Shown piece after piece: positions 1 to 64,000 of a stretch of DNA of 64,000 nucleotides (position 1 is its first letter; each line of letters begins with the position of its first letter). The translations under genes were made by a program, and so were the position numbers. The DNA is from Sulfitobacter alexandrii (GTDB lineage: Bacteria; Pseudomonadota; Alphaproteobacteria; Rhodobacterales; Rhodobacteraceae), in contig NZ_CP018081.1 of assembly GCF_001886735.1 (NCBI RefSeq), forward strand, positions 248,001 to 312,000, written 5' to 3'. The notes beneath the pieces are model-generated. The model did no database searches. It was not told the DNA's origin and saw nothing but the letters and a program-made list of their open reading frames with translations.

Positions 1-234
1 GGCCCAGGAACCCAGCAGGATCGGATTGTTTGAAATCTCCAAGCCTTCCAGATGAAAATGGTGCTCCGAAAAGGCGACGAAGTCAAAGCCGAGGTCTTCG
101 AGCTGCTTGATCACGCGGGCGTGTTCGTTCAGCGACCGCTGGTAGTAAGTCGGGTTGGCTCCTGGGTACTGCTCTGATTGTAACTCATCGTGTTTCGCGG
201 CCGCAGCCGGTAGCAGAAACGCTCCAAATCGCAT
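1..234 (-). CDS. Luciferase-like (LLM) flavin-dependent monooxygenase, N-terminal part
   Basis: The gene runs off the left edge, so only the first 78 residues are present. The start is the ATG at 234, preceded by an AGGAG-type ribosome site. The protein begins MRFGAFLLPA and continues to FDFVAFSEHHFH. This first beta strand of a TIM barrel followed by an E-H-H segment is typical of bacterial-luciferase-like monooxygenases, which use reduced FMN and oxygen. It is the last gene of the leftward catabolic operon and lies directly downstream of an FMN reductase that could supply FMNH2. The substrate cannot be told from the fragment. Confidence 0.75.
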   Translation of the reverse strand, partial: MRFGAFLLPAAAAKHDELQSEQYPGANPTYYQRSLNEHARVIKQLEDLGFDFVAFSEHHFHLEGLEISNNPILLGSWA

Positions 235-328
235 GTGTTTTCTCCTTTCTTGATTTACGTATCAACGCCGGGGCGATGTCTTTCCGATGTTCCCGCCCTC
301 CACCTCCAAAGCGAATCGGGCGGGTCAT

Positions 329-901
329 TCAACTCTTGCGAATGGCAAACTCCGTGACCTGATCGGCGATTGTGTCGAGTTGGAAGCGCACGGCGGCATC
401 CACACAGACACCCGCGTCATCGAAGACTTTTTGGGTGGAATTGATCATCCCGCCCATTGGCGTCGGCCAGCCGCGCAGCGCATGGACAATGGCGCGAAGC
501 GCGGACAGCGTTTGACCAGCGGCCTGCCAACCTGCGCCGCAAGCGATCGAGCCCACCGGCAGCCCATCGAAATACACGCGGGCATCGCGGTTCATGTCTT
601 CGGTATAATCGAGCGCATTCTTCACTAGCCCGGAGACCGAGCCGTGAAAGGCGGGAGAGCACAAGACCAGCCCATCGCATTCGCGCATCAGCGCGATCAT
701 CTCCTGGGCGGCCGCGCTGCGCTCGGCAGACTCGGGCGAATAAAGCGGTAGGTTCAGCGCCTGCCCGGAAATCAGTTTTGTGCGGGCACCGCGCTCCTCG
801 GCTCGTGCAAGCACATGGTGCAGGGCTTTTTGCCCGGTGGACTGATTCCGCAAAGTTCCACCGACCCCCAGAATCAGGGGGCGGTTCTTTTCTCTCATCA
901 T
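329..901 (-). CDS. NADPH-dependent FMN reductase
   Basis: This 190-residue flavodoxin-like protein has the pattern of the SsuE/MsuE type NAD(P)H:FMN reductases. It opens with a phosphate-binding strand and loop (ILGVGGTLRNQSTGQK, about residues 10-25). The central CSPAFHGSVSGLVKNALDY segment is the flavin-binding signature of the family. It would make free FMNH2 for the neighbouring luciferase-like monooxygenase and perhaps also support the HpaB-type hydroxylase. A GGGAGGA site lies nine bases before the chosen ATG. The gene follows mhpE in the same direction after a 138-base gap, so it may be co-transcribed or have its own promoter. Confidence 0.85.
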   Translation of the reverse strand: MMREKNRPLILGVGGTLRNQSTGQKALHHVLARAEERGARTKLISGQALNLPLYSPESAERSAAAQEMIALMRECDGLVLCSPAFHGSVSGLVKNALDYTEDMNRDARVYFDGLPVGSIACGAGWQAAGQTLSALRAIVHALRGWPTPMGGMINSTQKVFDDAGVCVDAAVRFQLDTIADQVTEFAIRKS

Positions 902-1039
902 TGAAGATGTCCTCCCTAGGCCTTCAGTCGAGCCGCCGCCTCACTCTCTCTGGCGTTTCGCAGCATCGACAAGAATGAGGTTATTACTCATCCCGACAAC
1001 ATCGCAAAACTAACTGTCTTCTGTTCACTCAGCGAACGC

Positions 1040-2074
1040 TCATTCGGTGCCCTGCCCTGCCCGCAGCAGATCCAGGGCCACGTCGACGATCATGTCTTCC
1101 TGACCGCCGACCATTTTGCGCTCGCCCAACTCGACCAGGATTTCGCGCGAATCGAGACCGTAGGTCTTGGCGGCGGTTTCGGCATGACGCAGGAAGCTCG
1201 AATAGACCCCGGCATACCCCAGCGCGATAGTTTCGCGGTCCACCTGCACCGGCCTGTCCTGGATCGGGCGCACCAGCCGGTCAGCCGCGTCCATAAGCGC
1301 GAAAAGATCGCAGCCGTGGTCCCAACCGGACCGCTCGGCGACAGCCACGAAGGCTTCGATCGGCGTATTGCCGGCTCCTGCGCCCATCCCGGCCAAAGAG
1401 CCGTCCACCCGGAACGCGCCCTGTTCCACCGCAACAACCGAATTGGCCACCGCAAGCGACAGATTCTGATGCGCGTGGATACCCACCTGGGTTTCCGGAT
1501 TCAGTACATCGCGATAGGCGCGGATACGGTCCCGTGCGCCATCCATCAGCAGCGCGCCGGCCGAGTCGGTGACATAGACGCAATGGGCGCCATAGCTTTC
1601 CATCAACAACGCCTGTTCGGCCAACTCCTTTGGCCCCAACATGTGCGCCATCATCAAAAAGCCCGACACATCCATGCCGATCTTGCGGGCATGGGCGATA
1701 TGCTGGGCGGCGACATCGGCCTCGGTGCAATGGGTGGCCACACGGACTGAGCGCACCCCCGCATCATAGGCGGCCTGAAGGTCGTGAATGGTGCCGATCC
1801 CCGGCACCAGAAGAGCTGTCAGTTTGGCGGTTTCAAGCTTGTCGGCGACGGCGGCGATCCATTCAAGATCGGTGTGGCGCCCAAAACCATAGGCAAAGCT
1901 CGACCCGGCCAGCCCGTCGCCGTGGCTCAGTTCGATCGCGGCCACGCCGGCGCGGTCCAGCGCCGTGGCGATGTCGATGCACTGATCCAAAGTGTACCGG
2001 TGGCGGATCGCGTGCATCCCGTCGCGCAGGGTAACATCCTGTACGTAAAGCTTGGTCTTGTCCGAGTCGGTCAT
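1040..2074 (-). CDS. mhpE: 4-hydroxy-2-oxovalerate aldolase
   Basis: This DRE-TIM/HMGL-type metal-dependent aldolase (344 residues, normal for the family) splits 4-hydroxy-2-oxovalerate into pyruvate and acetaldehyde at the end of the meta-cleavage pathway. The N-terminal [14 protein letters not shown] (residues 14-27) carries the conserved Arg17, Asp18 and His21 expected in the active site. The [15 protein letters not shown] segment is the HxH metal-binding motif. The start codon lies one base after the stop of the acylating acetaldehyde dehydrogenase. These two enzymes normally form a channelling complex (DmpFG, BphIJ, MhpEF), and the adjacency agrees with that. Confidence 0.95.
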
Positions 2075-2075
2075 C

Positions 2076-3017
2076 TCACGCGGCCTCCGTCAGTGTCCGT
2101 CGCGCCAGCCGTTCGGCGGTTTTCAACGCAGCAGAGGTCATGATGTCCAGATTGCCGGCATATTTCGGCAAGTAGTGGCCCGCGCCTTCGACTTCGAGAA
2201 ACACGCTGACCTTCAGCCCGGTGGCGTGGTCGTCGACGCCCGGGATGCGCACCGCGGCGTTGTTGCCGATGGTCTCGAACTGGATTTCCTGTTTCAGCCG
2301 ATAGCCAGGCACGTAGTCCTGCACCTCGGCGATCATCGCTTCGACCGAGCGGCGCACGGCTTCACGATCAGTCGTTTTTGCCAAACAATAGACGGTGTCG
2401 CGCATGATCATGGGCGGCTCTGCGGGGTTGAGAATGATCACCGCCTTGCCCTTTGAGGCGCCACCGACCTCGCAGATTGCGCGCGATGTGGTCTCGGTGA
2501 ATTCGTCGATATTGGCGCGGGTGCCTGGTCCGGCCGAGCGGGATGAGATCGAGGCGACGATCTCCGCATAGCTGACTTCGGCGACTCGCGACACCGCCGC
2601 CACAATCGGGATCGTGGCCTGGCCACCACAGGTCACCATATTGATATTGGTCTCCGCCAGGTGGTTGTCCATGTTCACCAGGGGAACAACATAAGGACCA
2701 ACGGCCGCCGGGGTCAGGTCGATCATGATCTTGCCCGCGTCGCGGACAATCTGGTCATTGCGCTTGTGCGCGCCCGCGGACGTGGCATCGAAGACAATGC
2801 CAATCTCGGACCACACGGGCAGCCGGGTCAGCCCCTCGATGCCTTCATGCGTAGACGCGATGCCAAGCCGTGTGGCACGGGCCAGACCATCGCTGTCCGG
2901 GTCGATCCCGACCATGGCGCCCACCTCCAGAACGTCCGAAGTCCTCATGATCTTGATCATCAGATCGGTGCCGATATTGCCCGAACCGATGATTGCAACC
3001 TTGATCTTGCCGGTCAT
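2076..3017 (-). CDS. mhpF: Acetaldehyde dehydrogenase (acylating)
   Basis: The 313-residue protein matches the DmpF/BphJ/MhpF family, which oxidises acetaldehyde with NAD+ and CoA to acetyl-CoA. The Rossmann motif [16 protein letters not shown] is at residues 8-23. The nucleophilic cysteine is Cys130 in [14 protein letters not shown]. The start overlaps the stop of the hydratase gene by four bases (ATGA), showing translational coupling. It should form a complex with the aldolase encoded immediately downstream, keeping acetaldehyde from escaping. Confidence 0.95.
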
Positions 3018-3811
3018 GCTCCCGCCCCTCCGTCGTCGAAATTCACCTGGATTGGCGAGAACCCGGAAATCTCGGCCAGATATGCCTCGCCCGGTCCCAC
3101 CGGGACCATCGGCCCGAAAGCCCCCGACATCACGATGTCGCCTTCAGCCAGTGGTTGGCCCAGCTGCGCCATGCGGCGGGCCAGCCACAATGTCGCGTTG
3201 AGCGGGCTTCCCATGCAATCTACGCCAAGCCCGTGTGAAACGACGCGGCCATTGCACGACAGGATGCCGCCGCAGAGTCGCAGGTCGAGATCGGTCAGCC
3301 GACGCGCGCCAAGGCCCAGAAGGAACCCCCCGCCCGACGCGTTGTCGGCCACAGTGTCGACCAGTTTGATGTCCCAATCTCGGATCGCGGTGTCGACCAC
3401 TTCAAGCGCCGGAACCGCATAGGCGACACGGCGGATCAGTTCGGCCATCGGCGCCTCGGGATCGTCGAAGCCGCGGTCCATTACGAAGGCCACTTCCAAC
3501 TCGGCCTTTGGCTGCATGAAGCGGCCGGTGTCGACGACCTCGCCATCGGTGAAGAAATAGTCGGCCCAAAGCATCCCGTAATCGGGTTGGTCGATGCCCA
3601 TCTGAGCCTGAACCGCCGGCGAGGTCAGCCCAATCTTGCGACCAACCAACCGTCGTCCCTGGCCAAGCCAAATCTTGTTTGCGGCGTCCTGCACCGCATA
3701 GGCGTCCTCAACCGTGTCCAGCCCGTGACTTTCGCGCAGCGGCGGGATCTGTTTCAGCTCTGTCCGGGCGTCCACCAGCGCCGTGGCCATGTCGTCGATG
3801 CGCCCGCTCAT
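3014..3811 (-). CDS. mhpD: 2-oxopent-4-enoate hydratase
   Basis: This 265-residue protein belongs to the 2-keto-4-pentenoate hydratase/4-oxalocrotonate decarboxylase family. Conserved features are [20 protein letters not shown] near residue 55, the acidic cluster [11 protein letters not shown], and [13 protein letters not shown]. In this context the substrate is the dienoate released by the hydrolase, which is hydrated to 4-hydroxy-2-oxovalerate. It sits between the flavin reductase and mhpF with four-base overlaps on both sides. A second member of the same family at 11985-12770 is the more likely decarboxylase, so the division of labour is inferred from context. Confidence 0.88.
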
Positions 3812-4359
3812 GCGGTGCCCCGAGGCTGGCGGGCGTCTTCGTCAATCGGCAGATAGTCGCCCCGCCAGTGCAGAAGCGGCGGCTCGGGAAATGTGCGGGC
3901 CCGCAACACGCGCCCTACCAGGATCGTGTGATCGCCGCCGGGAAGCGTGGTTTCGAGGCTGCATTCGATCCAGGCCGCTGCACCTTTGATCAAGGGCAAC
4001 TCGACAATTCCTTCGTCAAGGTCAAGATCGGCAAAGCGGTCAACATCGGCGGTCGCAAAACGCCGCGACACCTCTTCTTGATCCGCCGCCAGGATATTCA
4101 CTGCAAAGCGTTGCGCGCGCAGGAAAACCGGCAACGAATAGGCTTCATTGCGCAAACTCCATTGCACCAGCGGCGGGTCAAGCGACAACGAGGAGAACGA
4201 TGTGGCCGTGACGCCATAATGCCCCTCCTCGTCATCATGCGTCGTCATGACCGTGATGCCGGTGGCAAAACGTCCCAGCGCATCGCGGAACGCTGTCGGC
4301 GCCAAGGGTGGTGTCGTTTTGGCACTGACAAGGCGTTTTGCCTGTGTGTTTATCGTCAT
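3808..4359 (-). CDS. hpaC: Flavin reductase component of the HpaB-type monooxygenase
   Basis: This 183-residue protein has the flavin-reductase-like domain (FMN-binding split barrel). FRDALGRFATGITVMTTHD (residues 23-41) and GVTATSFSSLSLDPPLVQWSL are the usual flavin-binding stretches of HpaC-type reductases. It would use NAD(P)H to reduce free FAD for HpaB encoded two genes upstream. An AAGGAGAG site precedes the ATG, and the stop overlaps the next gene by four bases. It is separated from hpaB by the hydrolase gene, which is unusual but keeps it in one transcription unit. Confidence 0.88.
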   Translation of the reverse strand: MTINTQAKRLVSAKTTPPLAPTAFRDALGRFATGITVMTTHDDEEGHYGVTATSFSSLSLDPPLVQWSLRNEAYSLPVFLRAQRFAVNILAADQEEVSRRFATADVDRFADLDLDEGIVELPLIKGAAAWIECSLETTLPGGDHTILVGRVLRARTFPEPPLLHWRGDYLPIDEDARQPRGTA

Positions 4360-4427
4360 GACTTTGCTCTCCTTGTCTCAGGGTCGGTTGGGCCGATGAA
4401 ACCACGTGTTTCCGTTCCGGGTCGCGG

Positions 4428-5300
4428 TCAGCGGCCCAGCAGGAAGTCGATGTGAATCCGATTGAAAGTTTCGGGATCTTCGAATTGGGGCCAGTGGCCG
4501 CATTCGTTCATCACTTCGAAGCGCGCATCGGGAATCGCATCCGCGATCTTGCGGCCTTCTTCGGGCGCTGCGGTGGGATCGTGCGAGGTCCACAGAACCA
4601 GAGTCGGCGTTGTGATCTTGGCACTGTCCTCGGGGCTGAACATGTTCCGCTGACGGATGTCCATTTCCTGCAGGCACAGGATGCGTTCCATGATGTCGGC
4701 ATAGCCGGGCTGTGCGTAGATTGCCCGGCGCACTTCGACGAGATCGTCATTCACCTTGGAATGGTCGTGCATCAGAAATTCCAGCCGCGTTCGAATCCGC
4801 TCAGGCGACGGATCGTTCACCGCTTCCATGGTCAGCCGCTTGATGCGTTCCATCACCTCCGGATAAGCGGTCCAGCCGCCGGCCGTGTTCAGTACAGTGC
4901 GGTCGAGCCATTCGGGATGATGAACCGCCATCCATCCGGCCACCCAGCCGCCAAGGGACTCGCCCGACACATGCGCCTTTTTGTGTCCGAGCGCCTTGAT
5001 CACATTGATCACGTGCTTGGCATAGTCAGCGATTTCGTAATCCAGCTTCGGCTTGTCGCTCCAACCGTGGCCGACAAGGTCGATTGCATAGGTGCGGAAA
5101 TGCTCGGCATGGGCGGCAAGATTGCGGCTGTAGGCCTCGGCGTGGCCGCCGGTCCCGTGGATCAGGATCAGCAGCGGTTTGTCTTCGTCACCGGCCGCCA
5201 GATAGCGGGTGCGGACGCCGCCCGCATCCAGATAGCCCTGGGTAAAAGGCACCCGCGTCAGGTCGGTCCAGATGGATTTGTGTTGGGACGTCATTGTCAT
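4428..5300 (-). CDS. mhpC: Meta-cleavage product hydrolase (alpha/beta hydrolase, MhpC-like)
   Basis: This C-C bond hydrolase (290 residues from the chosen ATG) acts on ring-opened meta-cleavage products. The oxyanion motif LILIHGTGGHAEAY is near residue 45. The nucleophile is Ser115 in the elbow VSGESLGGWV. The acid lies in LWTSHDPTAAPEEG and the catalytic His in NECGHWPQFE near the C-terminus. I chose the ATG at 5300 because GTGGAG lies eight bases before it. A GTG at 5321 overlapping the hpaB stop is possible and would add seven residues. Its position after hpaB fits hydrolysis of the MhpB product to 2-hydroxypentadienoate. Confidence 0.88.
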   Translation of the reverse strand: MTMTSQHKSIWTDLTRVPFTQGYLDAGGVRTRYLAAGDEDKPLLILIHGTGGHAEAYSRNLAAHAEHFRTYAIDLVGHGWSDKPKLDYEIADYAKHVINVIKALGHKKAHVSGESLGGWVAGWMAVHHPEWLDRTVLNTAGGWTAYPEVMERIKRLTMEAVNDPSPERIRTRLEFLMHDHSKVNDDLVEVRRAIYAQPGYADIMERILCLQEMDIRQRNMFSPEDSAKITTPTLVLWTSHDPTAAPEEGRKIADAIPDARFEVMNECGHWPQFEDPETFNRIHIDFLLGR

Positions 5301-5317
5301 CTCATACTCCACGTTTT

Positions 5318-6811
5318 TCACTCTGCTGCGTCGCGCTGCAGGCTGCGCGCGGGTTCAGGATCACCAGCCAGCGCCAGCGCATCGTTGACCAGGCGCATCA
5401 TCTCTTCGTCCTGCACCTGAAGATAGTTGGAGGCAGTGGTCCGGATCGGATCGCCCGCATAGTAGCGCTCGTACTGAAGCAGCCGTGAGCCAAACGCCTC
5501 ACCGGAAAGATCCCAGGCAAGCTTGAAAAGCCGCGCCCGATCTACCGAAGACATTCCGCCTGCGCCCTGGTAATAAAGGTCCGTGTCTTCAGACAGTTCG
5601 GGGACAGTGAATTCTGCGCCCGAGGGCATCATCATGAACCCGCCGGCGGCAATGGTCTGAATGGTCTCCACCAGCTTCGGGTAAGCGGTTGGCAGGAAGG
5701 TGCGCAGCGCCTGCAAAGGGGCCAGAGCCGGGCGCACCGTATCATGGCCGGTTTGCTCACATTCCACTTCGGAGCGCACCAAGCCGCTCTTGAGAAACTC
5801 GATTCCGTTCAGGGCCTCGCCCAGCATTCGCTGCACATGCAGGAATTGGTCGGCGCCAATCGAACGCGCGACAGCCATGGCCACGCCCACTCCGAATTGC
5901 AGTTTCACCAGCGCCCGCGTGTTGGTCTGGTGCGCGGTGTAGTTGCGCAGCGCCGTCTCGGTATAAAGCGCGTTGTTGAGCGCAACGTCGCGATACATGA
6001 ACACCCGTTCCCATGGAACAAAGACATTGTCGAAGATCAAGAGCGAGTCGTTCTCTTCGAAGTTATTCGACAGCGGATGATCAAAGTCGGACCGCTGCCC
6101 ATCGACGGTGTAGGGTTCGCGGCAGATCTGCTTCACGCCCGGATCGGACACCTTAACTGCGAAGGACAACGCGTGGTCGGCGTCACTTTCCGGGATGCCG
6201 GGCAGGCAATACATCAGCATTTCGTCCGCAACCGCGCCGAGCGTGGCCACCATCCGCGCGCCCTGCACGTAAATGCCCTCATCGGTTTCCTTGACCACCC
6301 GCATGTGCAGGTTTTTCTGTTCGGAAGACGATTTGGTCCGGTCGTTCTGCGGCGAAATCAGCGCGTGGCTGAGAAACAGATCGTTGTCGCGGATGTATTT
6401 GTAGTAATTGACGATATTGTCCGCAAAGCGGTCGCCGCCGCGGGCGAAAACCTCGCGCGCTTCGGCAAATGCAAGCAAACTGGCGTTAAGGAAGTCCGGG
6501 GAGCGCCCCATCAGGCCGAAATTCATCGACGCCCAGAGGTAATAGGCATCGCGGCGGCGGCGCAGATCTTCGGACGTTTTCGCCGGCATAAAGGCCATGC
6601 CGGCCCGCTGACCGGTTTCGGGGACTTCATAGGTCAATGTATTGCGGGTCGCCGGATCGACCTGGGCTTCATAAAGCCGGGCCAATTGGCGCACGATCCG
6701 CGAGAAGGCCGGATGCGTGGTGACATCCTCGACCTTTTCGCCGTTAATCCAAACTGCGCGCGGGTTGGCTTTCAACCCGTCGATGAATTGCTGTCCGCTA
6801 CGGACTCCCAT
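5318..6811 (-). CDS. hpaB: 4-hydroxyphenylacetate 3-monooxygenase-type hydroxylase, oxygenase component
   Basis: This 497-residue protein belongs to the HpaB/PvcC/TftD family of FADH2-dependent phenol hydroxylases. Family hallmarks include RSGQQFIDGLK at the N-terminus, the central HMRVVKETDEGIYVQGARMVATLGAVADE, and DNVFVPWERVFMYRD. It needs reduced flavin from an HpaC-type partner, found here at 3808-4359. It adds a hydroxyl group ortho to an existing one, making the catechol that MhpB opens. The usual MhpA-type flavoprotein hydroxylase is absent, so this gene probably replaces it. The exact substrate (a hydroxyphenylpropionate, hydroxycinnamate or similar) is inferred only. Confidence 0.92.
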   Translation of the reverse strand: MGVRSGQQFIDGLKANPRAVWINGEKVEDVTTHPAFSRIVRQLARLYEAQVDPATRNTLTYEVPETGQRAGMAFMPAKTSEDLRRRRDAYYLWASMNFGLMGRSPDFLNASLLAFAEAREVFARGGDRFADNIVNYYKYIRDNDLFLSHALISPQNDRTKSSSEQKNLHMRVVKETDEGIYVQGARMVATLGAVADEMLMYCLPGIPESDADHALSFAVKVSDPGVKQICREPYTVDGQRSDFDHPLSNNFEENDSLLIFDNVFVPWERVFMYRDVALNNALYTETALRNYTAHQTNTRALVKLQFGVGVAMAVARSIGADQFLHVQRMLGEALNGIEFLKSGLVRSEVECEQTGHDTVRPALAPLQALRTFLPTAYPKLVETIQTIAAGGFMMMPSGAEFTVPELSEDTDLYYQGAGGMSSVDRARLFKLAWDLSGEAFGSRLLQYERYYAGDPIRTTASNYLQVQDEEMMRLVNDALALAGDPEPARSLQRDAAE

Positions 6812-6877
6812 GTCTCACTCCTGCTTTTCGTGTCGACTTTCGCCAAGCGCGTCGGCCGTCTGGTTGAATCCGTGGCG

Positions 6878-7810
6878 TCAGGCCGGTGTGGCCGTCATGA
6901 TGCCCATGCCCGTAAGCCATTCCGGAATAGGTTCGTAGAACAACACGTCTGATTTGTAGCCCTGACCCAGGGCCGCCAATGCAGCGATCCAGCAACGCAC
7001 CTCATGGCTGCCCCGGCCACCGGTCTGCGAGATCGTTTGGTCGTCTGATGAGTCGAGCGTGGAGAGATCACCAGCCGCGAAGCCGTCCAACAACATCTTG
7101 TCCCAGTCAGCATCGAGCGCTAGCAGCTTCGACTGCCCGGCGGCAAAGCGCGGCCCCTCTCCCATCACGTTATTCTGTCGTGCCGTGCGCGCCGAGTGCG
7201 GCAGCGGGCCGCCGTCAATCAGCCGTTGGCGCACTTCCGGCGTTGCCGTGTCCAGCGAGGCAATTGGCGGATCGTGCGACAACCCGCCGGAACCCACGAT
7301 CAGCACCCGTTCAGGGCACGATGCTGCCCAGCGGCCGACCGCCTCGCCGAGAGCGCGGACCCTTGCCATCGTCGGCCGCGGCGCCAGGGCACAATTCACG
7401 AAAATCGGGATCATGCGCGTCAACGGCACCTTTGCCGAGAGCAATTCGATCGGCTGAACACCGCCGTGATCCACATCCATGCGGTAGGAGACCGCAACAT
7501 CGACGCCTTCTTTCAGCGTGTGTTCGGCGCAGGACCAGGCCCGGCCTGCGGGAATATCGAGCTTGCCCGCAACGGTGCCGAAATCGCCCACGGAGTCGCC
7601 TTCGATTCCGATGCAGAAAGACGGCAGAAGTTTGTAGAAGAAACCGTTCACGTGGTCCGGATGAAAAATCACCACCAGGTCCGGATCGGCTTCAGCAACA
7701 TAGTCGCTCGCCTTGTCGATGGCCCTCCAGAATCGTTTCTCGGCCTCAGGTGCCGCGCGGTTCCGATCCATGATAGGGCTGTGCGACATGCAGACGCTTC
7801 CAACAATCAT
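6878..7810 (-). CDS. mhpB: 2,3-dihydroxyphenylpropionate/2,3-dihydroxycinnamate 1,2-dioxygenase
   Basis: This class III extradiol dioxygenase (310 residues) opens the catechol ring next to the hydroxyl groups, using Fe(II). Asp114 and His115 in MDVDHGGVQP and His179 in GSGGLSHDPP fall at the numbers I know for the catalytic residues of the E. coli enzyme. HxxxP segments at residues 10 and 50 complete the signature. It is the first gene of the leftward operon, divergent from an IclR-type regulator and preceded by GGAGGAG. Its specificity points the pathway to phenylpropanoid-type substrates with a three-carbon side chain. Confidence 0.94.
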   Translation of the reverse strand: MIVGSVCMSHSPIMDRNRAAPEAEKRFWRAIDKASDYVAEADPDLVVIFHPDHVNGFFYKLLPSFCIGIEGDSVGDFGTVAGKLDIPAGRAWSCAEHTLKEGVDVAVSYRMDVDHGGVQPIELLSAKVPLTRMIPIFVNCALAPRPTMARVRALGEAVGRWAASCPERVLIVGSGGLSHDPPIASLDTATPEVRQRLIDGGPLPHSARTARQNNVMGEGPRFAAGQSKLLALDADWDKMLLDGFAAGDLSTLDSSDDQTISQTGGRGSHEVRCWIAALAALGQGYKSDVLFYEPIPEWLTGMGIMTATPA

Positions 7811-7954
7811 TTCGTCTCCTCCTCTCCGAGAGGCGTCCGCTTCTGCCCCGTGTCAGGGTGAGCGGTTTCGCCGAATGCCGGACAAGGTCTGTAACCTCCC
7901 GACACTCAAGAAATGACGCCCCCCTTGATTTTCCACAACGACCACCTCCATACT

Positions 7955-7969
7955 GTTCACGTGGCGAAC
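7955..7969. promoter_or_regulatory. Candidate IclR-family operator in the mhp divergent region
   Basis: In the 170-base region between mhpB and the regulator gene there is a dyad GTTCACGTGGCGAAC, with GTTC and GAAC arms and a further C/G pair. A closely related sequence, 13 of 15 bases identical on the other strand, occurs at 8815-8829 before the TRAP operon. Two copies at the two promoters expected to be controlled together make this a credible regulator-binding site. Confidence 0.5.
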
Positions 7970-7980
7970 GGGAGTAGGTC

Positions 7981-8784
7981 ATGACAATAGCTGGCGATTC
8001 CGATACCGCCTCCCCCTACAAGGAGATACGTGCGGTCACGCGCGCTTTGGATCTGCTGGAGGCTGCGGGTGATCTGGGGTGGGCAAAGGTCGGCGAACTT
8101 GCGACCTTCACCGGAATCGACCGCGCCACGCTGTATAGGCTTATCCACACGCTTGAACTCAAAGGTTATCTTATGCGCCGCGCCGAGGATGGCTCGGTGT
8201 CGCTGACCGAGCGGGTACACCAACTCAGCGATGGCGTTCGGTACGAAGATGTCGCGACGCAGATCATGTCGCAAATGCTGCACGAACTCACCGAGCAGGT
8301 CATTTGGCCAAGTGATTTTGCGACGCTGGTTTCCGGGCAGATGGTGATTCAGGCGTCCAGCCACAAATACAGTCCTGTTTCGGTTCACCGTAGGCTGGTG
8401 GGCAAGACGCGGTCCGTTCTCCGTTCGGCGCTGGGGCTTGCCTATCTTAGTTCGCTCGGTCGCTCAGACTTGGCGCGCACTCTGGACATATTGCACCGAA
8501 TCGGCACGCTCGATGGCCAGGACCTTGCGATTCTGGGCAACATTGATGGTCGGCTTGACGAAATCCACCGGCGCGGTTACGCGCTATCGGTCGGGTTGAT
8601 CGAAGAGAACATCAGCGCCATCGCCCTGCCCGTCAAACTCGGGCGCAAATCGATCGGCGCAGTCAATATCGCCTTTTTCCGCACGGCGATGTCGCCCGCT
8701 GAAGCGGCTGCGACTTGCCTCCAACCCCTGCGCGAGTGCATTGCCCGGTCCGAGGCGGCTCTGAAAGCGCAAACGCGTTATTGA
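7981..8784 (+). CDS. mhpR: IclR-family regulator of the catabolic cluster (MhpR-like)
   Basis: This 267-residue protein has an N-terminal winged helix (about residues 18-80: VTRALDLLEAAGDLGW, then TGIDRATLYRLIHTLELKGYLMR). A C-terminal effector domain of the IclR type follows. Family members such as MhpR and PcaR bind aromatic acids and usually activate the nearby operon. It is divergent from mhpB and sits just before the TRAP operon. GGGAGTAGG lies before the ATG. The sequence does not show which aromatic acid is sensed. Confidence 0.88.
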   Translation: MTIAGDSDTASPYKEIRAVTRALDLLEAAGDLGWAKVGELATFTGIDRATLYRLIHTLELKGYLMRRAEDGSVSLTERVHQLSDGVRYEDVATQIMSQMLHELTEQVIWPSDFATLVSGQMVIQASSHKYSPVSVHRRLVGKTRSVLRSALGLAYLSSLGRSDLARTLDILHRIGTLDGQDLAILGNIDGRLDEIHRRGYALSVGLIEENISAIALPVKLGRKSIGAVNIAFFRTAMSPAEAAATCLQPLRECIARSEAALKAQTRY

Positions 8785-8814
8785 GTCATCCAAACGAGGC
8801 ATCCAATAAAGGAT

Positions 8815-8829
8815 GTTCGCCAAGTGAAT
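8815..8829. promoter_or_regulatory. Second candidate IclR operator, upstream of the TRAP operon
   Basis: GTTCGCCAAGTGAAT matches the reverse complement of the 7955-7969 site (GTTCGCCACGTGAAC) at 13 of 15 positions. It lies 30 bases after the regulator stop codon and 144 bases before the transporter start. It suggests that uptake and breakdown are controlled by the same regulator. Confidence 0.45.
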
Positions 8830-8879
8830 ACTTTAGACTTTGCCCTTCAGGATTTCTCTTTGTGCCTCTAGCGATAACG

Positions 8880-8921
8880 AGGCGGTGAGGGGGAGACTTG
8901 CAGTCTCGCGAACCGCCTTTT
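8880..8921 (+). terminator. Hairpin with T-run between the regulator and the TRAP operon
   Basis: An outer stem AGGCGGT/ACCGCCT encloses an inner perfect stem GAGAC-TTGCA-GTCTC, followed by TTTT. It may terminate the regulator transcript, which stops 96 bases earlier. Because it lies downstream of the candidate operator at 8815-8829, it could also sit in the leader of the transporter mRNA and act as an attenuator. Confidence 0.5.
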
Positions 8922-8972
8922 GTCGCGTCAGAACGGATGCCGCGGCATCTCAACAAGGTAGGGAGGACCTTA

Positions 8973-9998
8973 ATGTCCATTTCAACGATCTGCCGTCGTT
9001 TTACGGCGTTAACCCTTGGTGTCGCTCTGTCGACCACCATTGTTTCTACGGCCAACGCGCAGGAAGTTACGCTCCGTTTCGCGAGTTTTACCGGCCCAAC
9101 AAACTTCCTGAATACCGGTCTCTTCGAGCCCTGGTTCAAGAAGCTGGAAGAGGAATCGGGCGGCAAGCTCAAGGTGGAATTCCTCACCGGTGGCTCGGCT
9201 GCCGCTCCAAACGAAGTGTTCGATTCCGTCGAGGCGGGCCTGATTGATCTTGGCTGGAGCATTACATCTTATAACTCCGGTCGGTTTAAGTCGGCGGGCG
9301 TCACAGAGCTGCCACTTCTTGCCAGCGGCTCTTCCGAGACATCCGCAGCCCTTGCAGCCCTCTATGAGGACGGCCTCATCGAGGGATTTGAGTCCGTGAA
9401 GGTGGTTGGCATCGGTACCGCTGATATTGCGCGTTTGCACCATTCCGGCGAGATCACCGGGTTGGACGATTTCAAGGGCGCCAAGGTGCGCGCTGCGGGC
9501 AGCGTTCTCTCGGCCATGATCACCGCCGTTGGCGCCACTCCGGTCGGACTGCCGGCTCCGGCCATCGCTGAAGCGCTGTCCAAGAATGTGGTCGATGCGG
9601 CCGCTGCCGACTGGTTTGCTGTCGAAGGGTTTTCGCTGCTCGACGTCACGCTCGGCCATGTCGACATCCCGCTCGGTACGACGCCGATGTATATCGTCAT
9701 GAACCAGAATACCTACGATCGCTTGCCGCCGGATATCCAAAAGGTCTTCGACGACAACCCGCCGTCCGCCTTCGCCGCATTCTGGGGCCCGGGTCTTGAG
9801 GACGAGAGTAATCGTGTCCGGGCCGTGGTGGAATCAACGCCAGGCCATCACATCATCGTCCCGAGCGAAGCGGAAATGGCCAAATGGTCAGCGGCCGCCG
9901 ACAAGGTGATCGCGGAGTGGGTCGAGGCCACGCCCAACGGGGCGACTGTGCTGGACGCATACCGCGCTGAAATCAAAGCCTGGCGCGAGAGTCAGTAA
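8973..9998 (+). CDS. TRAP transporter substrate-binding protein (DctP family)
   Basis: This periplasmic binding protein captures the aromatic or organic acid for the TRAP permease. Residues 1-29 form a signal peptide (basic start, hydrophobic core LTLGVALSTTIV, cleavage after TANA). The mature part begins QEVTLRFASFTG, and the ASG/LDDFKGAKVRAAG region is the organic-acid-binding signature of DctP proteins. The mature protein has the usual length of about 310 residues. I chose the ATG at 8973, with GGGAGG eight bases upstream, over an upstream in-frame start because it puts the signal peptide at the N-terminus. The permease starts 14 bases after the stop. Confidence 0.93.
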   Translation: MSISTICRRFTALTLGVALSTTIVSTANAQEVTLRFASFTGPTNFLNTGLFEPWFKKLEEESGGKLKVEFLTGGSAAAPNEVFDSVEAGLIDLGWSITSYNSGRFKSAGVTELPLLASGSSETSAALAALYEDGLIEGFESVKVVGIGTADIARLHHSGEITGLDDFKGAKVRAAGSVLSAMITAVGATPVGLPAPAIAEALSKNVVDAAAADWFAVEGFSLLDVTLGHVDIPLGTTPMYIVMNQNTYDRLPPDIQKVFDDNPPSAFAAFWGPGLEDESNRVRAVVESTPGHHIIVPSEAEMAKWSAAADKVIAEWVEATPNGATVLDAYRAEIKAWRESQ

Positions 9999-10012
9999 CG
10001 CAGGGGAAGCGG

Positions 10013-11917
10013 ATGTCTGCCGCCACAGCCAACGTTACCGAGGTGGCTGGGGGTGGGCTGCGCGAGTTCGCGGCCCGCCAGCTGGCCAACGCGGCGGGCC
10101 TCATGCTGCTCGGGTTGTCGCTCGCCTTCACCCTGGATGTCCTGCTGCGCTGGAGCATTTCGGCACCAATCCTCGGATTGTATGAAGTTGCAGAACTTTG
10201 CTTTGCGGTTGTTATGGCGCTGGCTCTGGTCTGGACGAACACGCGACAATCGCACGTTGCAATGGGTATACTGGCCCAGATCACAGGTCGTGAGGCCGCT
10301 CCGCGCCTGATCGCGGCGGGCCTCGGCTTGTTCGTGTCCTGCCTTTTTGCATGGTTTCTTATCCGATACGCCATCGGGAAAGCGTCACATGGCGAGACGA
10401 CGCTGGTTACGGGGCTGCCCAAGGCCCCGTTCTGGGGTGCGGCCGCTGTTATGATCGGGCTCGCGGCGCTGGCACAGCTTGCGGTCTTCGTCTCGGAACT
10501 TGCCTCCTATCTTCGGAATCCGGGCAAACGGCTGCGCGATGTGGTTCCGCCCACGCTCATGGTCGCCGCCGCTTTCGCGGTGATGCTGAGCACGGCGTAT
10601 TTCGCACCGACGCTTGGGGCGGGGCCAAAGGTCCTGGCCTCCTTCGCTATTCTTTACCTCCTGGCGCTGGCGCATGTCCCGATTGGCGTGGCATTGGCGA
10701 TTGCCGGGCTTGGCGCTGTCTTGCTTCAGATGGGGTTTCGCCCGGCCCTGCTCATCGGCACAAATAACCTGACCGGAAGCCTGTCCAGCGTCGATCTGGC
10801 TGCGGTGCCGTTGTTCCTGATGATGGGAAACCTCGCGGTCGCGGCAGGTTTTGCCGATGACATCTTCACCGCTGCGACGGCGGTTTTTGGTCGCCTGCGC
10901 GGCGGCCATGCACTCGCCGCTGTCATGGGCTGCGCTGGTTTCGGTGCCATCAGCGGCTCGTCGGTGGCCACCACCGCCACGCTTGGCGGTGTCGCTTTTC
11001 GCGAGATGCAATCACGCGGCTATGCGCCGGGGCTCTCGACTGGCAGCATCGCCGCCGGCGGCACACTGGGCGCGCTTATTCCGCCCTCAGTGGTCCTGAT
11101 CATCTACTGCGTCATTTCCGAAATTTCGATCGCCAAGGCGTTTACGGCAGCGATTGTTCCGGGGATGCTGGCCCTGGCGCTCTACGTCGCGTCTGTCCTT
11201 ATCCAGGTCCGGCTGCGTCCCGATGCGGCGCCGGTCCCCGACAGTTCCGAAACTTTCGCCCCGGTCTACGCGCTGCGCATCGCCTGGCGCCCGATCACCC
11301 TGTTCCTGGCTGTGCTGGGGGGGCTTTATGGCGGCGTCTTCACCGTGCAGGAGGCCGCTGCGGTCGGAGCCGGTTTCTCCTTCGTGGCTTGGCTCATGTC
11401 GGGCCGCGCCTCTGTCAGCGGCCTGTTCGAAGCCTTGCGGGATGCTGCGGGCACCAGCGCCGGACTTTATCTATTGATCATCGGCGCCAATATCTTCGGT
11501 AGTCATCTGAACTTTGCGGGTATGGCTCAGGCTTTGGAGGCCGTGATCAACCCGGATACCCTGCCCGCCTGGGCGGTTCTGACCTTGCTGGCCATCATGT
11601 ACCTGGTGCTTGGAAGCATCTTCGACACAGTGGCCGCCGTGGTCATCACCGTGCCCTTTGTGTTGCCCATCATCCTGTCAATGGGTTTCGATCCGATCTG
11701 GTGGGGCATCGTCACGCTGACACTTGTCGAAATCGGCATGATAACCCCCCCGATTGGAATGAACGTGTTCGTGATGAAGGCAGTCGTGGGCAATCGCGTC
11801 CGGCTTTCCACCATCTTTGGTGGGGTATTGCCGTTTCTGGCCGCTGATTTGTTGCGCATGGTGCTGCTTATCGCCTTTCCCGCGATCTCGCTTTGGCTTG
11901 GCGGGGTGTTGAGTTGA
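10013..11917 (+). CDS. TRAP transporter fused permease (DctQM fusion)
   Basis: This 634-residue membrane protein joins the small DctQ subunit (about residues 1-175, four helices, with TRQSHVAMGIL) to the large DctM subunit (about 195-634). Conserved DctM stretches are LFLMMGNLAVAAGFADDIF, AISGSSVATTATLG and GTLGALIPPSVVLIIYCVISEISI. It drives sodium-coupled uptake of the ligand delivered by the preceding binding protein. Fused DctQM proteins are known, so the fusion is not unique. The next gene begins 67 bases later, so transporter and catabolic genes may be one operon. Confidence 0.93.
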   Translation: MSAATANVTEVAGGGLREFAARQLANAAGLMLLGLSLAFTLDVLLRWSISAPILGLYEVAELCFAVVMALALVWTNTRQSHVAMGILAQITGREAAPRLIAAGLGLFVSCLFAWFLIRYAIGKASHGETTLVTGLPKAPFWGAAAVMIGLAALAQLAVFVSELASYLRNPGKRLRDVVPPTLMVAAAFAVMLSTAYFAPTLGAGPKVLASFAILYLLALAHVPIGVALAIAGLGAVLLQMGFRPALLIGTNNLTGSLSSVDLAAVPLFLMMGNLAVAAGFADDIFTAATAVFGRLRGGHALAAVMGCAGFGAISGSSVATTATLGGVAFREMQSRGYAPGLSTGSIAAGGTLGALIPPSVVLIIYCVISEISIAKAFTAAIVPGMLALALYVASVLIQVRLRPDAAPVPDSSETFAPVYALRIAWRPITLFLAVLGGLYGGVFTVQEAAAVGAGFSFVAWLMSGRASVSGLFEALRDAAGTSAGLYLLIIGANIFGSHLNFAGMAQALEAVINPDTLPAWAVLTLLAIMYLVLGSIFDTVAAVVITVPFVLPIILSMGFDPIWWGIVTLTLVEIGMITPPIGMNVFVMKAVVGNRVRLSTIFGGVLPFLAADLLRMVLLIAFPAISLWLGGVLS

Positions 11918-11984
11918 TCGTCCGGACCGCCTTCGTCGGCTGGGGTCATCCAGTCACATCAGATATTCGAACGGAGCCTACCCC

Positions 11985-12770
11985 ATGACCAGCCTCCAGG
12001 ACCGCGCGGCCCTTCTCGATAATGCCGCTTTCGCAACCCGGCCCGTGCCGCAACTCCCTCCGGACAAGGCTCTGTCCGTCGAGGACGCCTATGCCATCCA
12101 GGCGATTGTGGTTGCGCATCGACTGGCGCGGGGCGAACGACTGGCTGGGGTGAAACTCGGCCTCACCAGCGAAGCGAAGATGAAACAGGTTGGCGTGAAC
12201 GAGGTCATCCTCGGTCAACTCACCGACGCGATGCACCATGACGAAGGCGACAGTTTGGACCTCGGCCCGCTGATTCATCCCCGTGTCGAACCCGAAATTG
12301 CATTTGTGCTGCGCAGCCCACTGCCGCCGGATCCGACACCGCAGGAAGCTCTGGCCTGCGTCGAGGCGGTGGCCCCAGCGCTGGAGATCATCGATTCCCG
12401 CTACGACGGATTCCGTTTCGACCTTGGCGATGTGATCGCCGACAATGCGTCCTCTGCCGGCTATGTTCTTGGCCGCAGGTTCCCGCCTGAAACCGAGATT
12501 AGCGATATCGCCATCTCGATTGCCATGTCGGACGGGCCGGAAGAGACTGGCTCAAGCGCCGCAATTCTCGGGCATCCCCTCAACGCGTTGGCGGCGGCCG
12601 GGCGCCTCGCCTGCGCGCGTGGTATCAGCACATCGGCAGGCGACGTGGTCTTGGCCGGGGCCGCCACCGCCGCCATTTCGCTGTCTGCGGGTGCCGTTGT
12701 CAGTGCCGAATTTGGCCCGCTCGGCCGGATCGAGCTTCGCCTCAGCCCGTCACCAACGCTTGAAACCTGA
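11985..12770 (+). CDS. 2-oxo-3-hexenedioate (4-oxalocrotonate) decarboxylase-like enzyme
   Basis: This 261-residue protein belongs to the same hydratase/decarboxylase family as MhpD (ERLAGVKLGLTSEAKMKQVGV; HPRVEPEIAFVL; DVIADNASSAGYVLG). The neighbouring 4-oxalocrotonate tautomerase gene, 24 bases downstream, makes the decarboxylase (XylI/DmpH) assignment more likely than a second hydratase. It would convert 4-oxalocrotonate to 2-oxopent-4-enoate and CO2, feeding into MhpD. No semialdehyde dehydrogenase to make the oxalocrotonate is present in the window. Confidence 0.78.
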   Translation: MTSLQDRAALLDNAAFATRPVPQLPPDKALSVEDAYAIQAIVVAHRLARGERLAGVKLGLTSEAKMKQVGVNEVILGQLTDAMHHDEGDSLDLGPLIHPRVEPEIAFVLRSPLPPDPTPQEALACVEAVAPALEIIDSRYDGFRFDLGDVIADNASSAGYVLGRRFPPETEISDIAISIAMSDGPEETGSSAAILGHPLNALAAAGRLACARGISTSAGDVVLAGAATAAISLSAGAVVSAEFGPLGRIELRLSPSPTLET

Positions 12771-12794
12771 GCCACACGTGAAGGAGAGAACCCA

Positions 12795-13010
12795 ATGCCG
12801 ATAGCAGAAATCCTGATCTTCGAGGGTCGAAGCGACGACCAGAAGCGCGCGATCATGCGCGAGGTCACCGACGCCCTGGCGCGGTCCATGGATGCCGAGC
12901 CGGAGCGCATTCGCGTGATCCTGAAAGAGATCCCGACAAATCACTTTTCGGTTGCGGGCGTCTCCATCGCCGACAGCCGCGCCGCCGGAAACCCACCAGG
13001 AAAGAAGTAG
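12795..13010 (+). CDS. 4-oxalocrotonate tautomerase family protein
   Basis: This small protein (71 residues, typical of the family) would expose the catalytic N-terminal proline after Met removal (MPIAEILIFEGR). Arg residues near positions 11 and 40 are also expected. It would isomerise 2-hydroxymuconate-type dienols to enones for the decarboxylase encoded just upstream. GGAGAG lies before the ATG, and the hydrolase gene starts seven bases after the stop. These tautomerases often have several substrates, so the exact one is uncertain. Confidence 0.88.
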   Translation: MPIAEILIFEGRSDDQKRAIMREVTDALARSMDAEPERIRVILKEIPTNHFSVAGVSIADSRAAGNPPGKK

Positions 13011-13017
13011 TTCGACC

Positions 13018-13854
13018 ATGCCCCATTTTACCGCTTCGGACGGCGCTCGCCTGTTTTATCGCGATGGCGGTGACGGGCCGATCCTGGTTTGCCTGCACGG
13101 CCTGACCCGGAACGGGAGCGATTTCGAACTGTTGCGTCCGCTTTTTCCGGACCACAGACTGGTTGCCCTCGACGCACGCGGGCGCGGCCTCTCCGAACAA
13201 ACCGGCGCGGAGACTTACACCGTGCCCCGCGAAGGTGAGGATGTCCTGAACCTGCTCGATCACCTAGGGATCGAGGCCGCGCCATTTCTGGGTACATCGC
13301 GCGGCGGCATGGTGACCATGGCGCTGGCCGCGCATGTCCCGGAGCGCGTCCTGGGCCTGTGTCTGAATGATATCGGCCCCGAAATGGAGCCGGACGGGCG
13401 GATGCGGATCACCACCTATGTCGGGCTCCAGCCCAAAGAACGCAATATTGACGCGCGCATTGCGGCAATGTCCACGCATCATCCGGGGTTTTACGGCGTG
13501 CCCGATGCGCGGTGGTGCGAAGAGGTGCAGCACCATTTCGCCGAAACGCCGGACGGGTTGCGTATTACCTACGACCCTGCCCTGCGCGACGCTTTCATGG
13601 CCACGCTAGACCGGGCGCCGAACATGTGGCACGGATTCGACGCGCTTGCCGGGCGGCCGGTGGCGGTGATCCGTGGGGAAAATTCGGACATCCTATCCAC
13701 CCGCATTGTCGAGGAGATGGCGCTGCGGCGGCCAGACCTGATCCGAACCGAAGTACCCGACCGGGCGCACATGCCATTTCTGGACGAGCCGGAAAGCCTT
13801 GCGGTGTTACGAGCCTACCTCGCTGCGGTGGCGGCAGCGGAGGGCAATTCCTGA
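13018..13854 (+). CDS. Alpha/beta hydrolase, second of the cluster
   Basis: This 278-residue alpha/beta hydrolase has the oxyanion stretch LVCLHGLTRNGSDFE at residues 23-37. The nucleophile is Ser94 in FLGTSRGGMVT. An acid lies in VIRGENSDILS, and the His in VPDRAHMPFLDEPE. It resembles enol-lactonase and meta-product hydrolases, but the sequence does not identify the substrate. I chose the ATG at 13018 because AGGAAAG lies upstream and the extra residues of a longer frame overlap the tautomerase. It ends the rightward operon, just before the transposon. Confidence 0.8.
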   Translation: MPHFTASDGARLFYRDGGDGPILVCLHGLTRNGSDFELLRPLFPDHRLVALDARGRGLSEQTGAETYTVPREGEDVLNLLDHLGIEAAPFLGTSRGGMVTMALAAHVPERVLGLCLNDIGPEMEPDGRMRITTYVGLQPKERNIDARIAAMSTHHPGFYGVPDARWCEEVQHHFAETPDGLRITYDPALRDAFMATLDRAPNMWHGFDALAGRPVAVIRGENSDILSTRIVEEMALRRPDLIRTEVPDRAHMPFLDEPESLAVLRAYLAAVAAAEGNS

Positions 13855-14008
13855 CCCGATGACAAAGGGAGTGTGCCGATCATGGCTTTGGTGGGCCCCG
13901 TCCGTGACAGCGCTTGAACCAAGTGACGGCTTCGATCAAGAACAGGATCTCCACAAGCCCCTGTGGCTTCGCGATCCGTCCCACCAACCGGAATATTCTT
14001 GATGATCC

Positions 14009-14135
14009 TGTCACTTAGCACTTAAAGCTGATAATGCGCTCTCCCTGATTTCAATAGCTTAGCTTTGCACTTAAATATGAGAATTGGCACTTAAATTGAT
14101 GATGGAGACTGGACTTTAGCACTTAATTCAATAAT
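14009..14135. repeat. Left end of element 1 with four transposase-site-like repeats
   Basis: Four direct copies of a motif close to TT(A/G)GCACTTAAAT followed by GA and AA occur at about 14015, 14065, 14084 and 14116. The right end (17533-17601) carries two more in inverted orientation. This array is the usual layout of transposase-binding sites at the ends of Tn7-like and Tn5053-like elements. Confidence 0.75.
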
Positions 14136-14164
14136 CGTGGCTCCGATTTTGTCGGGTTTTCACT

Positions 14165-15778
14165 GTGACCGAACCACTTCCAGACGAGGTAGACGACGCC
14201 CTGTGGGCAGAAGCGTGCCGCCGTGCGGCCGCGATACGCAGGTTCCTGGAGACCGCTTCCGGTCAGTCAACCGTGAACGCTATTGCCGATCTTGCTTCCG
14301 AACTGCAGGTCAGCCAAGCGACGACCTACCGTCTGCTAAGACGCTTTCGGGCGGACGGAACCGTGATGTCGCTCGTTGAGACCAAGCGCGGACGCCCGGC
14401 GGGCCATCGCGCTTTGGATGCTCGACGCGAGGAGATCATCGAGAAGGCAATCCGCAAATACTATCTGAAACCAACCCGGCCGACGGTCTCGCAGTTGGTG
14501 CGGGACATTGAAACGGATTGCGATGCGGAAGGATTGAAACCGCCGCATCGTCGAACAATCGAGCGGCGTCTGGGCGACCTGGACCTGCGCCACCGGGCGC
14601 AGCGCCGGGGCGAAACGCGGACCGTAAAAGCAACGACGCCAGTCCCGGGAACACTGAGCACCACTCGACCCCTCGAGATTGTTCAGATCGATCACACGAA
14701 AGCCGATATCTTTGTCGTCGATGAGGAAACCCGGGAACCGATCGGACGACCTTGGCTGACCCTGGCCATGGATGTCTTCAGCCGAATGGTGACAGGGTTC
14801 TACCTGACCATGGATGCGCCATCCCGGCTTTCGACGAGCCTCTGCTTGCTGCATTCGGTCTATGACAAGACGGCCTGGCTCAAAGCGCGCGAAATCGAAG
14901 AGCCCTGGCCGGTGGCCGGCCTTCCCGACCGAGTTCATGTGGACAACGGCGCGGATTTCCGGAGTCGCGCCTTCAAACGTGGCTGCGAGAATGCGGGCAT
15001 CGCGATCGACTGGCGACCGCCGGGGACACCGCGCTTCGGCGGGCATATCGAGCGGCTGATCGGCACCCAGATGGGACGGCTGCACCTTTTGCCCGGTACG
15101 ACCTTCAGCAACGCTCAGGACCTCGCGGAGTATGATTCAAAGAAACATGCGGCGCTGACCTTGCGGGAGTTGGAGCGCTATATCGCCCTCGACATTGTCG
15201 GGTCCTATCATCAGTCCATCCACAGTTCGCTGAGCCGCCCTCCCCTTGCGGTCTGGCGGGACCACGAAGGTGAGATCCCGCTGCGGCTGCCGGAAGATCG
15301 ACTGCAGTTCTGGGTCTCTTTCCTGCCGGAACAGGAGCGGACCTTGCGTCCGACCGGCATTCACCTGTTCGATCTGCGCTACTGGTCAGCCGCACTCAGC
15401 GCCGATGTCGGCCGGACAGAGCGGCGGCTTCTCGTGAAGTATGATCCGCGTGACATGTCGCGCGTGTTCGTGCGGCGGCCCTCGGGCAACTTCGTCGAAG
15501 CCCGCTACGCGGACCTGACCCTGGCACCCATTTCCCTGCACGAGGCTTTGACGGCGCGGCGCACCCTGCGTGAGAAAGGGCGGCGAGAAGTCGATAGCCG
15601 CGCGGTTGTGAGGACCGCGCTCGAACAGCGGAAGTTGGTTGACAAGGCCGTCAAAAAAACCGCGGCCGCGCGGCGCGGCAAGGCTCAGCCGAGGCGTGCC
15701 GACGACCTCCGGGACACGGGCACGCTCCGTGGTGTCGACTCCAGCAAACCGGTGCCTTTTGTTGAGGACATCGAATGA
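14165..15778 (+). CDS. tniA: TniA-type DDE transposase (element 1)
   Basis: This 537-residue protein combines N-terminal helix-turn-helix regions (SELQVSQATTYRLLRRFRADG near residue 45) with an integrase-type DDE core. The acidic residues are Asp in VQIDHTKADIFVVD (about 175), Asp in VHVDNGADF (about 259) and Glu in GGHIERLIG (about 295). A Mu-type C-terminal domain follows (LLVKYDPRDMSRVFVRRP). It catalyses strand transfer of the element. The start is GTG. It differs markedly from the TniA at 50154-51782, so the two elements are separate arrivals. Confidence 0.93.
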   Translation: MTEPLPDEVDDALWAEACRRAAAIRRFLETASGQSTVNAIADLASELQVSQATTYRLLRRFRADGTVMSLVETKRGRPAGHRALDARREEIIEKAIRKYYLKPTRPTVSQLVRDIETDCDAEGLKPPHRRTIERRLGDLDLRHRAQRRGETRTVKATTPVPGTLSTTRPLEIVQIDHTKADIFVVDEETREPIGRPWLTLAMDVFSRMVTGFYLTMDAPSRLSTSLCLLHSVYDKTAWLKAREIEEPWPVAGLPDRVHVDNGADFRSRAFKRGCENAGIAIDWRPPGTPRFGGHIERLIGTQMGRLHLLPGTTFSNAQDLAEYDSKKHAALTLRELERYIALDIVGSYHQSIHSSLSRPPLAVWRDHEGEIPLRLPEDRLQFWVSFLPEQERTLRPTGIHLFDLRYWSAALSADVGRTERRLLVKYDPRDMSRVFVRRPSGNFVEARYADLTLAPISLHEALTARRTLREKGRREVDSRAVVRTALEQRKLVDKAVKKTAAARRGKAQPRRADDLRDTGTLRGVDSSKPVPFVEDIE

Positions 15779-15790
15779 GCTGGAGCCAAT

Positions 15791-16672
15791 ATGACGAACG
15801 ATCACCCTCATCTGACCGCCGACGCGGCGGCCCTGCTGTCTGAACCCCAGGCAGGACGCATTCGCGCCATCAGGTCCCGCCGTTGGGTTCTCTACCCTCG
15901 CGCGAAGCAAGCCCTCGATCGCCTTGAGGCGCTTCTTGATCATCCGAGAGGCCCCCGCATGCCGTCTGTCGCGATTTACGGCGATAGCGGGATGGGAAAG
16001 ACCATGATCATGCAACGCTTCCGTGACCAGCATCCGCCACATCTCGCTCGCCGGACCGGCATTCTGATGACACCGGTCCTGGCCATGGAAATGGTCAGCC
16101 GCCCCGGCGAGCGGCGGTTCTATGGTGAACTGCTTTCCCTCCTCGGTGCACCGCAGGCACCACGGGCCGATATTGCCCAGATGGAACAGGCGACGCTGCG
16201 GATCATGAAGGCCATCGGCACCCAGGTTCTGGTCATCGACGAGGTCCACAACATCCTTGCCGGGACCTATCGAGAGCAACGTATCGTGCTCAACATGCTG
16301 CGCTTTATCAGCAATCGGCTCCAAATCTCCCTGGTCTGCTTCGGCGTGAACGACGCCCGGGAAGCCATCGGCGGCGACGTTCAGCTTGCGCGCCGCTTCG
16401 AGCAACTCACCCTGAACCGTTGGGCCGCCAATGAGAACTTCGAGACGTTGATTGCGTCGATCCTGCGCAATACGCCATTGCGGCGACCTACTGTGCTGAC
16501 GCCTAAATCCCTGCGGCGCATTCTGCAGATAACGGACGGCATCACGGCGAACATCTTCCAGATGTTGGGCAGTCTTGCGATCGAGGCCATCGAAAGCGGG
16601 ACCGAACACATCACCGACGGCGCCGTCGAGGCCTGGGTGCCCGCGTTTGACACCGAGGCAGCCTTCGCATGA
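15791..16672 (+). CDS. tniB: TniB AAA+ target-selection ATPase (element 1)
   Basis: This 293-residue AAA+ ATPase has Walker A IYGDSGMGKTMIMQR near residue 62 and Walker B QVLVIDEVHNILAG near residue 148. It is the TniB/TnsC-like regulator that binds DNA and ATP and directs the transposase to target sites. It starts 12 bases after tniA and overlaps tniQ by four bases (ATGA), so the three proteins are produced together. Confidence 0.93.
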   Translation: MTNDHPHLTADAAALLSEPQAGRIRAIRSRRWVLYPRAKQALDRLEALLDHPRGPRMPSVAIYGDSGMGKTMIMQRFRDQHPPHLARRTGILMTPVLAMEMVSRPGERRFYGELLSLLGAPQAPRADIAQMEQATLRIMKAIGTQVLVIDEVHNILAGTYREQRIVLNMLRFISNRLQISLVCFGVNDAREAIGGDVQLARRFEQLTLNRWAANENFETLIASILRNTPLRRPTVLTPKSLRRILQITDGITANIFQMLGSLAIEAIESGTEHITDGAVEAWVPAFDTEAAFA

Positions 16673-17520
16673 CAGGACCCCTGCCCGTCACCTTGTCACC
16701 CCTGCCCGGCGAAGTCCTGTCATCCTGGATTAATCGCCACGCGGACTTCTATGGGGTCACACCATTGACCATGCTGCGCCATGGGCTACCGGAGGCGACA
16801 TCGCATGGGGCAATCGACCTGTCGCTGACGAAAGCGCAGACGGACCGGATTGCGGGGATGTTCGGCGTGGGCCCGAAACTTGTACGCAGCCTGAGCTTCG
16901 CAGACGCCCCGAAAGCCGCTCACCGCTTCATTTCCAAGGGTCCGATGCAGCGTTGCGCGCGTTGCACTCATTCTGGTGCTGATCTACTGCCAGTCCTTCG
17001 AAGCGAATTGCAAGGTTGGAGGATCACTTGCCCGCACTGTGGGGAACACTACCAGGACAAGACCACCAGCGATGGCGATCGGACACTTGCACCATATCGC
17101 GCGGCAGCACGTCGCGGTGAGGCCTTGTTGGATAACCACGCAGAACGCCGCGTGGAAACATGGCTGCCACCGCTGGAGATTGCGCGACTCTTGCTCATGC
17201 GCCGCATCCCCTGGCCACCCCCTCGCGATTGCGATTTTTGGCGCTACCGTCTCCTTGGCGCCATCGTTCCCGATTTCGATGACCTTCTAACCAAAGAGAC
17301 CGCGTTCCCGTTCTCGCCAAAGCACCCCATTCTGCCGCTACACGTCCGTCCCGCGCTCTTGGCAGGCGTGGCGATCATCGACCGCGCAGGACCACCGATG
17401 CTGAAGATGCTGCAAGGGCACATGATGGGAGAAAACAAGAACCGATTTGTCATGGCAACTGACCATTTGGTCGCCCCAGCTCTCGAGTGGGGACCGCCCC
17501 AACAGTTCCAATTGATATGA
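16669..17520 (+). CDS. tniQ: TniQ target-site protein (element 1)
   Basis: This 283-residue protein has an N-terminal TniQ domain (LPGEVLSSWINRHADFYGVTPLTML). A zinc-ribbon-like segment CARCTHSG...CPHCGEHY lies around residues 98-125. TniQ/TnsD proteins recognise target DNA and recruit TniB. It is shorter than TnsD proteins, as usual for Tn5053-type TniQ. No CRISPR or Cas gene is near it, so RNA-guided targeting is not suggested. Confidence 0.88.
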   Translation: MTGPLPVTLSPLPGEVLSSWINRHADFYGVTPLTMLRHGLPEATSHGAIDLSLTKAQTDRIAGMFGVGPKLVRSLSFADAPKAAHRFISKGPMQRCARCTHSGADLLPVLRSELQGWRITCPHCGEHYQDKTTSDGDRTLAPYRAAARRGEALLDNHAERRVETWLPPLEIARLLLMRRIPWPPPRDCDFWRYRLLGAIVPDFDDLLTKETAFPFSPKHPILPLHVRPALLAGVAIIDRAGPPMLKMLQGHMMGENKNRFVMATDHLVAPALEWGPPQQFQLI

Positions 17521-17697
17521 GAAACGGCCAAATGATTCTCATATTAAAATGCCAAGAATACTCGGAACGGCCGCATTCTCACATTTAAGTGCCAAGTGAC
17601 AGACGGATCATCACGTGACCTGCGTTTCGGCAGGCATTCCATTCCGGCGATCTCGCGCCATCCCAAGATTTCTTCTCTGCACTTCCGAATGTAACAT

Positions 17698-17714
17698 ATA
17701 TCGCGTGGCGATAT
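17698..17714. promoter_or_regulatory. Inverted repeat upstream of the small XRE gene
   Basis: A perfect dyad ATATCG-CGTGG-CGATAT lies 28 bases before the ATG of the XRE-type gene. Small XRE regulators commonly bind such sites to control their own promoter. Binding is inferred from position and symmetry only. Confidence 0.4.
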
Positions 17715-17741
17715 TTCGCGCATCGTGTCCGTTTCAACGGC

Positions 17742-17951
17742 ATGAACTTGCGGGACCGTGTAGCACTAAACATCCAGGAATTGAGACGCGCCCGCAGCCT
17801 CAGCCAGGAGGAGCTTGCTCATCGGGCCGATGTGAGTCGCGGCCATATGGGCAAGCTCGAGAACGCCAAGTTCGCGGCCTCCCTCGACCTTCTCGAACGT
17901 ATCGCCAAAGCACTGAACGTAGATCCAGCAGAGCTCTTCACAAAACGCTAG
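17742..17951 (+). CDS. Small XRE-family helix-turn-helix regulator
   Basis: This 69-residue protein is almost entirely an HTH_3 domain: IQELRRARSLSQEELAHRADVS, then GHMGKLENAKFAASLDLLERIAKAL. It ends soon after the fifth helix with DPAELFTKR, like single-domain plasmid regulators. It lies about 980 bases upstream of the virB operon and next to a perfect inverted repeat, so a role in controlling transfer genes or itself is plausible. There is no direct sequence proof of its target. Confidence 0.85.
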   Translation: MNLRDRVALNIQELRRARSLSQEELAHRADVSRGHMGKLENAKFAASLDLLERIAKALNVDPAELFTKR

Positions 17952-18027
17952 CCAGTTTTTGCCAGCCCCTGATGCGTCCTGGAGCGGAACGTCTCAAGAG
18001 GTAGTCAAATGGAGTGCAGAGAGTTCG

Positions 18028-18228
18028 ATGGGTAAGAAGAAGACAGGCTGGCCCTTCCAGAACGGGTTTCTGAACGACGGTGCGCAGGAGATTCACCTGT
18101 TCACCGATTACCGTTGGAATGATGGCTCGGTGAGCCGCCGCTGGCATGTCGATCCAGAACGCTTTGATGCTTGTCTGGTCGAGCTTCGCCCAGTTTCCCT
18201 GAAGGCATCAGACCGTTCGGATCAGTAG
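18028..18228 (+). CDS. Small hypothetical protein
   Basis: This protein of 66 residues (from MGKKKTGWPFQNG) is rich in aromatic and charged residues and has no signal peptide or membrane segment. I do not recognise the family. I prefer the ATG at 18028, preceded by GAGAG, over an in-frame ATG at 17959 that overlaps the end region of the previous gene. Its 3' end overlaps the convergent gene on the minus strand by seven bases. Confidence 0.55.
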   Translation: MGKKKTGWPFQNGFLNDGAQEIHLFTDYRWNDGSVSRRWHVDPERFDACLVELRPVSLKASDRSDQ

Positions 18229-18800
18229 GAGAACCACTCCGAGTGGCCCATGTTGCCCTCGTAGTCGCCGTATTCAACCATGATACTGCGCAAATAGAAG
18301 TACGAGGAACCTCCGCCGGTCGGATAGGCGATCTCCTGACCGCCTTCCGATACGAATGCCTCGGGCCAGGGCGTGTGGGATCGGTAGACCCGCTGGATGT
18401 ACCGGCAGGTGCGGTTCTCTCGGTCGCAGGAACGGAGAGACCAGTCCCAATACTGTTCACCTCCCCTTTCTCTATAGGCTTGACCGGTGAACCAGATCAC
18501 ATGGGTGCGGTTCAGCCATTCGTATTCGGGCAGAGTGGTGTCGAGCTCGCCCTCCCCGCCGGGCCCGCCCAGCTCGACCGGCACATGTGCGAAGGTGCAG
18601 ACCCCGAAGGGCGGCAGGCTCGGCCAGGGCGTGATGCGGCGGATCATAGTGCGATAGGCCCGTGCACAGACTGCGCTCGGGGGGAAGCCGCCAGCCATGC
18701 AGAGCATGATGGCGCAGTCGATGTCATAGGCCTGCGCCTTCCCCGGGGCTCCGAACACCGCCATCACCCCCATCGCCGCTGCCATCGCCTGTCGCTTCAT
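18222..18800 (-). CDS. Hypothetical exported protein next to the virB operon
   Basis: This 192-residue protein begins with a signal peptide (MKRQAMAAAMGVMAVFGAPGKAQA, cleavage after AQA). The mature part contains six cysteines, some probably paired in the periplasm (DCAIMLCMAGGFP, CARAY, CTF, CDRENRTC). The second in-frame ATG is used because GGGAGAG lies eight bases before it. It points away from the virB genes and shares their intergenic region. Its composition suggests an extracytoplasmic accessory of conjugation, but I do not recognise a named family. Confidence 0.75.
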   Translation of the reverse strand: MKRQAMAAAMGVMAVFGAPGKAQAYDIDCAIMLCMAGGFPPSAVCARAYRTMIRRITPWPSLPPFGVCTFAHVPVELGGPGGEGELDTTLPEYEWLNRTHVIWFTGQAYRERGGEQYWDWSLRSCDRENRTCRYIQRVYRSHTPWPEAFVSEGGQEIAYPTGGGSSYFYLRSIMVEYGDYEGNMGHSEWFSY

Positions 18801-18864
18801 GTCGCTCTCCCGCAAAAGTTGCGCAGACTATCGCGCAATATGTATTTATCTGCAATATGTCGTA

Positions 18865-18893
18865 TTGACTCCATATGACTTTATGGATTTAAG
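18865..18893 (+). promoter_or_regulatory. Candidate promoter of the virB operon
   Basis: TTGACT and TTTAAG are separated by exactly 17 bases, about 40 bases before the first gene of the rightward operon. The surrounding region is AT-rich against a GC-rich background. This is a sequence match to a sigma-70-type promoter; activity is inferred. Confidence 0.5.
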
Positions 18894-18932
18894 CGCAGGA
18901 AGTAGAAGGGCTCTCGTGGGGAGAGTCCGAAC

Positions 18933-19247
18933 ATGCCGATAGCGCGCAACCAGATCCTGATCACCATCGATGGTGTCAAAGACCTGTCCGAACAGGGCAT
19001 CGCGTTCCGCTGCCGGTATGAACTCGTGGGGTTCACGGACGATGGCAAGCCGCGCTACCAGTGCATCTACCTGCGCGAGGGTGAGCCGGAAGCCATTCTG
19101 GTCTCGACCCGGATCACCCCGCACGGGCCTGAGCCGCGGTATTTCAACATATGGCCAGGGCTCTTCAAACATCATCTCGAGTTCGGTGACGGGCGCGATC
19201 TGCGCTTTGGTCCTGACTACAGCATCACCCTCGAGGAGCGCGGCTGA
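18933..19247 (+). CDS. Hypothetical protein, first gene of the virB operon
   Basis: The product has 104 residues (MPIARNQILITIDGV to DYSITLEERG), with no signal peptide or membrane segment. I do not recognise the family. A GGGGAGAG site lies 11 bases before the ATG. The 3' end overlaps the lytic transglycosylase frame if that gene starts at the GTG I propose. An antisense frame of similar length exists but lacks a good start signal. A role in transfer is inferred from position only. Confidence 0.65.
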   Translation: MPIARNQILITIDGVKDLSEQGIAFRCRYELVGFTDDGKPRYQCIYLREGEPEAILVSTRITPHGPEPRYFNIWPGLFKHHLEFGDGRDLRFGPDYSITLEERG

Positions 19248-19884
19248 CGTTATCGCCTTCGGCCGCGACGGCACAGCCCGGACTTCGGGCTGGACCTTTC
19301 ACGGTGAGCGCCCTGCCTGGGCTGGTTTGGAACATAGCGCTGAAGCCGAGGTCGTTCTGGCCTCGTTGGACGCCACGCCGCCTTCCAGTCGCGACGACAC
19401 CCTCTCCCTGATCCGCACGACTGCCGTCCGCCACCAGGGGAACCGTGCCCTGCGGCAGGTCAGCCTTGATGCGGACGACTGGCAAATTCTGTTCCGCGCC
19501 CTGGTCGAGGCTGAAAGCAGCTACAACCCGACCGCCGTCAGCCCGAAGGATGCCTATGGTCTTGGCCAGCTGATGCCGGATACTGCCCGTGCGCTCGGCG
19601 TCGATCCGCGCGATCCCTCCCAGAACCTCGACGGCGCGGCGCGGTATCTGCTCGCACAACTCGGAACGTTCAAGGACATCGACTTGGCGCTCGCGGCCTA
19701 CAATGCCGGACCGCACCGGGTGGTCGAGTATTCCGGCATCCCGCCTTTCATCGAGACCCGCGACTACATCGCGCGCATCCACCGGATCCGGTCCCGACTT
19801 GCGGGTACACCTGTTTCCGCGCCGGACATCCGCGTCGCAGACCGGGTTCCAGCCCGCGCGCCGGTCCTCATCGATCTTCAGTAA
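19186..19884 (+). CDS. virB1: VirB1-like lytic transglycosylase
   Basis: This SLT-type transglycosylase would locally cut peptidoglycan for assembly of the conjugation channel. The catalytic Glu lies in LVEAESSYNPTAVSPKDAYG, followed by the family motifs GLGQLMPDTARALGV and LALAAYNAGPHRV. There is no good ATG. I propose the GTG at 19186, which gives a hydrophobic N-terminus (AICALVLTTAS) that could be a signal peptide and overlaps the previous gene by 62 bases. A later start cannot be excluded. A second transglycosylase is encoded at 23047-24159. Confidence 0.8.
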   Translation: MTGAICALVLTTASPSRSAADVIAFGRDGTARTSGWTFHGERPAWAGLEHSAEAEVVLASLDATPPSSRDDTLSLIRTTAVRHQGNRALRQVSLDADDWQILFRALVEAESSYNPTAVSPKDAYGLGQLMPDTARALGVDPRDPSQNLDGAARYLLAQLGTFKDIDLALAAYNAGPHRVVEYSGIPPFIETRDYIARIHRIRSRLAGTPVSAPDIRVADRVPARAPVLIDLQ

Positions 19885-19900
19885 AACAAGGGAACTTCGC

Positions 19901-20182
19901 ATGCTCAGACATTGCCTCAGCCGCCTCTTGCCCATCGCCACAACCTTGGCGGCTCTCGCAACGCCCGCTCTCGCGCAGGACTTGTCACCGATCCAGACCA
20001 TGCTGGAAACCGTCGAGGCCGCGCTGACCGGTCCCATCGGGATCGCGGTTGCCACGCTCGCGGTCATCGGCACCGGATTCATGTGCATGATGGGGCGGCT
20101 CAACTGGGGCTGGTTCGCCTCGGTCATCATCGGGATCGTGCTGATCTTCTCGGCCGGTACCATCGTCGACGGCTTCTCCTGA
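19901..20182 (+). CDS. virB2: VirB2/TrbC-type pilin
   Basis: This 93-residue protein has a long signal peptide (cleavage after TPALA, about residue 25). Two hydrophobic helices follow (IGIAVATLAVIGTGFMCMMG and WFASVIIGIVLIFSAGTIV). Size, topology and place between virB1 and virB3 match the major conjugative pilin. GGGAAC lies before the ATG. Confidence 0.9.
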   Translation: MLRHCLSRLLPIATTLAALATPALAQDLSPIQTMLETVEAALTGPIGIAVATLAVIGTGFMCMMGRLNWGWFASVIIGIVLIFSAGTIVDGFS

Positions 20183-20197
20183 GATCCGAGTAGAGCA

Positions 20198-20476
20198 GTG
20201 GCAGAACGATCCCCCCTTTTTCTGGGCCTCGCCCGTCCGCCCAAGTATCTGGGTCTCCCTGTCGGATACCTCGTGGTGCTGACGACCGGGGTCGTTCTGC
20301 CGTTCATCTGGACGAAGTCGATGGTCTTCTTCCTGATTGGTCTCGTCGCCTATCCGATCCTCTGGTTTGTCGCCGACCGCGAGCCGCATTTCTTCGAGGT
20401 CCTGCGCGTCTCCTATGGATCAGTGCGTCCGACGAAGAACAGGGCCCTGCATGGAGGCGACAGCTTTGGCGCTTGA
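20198..20476 (+). CDS. virB3: VirB3 inner-membrane protein
   Basis: This 92-residue protein has the VirB3 pattern: FLGLARPPKYLGLPVGYL near the N-terminus and two membrane helices. The EPHFFEVLRV segment lies before the C-terminus. The start is GTG. The 3' end overlaps virB4 by 26 bases, in agreement with the close link (sometimes fusion) of VirB3 and VirB4 in type IV secretion systems. Confidence 0.9.
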   Translation: MAERSPLFLGLARPPKYLGLPVGYLVVLTTGVVLPFIWTKSMVFFLIGLVAYPILWFVADREPHFFEVLRVSYGSVRPTKNRALHGGDSFGA

Positions 20477-22844
20477 TGCGGGCACACTTTCCACTTTTGG
20501 GGCCGCCCTGCATCAAGCAGGCGGGGGGGAGTTCACGCGGGAGAGTTATCTCGCCGAGCACCTGCCGTATTTCGCGCTCGCGGCTGACGACGTCATGGTA
20601 CTGCGCGAGGGCGACCTTATGGCGACCCTCCGCCTCGACGGGCTCAACCCGATGACCACGGAAGATGCCCGGCTCGACGCGCTCAAGCGTGCAGTCGCTG
20701 CCATCGTCGCCCAGACCGGCAACGCCTTCGGCTTCTACATTCACCGCATCTCCGTGCCGCAGGATCTCGGAATGCGCCCCCTCGAGGGGGACAGCTTCGC
20801 CGCCGCGATCGATGCGCGCTGGCAGGCCCATGTCAAAGACCTGCGCCCGGCCAAGCGCCAACTCTATCTCAGCGTCATCCGGCGGCCCGATATCTCGGCC
20901 CGCATTCCCCTCCTGCGTGCGCTGGCCCGCAAGGCCTGGGTCAAGGACCGCGCGACACGCCTGCAGGAGTTGAACGAGGTCATGGGCTTCTTCGAGGTAG
21001 CGCTTGCCTCGGCCAACCCCGTCAGGCTCACGAAGTCGGGCGGTGAATGGCTGGGCTACCTCAATACGCTGAACGCCGGCAGCTTCTCCCCCATCGCCTT
21101 CGGGCAGAGCGCCCTACCCCTCTCGCACACCCTGAGCAACTGTCGCGCGACCTTCGACGGCGATGTCGTCACCCTGACCGACGCCGTGACCGGCCAGGTC
21201 AAATACGGCGCACTCTTTTCGATGAAAACCTATCCGGCGCTCACGGACGTCACGCTGCTCGACGCGCTCGACCTGCCTCTCGACATCGTGCTGACCAACT
21301 CCTTCAGCCCGATCCCGAACAACATCATGGCCGAGCGCATCCAGCGCATCATCCGCCAGATGCACGCCTCCGACGATGCCGCCGTCTCTCTGCGCGAACA
21401 ACTGGGCCAGGCCGCCGACGATCAGGAGGCGGGACGGATCGCCTTTGGCGATCATCACCTGTCGATCGCCGTCTATGCGCCCGACCGCGATACGCTTGAG
21501 CGCGCTGCAGCCCAGATCAAGCGCGTGGGCCAGGAAATCATGTCGGTGATCGTGCGCGAGAACATGGCGCTGAAAGCCACCTACTTCGCACAATCCCCCG
21601 GCAACTTTGGCTATCGCGCTCGCAAAACTCCGATCTCCTCGATCAACTTCGCGGATTTCGCCGCCCTGCATGGCAGCGTCGAGGGGCGCGGCCCCAACCA
21701 ATCGCCCTGGGGCCAGACCATCTCGGTCCTGCCAACCGTCGGCACCTCGGGCTATCGGTTCAATTTTCACGAGGCGGGCAACCCGGGCAAGGAACCGACC
21801 GTCGGCCATACGCTCGTGCTGGGGCGCACCGGCACCGGCAAGACGCTCACCACCGCCTTCCTCGCAGCCCAAGCGCAGCGGGTCGGCGCGCGGCTTTTCT
21901 TCTTCGACAAGGATCGCGGCCTCGAGATGGCGGTCCGCGCGCTTGGCGGGCGCTACAACGAGATCCGCGCTGGCGTGCCGACGGGCCTGAACCCGCTGAT
22001 GACCGAGATCGACGAACGGGGCCGCGCCTGGCTCTCGGACTGGCTGGCGACCCTTCTTTCCCGGGGCGGAACCCTCACGGGCGAACAATCCCGCCATATC
22101 CAGAGCGCGGTCGCGCAAAATGCCTATGCCGAGGGCTCGCTCCGGCGCTTCGCGAGTTTCGAGACGCTGTTTCAATCGCTCGACGACGATGGCGAGCTAC
22201 AGTCCCGCGTCGCCGAATGGGCCCCGGGCGGCCGCTATGGCTGGGTCTTCGACGAGCCGGAACATGGTGCCGGGCTCGAACTGGCCTCCGACATCATCGG
22301 CTTCGACATGACCGAGATTCTCGACATGACCACCGAGCGGATGGCGGTGCTCTCCTACATCTTCCGCCAGATCGAACGTGTGGTCGAGGATCGCCGCCCC
22401 ACCATCATCGTCCTCGACGAGGCCTGGAAGCTGCTTGACGATCCCTACTTCGGCGCGCGGCTGGAAAACTGGCTGGTGACGCTGCGCAAGATGAACTGCG
22501 TCGTGATCATGATGACGCAGTATCCGAGCCAGCTGCGCGATAGCCGCGTCGGCAAGACCATCGTCGAGACGGTCCCGACCCAGATCCTCTTCCCGAACGA
22601 CCGTGCCACGATCTCCGATTACGACTTTCTGCGCGTGAACGCCAAGGAGGCTGCCCTCCTCGTGCAGCCCACAATCGGCCAGCGCATCGCGCTCGTGCGC
22701 TCGGCGGGCGACAGCGTCTTTGTCGATGCCGATCTCTCCGCCCTCGGCACCCTCCTCCCCATCCTTGGCGGCGGCGCCACCGGCGAGGCCCGTGTGCCCG
22801 CCGATTGGCGCGCCAATCCTGATTTCTGGAGACATGTTATATGA
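20451..22844 (+). CDS. virB4: VirB4 ATPase
   Basis: This 797-residue conjugation ATPase powers pilus assembly and transport. The N-terminal CagE/TrbE/VirB domain is followed by the P-loop domain, with Walker A LVLGRTGTGKTLTT near residue 457. Walker B is TIIVLDEAWKLLDD near residue 650, followed by the MMTQYPSQL segment typical of VirB4. I chose the ATG at 20451 (MEATALALD) because the longer open frame runs back into virB3. The lipoprotein gene overlaps its stop by four bases. Confidence 0.95.
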   Translation: MEATALALDAGTLSTFGAALHQAGGGEFTRESYLAEHLPYFALAADDVMVLREGDLMATLRLDGLNPMTTEDARLDALKRAVAAIVAQTGNAFGFYIHRISVPQDLGMRPLEGDSFAAAIDARWQAHVKDLRPAKRQLYLSVIRRPDISARIPLLRALARKAWVKDRATRLQELNEVMGFFEVALASANPVRLTKSGGEWLGYLNTLNAGSFSPIAFGQSALPLSHTLSNCRATFDGDVVTLTDAVTGQVKYGALFSMKTYPALTDVTLLDALDLPLDIVLTNSFSPIPNNIMAERIQRIIRQMHASDDAAVSLREQLGQAADDQEAGRIAFGDHHLSIAVYAPDRDTLERAAAQIKRVGQEIMSVIVRENMALKATYFAQSPGNFGYRARKTPISSINFADFAALHGSVEGRGPNQSPWGQTISVLPTVGTSGYRFNFHEAGNPGKEPTVGHTLVLGRTGTGKTLTTAFLAAQAQRVGARLFFFDKDRGLEMAVRALGGRYNEIRAGVPTGLNPLMTEIDERGRAWLSDWLATLLSRGGTLTGEQSRHIQSAVAQNAYAEGSLRRFASFETLFQSLDDDGELQSRVAEWAPGGRYGWVFDEPEHGAGLELASDIIGFDMTEILDMTTERMAVLSYIFRQIERVVEDRRPTIIVLDEAWKLLDDPYFGARLENWLVTLRKMNCVVIMMTQYPSQLRDSRVGKTIVETVPTQILFPNDRATISDYDFLRVNAKEAALLVQPTIGQRIALVRSAGDSVFVDADLSALGTLLPILGGGATGEARVPADWRANPDFWRHVI

Positions 22845-23050
22845 ATTCGAAACCTCTCCTCGCGCTTTGCGCCGCCGGAAGCCTTCTTTCGGCTTGCGAG
22901 AAATACACCGAGAAATCCTCGCCCTGCTTCGGACGCAATGGCGAGCCGCAGGTGACAAGGTCCGCCCTGTCCTTCTCGACCATGGGCGCGCCGGCTCACG
23001 CAATGGCCAAGCCCGACTGCACCTTCGAGCCCCTGCCCCGTCCGGAATGA
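22841..23050 (+). CDS. Small T4SS lipoprotein (VirB7-like position)
   Basis: The product has 69 residues with a lipoprotein signal: MNSKPLLALCAAGSLLSAC gives a lipobox LSAC with the lipidated Cys at residue 19. Its size and anchoring fit the outer-membrane lipoprotein of conjugation systems (VirB7/TrbH class). It sits after virB4 rather than after virB6, so the equivalence is only positional. Both ends overlap their neighbours by four bases. Confidence 0.75.
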   Translation: MNSKPLLALCAAGSLLSACEKYTEKSSPCFGRNGEPQVTRSALSFSTMGAPAHAMAKPDCTFEPLPRPE

Positions 23051-24159
23051 GCCGCGTCGCGATCATATCCGCCGGTTTCTGCCTCGGCCTCAGCACCCTG
23101 CCCGCGATCGCCCAGGGCGTGCCGACGCAGGACAATTCCGCGATCGGGCGCGCCATCGCCCGGGTGGCCGCACTGGCCGAGGATCTGGGCGTCCAGCAGG
23201 ACAAGGATCGCACCGAGACGACCCTGGCCGATGTCCAGGCTGACCAGTTGCGTGTGCTCGAAGAGATGACCACAGCGATCACCGGTCCCGGCGTCGATAT
23301 CCGCGCGCTCGAGGGCAATGCGGATTTCGGAGTAGCGGCGGTCTACCCGAACACCGACCCGAGCCCGATGAACAGCCGCCTCTTCGGCGACGGTCGCGAG
23401 ACGGTCGAGATGATGATCGTCGAGGTGGCGGGCGAATTCGCAGGCGCGCCAGGTGTGGCCCGAGCAGGTCTCTCGGCCACCCAGTGGCGCTGTCTCTTCC
23501 AGGCCCTGATCAAGCAGGAAAGCCGCTTCAACGTCGCCGCCGAAAGTCCGGTCGGGGCTTATGGGTTGACCCAGCTCATGCCCGGCACCGCCTCCGATCT
23601 TGGCGTCGACCGCTATAATGTCAAAGACAACCTGCGCGGCGGCGCGCGCTACATCACCACCCAGCTCAATCGCTTCGGCAACATCCCCCATGCGCTCGCG
23701 GCCTATAACGCGGGTCCGGGACGCGTGATCGAATATGGTGGCGTGCCGCCCTTTGCCGAGACCCAAGGCTATGTGCGCAACATCTCCAAGTTTTACAACG
23801 AATACCTTGCCGTGGTCGGCGGCGCCGATGCGCTCGGCACGCTCTCGCCCTCGGACTTTGCGCTGGCCGAGTATGCCAGCATCTCCGAGGCCGGCGTCTA
23901 TTACGCCGCCGACAGTTCCGCCACCACAGAGCAGGTCATCAATCGCCTGCGCGCGATCATCCTGCAGATCGACGCGCAACCCAATGCCAAGGCGGCCTGG
24001 GAGCTCAACACCTACGCCAAGGCCGAGATCGGTCGCATCCTCAACCTCCGCGTCCGGCTGATGGCGGCAAACCAGCAGCGCGAGGCGGCCTATGCGCAGC
24101 ACCTCGTCGCTGACCGGCTGGCCGAGCGCGACTTCATGCAAATGGGAGTTCCCGAATGA
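23047..24159 (+). CDS. Second lytic transglycosylase of the T4SS, with C-terminal extension
   Basis: This 370-residue exported protein has a signal peptide at residues 1-22, ending in IAQG. A coiled region precedes the SLT domain, with catalytic Glu in LIKQESRFNVAAESPVGAYG, then LTQLMPGTASDLGV and LAAYNAGPGRV. After the domain, about 110 residues are predicted helical (QVINRLRAIILQIDAQPNAK to ERDFMQMGVPE) and look like a VirB5/TrbJ tail. It overlaps both neighbours by four bases. Two transglycosylases in one virB operon are unusual and may act at different stages. Confidence 0.88.
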   Translation: MSRVAIISAGFCLGLSTLPAIAQGVPTQDNSAIGRAIARVAALAEDLGVQQDKDRTETTLADVQADQLRVLEEMTTAITGPGVDIRALEGNADFGVAAVYPNTDPSPMNSRLFGDGRETVEMMIVEVAGEFAGAPGVARAGLSATQWRCLFQALIKQESRFNVAAESPVGAYGLTQLMPGTASDLGVDRYNVKDNLRGGARYITTQLNRFGNIPHALAAYNAGPGRVIEYGGVPPFAETQGYVRNISKFYNEYLAVVGGADALGTLSPSDFALAEYASISEAGVYYAADSSATTEQVINRLRAIILQIDAQPNAKAAWELNTYAKAEIGRILNLRVRLMAANQQREAAYAQHLVADRLAERDFMQMGVPE

Positions 24160-24923
24160 GACAGCTTCTCCTGACCGTGGCTGCGGTCACCACGCTTGGG
24201 TTTTCCTCGCCCGCAGCGGCCCAAGGTGTGCCAACCTTCGATGGTTCGCAGCTTGGACAACTGGTCGCGCAACTCGAGCACATGGCCGAAGATCTGAACG
24301 TCCAGATGCAGCAGCTCGCCACCATGCGGCTGGAACTGGAAACCCAACTGTCGCAGCTCACAAACCTCGAGGCGCAACTGACCTCGCTGATCGAGGGCAG
24401 CGGGTTGGGTGAGCTCTTCGCCACGGTCGAAGAATTCCGCGCACTGCGCGGCAAGTTGGTCGCCCCGCTCAACACCGCGCAATCTCTGGCGAGCGGCGAT
24501 TTCCTGAGCGGCTTCAATCCCGGTGCGGAACTCACAGCCTCGGTCGAGCGGGTTTTGTCTGGCAGCGGTTTCACCTCGGAGCGCCTGAGCACGCTTTCGG
24601 GCTCCGATCAGCCCGCCGACAACCGGATCGCCACTTCGGCCGGGGCCAGCGCCATGCTGTCCGTCGCAGCCCAGGAAAGCCATGAAGAAGCGGGCCAAAG
24701 CCTCGAGCGGCTCGAGACCATGGTCGGGCTGATCGACGATCAGGACGGGCTGAAGGCCGCCGTCGATCTCAACACCCGCGTCACGGCAGAGCTCGGCATC
24801 ATCCTGACCCAGATCTGGCGGCTGGAAGCGGCCCAGGGCGTCAGCGCCGGCCAACTTGGCGTCGTCGATGCAGCCACCCTCGCGGATGAACGCAAGTTCC
24901 GCTCGATGGCGGTGGATCCATGA
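24156..24923 (+). CDS. virB5: VirB5-like minor pilus protein
   Basis: This 255-residue exported protein has a signal peptide of about 22 residues, ending SPAAAQG. A long coiled coil follows (LGQLVAQLEHMAEDLNVQMQ to about residue 75) and a helical C-terminal part. This matches the architecture of VirB5/TrbJ pilus-tip proteins, which vary strongly in sequence. Its N-terminal signal and the GVPTFD start of the mature protein resemble the previous gene (GVPTQD), hinting at shared origin. The stop overlaps the next gene by four bases. Confidence 0.72.
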   Translation: MRQLLLTVAAVTTLGFSSPAAAQGVPTFDGSQLGQLVAQLEHMAEDLNVQMQQLATMRLELETQLSQLTNLEAQLTSLIEGSGLGELFATVEEFRALRGKLVAPLNTAQSLASGDFLSGFNPGAELTASVERVLSGSGFTSERLSTLSGSDQPADNRIATSAGASAMLSVAAQESHEEAGQSLERLETMVGLIDDQDGLKAAVDLNTRVTAELGIILTQIWRLEAAQGVSAGQLGVVDAATLADERKFRSMAVDP

Positions 24924-25354
24924 GAATGTCCAAGCGCACCCCGAGCCGCTTCACATTGATGGAAGCCGGTCTCCTCAGCCTTTCACTTGTCATTCCGGTC
25001 GGTCTTCTCGTCTTGCCCGACCCGGCCTCGGGTCAGGACCGGCCCTTCACCTCGATGGAGATCGTACGGGATGAAGAGGACGAATGCCGCGTCCCAAAGC
25101 CGCCTGTTGATCTCGCCGAGACCGCTTACTTGCGCAATGGCTACCGCGCGATCCTGCGCATCCTGATCGCCGAGGAAGCCCTCGCCTCGGAGAGCTGCAC
25201 CTGCCTGCTGGACCAGTTCAGCTGGGATCAGGCCTTGGGCGCCCTGCCCCGGTTCAAGACCTCGGACAATCCGCGTCTGCCCTTCAACGTGCTGGACCTC
25301 TACGCCAAAGCCGACGCGCTCGAGGCTCAACTTGCAGAAGGTTGCGCAGAGTAA
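24920..25354 (+). CDS. Hypothetical exported T4SS-operon protein
   Basis: This 144-residue protein has an N-terminal hydrophobic segment (AGLLSLSLVIPVGLLVLPDPAS). Four cysteines occur in the exported part (ECRVPK; ESCTCLL; EGCAE). No family is recognised. It lies between virB5 and virB6 with no gap on either side, so it is almost certainly made with the transfer apparatus. Whether it is secreted or membrane-anchored is unclear. Confidence 0.75.
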   Translation: MRMSKRTPSRFTLMEAGLLSLSLVIPVGLLVLPDPASGQDRPFTSMEIVRDEEDECRVPKPPVDLAETAYLRNGYRAILRILIAEEALASESCTCLLDQFSWDQALGALPRFKTSDNPRLPFNVLDLYAKADALEAQLAEGCAE

Positions 25355-26368
25355 ATGGGCGTTATTCGCGACATCCTGGGACAGGTCGACGCCGCGGTGA
25401 ACACCGTGGCGCAGGACGGCTTTGTCTCCTCGGCGGCCTCGGTCGGCAACGTCATCTCGGCGGGCGCGACCCTCCTCCTCGTCCTTCTGGGCATCAACGC
25501 GGTCATGCAGCTGCGCCCCCTGCCCTTCGGCACCGGCTTTGCCTTCGGGGTGAAGGTGGCACTGGTAGGGATATTCGCGCAAAGTTGGGACAATTTCAGC
25601 GTCATCTATGACATCGTCACACGCGTGCCCGACTCCGTCGGCGCCTCGATCCTGGCCCTCACCGGGTCCGGCGACGAGGCCGGGGTCTATGAGAGCCTCG
25701 ACAACATGGTCGCCCGCATCACCGCCTATGGCGATACGATCGGGGACCGTGCGGGCTGGGTTTTCGGCGCGGTCCTGGGTGCCATCTTCTTCGTCCTCTC
25801 CGCCGTCTTTGCCGCCGTCACCGCCGGGATCATCGCCTTCGCCCGCATCGTCTTCGCGCTGATGATCGTGATCGCCCCCTTCATGATCGTGACCTCGCTC
25901 TTCAAGCCGACCCAGTCGCTCTTCGAGGCCTGGACCCGCGCTACCATCGGCTATGCGCTCATGCCGGTCGCTGCCGCAGGGGCCGCCGGCATCATCGTCG
26001 CCATCGCCGAGGCCATCGGGGACGCCTCCGCCGATCCGGGCGATGTCGAGACGGTCAGCCTCATCCTGCCCTTCCTCGTCATCCTGATCCTCAGCGCCGG
26101 GATCATGGCCTCGGTCCCCTACATCGCCTCCAACCTCACCGGCGTTGTCGGCATTGCCTCCAACGCCGTGGGTCTGACCGGCCTCGCACGCCAGGGTTTC
26201 GTGAACACGCGCCAGTACGGCACGGGCACCACCTCCCGCCTCGTCACCGGCAAGTCGCCGCAGGAGCTGAACCAGATGGCCAATGCGGGCGTGGTGAAAA
26301 CTGGCGAGTTGATCCGGCAAAGCCCCGGCGCGCTTCTCTCCGCCGCCAAATCCTTCCGCAAACCCTGA
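25355..26368 (+). CDS. virB6: VirB6 polytopic membrane protein
   Basis: This 337-residue protein has at least six hydrophobic segments, including SAGATLLLVLLGINAVM, GAIFFVLSAVFAAVTAGII and LILPFLVILILSAGIM. The central ARIVFALMIVIAPFMIVTSLF region is typical of VirB6/TrbL channel proteins. It starts directly at the stop of the previous gene. Its job is to form part of the inner-membrane DNA path. Confidence 0.9.
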   Translation: MGVIRDILGQVDAAVNTVAQDGFVSSAASVGNVISAGATLLLVLLGINAVMQLRPLPFGTGFAFGVKVALVGIFAQSWDNFSVIYDIVTRVPDSVGASILALTGSGDEAGVYESLDNMVARITAYGDTIGDRAGWVFGAVLGAIFFVLSAVFAAVTAGIIAFARIVFALMIVIAPFMIVTSLFKPTQSLFEAWTRATIGYALMPVAAAGAAGIIVAIAEAIGDASADPGDVETVSLILPFLVILILSAGIMASVPYIASNLTGVVGIASNAVGLTGLARQGFVNTRQYGTGTTSRLVTGKSPQELNQMANAGVVKTGELIRQSPGALLSAAKSFRKP

Positions 26369-26385
26369 TTTGAAAGACGACTGAC

Positions 26386-27066
26386 TTGAAGACAACCGTA
26401 ACCAGTTCTGCGAGCCAAGACTGCGACGCTTTCGAGGCGGATTTCATCTTCGGGCCACGGCGGCGCGAGCGCTTTGCCTGGTTCGTCGCGGCGGCGGGCG
26501 TGCTGGTCGGCGTGGCCGGCATGGTCGCGGGCGCGAGCCTCTTTCCCCTCAAATCGACCGAGACCTTCGTGGTCGTGGTCGACAAGGAAACCGGCGAGAT
26601 GGACCGGGTCGCGGCCGTGCAGGCGCTGACCCTTTCCGAAAGTGACGCGATCATCCAGGCCAATCTCGTGGCCTATGTCGATGATCGGGAAACCTATGAC
26701 CTGACCGATGGCGAGCAACGCATCAACTCGGTGCTGGACCGCTCGGACGGTGACGCTGCCCGCACGCTGCGCGATCTCTGGTCCTCGACCAACGAGGATT
26801 ACCCGATCACCGTTTACGGCCGCGACGCCAAGATCGAGGTGGTGATCAAATCCGTGAATCAGATCGAGCGCGGCGTGGCGCAGGTGCGCTTCACCCGCAC
26901 GCTGCGCCGTCCCCGCGACACCCGCACTGTCACCCGGTCCTATGTCGCCACCGTCGGCTACGACTTCCAACCCGAAACCCGCCAGCGCCTTCAGGACGTC
27001 TGGGCCAACCCCTTGGGCTTCGTGGTGACCTCCTACCGCGTCGATGCCGAGACCCTGGAGAACTGA
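26386..27066 (+). CDS. virB8: VirB8 inner-membrane scaffold protein
   Basis: This 226-residue bitopic protein has one membrane helix (RFAWFVAAAGVLVGVAGMVAGA, about residues 30-51) and a periplasmic NTF2-like domain. Conserved VirB8 features are the YDLTDGEQRINSVLDRSD region and the C-terminal NPLGFVVTSYRVD. The start is TTG, 17 bases after virB6, and an ACGAC-rich spacer gives a weak ribosome site. Family length is normal. Confidence 0.92.
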   Translation: MKTTVTSSASQDCDAFEADFIFGPRRRERFAWFVAAAGVLVGVAGMVAGASLFPLKSTETFVVVVDKETGEMDRVAAVQALTLSESDAIIQANLVAYVDDRETYDLTDGEQRINSVLDRSDGDAARTLRDLWSSTNEDYPITVYGRDAKIEVVIKSVNQIERGVAQVRFTRTLRRPRDTRTVTRSYVATVGYDFQPETRQRLQDVWANPLGFVVTSYRVDAETLEN

Positions 27067-27071
27067 CCAGT

Positions 27072-27794
27072 ATGAAATCCCTGCCCGCGCTCCTCCTGGC
27101 GCTTGCCCTTCCTGTTGCCGCCCTTGCCGAGGCCACGCCGCAAGGCGGCCCGCTCGATATCCGCATCCGCACCGCCGTCTATAATGAGAACCAGGTCTAC
27201 CGGATCGAGACCGATCTGCGGCATTCGACCACGATTCATTTCGGGGCGGGCGAGCGGTTTGAAGCAGTGATTGTTGGCGACACCGAAAGCTTCCAGGTCG
27301 ATCCGATCCCCGAGCTGGGCAACGTGCTGACCATCAAACCGCATGTGGCCAATGCCTCGACCAACATGACGGTGATCACCAACCGACGCACCTATTCGTT
27401 CCATCTGCGCGAAGGCTCGATCCCGAACCGCACCGGCATGTTCTTCGAAGTGCGCTTCCGCTACCCCGACGAGGAGCGCCGCGCGGCGGGTTCCACCCAG
27501 CCCAAGGGATTTGAGGCCCCGCGCAATTACAACTACCGCGTCTCAGGCGAAGGCGACTTCCGCCCCAGCCATATCTACGACGACGGGCGCTATACGTATT
27601 TCGTCTTCCCGGAGAACGGTCGCCAGCCTGCCTTCTTCAAGGCCGATGACCAAGGCCGTGAGCGCACTGTGAACTGGACGCAGGCAGGCAACACCGTCCG
27701 CGTGCTCGGGGTGAACACCTACTGGACGCTGCGCATCGGCGATGAGGCGATCTGCGCCTGGCGCGACGAGAGCGCGATCTACGTGAGCAACTGA
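27072..27794 (+). CDS. virB9: VirB9 outer-membrane core protein
   Basis: This 240-residue exported protein has a signal peptide of about 20 residues (LLLALALPVAALAEA). The N-terminal domain includes TTIHFGAGERFEAVIVGD. The C-terminal CagX/VirB9 beta domain includes RNYNYRVSGEGDFRPSHIYDDG and YFVFPENGRQPAFF. It forms the outer-membrane ring with VirB10 and the lipoprotein. Confidence 0.93.
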   Translation: MKSLPALLLALALPVAALAEATPQGGPLDIRIRTAVYNENQVYRIETDLRHSTTIHFGAGERFEAVIVGDTESFQVDPIPELGNVLTIKPHVANASTNMTVITNRRTYSFHLREGSIPNRTGMFFEVRFRYPDEERRAAGSTQPKGFEAPRNYNYRVSGEGDFRPSHIYDDGRYTYFVFPENGRQPAFFKADDQGRERTVNWTQAGNTVRVLGVNTYWTLRIGDEAICAWRDESAIYVSN

Positions 27795-27796
27795 CC

Positions 27797-29224
27797 ATGG
27801 CCGATCAAACCCCTCCCGACCTGCAGGACCGCCTCGATCAATTTAGCCAGCGCGGCAAATCCAAACGCCGGGGCAACAGCCTCGGGGTCGGCGCGCTCGC
27901 CGCCGCCCTCGCGCTCGGCGGCGCCGGGGTCGCGTATTTCCTCGCAACCGGGTTGCAGGAAGGTGACAGCGCGCTGGAGACCTCCGATGTCGAGACCTTT
28001 CAGGACCGCCGCCCCGGCACGGGCGGGCGGTTGGAGTTTCCGCCAGATGAGGCCGAACAACGGATCAATGACGCGCTGATCGCTGTCGAGGAGGCGCTCG
28101 ACGTGCCCGCGGCCCCTGCCCCGGAGGCAAGCGCCGAGGTGCTGGCCGAGATCGCCAAGCTGCGCGAGGCACTGGCCGCCAGCCAGGCCGCCCGCAACTC
28201 GGAAATCCAATCCGCCGTTGCTGACCTGCGCGAGGCCTTCGACGAACAGAAGGCCGCACTCGAATCCATGCTGGCAGCAAAGGAGGCCGAGCTTGCCAAC
28301 CTGCAACGCCAGACCGAGTCCCGTATCGCCGGGTTGCAAGCCATGCTCGATGCCGAGAGGGCGCAGCGGGAAGGGCTCGAGGCCGAGCTCGACCGCGAAG
28401 GGCTGATCGCTGACCAGCGCCTGCTCGAGGAACGCCGCAGGCAGGAAGAGGAACAGCGTCAGCGCGAGGCCGAGCGGGTTGCAGAGGAGCTTCTGACCGC
28501 GCAGATCAAATCTCCCGCCGTGGTATATGCCGACGGGCCGCGCGGCAGCGCGAGTGGCGCGGCAGTGGCCGAACCTACCGCCGCTGCTGGTGCCGGGGGG
28601 CCGGTGCTCTCAGGCAATGAGGCGTTCCTGCAGAGCGCGCGACCGCTCGAGGTGCAGGAGGCCACTCGTCTCACCCATCCCGAGCGCACGCTGACCCAAG
28701 GGTCCGTCATCCAGGCCGCGCTTCAGACCGCCATCAACAGCGATCTGCCGGGCTCCGTTGTCGCGGTCGTCTCCGAGCCGGTTCCGGCGTTCTCCGGGGA
28801 CCGGGTTCTGATCCCCCGGGGTTCCCGCCTTTTTGGCCAATACCGCTCCGGCATCGAGATGCACCAGAAGCGCATCCTGATCCTCTGGACCCGCGTCCTG
28901 ACCCCGGACGGCACCTCGATGGAAATCGCCGCCGTCGGCGGGGACCAGCTCGGCCGGTCGGGCCTCACCGGCCTCGTCGATACCAAGTTCGCCGAGCGCT
29001 TTGGCGGGGCGGCTCTGATTTCCGTGATCGGGGCGGCGCCTGCGGTCGCGGCCGAGAGTGCCAACAATGAAACCACCAGCATTGTCCTGGGAGATGTCGG
29101 CAGCGACCTGCAGGACGCGGTCGGGTCGGTCATCGCCGATCAGGTCTCGATCGCGCCGACGATCTATGTCGATCAGGGGGCCTCGGTCACCGTGCTCGTG
29201 GATCGGGATGTGGTGATTTATTGA
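27797..29224 (+). CDS. virB10: VirB10 energy-transducing core protein
   Basis: This 475-residue protein has a short cytoplasmic tail and one membrane helix (LGVGALAAALALGGAGVAYFLA, about residues 32-53). A long coiled coil follows at about residues 110-235. The TrbI/VirB10 barrel domain comes after it, with LTQGSVIQAALQTAINSDLPG, RVLIPRGSRLFGQYRSGIE and GDQLGRSGLTGLVD. The coiled coil replaces the usual proline-rich periplasmic spacer. It overlaps virB11 by four bases. Confidence 0.93.
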   Translation: MADQTPPDLQDRLDQFSQRGKSKRRGNSLGVGALAAALALGGAGVAYFLATGLQEGDSALETSDVETFQDRRPGTGGRLEFPPDEAEQRINDALIAVEEALDVPAAPAPEASAEVLAEIAKLREALAASQAARNSEIQSAVADLREAFDEQKAALESMLAAKEAELANLQRQTESRIAGLQAMLDAERAQREGLEAELDREGLIADQRLLEERRRQEEEQRQREAERVAEELLTAQIKSPAVVYADGPRGSASGAAVAEPTAAAGAGGPVLSGNEAFLQSARPLEVQEATRLTHPERTLTQGSVIQAALQTAINSDLPGSVVAVVSEPVPAFSGDRVLIPRGSRLFGQYRSGIEMHQKRILILWTRVLTPDGTSMEIAAVGGDQLGRSGLTGLVDTKFAERFGGAALISVIGAAPAVAAESANNETTSIVLGDVGSDLQDAVGSVIADQVSIAPTIYVDQGASVTVLVDRDVVIY

Positions 29225-30222
29225 CCCGGACAGAAAGCCCAGCCTCCTATCTCGAGCGATATCTCGATCCGTTCCGCGACCTTCTGCGGCGCGACGACGT
29301 GGTCGAGATCGCGGTCAACCCGGACGGCAAGGTCTGGCTCGAGGTCGCGGGCGACGCCACGATGCGCCACGAAGGCCAGACCGTGGATCGCACCACCGCC
29401 CTCAACATGGCCCAGACCATCGTCGGCGACGCCAAGGCCCGCGTCTCTGAAAAGAACCCGCTCGTGTCCGGCAAGGTGGAATATGCGGGCCGCCCCCTCC
29501 GGGTCCAGGTCGCCGTGCCGCCCGCCATCGACCGCGGTGCCTCGATCACCATCCGACTTTTCGCCTCGGGCAGCGTCCGGGACTACGCCCCGGCCTATCT
29601 CTTCGGCAAGGCCGTCTCGCTCGATGCGCTCCGCGCCGAGAAGATGAAAAACATCGCCAGTCTCGCAGAAGAAAACCTCGAGGTCGCGCTGCAGACCCTC
29701 GTCGAGGCGCGGCTCAACGTCCTGATCAGCGGCGGCACCTCGACCGGCAAGACCACTTTCGCCCGCCATCTTCTGACCCATATCACTGAGCACGAACGCC
29801 TGATCACCATCGAGGACGCCTTCGAGCTATTCCCCGCCCAACCGAACACCGTCGCCCTCCTGGCCGACCGCGGAACCGGTTCGCAACGCAGCGCCAATGC
29901 CCTCCTTCAGGCCTCCCTCCGCATGCGCCCCGACCGGATCATCGTCGGTGAGTTGCGCGGGGCCGAGGCCCTGACCTATCTCGAGGCCATCAACACTGGC
30001 CATGGTGGGTCGGTCTCCACGATCCACGCCGAAACCGCGGAACTCGCCATCGACCGGCTGGCGATCATGGTGCTGCAGGCCGGCACACCGCTGACCTTCG
30101 CTGAAGTGCGGGAGTACATCCGGAAATCCATTGATGTGATCGTGCAGCTGGGGCGGGCCGAGGGCAAACGGGGGATCACTGAGTTCTATCTGCCTGGAAG
30201 CAGAAACCAGCCGCCGCCTTGA
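29221..30222 (+). CDS. virB11: VirB11 hexameric ATPase
   Basis: This 333-residue traffic ATPase has Walker A SGGTSTGKTTFARH near residue 170. The Asp box ITIEDAFELF, Walker B RIIVGELRGAEALTYLEA and the His box INTGHGGSVSTIHAE follow. The start is TTG, overlapping the virB10 stop. It ends the virB operon; the next gene lies in the opposite direction and belongs to the cargo island. Confidence 0.95.
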   Translation: MTRTESPASYLERYLDPFRDLLRRDDVVEIAVNPDGKVWLEVAGDATMRHEGQTVDRTTALNMAQTIVGDAKARVSEKNPLVSGKVEYAGRPLRVQVAVPPAIDRGASITIRLFASGSVRDYAPAYLFGKAVSLDALRAEKMKNIASLAEENLEVALQTLVEARLNVLISGGTSTGKTTFARHLLTHITEHERLITIEDAFELFPAQPNTVALLADRGTGSQRSANALLQASLRMRPDRIIVGELRGAEALTYLEAINTGHGGSVSTIHAETAELAIDRLAIMVLQAGTPLTFAEVREYIRKSIDVIVQLGRAEGKRGITEFYLPGSRNQPPP

Positions 30223-30286
30223 GGCTCGTTAGCAGAACTGGGTCTCCGGAACCATAATGCGTGGGCACTGCTGATGTCATAGTACT

Positions 30287-31348
30287 TTAGGCGGTTTCGG
30301 CATCTTTCCCCGTCGAAAACGGAACAATCTTGCATAGCGAACACAGGTTCACTCGCGGCTCAGCCTTACCCTCAGTCAATCTTTCAACTGAAGTTTCCTT
30401 GCCGGCCATCAGGTCTGAAACCGCCAACATGAAAGCATCCTTGTCGGCTGCTTGCATCGCTCCACGGGCACCTTCAAATCCGCAGTTCAACGCCGCCGCC
30501 GCTTGCCCTCTTCGAAGTGCGTCAGAGATTAACCTCGGCGTCCAGGATACAGGGTTCATACTGCCCTGGTTGCCAAGTTCACTCAACAGTATTGCGGTAC
30601 ACCAATCACCTGAACCTGCCGCATCAAGAAAATATGGCGCCTCGAAAGCATCAAGTTCGAACCAATCCCAGCCAAGGCGAAATTCCAAGCCTCGCGGTCC
30701 TAAGGTTTGAATGATGAGATTTGGCCCAGTGAGATCACGGATTTCATTGATGTGACCGAGCCTATCTTCGGCAAACTTTAGGACGTGACAAACATCTATT
30801 GCCTTTTGAAATTGGCTCTCATCCCCTATGGAAGACGGCTCAAAGAGGACTAGACCTCCACTTTCGCGTACCCAAGAGGCAAGCTTCAGGGCGCTCGGAG
30901 ACACGCGGTCAAAGAAAAAGATATCGGGAACGCAATCACTATCCAATACCGGCTGGATTTGTCGGATCGTCGTTGATCTGAACCTTGGAAGCCAACCGCC
31001 GCAATCCGGGCAAGTCAACACATAACGATGTGACCTGTGGCCTTCAGCATCTACCTTGAATTTCTGAACGACAACTGGCGTGGAGACCGACTGTTCTTGC
31101 CATACAAAGTCAGTTTTAACGCCGTCGAACTGAAGGTCGTGAACAACGAAGTCTCCCGGTTCATCACATCCAAGTCGCGCCACAGGAAACGAATCCCAAC
31201 CCAGCCAGCTCAACAAGGCCATAACATTCCCGCACGAACCGCCTGCCGAAGCAAAGGTCGCCTCAAGGCCCTCCACAACATCCATGGCCACGAAGCCTGT
31301 TCCCATGGCCCGTAACCCGATGGCTTCCTGTTTCTTGTCGTCGATCAT
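30287..31348 (-). CDS. PfkB-family sugar or nucleoside kinase (island gene 5)
   Basis: This 353-residue ribokinase-type kinase has the N-terminal substrate motif GGSCGN (residues 36-41). The ATP and catalytic motif DAAGSGDW lies at 242-249, with the catalytic Asp at 248. It phosphorylates a sugar hydroxyl in known relatives; the substrate here is unknown. Two CxxC pairs are odd for the family: CPDC at 113-116 and CSLC near 336-339. They may bind a metal together. I chose the ATG at 31348, which overlaps the previous stop as ATGA; a GTG at 31372 is possible. It is the last gene of the five-gene operon. Confidence 0.85.
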   Translation of the reverse strand: MIDDKKQEAIGLRAMGTGFVAMDVVEGLEATFASAGGSCGNVMALLSWLGWDSFPVARLGCDEPGDFVVHDLQFDGVKTDFVWQEQSVSTPVVVQKFKVDAEGHRSHRYVLTCPDCGGWLPRFRSTTIRQIQPVLDSDCVPDIFFFDRVSPSALKLASWVRESGGLVLFEPSSIGDESQFQKAIDVCHVLKFAEDRLGHINEIRDLTGPNLIIQTLGPRGLEFRLGWDWFELDAFEAPYFLDAAGSGDWCTAILLSELGNQGSMNPVSWTPRLISDALRRGQAAAALNCGFEGARGAMQAADKDAFMLAVSDLMAGKETSVERLTEGKAEPRVNLCSLCKIVPFSTGKDAETA

Positions 31349-32454
31349 CGTTCCCAGTCCCCACGAAGCCACATAGATGAGAGCTGGTACTCCGTGTCTG
31401 ATTCTATGACAGGATCGGAGTAGTCTGCTGTTTCTACATACAAAACACCCACTGACATACGATCTCCTGCGATAGCCCCGTACCTATGGTCATAGCACGC
31501 CAACAAGGCGCCGACCGATAAAAGCTTGGAAGATAATGGTGACACGAAAGCCTTGCAACCGCCAAGTTCGCTCAGTGCCCGCCGATACCGGTCCATGGCG
31601 GCAAATATCTGCTTGTAAGCTTCGAACGGATTATACTCTGATGCTCTTAGAATGTTGCCTGGTTCGACTTGGAACTCTTCGAACAAGAGTTGCCGATGCT
31701 CCCGAATGATCTCGTCTCCGCGTCGTGGTTCTCTAGTTGGAAAAGGGATCACGGGGCAAATCTCGTCAGGGTTCAATTTGTCTCGGATGCGCGACAGCCT
31801 AATTCCTTGCTGTTCGCCGAGCACCGGAAACCATACCCGAGGAATCTGATCGGTCGATTCACTATCAAGCTGCCCGCCAAAACCGATCACGTTGGTGACG
31901 TCATCACGGAGCGTACCTCGCGCGGCGCCGATGTCAGCCGACACGCTCTCGGCGGTCGTCACATGGAGATTTACGTCCGGTCCATCTACACTCATTTTGT
32001 CAAGCTCGTGGAGCAGAGATGCGACCGCCGTTAGCGCCACCATCCTGGGCATAGCGCTAATGTCCACCACAACGTCAGTATACACGCCCAAAGAACCCGC
32101 GGCGCGCAATGCCTGCCGCACGTTCCTAGAAGTGGCGTTACCTTTCCCGGAGCGTCCGAGTGAGACCTCAATCTCGCGAATCTTCGATGCGCCGACCAAA
32201 GCTTCGAGTTTTTTAACGTTTTCGAGAGTGAGCTGGATTCTTAATTCGCTGTCTTGGAAGCCGTTGTCGAAGGCAAGCAACCAAACATCGACTTCCCCAC
32301 CAAACTCCACGATCTTATCCAAAACAGATAGAGCCCTCGGGTCGTACCCACGCCCAAGCACAAACAAGAAACGCTTGGAAGGTTCATTTGCGTATTTCTG
32401 CCAAAAGGCATCAAAATCCTCACCCTGACGGAAGATATAGGGGTCCCAACGCAT
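31345..32454 (-). CDS. Unrecognised Rossmann-like protein (island gene 4)
   Basis: This 369-residue protein belongs to no family I can name. The first half looks like an alpha/beta Rossmann-type fold. Strand 1 with a glycine loop is RFLFVLGRGYDPRAL, then EVDVWLLAFDNG, and a later strand with a conserved-looking loop is DVVVDISAMPRMV. The C-terminal half is mostly helical, with GGCKAFVSPLSSKLLSVGALL. The layout recalls ligand-sensing CARF-like or nucleotide-binding domains, but that is only an impression. I chose the ATG at 32454 with GCGAGG upstream over a TTG at 32475. It overlaps the kinase gene by four bases. Confidence 0.75.
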   Translation of the reverse strand: MRWDPYIFRQGEDFDAFWQKYANEPSKRFLFVLGRGYDPRALSVLDKIVEFGGEVDVWLLAFDNGFQDSELRIQLTLENVKKLEALVGASKIREIEVSLGRSGKGNATSRNVRQALRAAGSLGVYTDVVVDISAMPRMVALTAVASLLHELDKMSVDGPDVNLHVTTAESVSADIGAARGTLRDDVTNVIGFGGQLDSESTDQIPRVWFPVLGEQQGIRLSRIRDKLNPDEICPVIPFPTREPRRGDEIIREHRQLLFEEFQVEPGNILRASEYNPFEAYKQIFAAMDRYRRALSELGGCKAFVSPLSSKLLSVGALLACYDHRYGAIAGDRMSVGVLYVETADYSDPVIESDTEYQLSSMWLRGDWER

Positions 32455-32467
32455 GATAGTGACCTCG

Positions 32468-34372
32468 CTAGACAAGCCTCGGCTCCCTGTCCGACTGCTC
32501 CCCTATGTCGCCGAGCTCCATCCAGCGATGAAGTGTTCCAAGCGATTGCTCACGCCAGCCCCCATATCCAAGCGGCAGGCCAAATTTCACACATAGCAAT
32601 CTGTTCAGATAGAAAACCATGTAGGATTTTCCCTTCGCCTTCCGATCCAAATGCGGGGTAATCAAGTTATGCGCAACTAGGGAAGTGACGACATTTCGCA
32701 ATTGAAGAAGATGCTTGATCTTTTTTTCATCTTCATTTGCCAGCGTATTTCGATCCTGCATGGATATCGCAAACCCGGTGACTCCCGGCATATAGGGAGC
32801 GGTTGGGCGAAAGGTCTGATCACGGCAGTATTTGCCAAGAGCTTCCAGAAATCTCTTTGCATCGTAGCCCTGGGGCAGGCGCCGGACCAAGCCTTCCCAT
32901 CTTAACTCGGCGACTTCACGAATTATCGCATCCTGTCGTTCTGCTGACAACGAACGCGGAATGCTCCTTGGACCGGTGATCTTTGCAGAAATCTCTTCGA
33001 ACAACGCTCCAGCTACCTCAAGATACTGATCGATGTTCGAACTCGCCACTGCCGCTAGCGTGTCTTTTCCAAAGTACAGCGGAGTTTCCATTTCGGTTCT
33101 TAGGAAATGCTCAGCGGCCCTCGAAACGGCCTTTTCCTTTTCATCGAGTTCATCAGCCGGCAGAACGTCGAATGCGAATGACGCCTGGCTCCGCCTTAGG
33201 TCCCGCTCGATCAGGATCTCTGTGGACCGCCACTTAATAGCTGATGAAATCGCATCTCTGCGATCTTCTCGAGCGGCAGAAATCCATTCTTCATAGCGGC
33301 TATCACCGGCGGTCTTCTCGACAAGTCGCGTCTCGATCTCGGATGACTTCTCGCCGTATCTATTCTCACCTTGCGCCAGCTCTTCCTCGTTTGCTACCAA
33401 AGGGAAGAACTCTCTCCCTTCAAAACCGTCCGCCTTGGATGCCCTGAGATTGGCAATTTGCTCGGCAAATCGCGTGAAACCAGATGACCGCTTTCCGGAC
33501 CACTGTGTTTCAAGCTGGATGACGGAGTCGTAATCGCGTTTCTCCAAGGCACCTTCGGTCAACAAGTCTTGGTGGCTCATCGCATCGAGGCGCTCGGCAA
33601 TCCAAATACCGCAGGGCTCCCGTGCATTGGTTACAAGGTTTATCAGACTTTTGCGTTGCGCATTGTCCAAGAATTGAAGTTCGTCGAAAAGGAGAATTCG
33701 TCGGGACCGAACCTCTCCGCGCCCATCGAACATTCTCGCCCGGGCAAACCACTTGAGACTGTCGAGCCTTGTATGGCCACCTTGGAGTGCATCTGGCTCC
33801 CCTAGATCATCCATCGTGTCATAAAAATTGCGTTCGATCTCAGAAGCCCATTCGAACAGCTCTGTTCCACTCGCGGATGCAGGCACAGTTGCTCCAGACT
33901 CTGGTTCCCAAGTGACTCGCAATGTTTTCAGATCATCCGGATATAGTCGTCCACTTTGATCAAGGAGTGATCGGAGCGTCGCGATGACGATTCTAGAATC
34001 CAGAAGCGATCTGAATAACCCATTGCCGCGATCGATCTGCGCCAAATCTTGATACTCTGTCGAGAACGAAATCATGGCACCAAGCAACTTGGCTCCGTTT
34101 TCATCTACGGCACCGAGATTACTCAAGACATCGAACGTTGGCTTGACCTGCTGATCTTCCCGCAACGACACAACGAGCTCGAGCGGGCGCGGCAGCATCA
34201 TTCGCAGCAAGGTTGTCTTTCCGCCCCCAGGAGCGCTTCGAAAGAAGACTAGTCCGGAAAACGGATCTTCTTTGTCGTCGACGACATCCAAAGCTCCAGG
34301 CCCGAACAGTCTGACGAACTGTTCATCACTCACCGAACGCTGGGATGCTCTTATGCGGAATGGGTTTCTCAC
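32468..34372 (-). CDS. P-loop ATPase (island gene 3)
   Basis: This 634-residue protein has an N-terminal P-loop ATPase domain. Walker A is RSAPGGGKTTLLRM near residue 50. Walker B is RRILLFDELQFLDNAQ near residue 225, followed by a sensor-like region AREPCGIWIAERLDAM. The C-terminal 300 residues are helical, with a possible winged-helix part (KKIKHLLQLRNVVTSLVAHNLI). The pattern fits AAA+/ORC- or STAND-like ATPases often seen in defence operons, but I cannot place it in a named family. It starts with GTG two bases after the PRTase stop codon. Confidence 0.82.
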   Translation of the reverse strand: MRNPFRIRASQRSVSDEQFVRLFGPGALDVVDDKEDPFSGLVFFRSAPGGGKTTLLRMMLPRPLELVVSLREDQQVKPTFDVLSNLGAVDENGAKLLGAMISFSTEYQDLAQIDRGNGLFRSLLDSRIVIATLRSLLDQSGRLYPDDLKTLRVTWEPESGATVPASASGTELFEWASEIERNFYDTMDDLGEPDALQGGHTRLDSLKWFARARMFDGRGEVRSRRILLFDELQFLDNAQRKSLINLVTNAREPCGIWIAERLDAMSHQDLLTEGALEKRDYDSVIQLETQWSGKRSSGFTRFAEQIANLRASKADGFEGREFFPLVANEEELAQGENRYGEKSSEIETRLVEKTAGDSRYEEWISAAREDRRDAISSAIKWRSTEILIERDLRRSQASFAFDVLPADELDEKEKAVSRAAEHFLRTEMETPLYFGKDTLAAVASSNIDQYLEVAGALFEEISAKITGPRSIPRSLSAERQDAIIREVAELRWEGLVRRLPQGYDAKRFLEALGKYCRDQTFRPTAPYMPGVTGFAISMQDRNTLANEDEKKIKHLLQLRNVVTSLVAHNLITPHLDRKAKGKSYMVFYLNRLLCVKFGLPLGYGGWREQSLGTLHRWMELGDIGEQSDREPRLV

Positions 34373-34374
34373 AG

Positions 34375-35496
34375 CTACTCAAACTTTCTATGGCGACTGA
34401 CACGAGGGAACAAACCGCGTACCCTGTGCACATCTTCTGCCCACAAAAGGAAGATGGAGTTGTTGGGTGTATTGTGTGCCAGAACTACCGGCAACTTACA
34501 CCCTGCATAACCGAAACGTTTGGACGTGCCACCAACCTTCGAATGTTCATCGTCTGCATCGGGGTCAAAGTAGCGGTCTTGGTTGGCAAGAGACAAAATT
34601 CCATCGTCCGTCGGCGGCACCAGCTTCACGCCGCAGTTGAGGCGATGAACAACCTTGAACTCGATTGATCCTTTCGAAAATGGCAGCTGTTCCAAACGCT
34701 GCTCGATGTGTTCTATCGCCTGATCAGCCGCGATGTAGATCACGACGAGCACCGAAACTCCGGATTGAGCCACGAGACTACCTAAAAGCTCATCGCTATC
34801 GAGTTCGCGGATAATTTTTGCAATTTTTCCGTCCCAGTCTCCGTTCTTTCCCTCTCGAAGGTAGCTGGTCCCACTCGCTGTAAAGTCATCCAGCAATACT
34901 ACATACTCGAACTTAGCTTGATCTTCCGGTACTTCCGCGCCAGAGATCGTTGAGAGATCCTTTTGTAACTTTTCCGTGAACCCTTTGGCCTTTGGCGAAG
35001 ACATATCATATGCGTGGAACACTTGCTCATGGGTGATGTCTTGTGGATGCGCCCTTCGAAACTGGTCAGTACGGGCACCGTCGCTCAATCCAAGAAACAG
35101 TGTCTTTCGTAATCTTGCGCGATATTCCTTGGATTTAACTATCGATTTTACCCGATGGGCTTCCAAAGCCGAATGGCTCTCCGCGGTATCAGCAATCAAC
35201 TTTGGGCGAACAAAGGTTGGAAAAGCCAACCCAACAAGACTGTTAATTTCCGCATTTGAAACAAATATTAACCGTTCCTTGACGAAGGAATAGGCAATAT
35301 CTCGTTCACCCTTGGTTTCAAACTGCTGCAACCACAGCGCTAGGCTCTCCAGAAAGCGGCGCCCAGGAGCGAACTGCTGATACTCGTCGTATTTGTAGGA
35401 CGCAAAGCTTTCCAGCAAAGCTCTTTCCTCTGCCTTCTCGGCATCGGACCACCCCATTATCTTGGTAAGAAGTGTTTCAGCGAGTTCTTTCTTCAA
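34375..35496 (-). CDS. Phosphoribosyltransferase-like protein (island gene 2)
   Basis: The 373-residue protein has a helical N-terminal part (residues 1-95) and a type I PRTase-like core. The PRPP-loop motif is YVVLLDDFTASGTS at 198-211. A C-terminal signature HNTPNNSIFLLW lies near residue 345. Both signatures recur in the retron effector at 45394-46653 (FVLVTDFIGSGDRV and FDHGMPNNAPSMFW). This links the two as one PRTase-like family that I associate with prokaryotic conflict systems. Its reaction is unknown; it could move a ribosyl phosphate onto, or cleave, a nucleotide. The start is TTG, overlapping the previous stop by four bases. Confidence 0.82.
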   Translation of the reverse strand: MKKELAETLLTKIMGWSDAEKAEERALLESFASYKYDEYQQFAPGRRFLESLALWLQQFETKGERDIAYSFVKERLIFVSNAEINSLVGLAFPTFVRPKLIADTAESHSALEAHRVKSIVKSKEYRARLRKTLFLGLSDGARTDQFRRAHPQDITHEQVFHAYDMSSPKAKGFTEKLQKDLSTISGAEVPEDQAKFEYVVLLDDFTASGTSYLREGKNGDWDGKIAKIIRELDSDELLGSLVAQSGVSVLVVIYIAADQAIEHIEQRLEQLPFSKGSIEFKVVHRLNCGVKLVPPTDDGILSLANQDRYFDPDADDEHSKVGGTSKRFGYAGCKLPVVLAHNTPNNSIFLLWAEDVHRVRGLFPRVSRHRKFE

Positions 35497-37415
35497 TTTG
35501 TCAGACCTCGGTCGGAGGGCTTAATCGCCATAGCCCAAGCCTCTTCAAGCTTTGCCAGCCTCTCAAGGTAGAAGACCGTCGCTTGTACACCACGGATACC
35601 TGCGGGAGCCAATGCCCAACCTGTTTTCGGATCTTCGCTCGCCCGATCGACACTCAGACCAAGTGGATGATCCAAAAGCTGAAAATCGTTCCCGACTGGA
35701 TCGGCGCGGTCACCAATGCGTAAGACCGCGCCACTGTCTATTTTTGCATAGTTGCACAGCTCTTCGACCAGCTTAAGCTTGCTTTGCCCCCCGATTAGGA
35801 CATCGACCGAGTGGCTCGAAATTACAACTTGCTTATCAAGTCCACCTAATCTCAACGCCTCACGAATTTCTGAGACCGCCCGAGATACGTCTCGTCTTCT
35901 CCGAAATTTTATTGAAATCTGTTTCGTGTTCGCTCGAATTTCGCAAGAAGACAGAAATGTACCCTTACGCAGTTCCTCGAGCATTGGATCAACCGCATCC
36001 AATTCGTCTAACAGGGGATCACGATCGTCGCTCAAAGAACTAATTACTGCGCCATTATAGTACCCCACAAGTACTCGCCCCCAGAGCTCTCGCTTTATGC
36101 TCGACCTTAGAGACACGCCCGCACTTGGTCCCCGACCCGTTGCAATACCTATGGGCAGCCCGCCTTCAAGGAGCCTATTCAGTTCTTCGGCTACCTTGGG
36201 CCGAAGGCCAACTTTGAACCGGTCGCGGTCATCAGAGAGCGTCCCGTCATAATCCATCACCAAACCCTGAATGGAAGCATCTCTGACAAAATTAATTGCG
36301 CTAGAATAATGCTCAAACCAAGTCTCCTTGTCTGCCCCTGAGAGATTAACTCCCTTCCGTGCGAGCGCAGCATTCAGGTTCAACTCCTTCTGAGATTCTG
36401 CAGGAAGCATCGGACCGATCCGATAGAGCCGCCTTCCGAATTCCGGCACTCCTGGCTTGGCGGGGTCTATTTTTGAGGCCTCGCCAGCTCCAAGGCTCAG
36501 ATGTAAACCTGCTACGATTCCTGCAATAGCCTGTAGGTGTCTGGGTCCGCGAAAATCTATTCTCAGTCGCGGAATTTCTCGCGGTAAAGCCTCAAGGGTC
36601 TTGGTTGCGAGCTGCTCCATTCCGTCGCCCACCAAACAAACGATACCCGTGGACGCCTTATGTTTATGCATCCAGAAATGTCTTCCGTGCCCAAAATTTC
36701 GCAAGTCCGCAGCATGTAGGTTCCCCAGACCAGCTTCAACGAAACGAGACTCAAGATCGACAGACGTTGCTCGCAAGGAGTTCGTGAACAATAGGCTAAC
36801 AGTCCGATTCAAGCACAGATCTTTTGCTTGACTGGCGATGTCCTCCGCGCTCCATCCGCAAATGATTTGGTGCATTAGTTCCTCAAGCGACGAAGGCAAC
36901 TCCTCGCTATCAAATCCCGACGCTTGGTACGCTCGCAAAATCAGGACGGAAGACGCAACCAAAGATGCGACTGCCAAGAAACCGTCTTTAAAGCTTTCAG
37001 ACTGAAAATCGACAATATCTGCGTACTGAAACCTTCGCCCCAAAGCGTGAAGTGGGCTCTCATCTTTTAAGACCAGCGCGGAAAGCGGCAAGAACTCCCG
37101 TTGAGCTGCGGCCTTGAAAGCCACACCAATATCTCGGTTTCGTCCACTTGCCGAAAAGCATGCAATACCGGCATTCGTAGTCGGGCCGGAAATGATTTCG
37201 AGCGGTGTGACAGCTTTGGCGGTTTCGCCTTCCATCAATTCATGCATCTGAGCCGCGAAGCTAGCCACAGAGTAAGATCCTCCAGAGCCAACCATCATCA
37301 TGGGGCTCTCTCGCCAACCGTCCACGACTCGACAGAGTTCGGAGATATCTGCCTTCATGGCTGACTGATACGCGTTCTCAGCGCTGCGTAGTTCCGCTCG
37401 GTATCTCTCAGACAC
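35493..37415 (-). CDS. SIS-SIS-HAD fusion protein (island gene 1)
   Basis: This protein of about 640 residues joins a GlmS-like double SIS region to a HAD phosphatase. SIS 1 has MMMVGSGGSYSVASF and FSASGRNRDIG (residues 40-95). SIS 2 includes ESRFVEAGLGNLHAADLR around residue 221. The HAD part has LVMDYDGTLSDDRDRF (Asp388 and Asp390), IGIATGRG, the YYNGAVI strand of a C2-type cap, a Lys in SKLKLVEEL, and IGDRADPVGNDFQLL. I prefer the GTG at 37415 (AGGCAGG upstream), because residues from the more distant TTG at 37562 look non-coding. It could isomerise or deaminate a phosphosugar and dephosphorylate it. Confidence 0.82.
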   Translation of the reverse strand: MSERYRAELRSAENAYQSAMKADISELCRVVDGWRESPMMMVGSGGSYSVASFAAQMHELMEGETAKAVTPLEIISGPTTNAGIACFSASGRNRDIGVAFKAAAQREFLPLSALVLKDESPLHALGRRFQYADIVDFQSESFKDGFLAVASLVASSVLILRAYQASGFDSEELPSSLEELMHQIICGWSAEDIASQAKDLCLNRTVSLLFTNSLRATSVDLESRFVEAGLGNLHAADLRNFGHGRHFWMHKHKASTGIVCLVGDGMEQLATKTLEALPREIPRLRIDFRGPRHLQAIAGIVAGLHLSLGAGEASKIDPAKPGVPEFGRRLYRIGPMLPAESQKELNLNAALARKGVNLSGADKETWFEHYSSAINFVRDASIQGLVMDYDGTLSDDRDRFKVGLRPKVAEELNRLLEGGLPIGIATGRGPSAGVSLRSSIKRELWGRVLVGYYNGAVISSLSDDRDPLLDELDAVDPMLEELRKGTFLSSCEIRANTKQISIKFRRRRDVSRAVSEIREALRLGGLDKQVVISSHSVDVLIGGQSKLKLVEELCNYAKIDSGAVLRIGDRADPVGNDFQLLDHPLGLSVDRASEDPKTGWALAPAGIRGVQATVFYLERLAKLEEAWAMAIKPSDRGLTN

Positions 37416-37677
37416 TGCAAGCCTGCCTTTTTTCTGTTTTTGCCCCCAGGGCTCCGTTGTGCGATCACCATCGAACTTTCGGCCGAATGGAAGAGCTCTG
37501 CTTGAGGGAGATTGCGGGGTTGAATGAACACCCACAATCCTTGTTTGCGACAGTTTTTTCAACCGTGTATCGCACTGGATCTTCAGACATTTGCAGGTCA
37601 GCTTGTGATGGAGTGACCGACAACCACGGGAGCGAAACCGCCAGTTCTCTGACTAGCACTGAAACACATTTCGGTCA

Positions 37678-39600
37678 TTACCCTCCCAACAACTCCGCGA
37701 TGAAATCCTCCTGCCGATCGAGCGCCGCCTCCCATTCCTTCGGCAGCGCCGCTTCCCGCTCGAGCGTCTCGGGCACAGGTTGCCCGCGCCTGGCATCCAT
37801 CGTCCTCACGCTCATCGCGCGCGCTTCGCGGCGCTGTGATCGATCCCGCACAGGCGCGCGTTCGACTGGTTTCACCAGCTCGTCAGAACTTGCCTCGTCA
37901 CCACCGTCGCTACCCCAAGGCCCCACACCCTGCACGCTCGGCGGATAGGGGAAGGGCTTGCCCTCCTGTCGTGCCAACATGTCCTTGAAGAACGGATCGT
38001 CGTAATACTTGATCCGGCTTGCCTTGATCGGATGCTGCGGCGAGGCGAGGATGATGACCTCGTCGGGGTCCATCAGGCGCGCTTCGGTCTCGGAAAGCAG
38101 CGGCCGTTCCTCCAGCCGCGCTGATGTTGACGTCGCGCCAAGGAAGCCCTTGTTCCGGCCATACATCCGGGTCACGGCCTCGCGGGTCGTGCTGCCTACT
38201 GCGGCGGATACCTCCTTCACGGTCCGCTGATCGCGGGGAGTGATATAGAGCTTAAGCCCTGCCCCGTTTTCGAGACTTTCGCGGCCCTCGGGCCCGTAGA
38301 TCCGGTCGAGCGAAGCCAGCGACTGCGCGATCATCGCGACGCGGCCGCCATAGCTTGCCAGCGAATGGATCGCGCGCTCGAGATAGGGCATGGCCCCCAT
38401 CTGCTGGAATTCGTCGATCATCATCATGACAGGCCAGGGCTCATCCGGGCCGGGCTCGTTCAGCCGGATCGACGCGATGAGATCGGCGAACATCAGACGC
38501 AGGAGCGGGGCGAGGGTGGCGATGTGATCCTCGGAGACCGCGATGTAGAGCGACTGTGAGGTCTTGCGGAAGGTCGAGAAATCGAAATCACTCGCCTCTG
38601 TGGCCGAGCGCACCGCCGGGTTGTCCCATTGCTTGAGGCCGGCCGTCATCAGCGCCTGAATGTTCGAGGTCAGCAGGCGCGATGAGGCCGAGGCCGCGTT
38701 GGTCCAGAGCTCGCGCAGGATGTCTTCCTCGGCCTCGTCTGCATAGGTCTTGTATTGCGCGTTCTTGTACTCGCCCCCGGCGACGATCTTGTTCACCTCG
38801 CCAAGGTTCGGTGTGCCGCGCTGGATCGCCAGCAGGCAGGCCGCGACAAAGATCGACTTGCCGGCCTCGGAGAAGGTGTCGAGCGTCTTGTTGTCCTTGT
38901 CGAGGAAGAGGTCGGCCAGGATCGAGACCTCGGTGAAGCGCTGCGCGAATGTCGGGGCCTTCGCGATCCGCGCAAGCGGGTTGTAGCGATGCGTGGCATT
39001 GGCCCAGTCGAAGGGGCTGAAGCGATAGACCTCGTCTCCGTTCAACGCCCGGAGCCGTGCAGTCTTCTCGAAGTTCTCGCCCTTCACGTCGAGCACCACG
39101 ACCGAGCCCGCGAAGCTCAGAAGGTTCGGGATCACGAAGCCGACGCCCTTACCCGCGCGGGTGGGCGCCACCATCATCACATGCGGGATCGTGGTCGAGG
39201 ATATGAACTCGGCTTTCAAACGCGGCGCGCCAAGCTTGCCGCAGACGAAGCCCTTGCCCGGCGCCTGCAACATGTCGTTCTTCTTCAACTCCGCCTTTGT
39301 CTGCCAATGGGCCGAACCATAGTCGTCTCTCTCCTTTTTCCAGGTCCAGGCCAGCGCCAGGGCGCCAAGCCCGATGGCTCCGAAGCCGACGGCGCCAAAC
39401 CCCACCTTAAAGGCCTCAGGATGTGCCGCGCGTGTTGCGGCGCTGGCCTTCCAGAGCGCCAACATGTCGAAACTGCCGAAGCCGGTTTTCAGGGCCAGGG
39501 TCAGGTAGAAGGCGGCAACGATGGTGCCGATGACAGCGCCGCAGATCACGCCGAAGAGGAGCGCGGCCCAGAGGGGAAGTGTCTTGGTCATAGTGGTCAT
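37678..39600 (-). CDS. virD4: VirD4/TraG-type coupling protein
   Basis: This 640-residue coupling ATPase brings the relaxase-DNA complex to the secretion channel. Two N-terminal membrane segments lie at about residues 9-36 and 66-86. Walker A VAPTRAGKGVGF is at 144-155 and VVVLDVKGENFEKTAR follows. Walker B-like MMMIDEFQQMG lies in the middle. It starts five bases after the relaxase stop. It is convergent with virB11, separated from it by the oppositely coded island. Confidence 0.95.
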   Translation of the reverse strand: MTTMTKTLPLWAALLFGVICGAVIGTIVAAFYLTLALKTGFGSFDMLALWKASAATRAAHPEAFKVGFGAVGFGAIGLGALALAWTWKKERDDYGSAHWQTKAELKKNDMLQAPGKGFVCGKLGAPRLKAEFISSTTIPHVMMVAPTRAGKGVGFVIPNLLSFAGSVVVLDVKGENFEKTARLRALNGDEVYRFSPFDWANATHRYNPLARIAKAPTFAQRFTEVSILADLFLDKDNKTLDTFSEAGKSIFVAACLLAIQRGTPNLGEVNKIVAGGEYKNAQYKTYADEAEEDILRELWTNAASASSRLLTSNIQALMTAGLKQWDNPAVRSATEASDFDFSTFRKTSQSLYIAVSEDHIATLAPLLRLMFADLIASIRLNEPGPDEPWPVMMMIDEFQQMGAMPYLERAIHSLASYGGRVAMIAQSLASLDRIYGPEGRESLENGAGLKLYITPRDQRTVKEVSAAVGSTTREAVTRMYGRNKGFLGATSTSARLEERPLLSETEARLMDPDEVIILASPQHPIKASRIKYYDDPFFKDMLARQEGKPFPYPPSVQGVGPWGSDGGDEASSDELVKPVERAPVRDRSQRREARAMSVRTMDARRGQPVPETLEREAALPKEWEAALDRQEDFIAELLGG

Positions 39601-39605
39601 CCCCC

Positions 39606-41534
39606 TCAGAATTCCATCTCGTCATCGAGACCGCGGTCCCGACCGAGATCGCGCCCCATTTCCTGCGCCTCTTGCTGGCCGCGCATCCGCGCGACCTCGG
39701 TCGCCTTGTCCTGCTGCAACACGGCAGCGCGGTCGGTAAAGACCTGGTCGCCGGTCTCCTCGAAGGTCATTTCGAGGAACTCCTGCGTGACCGTGATCTG
39801 ATCGAGCTTGCTCGGCAGGGCCGCATCCAGCACCTCGTAGTTGCCGCGGCGCAGCTCGGCCAAACCTTCTTCGCCCAACTCCTTGAAGAGCTCGGATTGC
39901 AGGGTTCGCTCGATGGTCTCCTCCTGTGCCTCGGTGAGCTTGCCGTCCCGCAGCATGTCGGCGAGGTCCTGCAGGTAGGGATTGGGCGTCCGGTCGTCTT
40001 CGTCGATGAGGGGCAATGTCGCCTCCTCCTCGTCCGCGAGGGTTCGCCCGATCTCGACGCCCAGTTCCTTCGCCCGCTCCATCAGCGCGTCCATCACCCC
40101 GTCGACCTTCTCGAGCGCGGCATCTAGCTGGTCGTCACTCGCGGTCTCAACGCTGAGACCGTCTTTAGCCAGCACCGCGTTCATGTCCCGCTCGACCCAG
40201 TCCTGCGCCATACCGTAGTTGCGCGTGCCGCCCGCCGCGATCCGGGCCACCAGCTCCTCGCTGTCCATGCCCGCCTCCTCGGCGCGCTCGAGCACATCGC
40301 GCAGCCCCTCATCCTTGCCGGACCGCAGCGCGTCGATCAGCACATCGCTGCCCGCCCCCGGCGGATAGGGTTCTTCGAGATGCTTGCCAAACCGCGCGCG
40401 CAACTCCGGGTCCGGCACCATCTGCGAGAGGTCCGCGATGATCGGCGCGGCCTTGGCTTCAAAAGCGGCGCGCTCGGCCGGGTCCAGTTCCTCGGCCTTA
40501 AGCCTCAGCGCCTCGATGGTGCGCTCGGAATAGTCGATCGCGTCACCGACGGTCTTGATGTCCTTCATGTCTATCTCTCCTTCGGTGAAGTTCCACGGCG
40601 TGCCGGAGCCAAGCCCGTCCGCCATGCCGCGTACGGCGCGCGCCATGTGGCGCTGGTCCATCCGGTCCAGCAGGTCGGCGAGGTTCTTGTAGTCCTTGGC
40701 GAAGCCCACCACCTGCGCCTGCGCGATGGCGGATTCCTGGGCCGTCATGACGATCTCGCGCGGCAGGCGGGCCTCTTCCTTGGCACGGTAGATCTCCTCG
40801 ATCCCGGCAGGCTTCTCGAAGATGCCGCGCTCGAGCCGGGTGGTGGCGTCGAGCATCACGCCGTAGCGTTCCGCGATTTCAGCCTGCTTCTCGCGCATGA
40901 GCTGCGGCGACATCACGCCCTCGGCCCAGCACGAGAACCAGGTGCCCTTCTCGACGCCGCGATTGTTCAGGATGACGTGGGCGTGCTTGTGCGCCCGGTC
41001 ATCATGAACCGCGAGGACATAGTCCCACTGGTCGCCGTATTCGCCGCTCTCGAAAAAATGCTCCGTCCAGTCCATGGCGATGTCGCGCACCTGATCGACG
41101 GTTACGTCGGTCGGGAAGGACAGCAGCATGTGCGAGGTGAAGCCGAGCTTGGTCGAGCCGCGCCAGGTCCCGGCCCAATCCTCGATGATGTCTTCTTTCT
41201 GCTCCTCAGAAAGCACCGCCGCATCGGTCAGCGCGTTGGTCATCGTCGAGTAAGTGTAGACCGCCTTGTCGTTGATGTAGGAGATTTGCGCCTCAAGCGA
41301 AGCACGCGTTTTGCAGCCCCCTGCCCGGATCCGCTTGAAGACCGCCGCGCGGCTCTGGCCCGACGCAGCCTTCAGCGCGTTGCGCGCCGACATGGATCCG
41401 ACGCGCGCGAAACTGCGCCCCTGCCGACGCCCCGCCAGACGCGCGTCGATCTGCGCCGCGGCCTGACCCCGGATGCGCTCATCCTCCCAAAGCCGCCCCA
41501 TGACCGAGGCATAGAGGGCGAGGGGATCAGCCAT
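39606..41534 (-). CDS. VirD2-like conjugative relaxase
   Basis: This 642-residue relaxase has an N-terminal nuclease domain. A candidate nicking Tyr lies in AQISYINDKA (residue 86). A His lies in FTSHMLLSFP (135). The HUH-type metal cluster VHDDRAHKHAHVILNN has His177, His182, His184 and His186. This HDxxxHxH arrangement matches the VirD2/MobP-type relaxases. The C-terminal half is acidic and coiled, rich in EE and DE, probably a translocation signal region. It overlaps the MobC-like gene by eight bases. A matching nick motif lies about 45 bases beyond the operon start. Confidence 0.9.
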   Translation of the reverse strand: MADPLALYASVMGRLWEDERIRGQAAAQIDARLAGRRQGRSFARVGSMSARNALKAASGQSRAAVFKRIRAGGCKTRASLEAQISYINDKAVYTYSTMTNALTDAAVLSEEQKEDIIEDWAGTWRGSTKLGFTSHMLLSFPTDVTVDQVRDIAMDWTEHFFESGEYGDQWDYVLAVHDDRAHKHAHVILNNRGVEKGTWFSCWAEGVMSPQLMREKQAEIAERYGVMLDATTRLERGIFEKPAGIEEIYRAKEEARLPREIVMTAQESAIAQAQVVGFAKDYKNLADLLDRMDQRHMARAVRGMADGLGSGTPWNFTEGEIDMKDIKTVGDAIDYSERTIEALRLKAEELDPAERAAFEAKAAPIIADLSQMVPDPELRARFGKHLEEPYPPGAGSDVLIDALRSGKDEGLRDVLERAEEAGMDSEELVARIAAGGTRNYGMAQDWVERDMNAVLAKDGLSVETASDDQLDAALEKVDGVMDALMERAKELGVEIGRTLADEEEATLPLIDEDDRTPNPYLQDLADMLRDGKLTEAQEETIERTLQSELFKELGEEGLAELRRGNYEVLDAALPSKLDQITVTQEFLEMTFEETGDQVFTDRAAVLQQDKATEVARMRGQQEAQEMGRDLGRDRGLDDEMEF

Positions 41535-42249
41535 TTCGAGAGTTCCGGTTCTTCAGAAAATCATCGGCTATCGCCGTTCGCGTTCGCGGCTTGCCGAGAG
41601 GCAGCGAAGGGCGATGCAATTCTGAACCGGAACTCTCACGCACCAGCCTCAGACCGCTCCCGATCGCGCGCGGGTCATCCTCCAGAACCGCGCTCTCCGT
41701 CCCCTGCCCTTCTTCCTTTTGCGGCCACTCCTGATGACGCAACGCCTGCGCCGCATCTTTCATCCGGCCCATCTCACGGCTCATCGACTGCGCCAGATCA
41801 ACGAGTTCGATCAGCACCGCGCGGTCCGCCTCTGAGACCTCCAGTCGGCCGCGATGCACCGCCTTGGCGAGGACCAGACCGGCGTCGCTTACATCCTTCG
41901 CCTGCCGCCACGCGGCGCAGAATTCCGCGACCAGATCACGGGGTACATCGAGGAAACCGCAGCGTCCGCGCAGCACCGCATTGAGCGCCTGCGAACGATT
42001 GGCAAAGCCCCGCGCGCGCCACTCCGCATCAAACGCTGCAAGCTCGGACTGGCTCGCCCGAAAGGCCACTGTCTCGCTCGGATCGCGCACCGCGATGCCC
42101 TCGCCCGCCTCCTCGTTCGCGAGCCGGTTCACATGACGCGGAGAGATGCCGAACGCCGCCGCCAGGTCCTTCGCGGTCTCGCCCGCCGCGAAGCGCCGCG
42201 CCACTTCGATGCGCTCTTCAAGCTTCAGGTTTCTCGCTGGCCTCGGCAC
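41527..42249 (-). CDS. MobC-like relaxosome accessory protein
   Basis: The 240-residue DNA-binding protein has two visible parts. The first is an N-terminal helix-turn-helix (RFAAGETAKDLAAAFGISPR, about residues 18-37). The second is a ribbon-helix-helix-like segment (VAFRASQSELAAFDAEWRAR followed by FANRSQALNAVL, about 63-95). It precedes the relaxase in one operon and lies next to the candidate oriT, the usual place for a protein that bends or opens oriT. The very C-terminus is basic. The name MobC is by role; sequence families of these proteins are very diverse. Confidence 0.8.
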   Translation of the reverse strand: MPRPARNLKLEERIEVARRFAAGETAKDLAAAFGISPRHVNRLANEEAGEGIAVRDPSETVAFRASQSELAAFDAEWRARGFANRSQALNAVLRGRCGFLDVPRDLVAEFCAAWRQAKDVSDAGLVLAKAVHRGRLEVSEADRAVLIELVDLAQSMSREMGRMKDAAQALRHQEWPQKEEGQGTESAVLEDDPRAIGSGLRLVRESSGSELHRPSLPLGKPRTRTAIADDFLKNRNSRNG

Positions 42250-42281
42250 GGGTCAGACCCCTCGGACAAAATGTGCAAACA

Positions 42282-42299
42282 TTGGCCATATCCTGCCAA
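42282..42299. other. Candidate oriT nick site
   Basis: TTGGC and GCCAA form a five-base inverted repeat that brackets CATATCCT, giving an ATATCCTG-C core. This matches the YATCCTG-Y nick consensus known for RP4 oriT and Ti border relaxases, with cleavage expected between 42295 and 42296. It lies 33 bases upstream of the MobC-like start, next to a VirD2-type relaxase gene. Additional dyads nearby (ATTGCGCAAT, and ACATCA with TGATGT around it) would fit an oriT of about 42260-42400. Confidence 0.65.
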
Positions 42300-42319
42300 C
42301 GTCTTCCTTCTCTCTTTTG

Positions 42320-42348
42320 CTTATACTTCAATACATCACATTGCGCAA
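42320..42348 (-). promoter_or_regulatory. Candidate promoter of the mob-relaxase-virD4 operon
   Basis: On the minus strand TTGCGC and TATAAG are separated by 17 bases, about 70 bases before the MobC-like start. The -35 element overlaps the palindrome ATTGCGCAAT, so a relaxosome protein bound at oriT could repress it. Confidence 0.45.
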
Positions 42349-42623
42349 TATTACGTTTTGCATGATGTGTTTTTTTGCTTGCGATGAGGTGCACTCAAGA
42401 CCGCTGGGCAGCGCGACATGGAGCGGTGCCGTCCTCATCGATGCGCGACAATCTGGTCGAATAAATCTGCTGAAACTTGCGCTGGAGCAGCACGCGATGT
42501 CAGGCAAACCGAGCGCCCGAGCCGGTCACGGATCGGGCGCCAGAAACACGAAAACGGCCCGCGCGGGATGGCGCGTGTCACGCCCGTTTGGGGCGTCACA
42601 ATGTTGGTAAGGATCAGTGTCAG

Positions 42624-42653
42624 ACCCCTGCGGATCCGAAGACCCGCAGGGGT
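42624..42653 (-). terminator. Strong hairpin after the 58-residue gene
   Basis: ACCCCTGCGG and CCGCAGGGGT form a perfect ten-base stem with a ten-base loop, directly after the stop of the small leftward gene at 42661. No run of T follows on the minus strand, so it may act as a Rho-independent terminator only weakly or protect the mRNA end. The rest of 42365-42623 shows no gene I can support. Confidence 0.5.
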
Positions 42654-42660
42654 GTCTGGG

Positions 42661-42837
42661 TCAGTGACCCAGTCCCTGACTGCGCAGATCGTCGTAGCGG
42701 CTGCGGGCGATCAGAGCCTCGGTCTCGAGGCTGTCGAGTGTCTCCGGATGGGCGTCTTCATCAAAGGCGGCGAGGTAGGCATCGAAAGCCATGTCGGCTT
42801 GCAGTTCGGCGAGGTCGATGGATTGTTCGAGTGTCAT
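42661..42837 (-). CDS. Small acidic plasmid protein
   Basis: This 58-residue protein (MTLEQSIDLAELQADMAFDA to YDDLRSQGLGH) is highly acidic and helical. I do not recognise the family. The ATG at 42837 has GGAAAGGA eight bases upstream; the longer open frame has no such signal. It is followed by a strong hairpin. It may be an anti-restriction or transfer-linked small protein, but nothing in the sequence proves that. Confidence 0.55.
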   Translation of the reverse strand: MTLEQSIDLAELQADMAFDAYLAAFDEDAHPETLDSLETEALIARSRYDDLRSQGLGH

Positions 42838-43434
42838 GGTGTGATCCTTTCCGTTGATCGTCGTTGGACGGATCGTGGAAAAGACCGGGGGCATGAGAGC
42901 GGGCTGCACCCGGCACGGGGCGGAATGAAATGGAGCACGCTGGGGGCAGGTTTGTTGTGAGCGATGCCCCGCAGCGCTCAAGGCGCCAGCCGTCCAGAAA
43001 CCTGCCCCCGGCGTTGCCGGCCGCTCGACCCCGGGCTAGCGATCTCTAAGGCCAACAGGTCGACGGAAAGGCGCGCGGCGGTGACTCTGGCGTGAGACGT
43101 TGCCCCGGGATGCATGACGTTGATTTGCGACTTCCACCCTCGCGGCACAGGGTGAGTTCGGCGCCCCTGGTAGCTTCGCCAAGACGACCTAGGCGCGGGT
43201 TGTTCGACCGACGGAAGAGGTGCGCTTGGCTCGCTCAGTTGGCTCCCAGTTCTCCCTGCGGTCATTCGGTTCCGCCTCCATCGCGCGTGATCCACGCTGT
43301 CACTGAACTGAAAGATCGAAGCCGCGCCCGCGACCTATCCGGTCTGACGACCCGCCTCTGCGTCCGCTTCCGAAATATGCCGCGTTCTTCGGACACCGAT
43401 AGTGCACCGGTCGAGGGCAAATTCCCCCGGAACG
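42838..43434. other. Gene-poor stretch
   Basis: I see no convincing gene here. Open frames on both strands lack ribosome sites and have proline/arginine-rich, non-protein-like composition. Only the terminator of the DUF736 gene at its right end is clear. Confidence 0.5.
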
Positions 43435-43465
43435 AGAAAAAGCCAGACCGCCGGAGCGGTCTGGC
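43435..43465 (-). terminator. Rho-independent terminator of the first DUF736 gene
   Basis: A perfect ten-base stem GCCAGACCGC/GCGGTCTGGC with loop CGGA is followed on the minus strand by TTTTTC. It begins eight bases after the DUF736 stop codon. The second DUF736 copy has a mismatched stem (GCGGCCTGGC) and no T-run, so its terminator has decayed. Confidence 0.85.
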
Positions 43466-44064
43466 CTTTGGCTTAGGCGGCGTCTTTTGGGCCCCAGGGG
43501 ATCACGGCCTGCAGGGACAGATCGTCCTGGTTCGCGGCCTTGCCGAGGTTGGCGTTGAAGCCGTGGTCGCGGATGGTCAGCGTGTAGTAGTCGGCGCCGG
43601 TCTCCTTGTTCTGCTTCTTCCAGATGCCGCCGCACTCGACAAGCTTGCCGCGCGGGGAGCGTCCGAGGACACGGTGCGTGGGGGCCATCGGGTTCGCGCT
43701 TGCGACGGGTTCGACCGTGATGTCGAGGTCGAAGGTCAGGGTCGAGATGGAGCCGACGCCCTTGGCGGTTTCGATGTCGGCGCTGGTGAATTTGATGCAG
43801 TTCGTGGTCATTGCTCTTCTCCTTGTTTGCGTTGCAATGATGGTCACCTTGCAGCTGGCCAAGGCCCGGTCACACCGAAGGCGAAGCGTAGCGGAGAGGG
43901 GCAGGCGCCGGTCTATTTGCTCCGCGCGGAATGGCCCGCAGGGACAGGGGAAAAAGATCGGCGACAACCTTTGTGGACGGGTCGACAGCTGCGACCAGCA
44001 TGTCATGCAACTCAGACACCAGGAGAAGTGCGGTGGCCGCGAAGAAAGGAGGGTGAACAACCGA
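43442..44064. repeat. 623-bp duplicated block, copy A
   Basis: This block, containing the DUF736 gene and about 250 bases upstream, recurs at 61665-62287 with the same orientation and no visible length change. The coding part is nearly identical, while the outer parts diverge more. The copies lie 18,223 bases apart and could recombine. Confidence 0.85.
43473..43811 (-). CDS. DUF736 family protein, copy A
   Basis: This 112-residue protein (MTTNCIKFTSADIETAKGVG to VIPWGPKDAA) matches DUF736, common on plasmids of Rhizobiales and Rhodobacterales, with no known biochemical function. The conserved WKKQNKETGADYYTLTI segment is present. The ATG at 43811 has AAGGAGAAG upstream. A clear terminator follows. 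It differs from copy B at a single residue (Ala against Thr in VAS(A/T)NPMAPTH), showing recent duplication or gene conversion. Confidence 0.88.
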   Translation of the reverse strand: MTTNCIKFTSADIETAKGVGSISTLTFDLDITVEPVASANPMAPTHRVLGRSPRGKLVECGGIWKKQNKETGADYYTLTIRDHGFNANLGKAANQDDLSLQAVIPWGPKDAA

Positions 44065-44712
44065 ATGAGAGAAATGCCTGTGGTGGCGATATTTCTGTCC
44101 TCTCGCACCGAGCCGCATCCCGGCCAGTCAGAGCTTTGCTGACCCTGCCTCACGTGCCGCGACGGCTGGTTTCCGTGGCAACCCGATCTGTGTTGTCTGG
44201 AAGAGCTGCAGGGAGATCGTCGAAGCCTCGACACCGTTCCGCCCCCCCCGGATTTCGAACGGTCCCTCCACGGCACCCCGTAACGTGCGATCCGCGCAGC
44301 ACGACCATCACCGGCCTGATGCCAGCTGCGGTCAAGGCAATCCGGCGGTCGTAGAACGCCGTTTGCGACCTATGATGACGGGGCGGCACGGCACGTCCGG
44401 CAAAGCAAGGAGCAACACCGGCCGAGACGCGAGATACGAGATCGATGTTGTCACGCGCCCGCCCAAGCGACCGTAACCGGAACGGCCGAGATGAAGCGTT
44501 GCCACGACCATGCGACGGCTGGCCGGGCTGGCTCCGGAGGAGACTGCACCGCCAGCAGCACGTCGCAGCGAGAGGCGGCGTTTCAGCTCGGGGCGGGCGG
44601 CTGCGTGCAGCCGACCGAGTAGGGCGCGGTCCTGACCAAAGGGCAGGAGGGGCCAATGTTCCCCTTGAATGCTTCAACTTAAGAATCAAAAGTTACTTCA
44701 ACGGCAGGGCCA
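44065..44712. other. Gene-poor stretch
   Basis: No gene is supported. Frames on either strand are arginine/proline-rich and have no ribosome sites or recognisable motifs. It may be decayed DNA between cargo modules. Confidence 0.5.
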
Positions 44713-45315
44713 TTGAGACAGGCGGAACACATTTTGATTGAGCTGAAAATCGAACTTGTTGGCATCAAACCACCCATCTGGCGCCGGATCCTCGTGCCGA
44801 ATGACATCAGCTTGGACATCCTGCATTCCGTTCTCCAGGGCGCTATGCCTTGGCAAGACTATCATTTGCATGAATTCGAGATTGGCGAAGACAGGTTCGA
44901 GGCCCGCGACGAAAGTGACGACAGCTGGGACCCAAACGATGGCCGGAAGGACGAAAAGAGCTTTACTCTTGGCGAGCTGGTCAAGAAAGGCAATCAGTTC
45001 ATATACACTTATGATTTCGGCGATGGTTGGCGGCACCTCGTCACTGTCGAGAAGGTTGGCAAACCAACCGGAAGGCCAGATCAGGACTTTCCTGCCTGTG
45101 TGGCCGGAGAGCGCGCATGTCCGCCAGAGGATAGTGGCGGGCCCTATTCCTACGAAGAATTTCTCGACGCGCTGACCGACAAACACCACCCGGAGCATCG
45201 CGCTACAAAGCAATGGGCCGGCGCGTTCGAACCGGAAGTGTTTAGCGTGCAGCAAGCCAATGCTGCCGTCGGTGCGATGTTTGTTTGGGCGAAAGAGCGC
45301 AGCCGTCTAAAGTGA
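44713..45315 (+). CDS. Plasmid pRiA4b ORF-3 family protein
   Basis: This 200-residue protein of the PRiA4_ORF3 family has the signatures LVGIKPPIWRRILVPNDISLD, MPWQDYHLHEFEI and FIYTYDFGDGWRHLVTVEK. CPPEDSGGPYSYEEFLDAL follows. The function is unknown; members are frequent on plasmids and mobile islands. The start is probably TTG at 44713, giving MRQAEHILIELKIEL. It stands alone in front of the retron. Confidence 0.85.
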   Translation: MRQAEHILIELKIELVGIKPPIWRRILVPNDISLDILHSVLQGAMPWQDYHLHEFEIGEDRFEARDESDDSWDPNDGRKDEKSFTLGELVKKGNQFIYTYDFGDGWRHLVTVEKVGKPTGRPDQDFPACVAGERACPPEDSGGPYSYEEFLDALTDKHHPEHRATKQWAGAFEPEVFSVQQANAAVGAMFVWAKERSRLK

Positions 45316-45393
45316 AACCTGAAGCTGGTTTGGCGCATGATCCATATGGCGAACCTCGCAACCATTTTGAAGAACTGAGATCGAGGTACCGAC

Positions 45394-46653
45394 GTGGCTA
45401 CAAGATCGACCATCATGCCGCCGTTGGTGAAAGCATGGGTGGATCAATTCGAAGAAGCGGACCGGGCGGATGCTGCGATCCTCGCGTCCCTCATCCGGCT
45501 TGTCCCTGGTGATGCTTTTCGCCGCGATTTGACGCGGGTCCTTGAAGACCGCCTGAGGATCGGTCCCAACCCCGTGGCGCTTTACAACGAAACAGAGCGT
45601 AAGAAATGGAAAGGGCAACCCAACCGTTTGTTTCCCGAGACGTCCCGCGCGAGTAAAATGCAAAAAGGGAAGAAGACTGTGCGCGCATATGGCCGCGTCG
45701 GACCGCCGCTGGTGCCTCGTCAGCGACAGGTCGCCGAAGAAATAGGCAGTGAAGGGGTTGTCGCCAACGTCCTGACCCAGTTGCACAAGCGCCATCGAAA
45801 GTCGATCCTTCTCAACCCTGGGGCCGACATCATTCGCGAGAAGCGCGTGCGCCGGTTCGTTCTGGTAACGGACTTCATCGGAAGCGGAGATCGCGTCATC
45901 GACTATCTCAATGCCGCATGGAGGCTGCGGACAGTGCGCAGCTGGTGGTCGAGGCGCAGTCATTCCGGCCTTTGTTTCGAAGTGGTGGCCTACGCAGGGA
46001 CAGAAGCTGGGGTCGATCGCGTAAAGGATCACGCCTCATCGCCCACCGTCAGCTTGGTGACACGATGCCCAACAATTCAATCGGTCTTTCCCCGAGGAAA
46101 AGTCAGGCGGATGGAAGAGCTGTGTCGTCAATATGCGCCACCAGGGTCCAAACCCCTGGGCTATGGCGAAGTCGGGGCGCTTTTGGCGTTTGATCACGGC
46201 ATGCCGAACAATGCACCTTCGATGTTCTGGAAGGATGCAAGAAGATGGTCGGCGCTGGTACCGGAGCGATCATCCAGTACAGCTGGTTCCCCCTACCAAG
46301 AACCGCACACGCCAAAGAAAGAAAGAGCGCGTATTGAAGCGTCTGCCAAGGCGTCGGACACCGGGGCAATTCTGCGCCCGACGAGCTTGGAAACGATCAT
46401 ACTGTCTGCACTGCGCCGATCTCCCCGTCATTCCGAAGCGATATCGGGTCGTCTCGGCATGAACATCGATGATGTGTCCGAAATCCTTGACCGCTTGAAA
46501 GGTTGGGGTTGGATAAACGCGTCGCATCAACTGACCGAACGAGGGCGGATGGTTGCGTCACGACTGATCCGCCAGGACCGCAAGAGCCCCCTTCCCCAAG
46601 GCGACGACACGATGTACTTTCCGAATGCGTTGAGAGCGCCACGCGATGTCTAG
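45394..46653 (+). CDS. Retron accessory effector: PRTase-like plus winged helix
   Basis: The 419-residue protein has a PRTase-like core with the loop FVLVTDFIGSGDRV (155-168). A later signature is YGEVGALLAFDHGMPNNAPSMFW. The C-terminal winged helix is at about 350-405 (ILSALRRSPRHSEAISGRLG, then LDRLKGWGWINASHQLTERG). It is followed by a structured RNA region and a retron reverse transcriptase. PRTase/winged-helix proteins define one retron class, which I recall as type III. In retrons the effector is held inactive until phage activity is sensed. The same PRTase signatures occur in the island gene at 34375-35496. Confidence 0.82.
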   Translation: MATRSTIMPPLVKAWVDQFEEADRADAAILASLIRLVPGDAFRRDLTRVLEDRLRIGPNPVALYNETERKKWKGQPNRLFPETSRASKMQKGKKTVRAYGRVGPPLVPRQRQVAEEIGSEGVVANVLTQLHKRHRKSILLNPGADIIREKRVRRFVLVTDFIGSGDRVIDYLNAAWRLRTVRSWWSRRSHSGLCFEVVAYAGTEAGVDRVKDHASSPTVSLVTRCPTIQSVFPRGKVRRMEELCRQYAPPGSKPLGYGEVGALLAFDHGMPNNAPSMFWKDARRWSALVPERSSSTAGSPYQEPHTPKKERARIEASAKASDTGAILRPTSLETIILSALRRSPRHSEAISGRLGMNIDDVSEILDRLKGWGWINASHQLTERGRMVASRLIRQDRKSPLPQGDDTMYFPNALRAPRDV

Positions 46654-46659
46654 TGGTTG

Positions 46660-46845
46660 CCGGGGTAACGACCGGCACCGTTGGTGTCACGTCCTGCCCG
46701 CAGGAGGTGATGCCTGGGCCGTCGATTGCGATGGGCTCACGGTCAAGCTTTCGCTTGATGCTCAACTTGATCGAACCGCACGACCTTGCGGTCGCCGCAG
46801 CGGTAGGCTGACTTGCGATCCGATCAAGCTCACCCTGAAGGGTGG
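46660..46845 (+). ncRNA. Candidate retron msr-msd RNA
   Basis: The 199-base gap between effector and reverse transcriptase is unusually rich in hairpins. They are TCCTGC/GCAGGA (46692-46705), TCAAGC-TTTC-GCTTGA (46743-46758) and ACCGCA/TGCGGT (46775-46792). The last is enclosed by CTTGATCG/CGATCAAG (46766-46828). CACCCT/AGGGTG sits just before the reverse transcriptase gene. This fits the template-primer RNA of a retron. I could not find a convincing long a1/a2 pairing or the branching G, so the exact ends are guesses. Confidence 0.6.
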
Positions 46846-46852
46846 ATAGTAG

Positions 46853-48031
46853 ATGCGAACGTGGAACTCTCAACGCTACTTCGCCGAGGGCCTTGCGGCA
46901 GGAGTGGATGAATCCATCCTCAAAAATGCAGTTGCGACAGCTGAACACACGTTGCGGCAGGCAAATCCAGGCCCGCCGATCCTGACCCTTGGCCATCTGG
47001 GGCATTTGGCGGGCGTTGATGTTGGTATTTTGAAAGCATATGCCTCAAGGCGGGATGCGGACCCTTATCGGGAGTTCTCGATCCGCAAGCGCCCGATCCC
47101 GGGCCAACCTCCGCGCTATCGGACAATCGCCGTGCCTGAGCCGCCCTTGCTGAGAGTCCAGACTTGGATCGCGTCCGAAGTCCTGCGCCATGCACCCTGC
47201 CACTCGGCGAGCACGGCGTTTGCACCAGGGTCTCGGTTGGCCCAGGCCGCGGCGCGCCACTGCCGCGCAGTTTGGATGGTCAAGATTGATCTGCGGAACT
47301 TCTTCGAATCGCTGACCGAAATCGACGTGCATCGGGTGTTTTTGGAGCGGGGCTACCAGCCGCTGGTCGCGTTTGAGCTTGCGCGCTTGTGCACCCGTCT
47401 CCGCGACAAACATCGCAACGATACTGCTGTCTTGCCTCAGCGACGAACGCCCAGATTTCGGCACTCATCCTTGACATCGCTTTATCCACGAGACCTGTTT
47501 GGCGTTTTGCCGCAAGGCGCACCAACCAGTCCAATGTTGGCCAATCTCGCAGTGCGCGACCTAGATGAAAGACTGACTGCTATCGCGAAGACCTACGGCG
47601 TCCGATACTCGCGCTATGCAGACGATCTCACCTTTTCAACGACACGAAAGTCGTTTGGAAGATCCCGCGCACATGATCTGATAGGGCGAGTGTATGAGAT
47701 CCTGGCTGCTCGAGGACTGGCGCCGAACCAATCCAAGACGACGATTGTTTCTCCGGGAGCACGGAAAGTCGTGCTCGGCCTTTTGGTGGACGGAGACACG
47801 CCGAAGCTGACACGCGATTTCCGCTCGCGGCTTCGAAAGCACCTGTATCACATAAGCGCTCCCGATCAGGGGCCGGTTCAACATGCAGCGCGGCGCGGAT
47901 TCGCCTCCGTTGAAGGCCTCCGCCAACATCTGTTGGGTCTGATCGCGTTCGCCGGTCAGATCGATCCAGTCTATGCGGCGAAATGTCGGGCGATTTTAGA
48001 CTCGTCAGATTGGTCGCAGACAAGGAGGTGA
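46853..48031 (+). CDS. Retron reverse transcriptase
   Basis: This 392-residue reverse transcriptase of the retron/group II-like clade has palm Asp146 in MVKIDLRNFFES. LPQGAPTSPMLANL is at 219-232, the catalytic RYSRYADDLTFS at 251-262, and the thumb-edge KVVLGLLVDG follows. PxxxYRTIAVPEPPLLRVQ is the usual retron N-terminal region. It has no fused effector or nuclease domain. It makes multicopy single-stranded DNA from the msr-msd RNA. The ATG has GGGTGGA upstream. Confidence 0.93.
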   Translation: MRTWNSQRYFAEGLAAGVDESILKNAVATAEHTLRQANPGPPILTLGHLGHLAGVDVGILKAYASRRDADPYREFSIRKRPIPGQPPRYRTIAVPEPPLLRVQTWIASEVLRHAPCHSASTAFAPGSRLAQAAARHCRAVWMVKIDLRNFFESLTEIDVHRVFLERGYQPLVAFELARLCTRLRDKHRNDTAVLPQRRTPRFRHSSLTSLYPRDLFGVLPQGAPTSPMLANLAVRDLDERLTAIAKTYGVRYSRYADDLTFSTTRKSFGRSRAHDLIGRVYEILAARGLAPNQSKTTIVSPGARKVVLGLLVDGDTPKLTRDFRSRLRKHLYHISAPDQGPVQHAARRGFASVEGLRQHLLGLIAFAGQIDPVYAAKCRAILDSSDWSQTRR

Positions 48032-48289
48032 ATTTAATCTGTCCGATGGGCGTCTTCTACCTACGGATTTTAATCAATTTGGAGAAGCTTCTGAGCTCAA
48101 ATCACCGCCGGAGAACCTAGAAGGTCTTTCCAGCCTGAGATCGCACTGATTTTGAACCGGTCCTGTGAATTAAGTGTCGGCCTTCTACGTTGCTCCAGTA
48201 TCTCTGAAATCCCAGTCTCTTCATCAGACTGTTCGGGCCGACTATAACACCGCGCGTTTGGCCAAATAGGTGCAGACCGCGCAGGCTAC
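48032..48289. other. Intergenic stretch before transposon 2
   Basis: No gene, repeat or clear terminator is seen here. On the minus strand the sequence next to the transposon does not continue the truncated methyltransferase in any recognisable way. Confidence 0.45.
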
Positions 48290-48383
48290 TGTCACTGTAC
48301 CCTAATTAATCAGATTCTGCGGATTGGAAGCGTTTTCGGCAGATTCTGTACCCTTAATTGCAATATATCCACAGGGCGCTGCG

Positions 48384-49322
48384 TCAGTGGCTGACACAGC
48401 TTTGGCGCTTCCAGATTGCATCGGCTCGTGCCAGAAGCGCTTGACGATCTGCATCGGCACCGAGCTCGGAGATGGCCTGACGGGCAGCGTCTAGGGCCTG
48501 CGCAGACGTCTTTTTGGGCGACGTCGCCCTGGCAGATCGGTCAACGGGACTGCTTTCCTGCCGACGTCTTCGCGGAAGTCGCATATCGAGGTTCATCGAC
48601 AGCTTGCGCACCTTCTCAATCAAACGTCTGCGCTGAGGAAAGGCGCGTCGGAGATCCCAGAATGCTTGTTCATTTCCGCGCAGCAAGATGGCCACTCCCA
48701 ATAATGGACGGGCTGAGCAGACATCGACAGCTGCGAGTGCTATTGACCGCTCCAGTTGACACCGCGACGTGAGTGGCACGCTGTATACCAACTCAAGTAC
48801 TTGTAAGAGGCACAGCGTATGGCTGATCCGCTGCATGTGCCTCAGATCGGCGGCGGCAACCGCCGTCTTCAGCAATGCCGCGCCCCGAGCGGCGCGGACA
48901 CGTAGCCTGTTTGATAGACCATCGGCCGGATGCCTCGCCACAAGAGGTCGACCACAGTTTTCGCAAGTCAGCGACCAGGCGAAGCGCCAGTGGCGCAGGA
49001 CCAGTCCCGAGGTTTGTTTCGAGCAGTTTGCGCAACTTTGGAAGTCATCGCTAGATACGCATTGAGCGGGATGATGCGTCGTGTCCGGGAGGGTCATGGC
49101 CGCGATCTCATCCCGGGTCTGCTGAACCGCCGGACATAGCCGAGCCCAGTTCACATGCCCAAGGTCACCCGCATGCTCCGGCACCCTGCCCTGCCCCAAA
49201 CCGAGATAGCCGCAAAGCTCTTCGACGGAACAATGATTGGCCCGGGCCAACCGCCCGATCCAGCTCGAGAGAAGCTCGTCGGATACCGGTGGCGGTCGAC
49301 GCGGCAATGGGTTCACGGTCAC
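48384..49322 (-). CDS. tniQ: TniQ target-site protein (element 2)
   Basis: This 312-residue protein has an N-terminal TniQ domain (PVSDELLSSWIGRLARANHC, then VEELCGYLGLG). A zinc-ribbon-like CANC...CENCG follows in SCANCSKQTSG and LTCENCGRPLVA. I chose the GTG at 49322 because it overlaps the tniB stop as GTGA; the longer frame runs inside tniB. It would pick the target site together with TniB. Confidence 0.87.
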   Translation of the reverse strand: MTVNPLPRRPPPVSDELLSSWIGRLARANHCSVEELCGYLGLGQGRVPEHAGDLGHVNWARLCPAVQQTRDEIAAMTLPDTTHHPAQCVSSDDFQSCANCSKQTSGLVLRHWRFAWSLTCENCGRPLVARHPADGLSNRLRVRAARGAALLKTAVAAADLRHMQRISHTLCLLQVLELVYSVPLTSRCQLERSIALAAVDVCSARPLLGVAILLRGNEQAFWDLRRAFPQRRRLIEKVRKLSMNLDMRLPRRRRQESSPVDRSARATSPKKTSAQALDAARQAISELGADADRQALLARADAIWKRQSCVSH

Positions 49323-50188
49323 CCGAACTCCGCGATGGGTTGGCGCGGAATGCTCCAAGCATGCTTCGCCCATACCGGCTGCCAGGCCTGAACGGCCTCA
49401 TCGGTGATCCGCTCCTCACCCGTCTCGATCGCATCGATGGCCAAGGACTTGATCATGATGAACACGCGCGAGGTCACACCGCCCGTCACTTTCAGGATTG
49501 TCCGAAGCGACGCAACCGTGAGGCCCGACCGCTGCTCAAGTGCCATCGCGGCAATCAGCGTTTGGATGAGCCGAGAGAACTCCACGTCGTCCTCCCAGAG
49601 CGGCAGGTAGTGTTCGTCCAGGCGACGGGCCAGTTGGTCGTCACCGCGGACGGCCTCGAGCGCTTCGTTGACACCGAAAACGACAAGCGAGGCACAGAGA
49701 TCGTTGGCCAAGAACCGCAGCATGTTCAGGAACCGGCGTTGCTCCCGGTAACTACCGGCAAGCAGATTGTGCACCTCGTCGATCATCAGCATCTTCAGGT
49801 CCATATCCCGAAGATGACTGAGCGCGCGGACCTCAAGTTCGGACACGGTATGCCGCCCCCACATCGGCGCCCCGATCGTCGAAAGGATGTGCTGGTAGAA
49901 GCGTCGCTCGTCCGGCGCTGGCGGCGCCTGAACCAGCAGGATGGGGGTCTTCGTGATGCCCAGTTCTGCGTTGTACTGCGTCGGATACTTGCTGGCCATG
50001 CGCTTGGCGATCATCGTCTTGCCAATACCGGAACTGCCATAGACCATCAGGCCAGGCATCCGGCTCTGCTGCGGCATTTCCATCAGGGACGTCAATCGGT
50101 TGAGAACAATCGTGGCACGGTCGAATGCGATCCAATGATCGCTGCGGATGCGGTCAATTCTTTCTTCTGGGGTCATCAAACTCTTCAA
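49319..50188 (-). CDS. tniB: TniB AAA+ ATPase (element 2)
   Basis: This 289-residue AAA+ ATPase has Walker A MVYGSSGIGKTMIAKR near residue 50 and Walker B KMLMIDEVHNLLAGS near 130. It belongs to the same family as the protein at 15791-16672 but is clearly diverged. It overlaps tniA by 35 bases and tniQ by four, so translation of all three is coupled. Confidence 0.92.
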   Translation of the reverse strand: MKSLMTPEERIDRIRSDHWIAFDRATIVLNRLTSLMEMPQQSRMPGLMVYGSSGIGKTMIAKRMASKYPTQYNAELGITKTPILLVQAPPAPDERRFYQHILSTIGAPMWGRHTVSELEVRALSHLRDMDLKMLMIDEVHNLLAGSYREQRRFLNMLRFLANDLCASLVVFGVNEALEAVRGDDQLARRLDEHYLPLWEDDVEFSRLIQTLIAAMALEQRSGLTVASLRTILKVTGGVTSRVFIMIKSLAIDAIETGEERITDEAVQAWQPVWAKHAWSIPRQPIAEFG

Positions 50189-51782
50189 TCGGATAAGTGG
50201 GGAGGTCTGGGTTACCAGTGTCGATGGCGAACATTTCTCGGGACGGATCGCGGCGCGGCTGGTGCTTGGGAAGCCGCGTCTCGCGTTCGCTCTCCAGACG
50301 GGCGGTCCTTGTCTTCTGACGCGCCGCCTCGGCCAGTCGTCTCTGCGCGTCGATCACCTGGAACAAGGCCTTCTCGTTGATCCGACCGCCATGCCTGTCT
50401 TGCCATTCCTTCCGCGCCCGACGACTTTCCCAAAGCGATATCCGAGGGTGGCTCAGATCCCGATACCGAGCCGGGATCATGCGGCCATCATTGACGAGAA
50501 CCCAGACCTGCGACAGGTCCCGCGGGTCGTACTTCACCTGCACCTTGCCGCTGCCCCGTCCGACCAACGACGCGAAGGCATCACTCCAGTAGTGCACCCC
50601 AAAGAGAGTGATCCCAGTGCGCCCGAGCTGGCGCAACTCAAAAGGCAGGAAGCTTGTCCGGAAGGCTTCGACATCGACAACCTGCCGCCCCGCAGTGTCT
50701 CCGCCCAAGTCAGCCCAAGCGGCCAGCGGCGTTCGCCCGAGGGCTTCGTGGCGGGTATTGTGGTAGCGGCAAATCTCCAGATGAAGCCAGTCCTCGAACT
50801 CGGCCAGGGTCAGAGCCGCATGTTTCTCGCTGTCATAATCGCCCTTCTCGGCAGCGGAGGATTGCGTGGTCCCGGGCAAAACATGAACAGCCCCCATGGC
50901 CGTTCCGATCAAACGTTCGATATGACCTCCGAAGTGCGTTGCACCAGGCGGGCGGTACTCGACGGCAATGCCCCAATCTTCGCAGGCCGATGAGAAGGCG
51001 TCGCTGTGGAACTCCTGCGCGTTATCGACATGGATCGCCTTCGGGATGCCGGATGTCGGCCAGACCAATTCTTCCAGCTTCCCTGGGACGTGGATCGATT
51101 TCCGACGCACACAATGATCGAGGCAGAGCGCGATCGAAAGAACTGATGGTGCATCAAAGCTGACGAAGACCCCGAGAACGATCCGGGTTGCAACATCGAT
51201 GGCTACCGTCAAATATGGGCGCGCAAGCGGTCGCCGATCCACGTGATCGACCAAAATGATGTCGGCCAAGGTGTGATCGATCTGAACAATTTCCAGTGGC
51301 GTTCCAACCGCAAGCCGGCCCGGACGTGCCGCAAAAGTCTTGTTCGCCTCCTTGGCACCACGGCGCTTTCTAACAATCTCTTTCTCGTCCATTGCATCGA
51401 GCCGAGCTTTCAGCGTTTTTCGTGCCGGTGGCTGGAAGCCCTTTGCCTCGCATTCCGAACGGATCTCACGCCAAATTCGCAGAAAGCTGGAGCGTTCGCG
51501 GACCAGATAATAGCGCCGTAGGCGTTCATCGATGAGGTCTTCGACTTCTCGCGCGATCCGTTTCGACCCCGGTTTCGGCCCCCGGCGACTGAGTTCCAGT
51601 GCTGCGGCCCGCCCATCGTTCTCGCGCAAACGGCGGTAAAGCGACCAGGTGTGGCTCTTCGCCAAACCTAGTTCCCAAGCAGCATCTCCGATTGCCGCAC
51701 TGATCGGCTCACCCTTCTTCTCAAGTTCCAGGATCGGACGGAGGACTGCTGCTCGATGTTTTGCAAGACGCTCGCTGACCAC
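50154..51782 (-). CDS. tniA: TniA-type DDE transposase (element 2)
   Basis: This 542-residue transposase has N-terminal HTH segments and a DDE core: VQIDHTLADIILVD, IHVDNAQEFHSDAF and GGHIERLIG. The C-terminal VQVKYDPRDLSQVWVLVNDG is typical of TniA/MuA-type proteins. The start is GTG at 51782. It shares family motifs but not close identity with the element 1 transposase. Confidence 0.92.
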   Translation of the reverse strand: MVSERLAKHRAAVLRPILELEKKGEPISAAIGDAAWELGLAKSHTWSLYRRLRENDGRAAALELSRRGPKPGSKRIAREVEDLIDERLRRYYLVRERSSFLRIWREIRSECEAKGFQPPARKTLKARLDAMDEKEIVRKRRGAKEANKTFAARPGRLAVGTPLEIVQIDHTLADIILVDHVDRRPLARPYLTVAIDVATRIVLGVFVSFDAPSVLSIALCLDHCVRRKSIHVPGKLEELVWPTSGIPKAIHVDNAQEFHSDAFSSACEDWGIAVEYRPPGATHFGGHIERLIGTAMGAVHVLPGTTQSSAAEKGDYDSEKHAALTLAEFEDWLHLEICRYHNTRHEALGRTPLAAWADLGGDTAGRQVVDVEAFRTSFLPFELRQLGRTGITLFGVHYWSDAFASLVGRGSGKVQVKYDPRDLSQVWVLVNDGRMIPARYRDLSHPRISLWESRRARKEWQDRHGGRINEKALFQVIDAQRRLAEAARQKTRTARLESERETRLPKHQPRRDPSREMFAIDTGNPDLPTYPIEEFDDPRRKN

Positions 51783-51832
51783 GCCAATCCCTGCCCTATT
51801 CCTGTCAGCACTTATCCACAGAACTGACCGTA

Positions 51833-51952
51833 TGCTAATAAAGGGTACAGTATGGCAATTAACGGTACAATATGAAAATTAAGGGTACATCGTGCCGCTG
51901 AAAACAAACGATAATTTTAAAGGCAATTCTGATTAATGAGGGTACAGTGACA
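51833..51952. repeat. Right end of element 2 with repeated GGGTACA sites
   Basis: Four copies of a (T)AA(G/C)GGTACA-type motif occur between 51840 and 51952. The last is part of the terminal repeat GGGTACAGTGACA. Two inverted copies (TGTACCCT) lie in the left end at 48296-48352. They are probably transposase-binding sites. Confidence 0.7.
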
Positions 51953-52660
51953 CCCTTGCTCGCTGATCAGCCCGTCGTTTACAAGGAAGTCAGCGCCTCG
52001 AGTAACCAGCGTCAGAAAATACGACGCTTCGCCTTCAGACATGTAGGGATGCGCATCACACCGAGCGATCTCGAAGCCAGCGCGGCGTAGACGCTGTGGC
52101 AAGGTCCGGCACAACCATTTGTCATGGATGAGATTCGCAGGGATCTGGTCCACGCATGCCTGAAGCGGATCGTTCGGACCGAGTCCTACAGTTATCGTGG
52201 CATAATCACCGTCAAAGACCGCGATCTGCCCACCTGGCTTCAGCATTCTGAGTGCCTCACTAAGCGCCGCATCGGGATTGGGAATGTGGCAGAGCGATGT
52301 GTGGAAGACCGCCAAATCGAAGCTCTCGTCCGAAACACCGGTCGACCTTGCATCGCCCTCGACGAAGCTGAGGCCAGGTATATTGCCGAACAAGTCATTC
52401 GATCTTTCCACCAAGACCGGGCTTGGATCGAGGCCAACGGCCTCGCTCAATGTCGTGGAACGCAGAAGATCGGCCGTGACATGACCGGTCCCGCTCCCAA
52501 TTTCCAGACCGGCCCCGCCTTCGGGGATGTCCAACCAAGAGAAATAGCGCCTCCGCATCTCCACCATCTGCGTTTCGTTCGCTCGGATGGTCAGTGCGTC
52601 TCCCAGCATCTCCTGTGTTTCGCGCGGTGTTTCTGAGATAGTCGCGTAGAGGTCTGGCAT
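51917..52660 (-). pseudogene. SAM-dependent methyltransferase truncated by transposon 2
   Basis: This class I methyltransferase reads MPDLYATISETPRETQEMLG, then GLEIGSGTGHVTADLL (SAM motif I) and LAVFHTSLCHIPNPDAALSE, then RMLKPGGQIAVFDGDY. The genuine sequence stops at LISEQG (51953). The last 11 residues are read from the transposon terminal repeat. About 25-40 C-terminal residues expected in the family are missing and are not found on the other side of the transposon. The enzyme may be partly folded but is probably inactive. Confidence 0.78.
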
Positions 52661-53027
52661 TGGTTGACTCCGGCTTGCTCATGGGAGCATACCACGAAAG
52701 ACCTACAAATACCTCAGTGGCCGCGCAAAGGTGCAAAAGCGCTCCGAACGATTGCTTCGACCGGCCGCATCGCAAAAACGTTCGCCCGAAACGGAGGTCG
52801 GCTAAAGGCTGCATCTGCCGCGCCACCTTGTGCTGCGAATGCAACGACCTTGCCCTTTTTCGTAGCCAGTATGGGCTCGCACTGCCGCCTTCCGTGCCGC
52901 AGAAAGAATCGCCGTTTATACGTTTGTCTGAATGTCGGCTCTCGCCGGAGGGGCAATCCAGACTCGCAACTGCAGCGTATGACTTCTTCCCGCCCTTTGT
53001 GCCGAACTTTCACCGAAACCGCTCCAC
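52661..53027. other. Gene-poor stretch before the AbiE pair
   Basis: I see no supported gene. Open frames on both strands lack start signals and known motifs. The right end carries the AbiE promoter. Confidence 0.45.
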
Positions 53028-53060
53028 TTGACGTTCAGAAAAACATATCCTATTTTCTGA
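53028..53060 (+). promoter_or_regulatory. Promoter and operator of the AbiE-like pair
   Basis: TTGACG and TATTTT are separated by 17 bases. A perfect inverted repeat TCAGAAAA-N10-TTTTCTGA (53035-53060) covers the spacer and the -10 element, 15 bases before the antitoxin ATG. AbiEi-type antitoxins are known to repress their own promoter through inverted repeats, and this site has the right form and place. Confidence 0.65.
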
Positions 53061-53074
53061 CATAGAGTTGAGCC

Positions 53075-53671
53075 ATGATCACGTCAAAAATCAAGCAACG
53101 CATCATTGGGAAAGGCCGAGGCGCTATCTTCGCGCCATCGGATTTCCTCGATATCGGATCGCGCGCGAGCGTGGATCAGGCGCTGTCGCGCCTTGCGGAT
53201 CAGGGTGTGATCCGGCGGCTGACGCGTGGGCTCTACGATTATCCGAAACATAGCTCCCGTTTCGGTCCCTTGGCACCCTCTGCTGACGACATCGCACGCG
53301 CCGTGGCCCGGAAGGACAACCAGGTTCTACTGCCTTCGCCCGCCATGGCGGCGAACCAGTTAGGTCTGTCCACCCAGGTCCCGTCCAATCCGACCTACAT
53401 GACCGACGGACCCACACGAACCAAGAAGATCGGACGACAGGTTATCCAGTTCCGAAACGCCTCTCCGAAGACATTGGTCGGCGCTGGGTCAAAAACAGGC
53501 ACGGTGTTTCAGGCGCTCCGCTATGTCGGCAAAGATCGCATCGACGACCAGGTGATCGGCAAGATCGCCCGCTCGCTGGATGCCAAGGACCGTGCGCAGC
53601 TTGCAAAGCAAAGCCGACACGTTCCGGCCTGGATGCATCCTGTCGTGCAGCAAATCGTGGCACACGCCTGA
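53075..53671 (+). CDS. DUF6088/AbiEi-like antitoxin
   Basis: This 198-residue protein has an N-terminal winged helix (IGKGRGAIFAPSDFLDIGSR, then VDQALSRLADQGVIRRLTRG). The AbiEi-type C-terminal region with GLYDYPKHS and VFQALRYVGKD follows. It is encoded two bases before the AbiEii toxin gene. Its role would be antitoxin and autorepressor acting on the dyad just upstream. Confidence 0.87.
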   Translation: MITSKIKQRIIGKGRGAIFAPSDFLDIGSRASVDQALSRLADQGVIRRLTRGLYDYPKHSSRFGPLAPSADDIARAVARKDNQVLLPSPAMAANQLGLSTQVPSNPTYMTDGPTRTKKIGRQVIQFRNASPKTLVGAGSKTGTVFQALRYVGKDRIDDQVIGKIARSLDAKDRAQLAKQSRHVPAWMHPVVQQIVAHA

Positions 53672-53673
53672 GC

Positions 53674-54684
53674 ATGGACACCTTCGCAAACGACACGCCT
53701 GCAAACCGCGATGAAGCATTCCGGCAAGCCGCGGCAGAACTCGGCTTTGCCAAGGCGATAGTCGAAAAAGACTTCTGGGTGTGCTGGTCACTCCAGCTCC
53801 TCTTTGCCCTGCCCTCCTACGGCGACCACCTGATCTTCAAGGGAGGTACATCGCTTTCGAAAGCCTACGATGTCATCCATCGGTTTTCTGAGGATGTCGA
53901 TCTGTCGCTCAACCGTGCCCAACTCGGGTTTGAGGGAAGCCATGACCCTGAGAACCCCGACCTCTCGAGCGGCAAACGCAAATCTTTGTTGCAGGAACTT
54001 CAAGATGCGGCAGAGGCAACCGTCGCAGGCCCACTGCTCGACGAAATCAACACCACCTTCTCCACGCGTCTGGATCAGCCATTCTCGCTCCAGATCGACG
54101 AAAACGATCCTCAGACCATACTCTTCGCTTACCCATCTCTCGGCGGCGACGACCCAGGCTACATCAAACCTATCGTACGGTTTGAGTTCGGCGCACGTGG
54201 CGCGCAGCTCCCGGCCGAGCAGCGGACACTCTCAACCTATGTTCAACAGGCCTTTCCCGATCTGCCCGGCCTTAACCCTGTTGATGTGCGCACTCTCGGG
54301 ATCGAACGGACATTTTGGGAGAAGGCGACGATCCTACACATGCTCTTCCATCAAGATGCAGGCAAACCGCTCGCTGACCGGATGTCCCGGCACTACTACG
54401 ACATGGCGCAATTGACACAGCACGACGCCAAAGCGCGCGCTTTGGCCAATCTCGACCTCTTGAGCGAAGTCGGCCACCACAAATCGGTGTTCTTCAAGGC
54501 CGCGTGGGCCCGGTACGAAGACGCAAAACCAGGATCCCTTCGCCTGGCCCCGGGCAAAGAGCTCGAGGCCGCCCTTCGTCGCGACTATGCCGGGATGCGG
54601 GAGATGATCATGGGCGACACGCCGAGTTTCGATGATGTGCTGAACGCGATCGCAGCGCTGGAGGCGGAGATCAACGCAGCCTGA
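53674..54684 (+). CDS. AbiEii/AbiGii family nucleotidyltransferase toxin
   Basis: This 336-residue protein has the family core HLIFKGGTSLSKAYDVI followed by HRFSEDVDLSL (residues 52-78). The GTS and DxD elements belong to the nucleotidyltransferase fold. Conserved PIVRFEFGARG and TFWEKATILHML lie further on. Relatives block translation by modifying tRNA 3' ends or act as GTP-binding toxins. The pair gives plasmid stability and possibly phage abortive infection. Confidence 0.9.
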   Translation: MDTFANDTPANRDEAFRQAAAELGFAKAIVEKDFWVCWSLQLLFALPSYGDHLIFKGGTSLSKAYDVIHRFSEDVDLSLNRAQLGFEGSHDPENPDLSSGKRKSLLQELQDAAEATVAGPLLDEINTTFSTRLDQPFSLQIDENDPQTILFAYPSLGGDDPGYIKPIVRFEFGARGAQLPAEQRTLSTYVQQAFPDLPGLNPVDVRTLGIERTFWEKATILHMLFHQDAGKPLADRMSRHYYDMAQLTQHDAKARALANLDLLSEVGHHKSVFFKAAWARYEDAKPGSLRLAPGKELEAALRRDYAGMREMIMGDTPSFDDVLNAIAALEAEINAA

Positions 54685-54847
54685 CCTCGAAGGTCTCGGC
54701 GTTTGAAAGGCATGAACCTGGTGATCGGGAGTCCACAAGGCCGCAACTGCTAAGCCAGCATATCGTCATGAGTTATAGGATGCAGTTTTATACCTCATGA
54801 ATGGCCCATATTTGAGCGATAGACCGCGAGGCATCGCCGCTCGATCA

Positions 54848-55447
54848 TCATCCTTCCGCCAATCCGGCATCCTCTAGCTGCTCCCGATCCGGCAAGTCCT
54901 GGAGCGTCTCCAGATCGAAAGCGACGAGGAACTGCTCAGTGGTCACATAGGTGTAGGGTGCTCCGCGCCGCGGCGACCGAGGCCCCGTCCCGATCAGCCC
55001 TCGCGCATGCAGCCGGCCGATCAAGTCGCGGCTGATTGGCTTGCCGAAGATGTCCTTGAGCCCCTCGCGCGTGATCGGCTGGTGGTAGGCGATGGCTGCC
55101 AGCACCGCGATATCGAATTCACTCAGGTCGAGCAGCTGATCCTCGACATCCGCCGCCGCGCGGATCGCGGGGCCGTAGGTGGCCCGCGTCCGGAACATCC
55201 AGCCGCCAGCGACCTGCGCAACTTCAAAAGCCCGCCCCTCCAGATCGGCGGCGAGGTCCTCGACCAGAAGGTCGACCGAAGCCCCCTGCCCCACCACACG
55301 TGCCAGCTCTTCGCGCGACACTGGTGAGGCGCTGGCAAAAAGCACCGCTTCGACCCGACGTAGCCATTCGCGCCAGCGCAGCTCCGGCGGCAAGTCGGGC
55401 AGCTCGCGATCCAGTTCGGAGTTAGAGCCATCCTTCGCCATCGTCAT
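54848..55447 (-). CDS. scpB: Plasmid ScpB-like condensin subunit
   Basis: This 199-residue protein has two winged-helix domains, as in ScpB. The first contains RVEAVLFASASPVSREELAR. The second contains LSEFDIAVLAAIAYHQPITR, then GRLHARGLI. ScpB bridges SMC complexes. A plasmid copy without smc or scpA nearby may recruit the chromosomal condensin or act on its own. It overlaps the DUF1403 gene by four bases, a pairing I have seen on alphaproteobacterial plasmids. Confidence 0.87.
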   Translation of the reverse strand: MTMAKDGSNSELDRELPDLPPELRWREWLRRVEAVLFASASPVSREELARVVGQGASVDLLVEDLAADLEGRAFEVAQVAGGWMFRTRATYGPAIRAAADVEDQLLDLSEFDIAVLAAIAYHQPITREGLKDIFGKPISRDLIGRLHARGLIGTGPRSPRRGAPYTYVTTEQFLVAFDLETLQDLPDREQLEDAGLAEG

Positions 55448-56322
55448 ACCCCATAGAGCCGAAACGTCGCTCGGCCCGTCAGCTCGCGTACCGCGCCCAG
55501 CTCAACCAGCCGGTCGCAGAACCGCCGTGCGGCGCGGTCGGATCTGAGCGAGGTCAGCATCGCTGGCGCGACAGCGTCCTGGCCCAGGAACAGCCCAAGG
55601 GCCTCGTCCGCGCCCTTCGCCCGGAGCTTTGGCCCGACCTCTTTCAAGCGCGCTGCACGTCGGGCCAAATCAGCGGCCTCCCGCGTCGCCTCAACCGCCG
55701 CTGCAACAATCGCGCGATGACAGGCCAAGCGAAGGTCATCGCCGCGCTTGCGCAGGTCGGCGCGTTTCAGGCCCGGGGCCAGTAGCGGCACGAGGTGGTC
55801 CCAGCCAAGCGCCTGTGCCAGAGCTCCATCAGCAAGGATCAGCGCAGGCACGTCGGCACGCGGCGCTCCGGTAAACACCGCCTCCAGCGCCAGCGCGGCA
55901 CGGGTCACGGGCGCCCCCTTCCCCGCATCGACCCAGGTCGCGATCTGGCCCGGCTCGACGGCCGGCAAGGCTCGGCCCAGAGCCTTGATCGACACCGGCC
56001 GATCCACCGCACGCCGCCAGGCAAGGTAGGTTTCACCGGCCGGTCCGGGAAGATCGCCGGGCCGCAACAGGTGCACCGCATCGCGCAACTCCCCTGCCCG
56101 CTCCGGCCGTCCAGAGAGAGTGACGCAAGCTTGAGCCGCGCGCAGCGCGAGTCGGTCCCGTAACAAGGATTGGGGCACCTCCGCACGTCCCAGCACAAGA
56201 TGCAGGTGGATCAGTGCCGCGCCCGACAAAAACGCAACATCTTCAAGGGTTTCAACCCGTGCCGAGGTGACCCAGGACGGCATCCGGGGTAGGCTCTCGA
56301 AGTCGTCGCGGCCATATGTCAT
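55444..56322 (-). CDS. DUF1403 family protein
   Basis: This 292-residue, alanine- and leucine-rich helical protein matches the DUF1403 pattern (SSWVTSA-like start, ALIHLHLVLGRAEVPQSLLR, then RDRLALRAAQACVTLSGRPE). No catalytic motif is visible. It is coupled to scpB by a four-base overlap, so it may substitute for ScpA as a partner, but that is inferred from context. It is divergent from the recombinase gene. Confidence 0.78.
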   Translation of the reverse strand: MTYGRDDFESLPRMPSWVTSARVETLEDVAFLSGAALIHLHLVLGRAEVPQSLLRDRLALRAAQACVTLSGRPERAGELRDAVHLLRPGDLPGPAGETYLAWRRAVDRPVSIKALGRALPAVEPGQIATWVDAGKGAPVTRAALALEAVFTGAPRADVPALILADGALAQALGWDHLVPLLAPGLKRADLRKRGDDLRLACHRAIVAAAVEATREAADLARRAARLKEVGPKLRAKGADEALGLFLGQDAVAPAMLTSLRSDRAARRFCDRLVELGAVRELTGRATFRLYGV

Positions 56323-56400
56323 GTCCCAAGACTAGTCTCCCGCGGCGCTTTCGTCCACAATATGATGTGAAAACCGCCCCACCCTGTCGCTTGCCGATAT

Positions 56401-56425
56401 GTCCAATAAGTTTGCCTTATCGGAC
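56401..56425. other. Candidate recombination core or operator before the recombinase gene
   Basis: GTCCAATAAG and CTTATCGGAC form a ten-base inverted repeat with one mismatch around TTTGC, 11 bases before the recombinase start. Arms of 9-11 bases and a 5-7-base centre resemble the binding layout of tyrosine recombinases such as XerCD sites. It could be a site for resolving plasmid multimers or an autoregulatory operator. Confidence 0.45.
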
Positions 56426-56435
56426 GCAAAAGAAT

Positions 56436-57545
56436 ATGCTCAGCGGCATGTCAGAAAACACCGAGAAATCGAGCTCAGACGTGCCAATCCGGCCTTCGTC
56501 CAACGAAGAAAACGAGAGAGATCGTCCTGACGACGAGGCCTTGAGCCTTCCGTCCTTTATAGCGGGCTCGGGCACGCTCGATCGGCTGGTCGATACGGCC
56601 CGCGACTACGCACGCGCGGCGGCGTCGGACAACACGCTGAAGGCCTATGCAAAGGACTGGGCGCACTTCGCACGCTGGTGCCGAATAAAGGGCGCGGAGC
56701 CACTGCCTCCATCTCCCGAGATGATCGGGCTTTACTTGGCAGACTTGGCCTCCGCGTCAGGCCCCTCCCCTACCCTTTCGGTCAGCACCATAGACCGCCG
56801 CCTGTCGGGTCTCGCCTGGAACTACGTGCAGCGCGGCTTCAACCTTGATCGCAAGAACCGACACATTGCTTCGGTCCTAGCGGGGATCAAGCGCAAGCAC
56901 GCGCGACCGCCGGTTCAGAAGGAAGCCATTCTGGCCGAGGATATCCTCGCGATGGTGGCCACCCTGCCCTATGACCTGCGCGGGCTGCGAGACCGCGCGA
57001 TCCTGCTTTTGGGCTATGCAGGGGGTTTGCGCCGCTCAGAAATCGTCACCCTGGACGTGCACAAAGACGATACGCCGGATTCCGGCGGCTGGATCGAGAT
57101 TTTCGAGAAAGGCGCCCTCCTGACCCTCAACGCAAAGACCGGATGGCGCGAAGTCGAGATCGGACGCGGCTCCAAGGATCAGACCTGCCCCGTGCATGCA
57201 CTGGAGCAATGGCTGCACTTTGCGAAGATCGACTTCGGTCCGGTCTTCGTCGGCACCTCGCGTGATGGCAAGCGCGCCCTCGACACACGGCTGAACGACA
57301 AGCATGTCGCCCGGCTGGTCAAACGTACGGTTCTGGATGCCGGTATCCGATCTGAGTTGCCTGAGAAGGAACGCCTCGCCCTCTTCTCTGGCCACTCGCT
57401 ACGAGCTGGCCTCGCCAGTTCAGCGGAAGTCGACGAACGCTACGTCCAGAAGCAGCTTGGGCATGCCTCGGCCGAGATGACCCGCCGCTACCAGCGCCGG
57501 CGCGACCGGTTCCGCGTGAACCTGACCAAGGCCGCCGGTCTCTGA
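56436..57545 (+). CDS. Tyrosine recombinase/integrase
   Basis: This phage-integrase family protein (369 residues from ATG 56436) has an N-terminal SAM-like core-binding domain: ASDNTLKAYAKDWAHFARWC. The catalytic domain shows Arg in YAGGLRRSEIVTL, HSLRAGLASSA, and LGHASAEMTRRYQRR, where Tyr is the nucleophile. An upstream in-frame start runs back into the divergent DUF1403 gene, so I reject it. Beside repC, scpB and a dyad, a dimer-resolution role is more likely than integration. Confidence 0.9.
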   Translation: MLSGMSENTEKSSSDVPIRPSSNEENERDRPDDEALSLPSFIAGSGTLDRLVDTARDYARAAASDNTLKAYAKDWAHFARWCRIKGAEPLPPSPEMIGLYLADLASASGPSPTLSVSTIDRRLSGLAWNYVQRGFNLDRKNRHIASVLAGIKRKHARPPVQKEAILAEDILAMVATLPYDLRGLRDRAILLLGYAGGLRRSEIVTLDVHKDDTPDSGGWIEIFEKGALLTLNAKTGWREVEIGRGSKDQTCPVHALEQWLHFAKIDFGPVFVGTSRDGKRALDTRLNDKHVARLVKRTVLDAGIRSELPEKERLALFSGHSLRAGLASSAEVDERYVQKQLGHASAEMTRRYQRRRDRFRVNLTKAAGL

Positions 57546-57557
57546 CCCCCTGCCCCA

Positions 57558-58838
57558 TCACGCCGCCTGCCCGCTGAGCCTGCCATAGAAGCTGCGCTCG
57601 AGATGCAGCTCCCCGGCCCCGGCTTTGTCGACCATGCCGCGCAGATAGCCGCCCGGTGAGGACACTTCGCCCGCGCAATGCTTCTCGAATACAAGCGCCA
57701 GCGCCGCTGTCGCCACCTGTTTGCCCAATCGGTCCTGCGCTACGTTCCACGCATGCTCGGACACCCCGATCATCGGCCGGAGTTGACCGGCAACACGATG
57801 CAGATCGCCCCAATCTTTCAGGAACCCGCCCATATTGCGGGCCCAGGACGCAAATTCAGGACAGGCCTGCATCACTGTGGGCAGATCCAGCGCAGCGCGC
57901 TTCTTGCGCACCTCGGCCACCCACTCTTCCAGCTCCCTATCAACCTGATCTTCGGGCTGAGCATTGGGCACTACGGCCGCGACTTCCTCATTTTCTGAGG
58001 AATTACGAGTTACAGGATCAAGTTGGTTTGTAATTAGTATATGAGGGTCAGAAATGACCTCCCTGGGGTTCATTTCTTGAGTCTTCTCGGGAACTTGCTC
58101 CTTGGTTTCAGGCATGTTTTCCACAGGCAGCACGGCCTCAGTTGCCTTGAGGTAGGCCGCCTCGACGCGCTCCTGTAGCTCCTTGAACCAGCCCAGCAGC
58201 CGTGCAAGCTGCTCGGACGCTTCATGGCGGCGCGGAAGCCGGTCCAGAAGCTCCTCGAAGAGCCCCGTGAACTGCGTCCAAGGCCCGCGCAGCGCGCTGC
58301 TGACGGCCGCCTCGATCCGCGCGCGGATCATGCGGCGTGCCACAGTGATCTGACGCTTCAGGCGTTGGCAGAGCTCGCGCTCGGCCTGCAAATCGGCATG
58401 GAGCTCCTCGAACTCCTCGACACGCGCCGACAGAGGCGACAGATCGAAACCGTAGGCCTCGACAATGCGCCCTTCGGCGTCCCTACGGCCCCATCGCTTG
58501 CCGTTCGGACTATCCTGGAAGGATATCACGCCGATCTCGGCCAGCCGCCGTGCATGGCGCTTGAGTGCAGAGAGCGAAAACCCCGTCTGCTCCATCAGAT
58601 AGGCGTTCGACGCCCAGACGATCGGGCGCTGGCCCTCTTCCCAGTCCTGGGCCTGGGTGAAGGCCCCCAGCGTGTCGAGGAGCATCAAGTCTCCGGCCTT
58701 GAGGCCAATGTAGGCCCCCACCCGCTTCACGGCCACGAAGGCCCGCGTTTTGGGTACAGCCACCTGTTCACCGGCTTGGGCAAGCTGCTCTGCAATGCCA
58801 AGACCCGGTGTCGGCTTGCGCCAACCTGTATGTTTCAT
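57558..58838 (-). CDS. repC: Replication initiator RepC
   Basis: This 426-residue RepC-type initiator begins MKHTGWRKPTPGLGIAEQLA. The N-terminal winged-helix region (ASNAYLMEQTGFSLSALKRHARRL) is the conserved DNA-binding part. The origin of repABC replicons usually lies inside this gene. I chose the ATG at 58838 with GAGGCGAG upstream. Its C-terminal part is longer and more charged than in many RepCs. Expression should be limited by the ctRNA just upstream. Confidence 0.93.
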   Translation of the reverse strand: MKHTGWRKPTPGLGIAEQLAQAGEQVAVPKTRAFVAVKRVGAYIGLKAGDLMLLDTLGAFTQAQDWEEGQRPIVWASNAYLMEQTGFSLSALKRHARRLAEIGVISFQDSPNGKRWGRRDAEGRIVEAYGFDLSPLSARVEEFEELHADLQAERELCQRLKRQITVARRMIRARIEAAVSSALRGPWTQFTGLFEELLDRLPRRHEASEQLARLLGWFKELQERVEAAYLKATEAVLPVENMPETKEQVPEKTQEMNPREVISDPHILITNQLDPVTRNSSENEEVAAVVPNAQPEDQVDRELEEWVAEVRKKRAALDLPTVMQACPEFASWARNMGGFLKDWGDLHRVAGQLRPMIGVSEHAWNVAQDRLGKQVATAALALVFEKHCAGEVSSPGGYLRGMVDKAGAGELHLERSFYGRLSGQAA

Positions 58839-58904
58839 GGATAGTTCTCGCCTCCTCTGCTTGATGGAGGGCAAAAGAATCCCGTTCGCTCAGGAGCGTT
58901 GCTG

Positions 58905-58993
58905 TTGACAGTGATTCGCCGGAGAACTATCTTGATAGCGACCAAACTAATCTTGATAAGCTCTCAGGCCCTCAGCTTGGGGGCTTTTCTTTT
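58905..58993 (+). ncRNA. Counter-transcribed RNA of the repABC unit (incA-type)
   Basis: A near-consensus promoter on the plus strand has TTGACA at 58905-58910, a 17-base spacer and TATCTT at 58928-58933. It faces the repC leader. A terminator follows at 58968-58993: stem GCCCTCA-GCT-TGGGGGC, then TTTTCTTTT. The expected RNA of about 55 bases starts near 58940. Antisense RNAs in this exact place between repB and repC control copy number and incompatibility of repABC plasmids. Confidence 0.85.
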
Positions 58994-59072
58994 GCCGTTA
59001 TCTCAAAGCATATCCGCTCCTGTTTCTTACCTCGTTTGGATCGAAGACGACCGTCTCCGCGGCTCCTGCCTC

Positions 59073-60116
59073 TTACTTCGATCCGTGTTTCTCCAAGTAC
59101 TCAGCGATGACATCACTCAAACCTCTGAGAATGTCCTCGTCCAATGTTAGCCCCGTGGCAGCGACAGAGAGCTTCCCGCCCTGCCCTGTAACACTCAATT
59201 TCCGCGAACCGATCTTTCGCTGTACCGTGAGTTTCTTTGGGCTCTGCGATTTCTTTTTTGCAGGCTTGGACGGCTTTTTAGTCAGGTCGCCAAGAATTTT
59301 TTCGAGGTCACGGTGGCTGAGATCGTAGACATCTTTGCACGTGTGCAAAATCTCACCTCTAGCCGCATAGACAGCGCGACCACGTGATACCGCGCTGTTA
59401 TGGACACCCACACGCTTGGCGAACTCGGTTGCAGTTATCTTCTCGTCCGGTTTGGCATCTTGTAGCCGCTCGAACATTTCGCCTATCGAAACCAGACGCT
59501 CGAATGCGCTCAGGTTTTCACGTTCCTCATTTTCCCGGAAGCGCATGAATAGCATCTCGAACTGCTCTTCACGGGAACCCCGATGGGATTGTGGAACCAG
59601 AATGGCGCGGACAGGCAATCCCAAAGCTTCAAGGATCGCATGGCGTCGCCGACCCACGATCAACTGGAATGTCACGCCTTCTACGTTCTCGGGCTCACGT
59701 TCATCCGGTCGCCAATCAGGATCCGCTGGCCGAACATGAATGGGCGTATCTTGACCATTCTTCTCGATACTCTCTTTGAGCTTCTCGAATGCCTCTTGGT
59801 CGCGCCAATCTTCACGCCGGTCCGATCCAATCACGTCCACGATCTGAGACGGATCAATCTGCAACTCATGTCGACCCGCGAGAATGCGCTCCACGACCTG
59901 TGCGCGCTCAACGTGAAGCATCTGGCTGGCGTCTGAAAGCGCTCCGGCCTTCCAAGCACTGCCAGAGCCGCCCAGTCTTGGCTTAACCCCACCAACCAGT
60001 TTCGCTTCGTCTTCGTGGACCTGTTCGCTTGCACCAGATCCAGGAGCCGCAGACACATTCTCATCTGGGCGCGCGGACTTTTTCTTGAGGACCGAGCTGC
60101 TCAATGTTCGCTTCAT
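59073..60116 (-). CDS. repB: Partition protein RepB (ParB family)
   Basis: This 347-residue ParB-type protein has the ParB/Srx core (IHVRPADPD, then LIVGRRRHAILEALGLPVRA). The helix-turn-helix is ITATEFAKRVGVHNSAVSRG. It binds parS and loads partition complexes. I use the ATG at 60116, which overlaps the repA stop as ATGA. A parS-like palindrome lies inside the gene at 59334-59349. Confidence 0.93.
   Translation of the reverse strand: MKRTLSSSVLKKKSARPDENVSAAPGSGASEQVHEDEAKLVGGVKPRLGGSGSAWKAGALSDASQMLHVERAQVVERILAGRHELQIDPSQIVDVIGSDRREDWRDQEAFEKLKESIEKNGQDTPIHVRPADPDWRPDEREPENVEGVTFQLIVGRRRHAILEALGLPVRAILVPQSHRGSREEQFEMLFMRFRENEERENLSAFERLVSIGEMFERLQDAKPDEKITATEFAKRVGVHNSAVSRGRAVYAARGEILHTCKDVYDLSHRDLEKILGDLTKKPSKPAKKKSQSPKKLTVQRKIGSRKLSVTGQGGKLSVAATGLTLDEDILRGLSDVIAEYLEKHGSK
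59334..59349. other. parS-like palindrome inside repB
   Basis: TTTGCACGTGTGCAAA has perfect seven-base arms around GT. It matches the site at 61630-61645 at 15 of 16 bases. Two copies in one rep locus, one within repB and one beyond repA, strongly suggest the RepB-binding centromere. Confidence 0.65.
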
Positions 60117-61468
60117 TCGGCTTCCTCCTCGAAATTGTAGAAGTTCTGCATCCAATCCTCGGCATAGCCACGCTCAAGACCAGGCCAGAGGCGTGAGACG
60201 ATGGCGTCATTCACTGCGTCAGCATTCTCGATGAACCTGTTGATGCCTTTTCGCTTGCCTGGCGTATCTGGGTCATACTCGTAGACGGACTGATAAACGT
60301 CCGACGCGTTCGAAATAGCATCGGAGCGAAGATAGAATACGGGCAGCACCTCATCTGGGCAGTTTTCGAGCAGGTTGCCGACCTGTGTGAGATCTTGCTC
60401 ATTTGTTCTCTGCACGATCGTGGGCAACAGCATATGTGCCGCACCGCCCATATCGATCCGATCCGTCGCGAAAATGTGGCGCAGCATGGTGAGGAGACCA
60501 GTCACAAAGGTGGACAAGGTCGCAATGTCGAACCCCTTCATCGTCTGCGGGATAATCAACGAAGTAGACGCCATCACATTGTTCAGCTGGAACAGTGTCA
60601 GCGCAGGCTGATAGTCGATGATGATGCAGTCCAAGGTCTCGTTGAGGGCACTTTCAAGCTTCGCTTGGTCGACCCTACCGTTGCTCACCAGTTCATTCGG
60701 ACGGGTGACCGGTGGATGCCCCTCTTTCCAACGATCTATGGAGTCTCTTAGGAACCTGTAGAACCGCTTTTCCGGGGTGCCCGCTCGCAACAACCTCGCG
60801 ATCTGAATTTCACCTTCGGAGGTTTCGCCATGCGCAGGTACTAGCCGCACGCCCGGCCAAGAGGTTTTCTTGAAGAACCCGTCAAGCGTCTCCGCATCAT
60901 AGTCAGTGTAAGGGATGGACTCGTCGGTCTGAAACAGCCCCGCGAAGTCAACCATCGTCGGAGTTTCGTCATCTGGCAAAGTTGGCATTTCTTCGCCGCC
61001 GACAAAATAGAGCGTGATCGTGCTCTGGGGGTCTGCGTCCATGACGCCGACTCGCATGCCGTAGTGCAGACTCAGGTACTGAGCGAAGTGCGCAGCACTA
61101 AGCGACTTTGCCGTACCACCTTTCTGACTTGCGAATGAAATGACGGGCAAAGGATCGTCGGGTTTGCGCCAAGCAAGAAAATGCTCAGGCCGCTTTGCTG
61201 ATGCAGCCATCAAAGCCCGGATGTGCATCAGCTCCGTCAGTGTAAAAACACGTTCGCGCCCTACATGTTTGCCGGCAGGAAAATCCTCATTGTCCTTAGC
61301 GAACTTCGTTAGATGCTGATGGCTAATGTTCAGGAAGCGAGCGCATTGACGCATCGACCAAGAGCGCTTGATGCGCTCACGCATCGTCAACTCCTTGTTG
61401 ACCGAGACCATGGTCCGGCCAAGGCCCCGCTCGAGCTCTTGAAGGAACTGTTCTATACTGCCGCCCAT
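60113..61468 (-). CDS. repA: Partition ATPase RepA (ParA family)
   Basis: This 451-residue ParA-type ATPase has an N-terminal helix-turn-helix region (SMRQCARFLNISHQHLTKFA) and a deviant Walker A VISFASQKGGTAKSLSAAH (109-127). DADPQSTITLYF and DCIIIDYQPALTLF follow. It drives partition with RepB and usually represses the repABC promoter. Translation is coupled to repB by a four-base overlap. Confidence 0.94.
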   Translation of the reverse strand: MGGSIEQFLQELERGLGRTMVSVNKELTMRERIKRSWSMRQCARFLNISHQHLTKFAKDNEDFPAGKHVGRERVFTLTELMHIRALMAASAKRPEHFLAWRKPDDPLPVISFASQKGGTAKSLSAAHFAQYLSLHYGMRVGVMDADPQSTITLYFVGGEEMPTLPDDETPTMVDFAGLFQTDESIPYTDYDAETLDGFFKKTSWPGVRLVPAHGETSEGEIQIARLLRAGTPEKRFYRFLRDSIDRWKEGHPPVTRPNELVSNGRVDQAKLESALNETLDCIIIDYQPALTLFQLNNVMASTSLIIPQTMKGFDIATLSTFVTGLLTMLRHIFATDRIDMGGAAHMLLPTIVQRTNEQDLTQVGNLLENCPDEVLPVFYLRSDAISNASDVYQSVYEYDPDTPGKRKGINRFIENADAVNDAIVSRLWPGLERGYAEDWMQNFYNFEEEAE

Positions 61469-61538
61469 TACACCGCTCTCATTTCGACTCTCTCACGGAA
61501 TCGCTCCGAGTTGTAAATAGCACGGTTTTTGAGGAAAT

Positions 61539-61553
61539 GTACAGATATTGTAC
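61539..61553. promoter_or_regulatory. Inverted repeat upstream of repA
   Basis: GTACA-GATAT-TGTAC lies 71 bases upstream of the repA start in an AT-rich region. RepA proteins repress their own promoter, and this dyad is a plausible operator. I did not find a clear -35/-10 pair to anchor it. Confidence 0.35.
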
Positions 61554-61628
61554 GCCTACAGGATTTTCGGCGCACAATATGGGCTACACCGATTGAAAAT
61601 ACGGACAGCAACCTGAGCCGCGAGGTGA

Positions 61629-61646
61629 TTTTGCACGCGTGCAAAA
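61629..61646. other. parS-like palindrome upstream of repA
   Basis: TTTTGCACGCGTGCAAAA is a perfect 18-base palindrome, itself enclosed by CGAGGT/ACCTCG. Its 16-base core differs by one base from the copy inside repB. Its place beyond repA is a usual parS position on repABC plasmids. Confidence 0.7.
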
Positions 61647-61664
61647 ACCTCGAAGCTTGGTGCA

Positions 61665-62287
61665 GCCAGACCGCCGGAGCGGCCTGGCCGTTGGCTTAGG
61701 CTGCGTCTTTCGGCCCCCACGGGATGACGGCCTGCAGGGACAGATCGTCCTGGTTCGCGGCCTTGCCGAGGTTGGCGTTGAAGCCGTGGTCGCGGATGGT
61801 CAGCGTGTAGTAGTCGGCGCCGGTCTCCTTGTTCTGCTTCTTCCAGATGCCGCCGCACTCGACCAGCTTGCCGCGCGGGGAGCGGCCGAGGACGCGGTGC
61901 GTGGGGGCCATCGGGTTCGTGCTCGCGACGGGTTCGACCGTGATGTCGAGGTCGAAGGTCAGGGTCGAGATGGAGCCGACGCCCTTGGCGGTTTCGATGT
62001 CGGCGCTGGTGAATTTGATGCAGTTCGTGGTCATTGCTCTTCTCCTTGTTTGCGTTGCAATGATGGTCACCTTGCAGCTGGCCAAGGCCTGGCCACACCG
62101 AAGGCGAAGCGCAGCGGAGAGGGGCAGGCGCCGGTTTTTTTGGTGCGCGAGGAATGACCCGCAGGGTCAGGGGAAAAAGATCGGCGACAACCTTTGTGGG
62201 CGGGACGACAGCTGCGACCAGCATGTCATGCAACTCAGACACCCGGAGAAGTGCGGTGGCCGCGAAGGAAACTGGGTGAACAGCCGA
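61665..62287. repeat. 623-bp duplicated block, copy B
   Basis: Same block and orientation as 43442-44064, holding the second DUF736 gene. The terminator stem has a mismatch and lacks the T-run, and the region upstream of the gene differs at many bases. Copy A therefore looks more intact. Confidence 0.85.
61696..62034 (-). CDS. DUF736 family protein, copy B
   Basis: This 112-residue protein is identical to copy A except for Thr in VASTNPMAPTH. The AAGGAGAAG ribosome site is kept. It lies next to the parS-like palindrome and the repA promoter region. Function unknown. The near-identity of the proteins, against more divergence outside the gene, suggests purifying selection or gene conversion. 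Confidence 0.88.
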   Translation of the reverse strand: MTTNCIKFTSADIETAKGVGSISTLTFDLDITVEPVASTNPMAPTHRVLGRSPRGKLVECGGIWKKQNKETGADYYTLTIRDHGFNANLGKAANQDDLSLQAVIPWGPKDAA

Positions 62288-62440
62288 CAGCCAAGAATGC
62301 CGAAGCGATCCTTGCACAGTCACACCTGATCTTTCGATACACACCACGACCCGTCGCAACGCAACACCGGCCCGTGTTCAGTTCCTCGGTCGAGTCACCC
62401 AGGGGCCTCAAGCAGAAAGTGATCTAACAGGCTGGAGAAG
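62288..62440. other. Short unassigned stretch
   Basis: No gene, repeat or regulatory signal can be supported between the duplicated block and the gene remnant that follows. Confidence 0.4.
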
Positions 62441-62618
62441 GTGAAATACCAGGGCGAAGACACGCGCATCGATCCCCGACGATTTCAACCCCGGCCGCGT
62501 TGCGAACTTCGAGGATGTCCCGTATGGCATCGCGAAACTGAGCAACGACGCTTGCGACCCGGAAGATCACGTAGAAGCTCGGGCCCGCTCCAATCCCGAT
62601 ACGTGTCGGCATAAGTGA
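62441..62618 (+). pseudogene. Possible frameshifted remnant of a small gene
   Basis: A GTG at 62441 with GGAGAAG just before it opens a frame reading VKYQGEDTRID. After a one-base shift, protein-like sequence continues: DDFNPGRVANFEDVPYGIAK, then LSNDACDPEDH. It ends at a TGA at 62616-62618. The family is unknown. Weak evidence, based only on composition and the ribosome site. Confidence 0.25.
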
Positions 62619-62631
62619 AGATGATAAGCAG

Positions 62632-62967
62632 TTGGACGGCGCAACACCGAATGTGGTCACCGAGGATGGCCTGCGCGATCTGCTCACAAGTGGCTACCTC
62701 ATCGAGGTGATCTGCAACCAGACTGCCGAGAAGCGCCACAACAGTTGGTATGGCTCCTTGGTCGTGCACGCGGTGACGGAGGATGGCCAGGACGCGAAGA
62801 TGCTTGTCACGAGCCGTAGCGTCTTCAAGTTGCGCGAGTTCAAGACGATCGTCGGATTGGTCAGTTTCCTGGCCGACATGGGGTGCCTTTCGGCAAACAT
62901 CCCGCTGATCGCGGGACGACGAGAGCGTCACGAGGCTTCAGGAAGGCCCGCGACAGCGACCAGCTAG
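62632..62967 (+). CDS. Hypothetical protein, possibly N-terminally incomplete
   Basis: The frame codes for 111 residues from TTG 62632 (MDGATPNVVTEDGLRDLLTS), then YLIEVICNQTAEKRHNSWYG. It stays open back to 62575 without a better start codon (GISEDDKQ precedes it). The middle part alternates strands and helices and looks genuinely coding. I do not recognise it. It may be a fragment of the gene whose remnant lies just upstream. Confidence 0.5.
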   Translation: MDGATPNVVTEDGLRDLLTSGYLIEVICNQTAEKRHNSWYGSLVVHAVTEDGQDAKMLVTSRSVFKLREFKTIVGLVSFLADMGCLSANIPLIAGRRERHEASGRPATATS

Positions 62968-63086
62968 AAACACTCATCCACACACTCAGCAGTCTGTCGG
63001 ACCAAATCCCGCAGAACTGGCACCTCTGTAAACTCTTAGAGCGAACCGCACAGGCGCCCTGACTGATGTCATGGTAGAACCGGGGC

Positions 63087-63998
63087 CTAAGCCCCGATCC
63101 TCTTGATGCGAATCCCGAGCTTGCGGGCCTTGTCGACAATGTTCTCGGTGATGCCCGAACCGGGGGTGGCGATCAGACCCTGGGGCATGGTCTCGAGCAT
63201 CTTGTCATTGCGCTTGAAGGGGGCAGCCTTGCCGTGGCTCTTCCAGTCGGGCTTGAAGACCACCTGGGTGACACCACGGGTATCTGCCCAGCGGGCCGCG
63301 ATCATCTCGGCACCTTTGGGCGTGCCGCCGTGCAGCAGCACCATGTCGGGGTATTTGGCGTGCGTAGCGTCGAGGACGGACCAGATCAGATCGTAGGCGT
63401 GATAGTCCCCGCCCGAGAAAGCGATCCGCGTACCTTCGGGGCAGTGCACTTCGGCCTCCTTGCGGCGCTTGGCCGAGAGATAGGCCCGGCTGTCCACCAC
63501 GGCGGAGGTGAGACCGCGATGCGAGACCTTGGATCCGGTGCGGGGTAGCCAGGGCGAACCGGTGGCGGCCGAGAAGTGATCCACGGCCAGATCGCGCATC
63601 TGCTCGAAGGCGTCGCGATGGTCCCAGAGCTTGAGCCCGATCATCTGGAGGCGCTCGAGTTCGACTGAGGCGACCTCGGAGCCGTCCTGGATCGCCAGAC
63701 TTTCCCGGACCTCAAATTCGTTGTCGTCGAGAAGCTTCTGGATATGGGTGAGCCGGCGATGGAAGATCGAAGTGAGGGACCAGAGCATCTCTTCGAGATT
63801 GTCTTCCAACTGGCTGCCGGTGAGGAGGCCGATGGTGGTGTCAAAGAGCGTCGCCATGGCGAGCTCGACCTCGTCGGGCTGGGGTAGGGGGCGATGATCG
63901 GTCTCGCCGGGCCCGGGCGTTGCGCCGTGAAGCGCCAGGTGGTCGAGGATGGCGGAGGTCACGCCGGTCTCCTCTTGGATGTCTGTCTGATGGGGCAT
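63087..63998 (-). CDS. DUF2493 (SLOG/YspA-like) domain protein
   Basis: This 303-residue protein has a helical N-terminal part and a C-terminal DUF2493 Rossmann-like domain. That domain contains RIAFSGGDYHAYDLIWSVLD, then PDMVLLHGGTPKGAEMIAAR and GVTQVVFKPDWKSHGKAAPF, ending in LIATPGSGITENIVDKARKL. This SLOG-superfamily fold binds nucleotide-type ligands. It is common on alphaproteobacterial plasmids near rep genes; its role is unknown. The start is the ATG at 63998, two bases from the window edge. Confidence 0.85.
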   Translation of the reverse strand: MPHQTDIQEETGVTSAILDHLALHGATPGPGETDHRPLPQPDEVELAMATLFDTTIGLLTGSQLEDNLEEMLWSLTSIFHRRLTHIQKLLDDNEFEVRESLAIQDGSEVASVELERLQMIGLKLWDHRDAFEQMRDLAVDHFSAATGSPWLPRTGSKVSHRGLTSAVVDSRAYLSAKRRKEAEVHCPEGTRIAFSGGDYHAYDLIWSVLDATHAKYPDMVLLHGGTPKGAEMIAARWADTRGVTQVVFKPDWKSHGKAAPFKRNDKMLETMPQGLIATPGSGITENIVDKARKLGIRIKRIGA

Positions 63999-64000
63999 TT

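Follow-up and report, generated by a model that had tools for sequence, protein, structure and literature searches.

What does a tightly packed block of five genes, coding for sugar enzymes, a phosphoribosyltransferase (PRTase), an ATPase and a protein of unfamiliar sequence, do in the middle of a conjugation locus? The block lies in a window of 64,000 nucleotides (the whole stretch of DNA analysed) from Sulfitobacter alexandrii, on what looks like a repABC plasmid.

A five-gene block between virB11 and virD4

The slot is bounded by virB11 (29221–30222, plus strand; T2SSE, 2.7e-33) and virD4 (37678–39600, minus strand; T4SS-DNA_transf, 2.4e-87), and the neighbours are type IV secretion system (T4SS) genes, encoding VirB8, VirB9 (CagX), VirB10 (TrbI), VirB11, VirD4 and a relaxase. 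A first-pass annotation had described five leftward, closely spaced, AT-richer genes here, and ORFs, junctions and GC content confirm this description: all five ORFs are on the minus strand, three of their junctions are overlaps and one is a gap of 2 bases, and the GC content of the block is about 0.50–0.54 versus 0.64–0.69 on the virB side and 0.63–0.67 on the virD4/relaxase side. None of the five proteins matched PHROGs, and the PRTase had no match in phage records.

One recurrent system with two co-inherited modules

Genome loci were fetched with the fourth protein, a tandem CARF protein (see below), which gave 82 confirmed loci, the best 80 of which were analysed. All five families occur together in 72 of these 80; six of the incomplete loci are cut by contig ends and two are remnant-like. 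The adjoining of five families in 72 loci rules out an operon formed by chance beside virB. When the SIS-HAD protein served as bait instead, eight genomes were obtained, six of them uncut by a contig end, and five of the six carry the full set. Because the uncut genome G1060 and the viral contig L091 have no recognised PfkB in the stretch read, this gene may be dispensable for the system. In plasmid records, SIS-HAD was found in 17 and the CARF protein in 17, with 16 holding both, and in these 16 the two matches are at most about 5 kb apart by their listed positions. The survey also bears on the two outcomes that the annotation had named as contrary to its idea of one dedicated system, rare co-occurrence and constant residence in a known biosynthetic cluster, and it came out against both. 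We conclude that the five genes belong together as a dedicated system that recurs.

Its spread is patchy. The set is present in 11 bacterial phyla, which are interleaved in a tree of the PRTase–ATPase–CARF triad (a quick LG+G4 tree with SH-aLRT support only, and with warnings on long branches and letter make-up), and within its own family only 2 of 295 sampled genomes carry it, that of S. alexandrii included. Distance matrices were compared after leaving out two loci with two triads each (L003 and L005) and all loci in which any gene had less than 80% profile coverage. The matrices of the PRTase, ATPase and CARF protein correlate with r of 0.93–0.97 and those of SIS-HAD and PfkB with r of 0.94, while the values between the two groups are 0.61–0.69 (permutation maximum 0.12). 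The five genes thus fall into two modules whose members are inherited together, PRTase–ATPase–CARF on the one hand and SIS-HAD–PfkB on the other.

The PRTase, ATPase and CARF proteins

The protein at 31345–32475 (minus strand) was the one that the annotation could only call Rossmann-like. Its AlphaFold model (pLDDT 94) has Can1 as best structural match, and we place it, by this predicted structure, as a tandem CARF protein with a CARF-type Rossmann fold. With VIA-align, rows 1–22 are all CARF proteins, while row 23 and rows 25–50 are non-CARF. The NKCC1/NCC regulatory domains, which rank top by Foldseek alone (TM at most 0.28 in the first nine rows), were rejected on the strength of those 22 CARF rows. 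A sequence search of the PDB with the CARF profile returned one weak row and no useful relative.

The ATPase (32468–34372, minus strand) is an ORC/CDC6-like P-loop protein (PF24389, 7.2e-29; 101.4 bits versus a cut-off of 27). Its Walker A K52 is kept in 65 of 66 aligned rows, the remaining row being gapped there, and its Walker B D230 in 66/66; a PDB sequence search with its profile gave 14 weak rows, mostly Walker A stretches, and no useful relative. The annotation had cast this ATPase as the sensor. With the formerly unplaced protein modelled as a tandem CARF, the likely ligand sensor is the CARF protein, and the ATPase becomes a candidate switch.

The third member, at 34375–35496 (minus strand), is a PRTase-CE phosphoribosyltransferase (PF24390, 4.9e-21; 76.2 bits versus a cut-off of 27) that also matches the PADLOC model PRTase_III-A (3.4e-14). 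It has a DDF..[ST]G stretch like a PRPP loop, and D203, D204 and G209, which we take to form the PRPP-binding loop, are kept in 67/67 rows; its profile found no row in a PDB sequence search. We consider it the candidate effector. The link between PRTases and phage defence that the annotation had pointed to is in print: a passage of one paper treats PRTases as probable retron effectors (PMC12548924), a passage of another describes a PRTase as part, and proposed effector, of the anti-phage DprA-PRTase system of P2-like phages (PMC9122126), and a figure legend includes a PRTase in its list of validated defence systems (PMC13092281).

The sugar enzymes

The PfkB-family sugar kinase (30287–31372, or from 31345; minus strand) is fructokinase-like: it matches PF00294 (4.6e-9; 36.5 bits versus a cut-off of 25.8) and, by profile, the fructokinase 5ey7 (4e-20), and D247 of its catalytic GxGD motif is present in 69/69 rows.

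Its partner (35493–37415, minus strand) is a fusion of a double SIS part, of the GlmS isomerase/NagB-II type, with a HAD-IIB phosphatase part. The ORF is open up to a TTG at 37562; a purine-rich stretch lies upstream of the GTG at 37415, and relatives begin at that GTG. A double SIS fold was predicted, which matches GlcN6P deaminase and GlmS isomerase. E227 and H243 of the SIS part, candidates for the catalytic Glu and His of GlmS/NagB-II isomerases, are invariant. Compared by hhalign with the genome's own GlmS, the match is weak (27% probability) and ends at residue 229, before H243; the catalytic part of GlmS presumably lies beyond that end. In the HAD part D388, D390, T392, K546, D569, N576 and D577 are kept in 60/60 rows and T426 is T in 54 and S in 6, residues that we assume to represent the four HAD motifs of HAD-IIB phosphatases, with T426 as motif II; the HAD-IIB score is 31 bits, below the NCBIfam HAD-SF-IIB cut-off of 41.8.

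Sugar kinases, isomerases and phosphatases are also ordinary metabolic enzymes, which is a point against an immune reading of the locus. The PfkB kinase FrlD and the SIS deglycase FrlB form the Frl deglycase pair, and by fold and profile matches the PfkB and SIS chemistry here is common to that pair and to the GlmS/NagB-II isomerases. The SIS part here differs in being fused to HAD and in travelling with the CARF/ORC/PRTase triad. The locus could be an ordinary metabolic or repair island, in which PfkB and SIS-HAD would repair compounds that are glycated or phosphoribosylated, or use them, in the manner of FrlD and FrlB (fructoselysine kinase and deglycase), with the triad in a regulating or supporting role. 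We regard such an island as unlikely.

Source of the CARF ligand

The established role of CARF proteins is to read cyclic oligoadenylates made by Cas10. The S. alexandrii genome, rated 100% complete, has no match to the Cas10 models TIGR02578 and PF22335, to the CD-NTase model searched (SMODS, PF18144) or to the mCpol model PF18182; the CARF ligand is therefore unexplained by those enzymes. Of 50 carrier genomes, many of them drafts, 31 lack both a Cas10-palm and a SMODS match above the cut-off. The other 19 have one or both, with Cas10-palm in 9 (4 below 1e-13) and SMODS in 13, among them G001, whose copy (L009) is identical to that of the window.

These counts bear on two rival explanations. 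The block could act in trans as an accessory to type III CRISPR or CBASS, its CARF protein answering cyclic oligonucleotides from a Cas10 or CD-NTase elsewhere in the cell. The nearness of the tandem CARF fold to Can1, a type III effector, and the 19 carriers with a match speak for it; the complete genome and the 31 carriers, drafts as many of them are, speak against it, and we have lowered such membership to very unlikely.

The second rival is a closed signalling loop, in which an unusual sugar or amino sugar is the product of PfkB and SIS-HAD, the PRTase attaches to it a phosphoribose from PRPP, the CARF protein reads the product as a private second messenger and the ATPase is the response, so that the signal would be sugar-based and not a cyclic oligonucleotide. 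An internal signal would explain a CARF protein in the 31 carriers and in S. alexandrii itself, the second module resembles ketose-phosphate and amino-sugar enzymes (fructokinase by profile, GlcN6P deaminase/GlmS isomerase by fold), and PRTase–phosphatase pairs act on amino sugars in aminoglycoside synthesis. Against this, we know of no CARF that binds a sugar signal, co-inheritance is looser between the modules than inside each of them, and a Cas10-palm or SMODS match over the cut-off is present in 19 carriers; the loop is possible but doubtful. A related proposal, which we hold to be rather unlikely, is self-contained immune signalling, in which the kinase, the isomerase-phosphatase and the PRTase would make a sugar-phosphoribose messenger for a tandem CARF no longer tied to cyclic oligonucleotides.

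Neighbourhoods of the carrier loci

T4SS, integrase, transposase and defence-model genes neighbour the carrier loci, and part of the copies are in a mobile setting. PADLOC models matched numbered 92 among 134 flanking genes versus 23 among 130 control genes, a difference that is only suggestive because one protein can match many models. The flank set is what remained of 149 selected genes after manual removal of 15, for the most part near-copies, fragments of the core and long rows; the control genes come from 17 stretches of carrier genomes (20 chosen, 3 too short and left out), and one of these (L104) is on a contig as long as that of the carrier locus L044.

The virB11–virD4 slot is also occupied in L009 and L027 and, by a divergent copy, in L071, and virD4 adjoins L069. 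Such placement would suit a role in conflict between plasmids, as a fertility-inhibition or exclusion device linked to the conjugation machinery. Only 7 of 90 fetched loci, however, have a homologue of any of the window's six T4SS proteins, and several copies are on contigs of 1.7–5.2 Mb, which makes such a device highly improbable.

Proposed mechanism

The reading that we favour, tentatively and at somewhat less than even confidence, is a mobile two-module immune (conflict) system, directed against phages or plasmids, in which the CARF protein and the ATPase gate a PRTase effector whose substrate or signal is produced or recycled by the sugar pair. The first module would provide both the sensing and the response, killing or dormancy. 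Its CARF protein would bind a small nucleotide-type ligand, and the ATPase would work as a switch powered by ATP and may in addition recognise foreign DNA; together they would release the PRTase, which, drawing on PRPP, would modify or deplete its target, be it a nucleotide, a nucleic acid or a sugar. We infer for the second module a sugar-phosphate pathway, in which the kinase would yield a ketose phosphate, the SIS part would isomerise it or exchange ammonia and the fused phosphatase would remove the phosphate, the product being the PRTase acceptor or the system's own signal. Alternatively, the pair may remove sugar adducts made by the PRTase.

The tandem CARF is locked, in 11 phyla, to the PRTase, the ORC-like ATPase and a putative private sugar-phosphate pathway, and 31 of 50 carrier genomes show no Cas10-palm or SMODS match over the cut-off. 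If the system is immune, either its CARF reads a ligand from enzymes other than Cas10 and SMODS, or the PRTase is an effector supplied through sugar-phosphate chemistry; in the latter case the target of the effector could be found, a question common to retron PRTases.

Relation to known systems

Literature searches found no paper on the five-gene set, and to that extent it stands as undescribed, the term used by the annotation; earlier description of part or all of it is possible, and its PRTase, ATPase and CARF protein already have Pfam and PADLOC models, so that these parts have been named before. The family names probably come from two papers of 2020, the CARF classification in NAR and a conflict-system paper in J Bacteriol.

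The tandem CARF fold is like that of Can1 among the type III CRISPR CARF effectors (Can1, Can2, Csm6, Cad1, Chp), but here the CARF domains make up a protein of their own, encoded next to the PRTase, the ATPase and the sugar enzymes, in a genome with no Cas10 match. HAD phosphatases linked to CARF have a part in type III immunity, according to a passage of PMC12715507. In the DprA-PRTase system, compared here by description and not by PRTase homology, the partner is DprA, and the excerpt of PMC9122126 does not mention CARF, ORC-like or sugar enzymes. For the Ter conflict system, an excerpt of PMC7824862 proposes that PRTase and HAD proteins synthesise a nucleoside-like signal; the five genes include no ter gene, and the Ter descriptions in that excerpt include no SIS, PfkB, CARF or ORC protein.

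Type III-A retrons (reverse transcriptase, ncRNA and PRTase/winged helix) likewise have a PF24390 PRTase, and PADLOC PRTase_III-A matches both; the five genes differ in having no reverse transcriptase or winged-helix match. We rejected the equation of the PADLOC label III-A with CRISPR III-A, since the PRTase_III-A and RT_III-A models together fit a retron at 45394–48031. This separate III-A retron lies in the same window, its reverse transcriptase (46853–48031) adjoining another PRTase.

The five-gene block and its probable plasmid

The five genes lie on the minus strand of the window and encode a SIS-HAD protein (35493-37415), a PRTase (PF24390; 34375-35496), an ORC/CDC6-like ATPase (PF24389; 32468-34372), a tandem CARF protein (31345-32475) and a PfkB protein (30287-31372). 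The ORF positions proposed by the first-pass annotation were borne out: all five genes point leftward, three junctions overlap and one has a 2-base gap. The block has a GC content of approximately 0.50-0.54, versus 0.63-0.69 in the transfer genes on either side, and sits between the convergently oriented virB11 (rightward) and virD4 (leftward). The contig is 348,874 bases long, in a genome of 4.69 Mb in 6 contigs. At window positions 57558-61468, on the minus strand, it carries genes for RepC and a ParA/RepA-like ATPase separated by an ORF without a Pfam match, an arrangement as in a repABC replicon. Taking into consideration that these replication genes and the VirB/VirD4 transfer genes are on the same contig, we infer that it is a repABC plasmid.

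On the plus strand, a type III-A retron (45394-48031) consists of a PRTase-CE with a C-terminal wHTH (PADLOC PRTase_III-A, 2.2e-112; PF24409) followed by a reverse transcriptase (RT_III-A, 8.6e-168), and is directly preceded by a PRiA4_ORF3 gene (44713-45315, plus strand). Model matches also identify an AbiEi/AbiEii toxin-antitoxin pair (53075-54684, plus strand); thus, this plasmid stretch has several defence-type loci. A transposition module of TniQ, TniB and a Mu-type transposase (48384-51782, minus strand) is Tn5053-like.

Co-occurrence of the five genes

Genomes were scanned with a CARF alignment, and the best 80 of 82 confirmed loci were analysed. In profile searches, 72 of these loci proved to hold every one of the five families, so the five genes do belong together, as proposed earlier. 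The order SISHAD-PRT-ORC-CARF-PfkB was observed in 56 of the 72 complete loci, SISHAD-PfkB-PRT-ORC-CARF in 12, PRT-ORC-CARF-SISHAD-PfkB in three and a divergent form in one. Six of the eight incomplete loci end at a contig edge (L015, L020, L035, L040, L047 and L083), and the remaining two look like remnants: in L026 the CARF match starts only at residue 98 and the other four families were not found. L066 (9123-12166), from a Nitrosopumilus bin, is likely a remnant of the five-gene system, since by eye its sequence appears to hold a broken-up CARF gene, an open PfkB frame and an adjoining transposase-like ORF.

Because a CARF-based search favours loci that hold this gene, genomes were also sampled with a SIS-HAD alignment, which found carriers at 2/295 in the family, 3/385 in the class and 6/398 in the phylum, the own genome being counted in each. 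Five of the eight other genomes found in this way hold all five genes (G333, G434, G744, G885 and G888, where G434, on a contig of equal length, may be the same genome as the CARF-fetched L024); in G368 and G883 the contigs are too short to judge gene content, and G1060 has no recognised PfkB within 20 kb. Among plasmid records, 17 match CARF and 17 match SIS-HAD, with 16 in common and the matches at most ~5 kb apart; the two non-shared records each match just a part of the query (24% and 35%). Each of the six plasmid loci that were opened was complete. In IMG/VR, L089 (the same contig as L118) and L090 have all five genes, while L091 has four, with no PfkB within the stretch read, and L119 has four in a stretch that ends before SIS-HAD.

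Two modules and recurrent extra genes

Protein distances were compared over 75 loci (71 genome and 4 plasmid loci). Correlations were 0.93-0.97 within the PRTase/ATPase/CARF triad, 0.94 between SIS-HAD and PfkB, and 0.61-0.69 between the two modules, with a maximum of 0.124 over 200 permutations. SIS-HAD and PfkB therefore co-evolve, despite their usual place at opposite ends of the block. L003 (2846-16583) carries two triads and a single SIS-HAD/PfkB pair; L005 (3-10125), where the stretch begins inside the first triad, carries a whole triad, a second one represented by its ATPase and CARF, and a single such pair.

NADAR is a recurrent extra gene: its cluster covers 15 loci, and Pfam assigns 13 of the 134 flanking genes to it. 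It separates PfkB from the triad in L004, L005 and 8 of the 12 SISHAD-PfkB-PRT-ORC-CARF loci, and lies at the block edge in L003, L075, L084 and L086. A second recurrent extra, called HTH by its position in L003-L005, forms a cluster in 13 loci.

Genomic setting and spread

All five proteins of L009 (a Mameliella contig) are identical to those of the window, and the CARF protein of L027 (a Roseobacter bin) is 96% identical. In both, as in the divergent Ruegeria copy L071 (1341-13651), the block sits between virD4 and virB11. The L071 VirD4 and VirB11 are 33% and 40% identical to those of the window and its other transfer genes are arranged differently; its use of the same slot suggests that such plasmids offer a hotspot for insertion, which different lineages of the system may reuse. 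In L069 virD4 is upstream of the block, and any of the window's six T4SS proteins was matched in only 7 of 90 loci. Genes flanking the block include integrases (4), Fic proteins (3) and transposases, with matches to GajB, AbiEi, type I methylase and RT models. Flanking genes matched 92 PADLOC models versus 23 for a control set, a comparison that is only suggestive because it counts models, not genes, and one protein can match many.

A triad tree (71 rows, quick method) spans 11 phyla, with 15 label changes against a possible minimum of 10. Among the rows that seem out of place are a Fimbriimonadaceae bin (within myxobacteria), Chryseolinea (by Neptuniibacter) and Aeromicrobium (by alphaproteobacteria); several such rows are bins and may be misassigned. 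Carriers without "MAG" in the title include Terriglobus roseus (complete), Corallococcus, Chitinophaga, Olivibacter, Tautonia and Arthrobacter. This spread over phyla, together with the rarity of the set, points to a mobile accessory system.

CARF ligand and proposed working

CARF proteins normally respond to cyclic oligonucleotides. The own genome gave no match to TIGR02578 or PF22335 (Cas10), PF18144 (SMODS) or PF18182 (mCpol). In 50 hand-picked carriers of the 72 with all five genes, PF22335 matched 15 at E <= 0.001 (9 over cut-off, 4 below 1e-13) and SMODS 15 (13 over cut-off); neither of these two models was over cut-off in 31 of the 50, many of them drafts that may miss genes. However, a SMODS match over cut-off is present in G001, the genome in which the identical copy L009 lies. 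E. coli, too, gives PF22335 matches, so weak matches to this model are probably GGDEF domains.

Some of the parts already have library names (PF24389, PF24390 and PADLOC CARF6). No PADLOC model matched the ATPase, PfkB or SIS-HAD. In the part of the literature that was searched, including PMC13092281, PMC9503650, PMC7824862, PMC12715507 and PMC12839542, we found no description of the five-gene combination.

Of the five proteins, the PRTase is the most plausible effector, because PRTases have been described for retrons, as probable effectors of unknown action (PMC12548924), and for a system in which one works with DprA against T7 and lambda (PMC9122126). CARF and the ATPase would do the sensing and switching. 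Module 2 (SIS-HAD and PfkB) would act as a kinase, then an isomerase or deaminase, then a phosphatase, for a net sugar conversion paid for in ATP; its product might feed the PRTase or serve as a signal, or the module might reverse the PRTase product. NADAR proteins are N-glycosidases, an activity that would suit the undoing of that product. In the PfkB family C38 is kept in 65/69 and H106 in 69/69, together with some of a CPxC pair; these residues may form a metal site, which would be unusual for this family.
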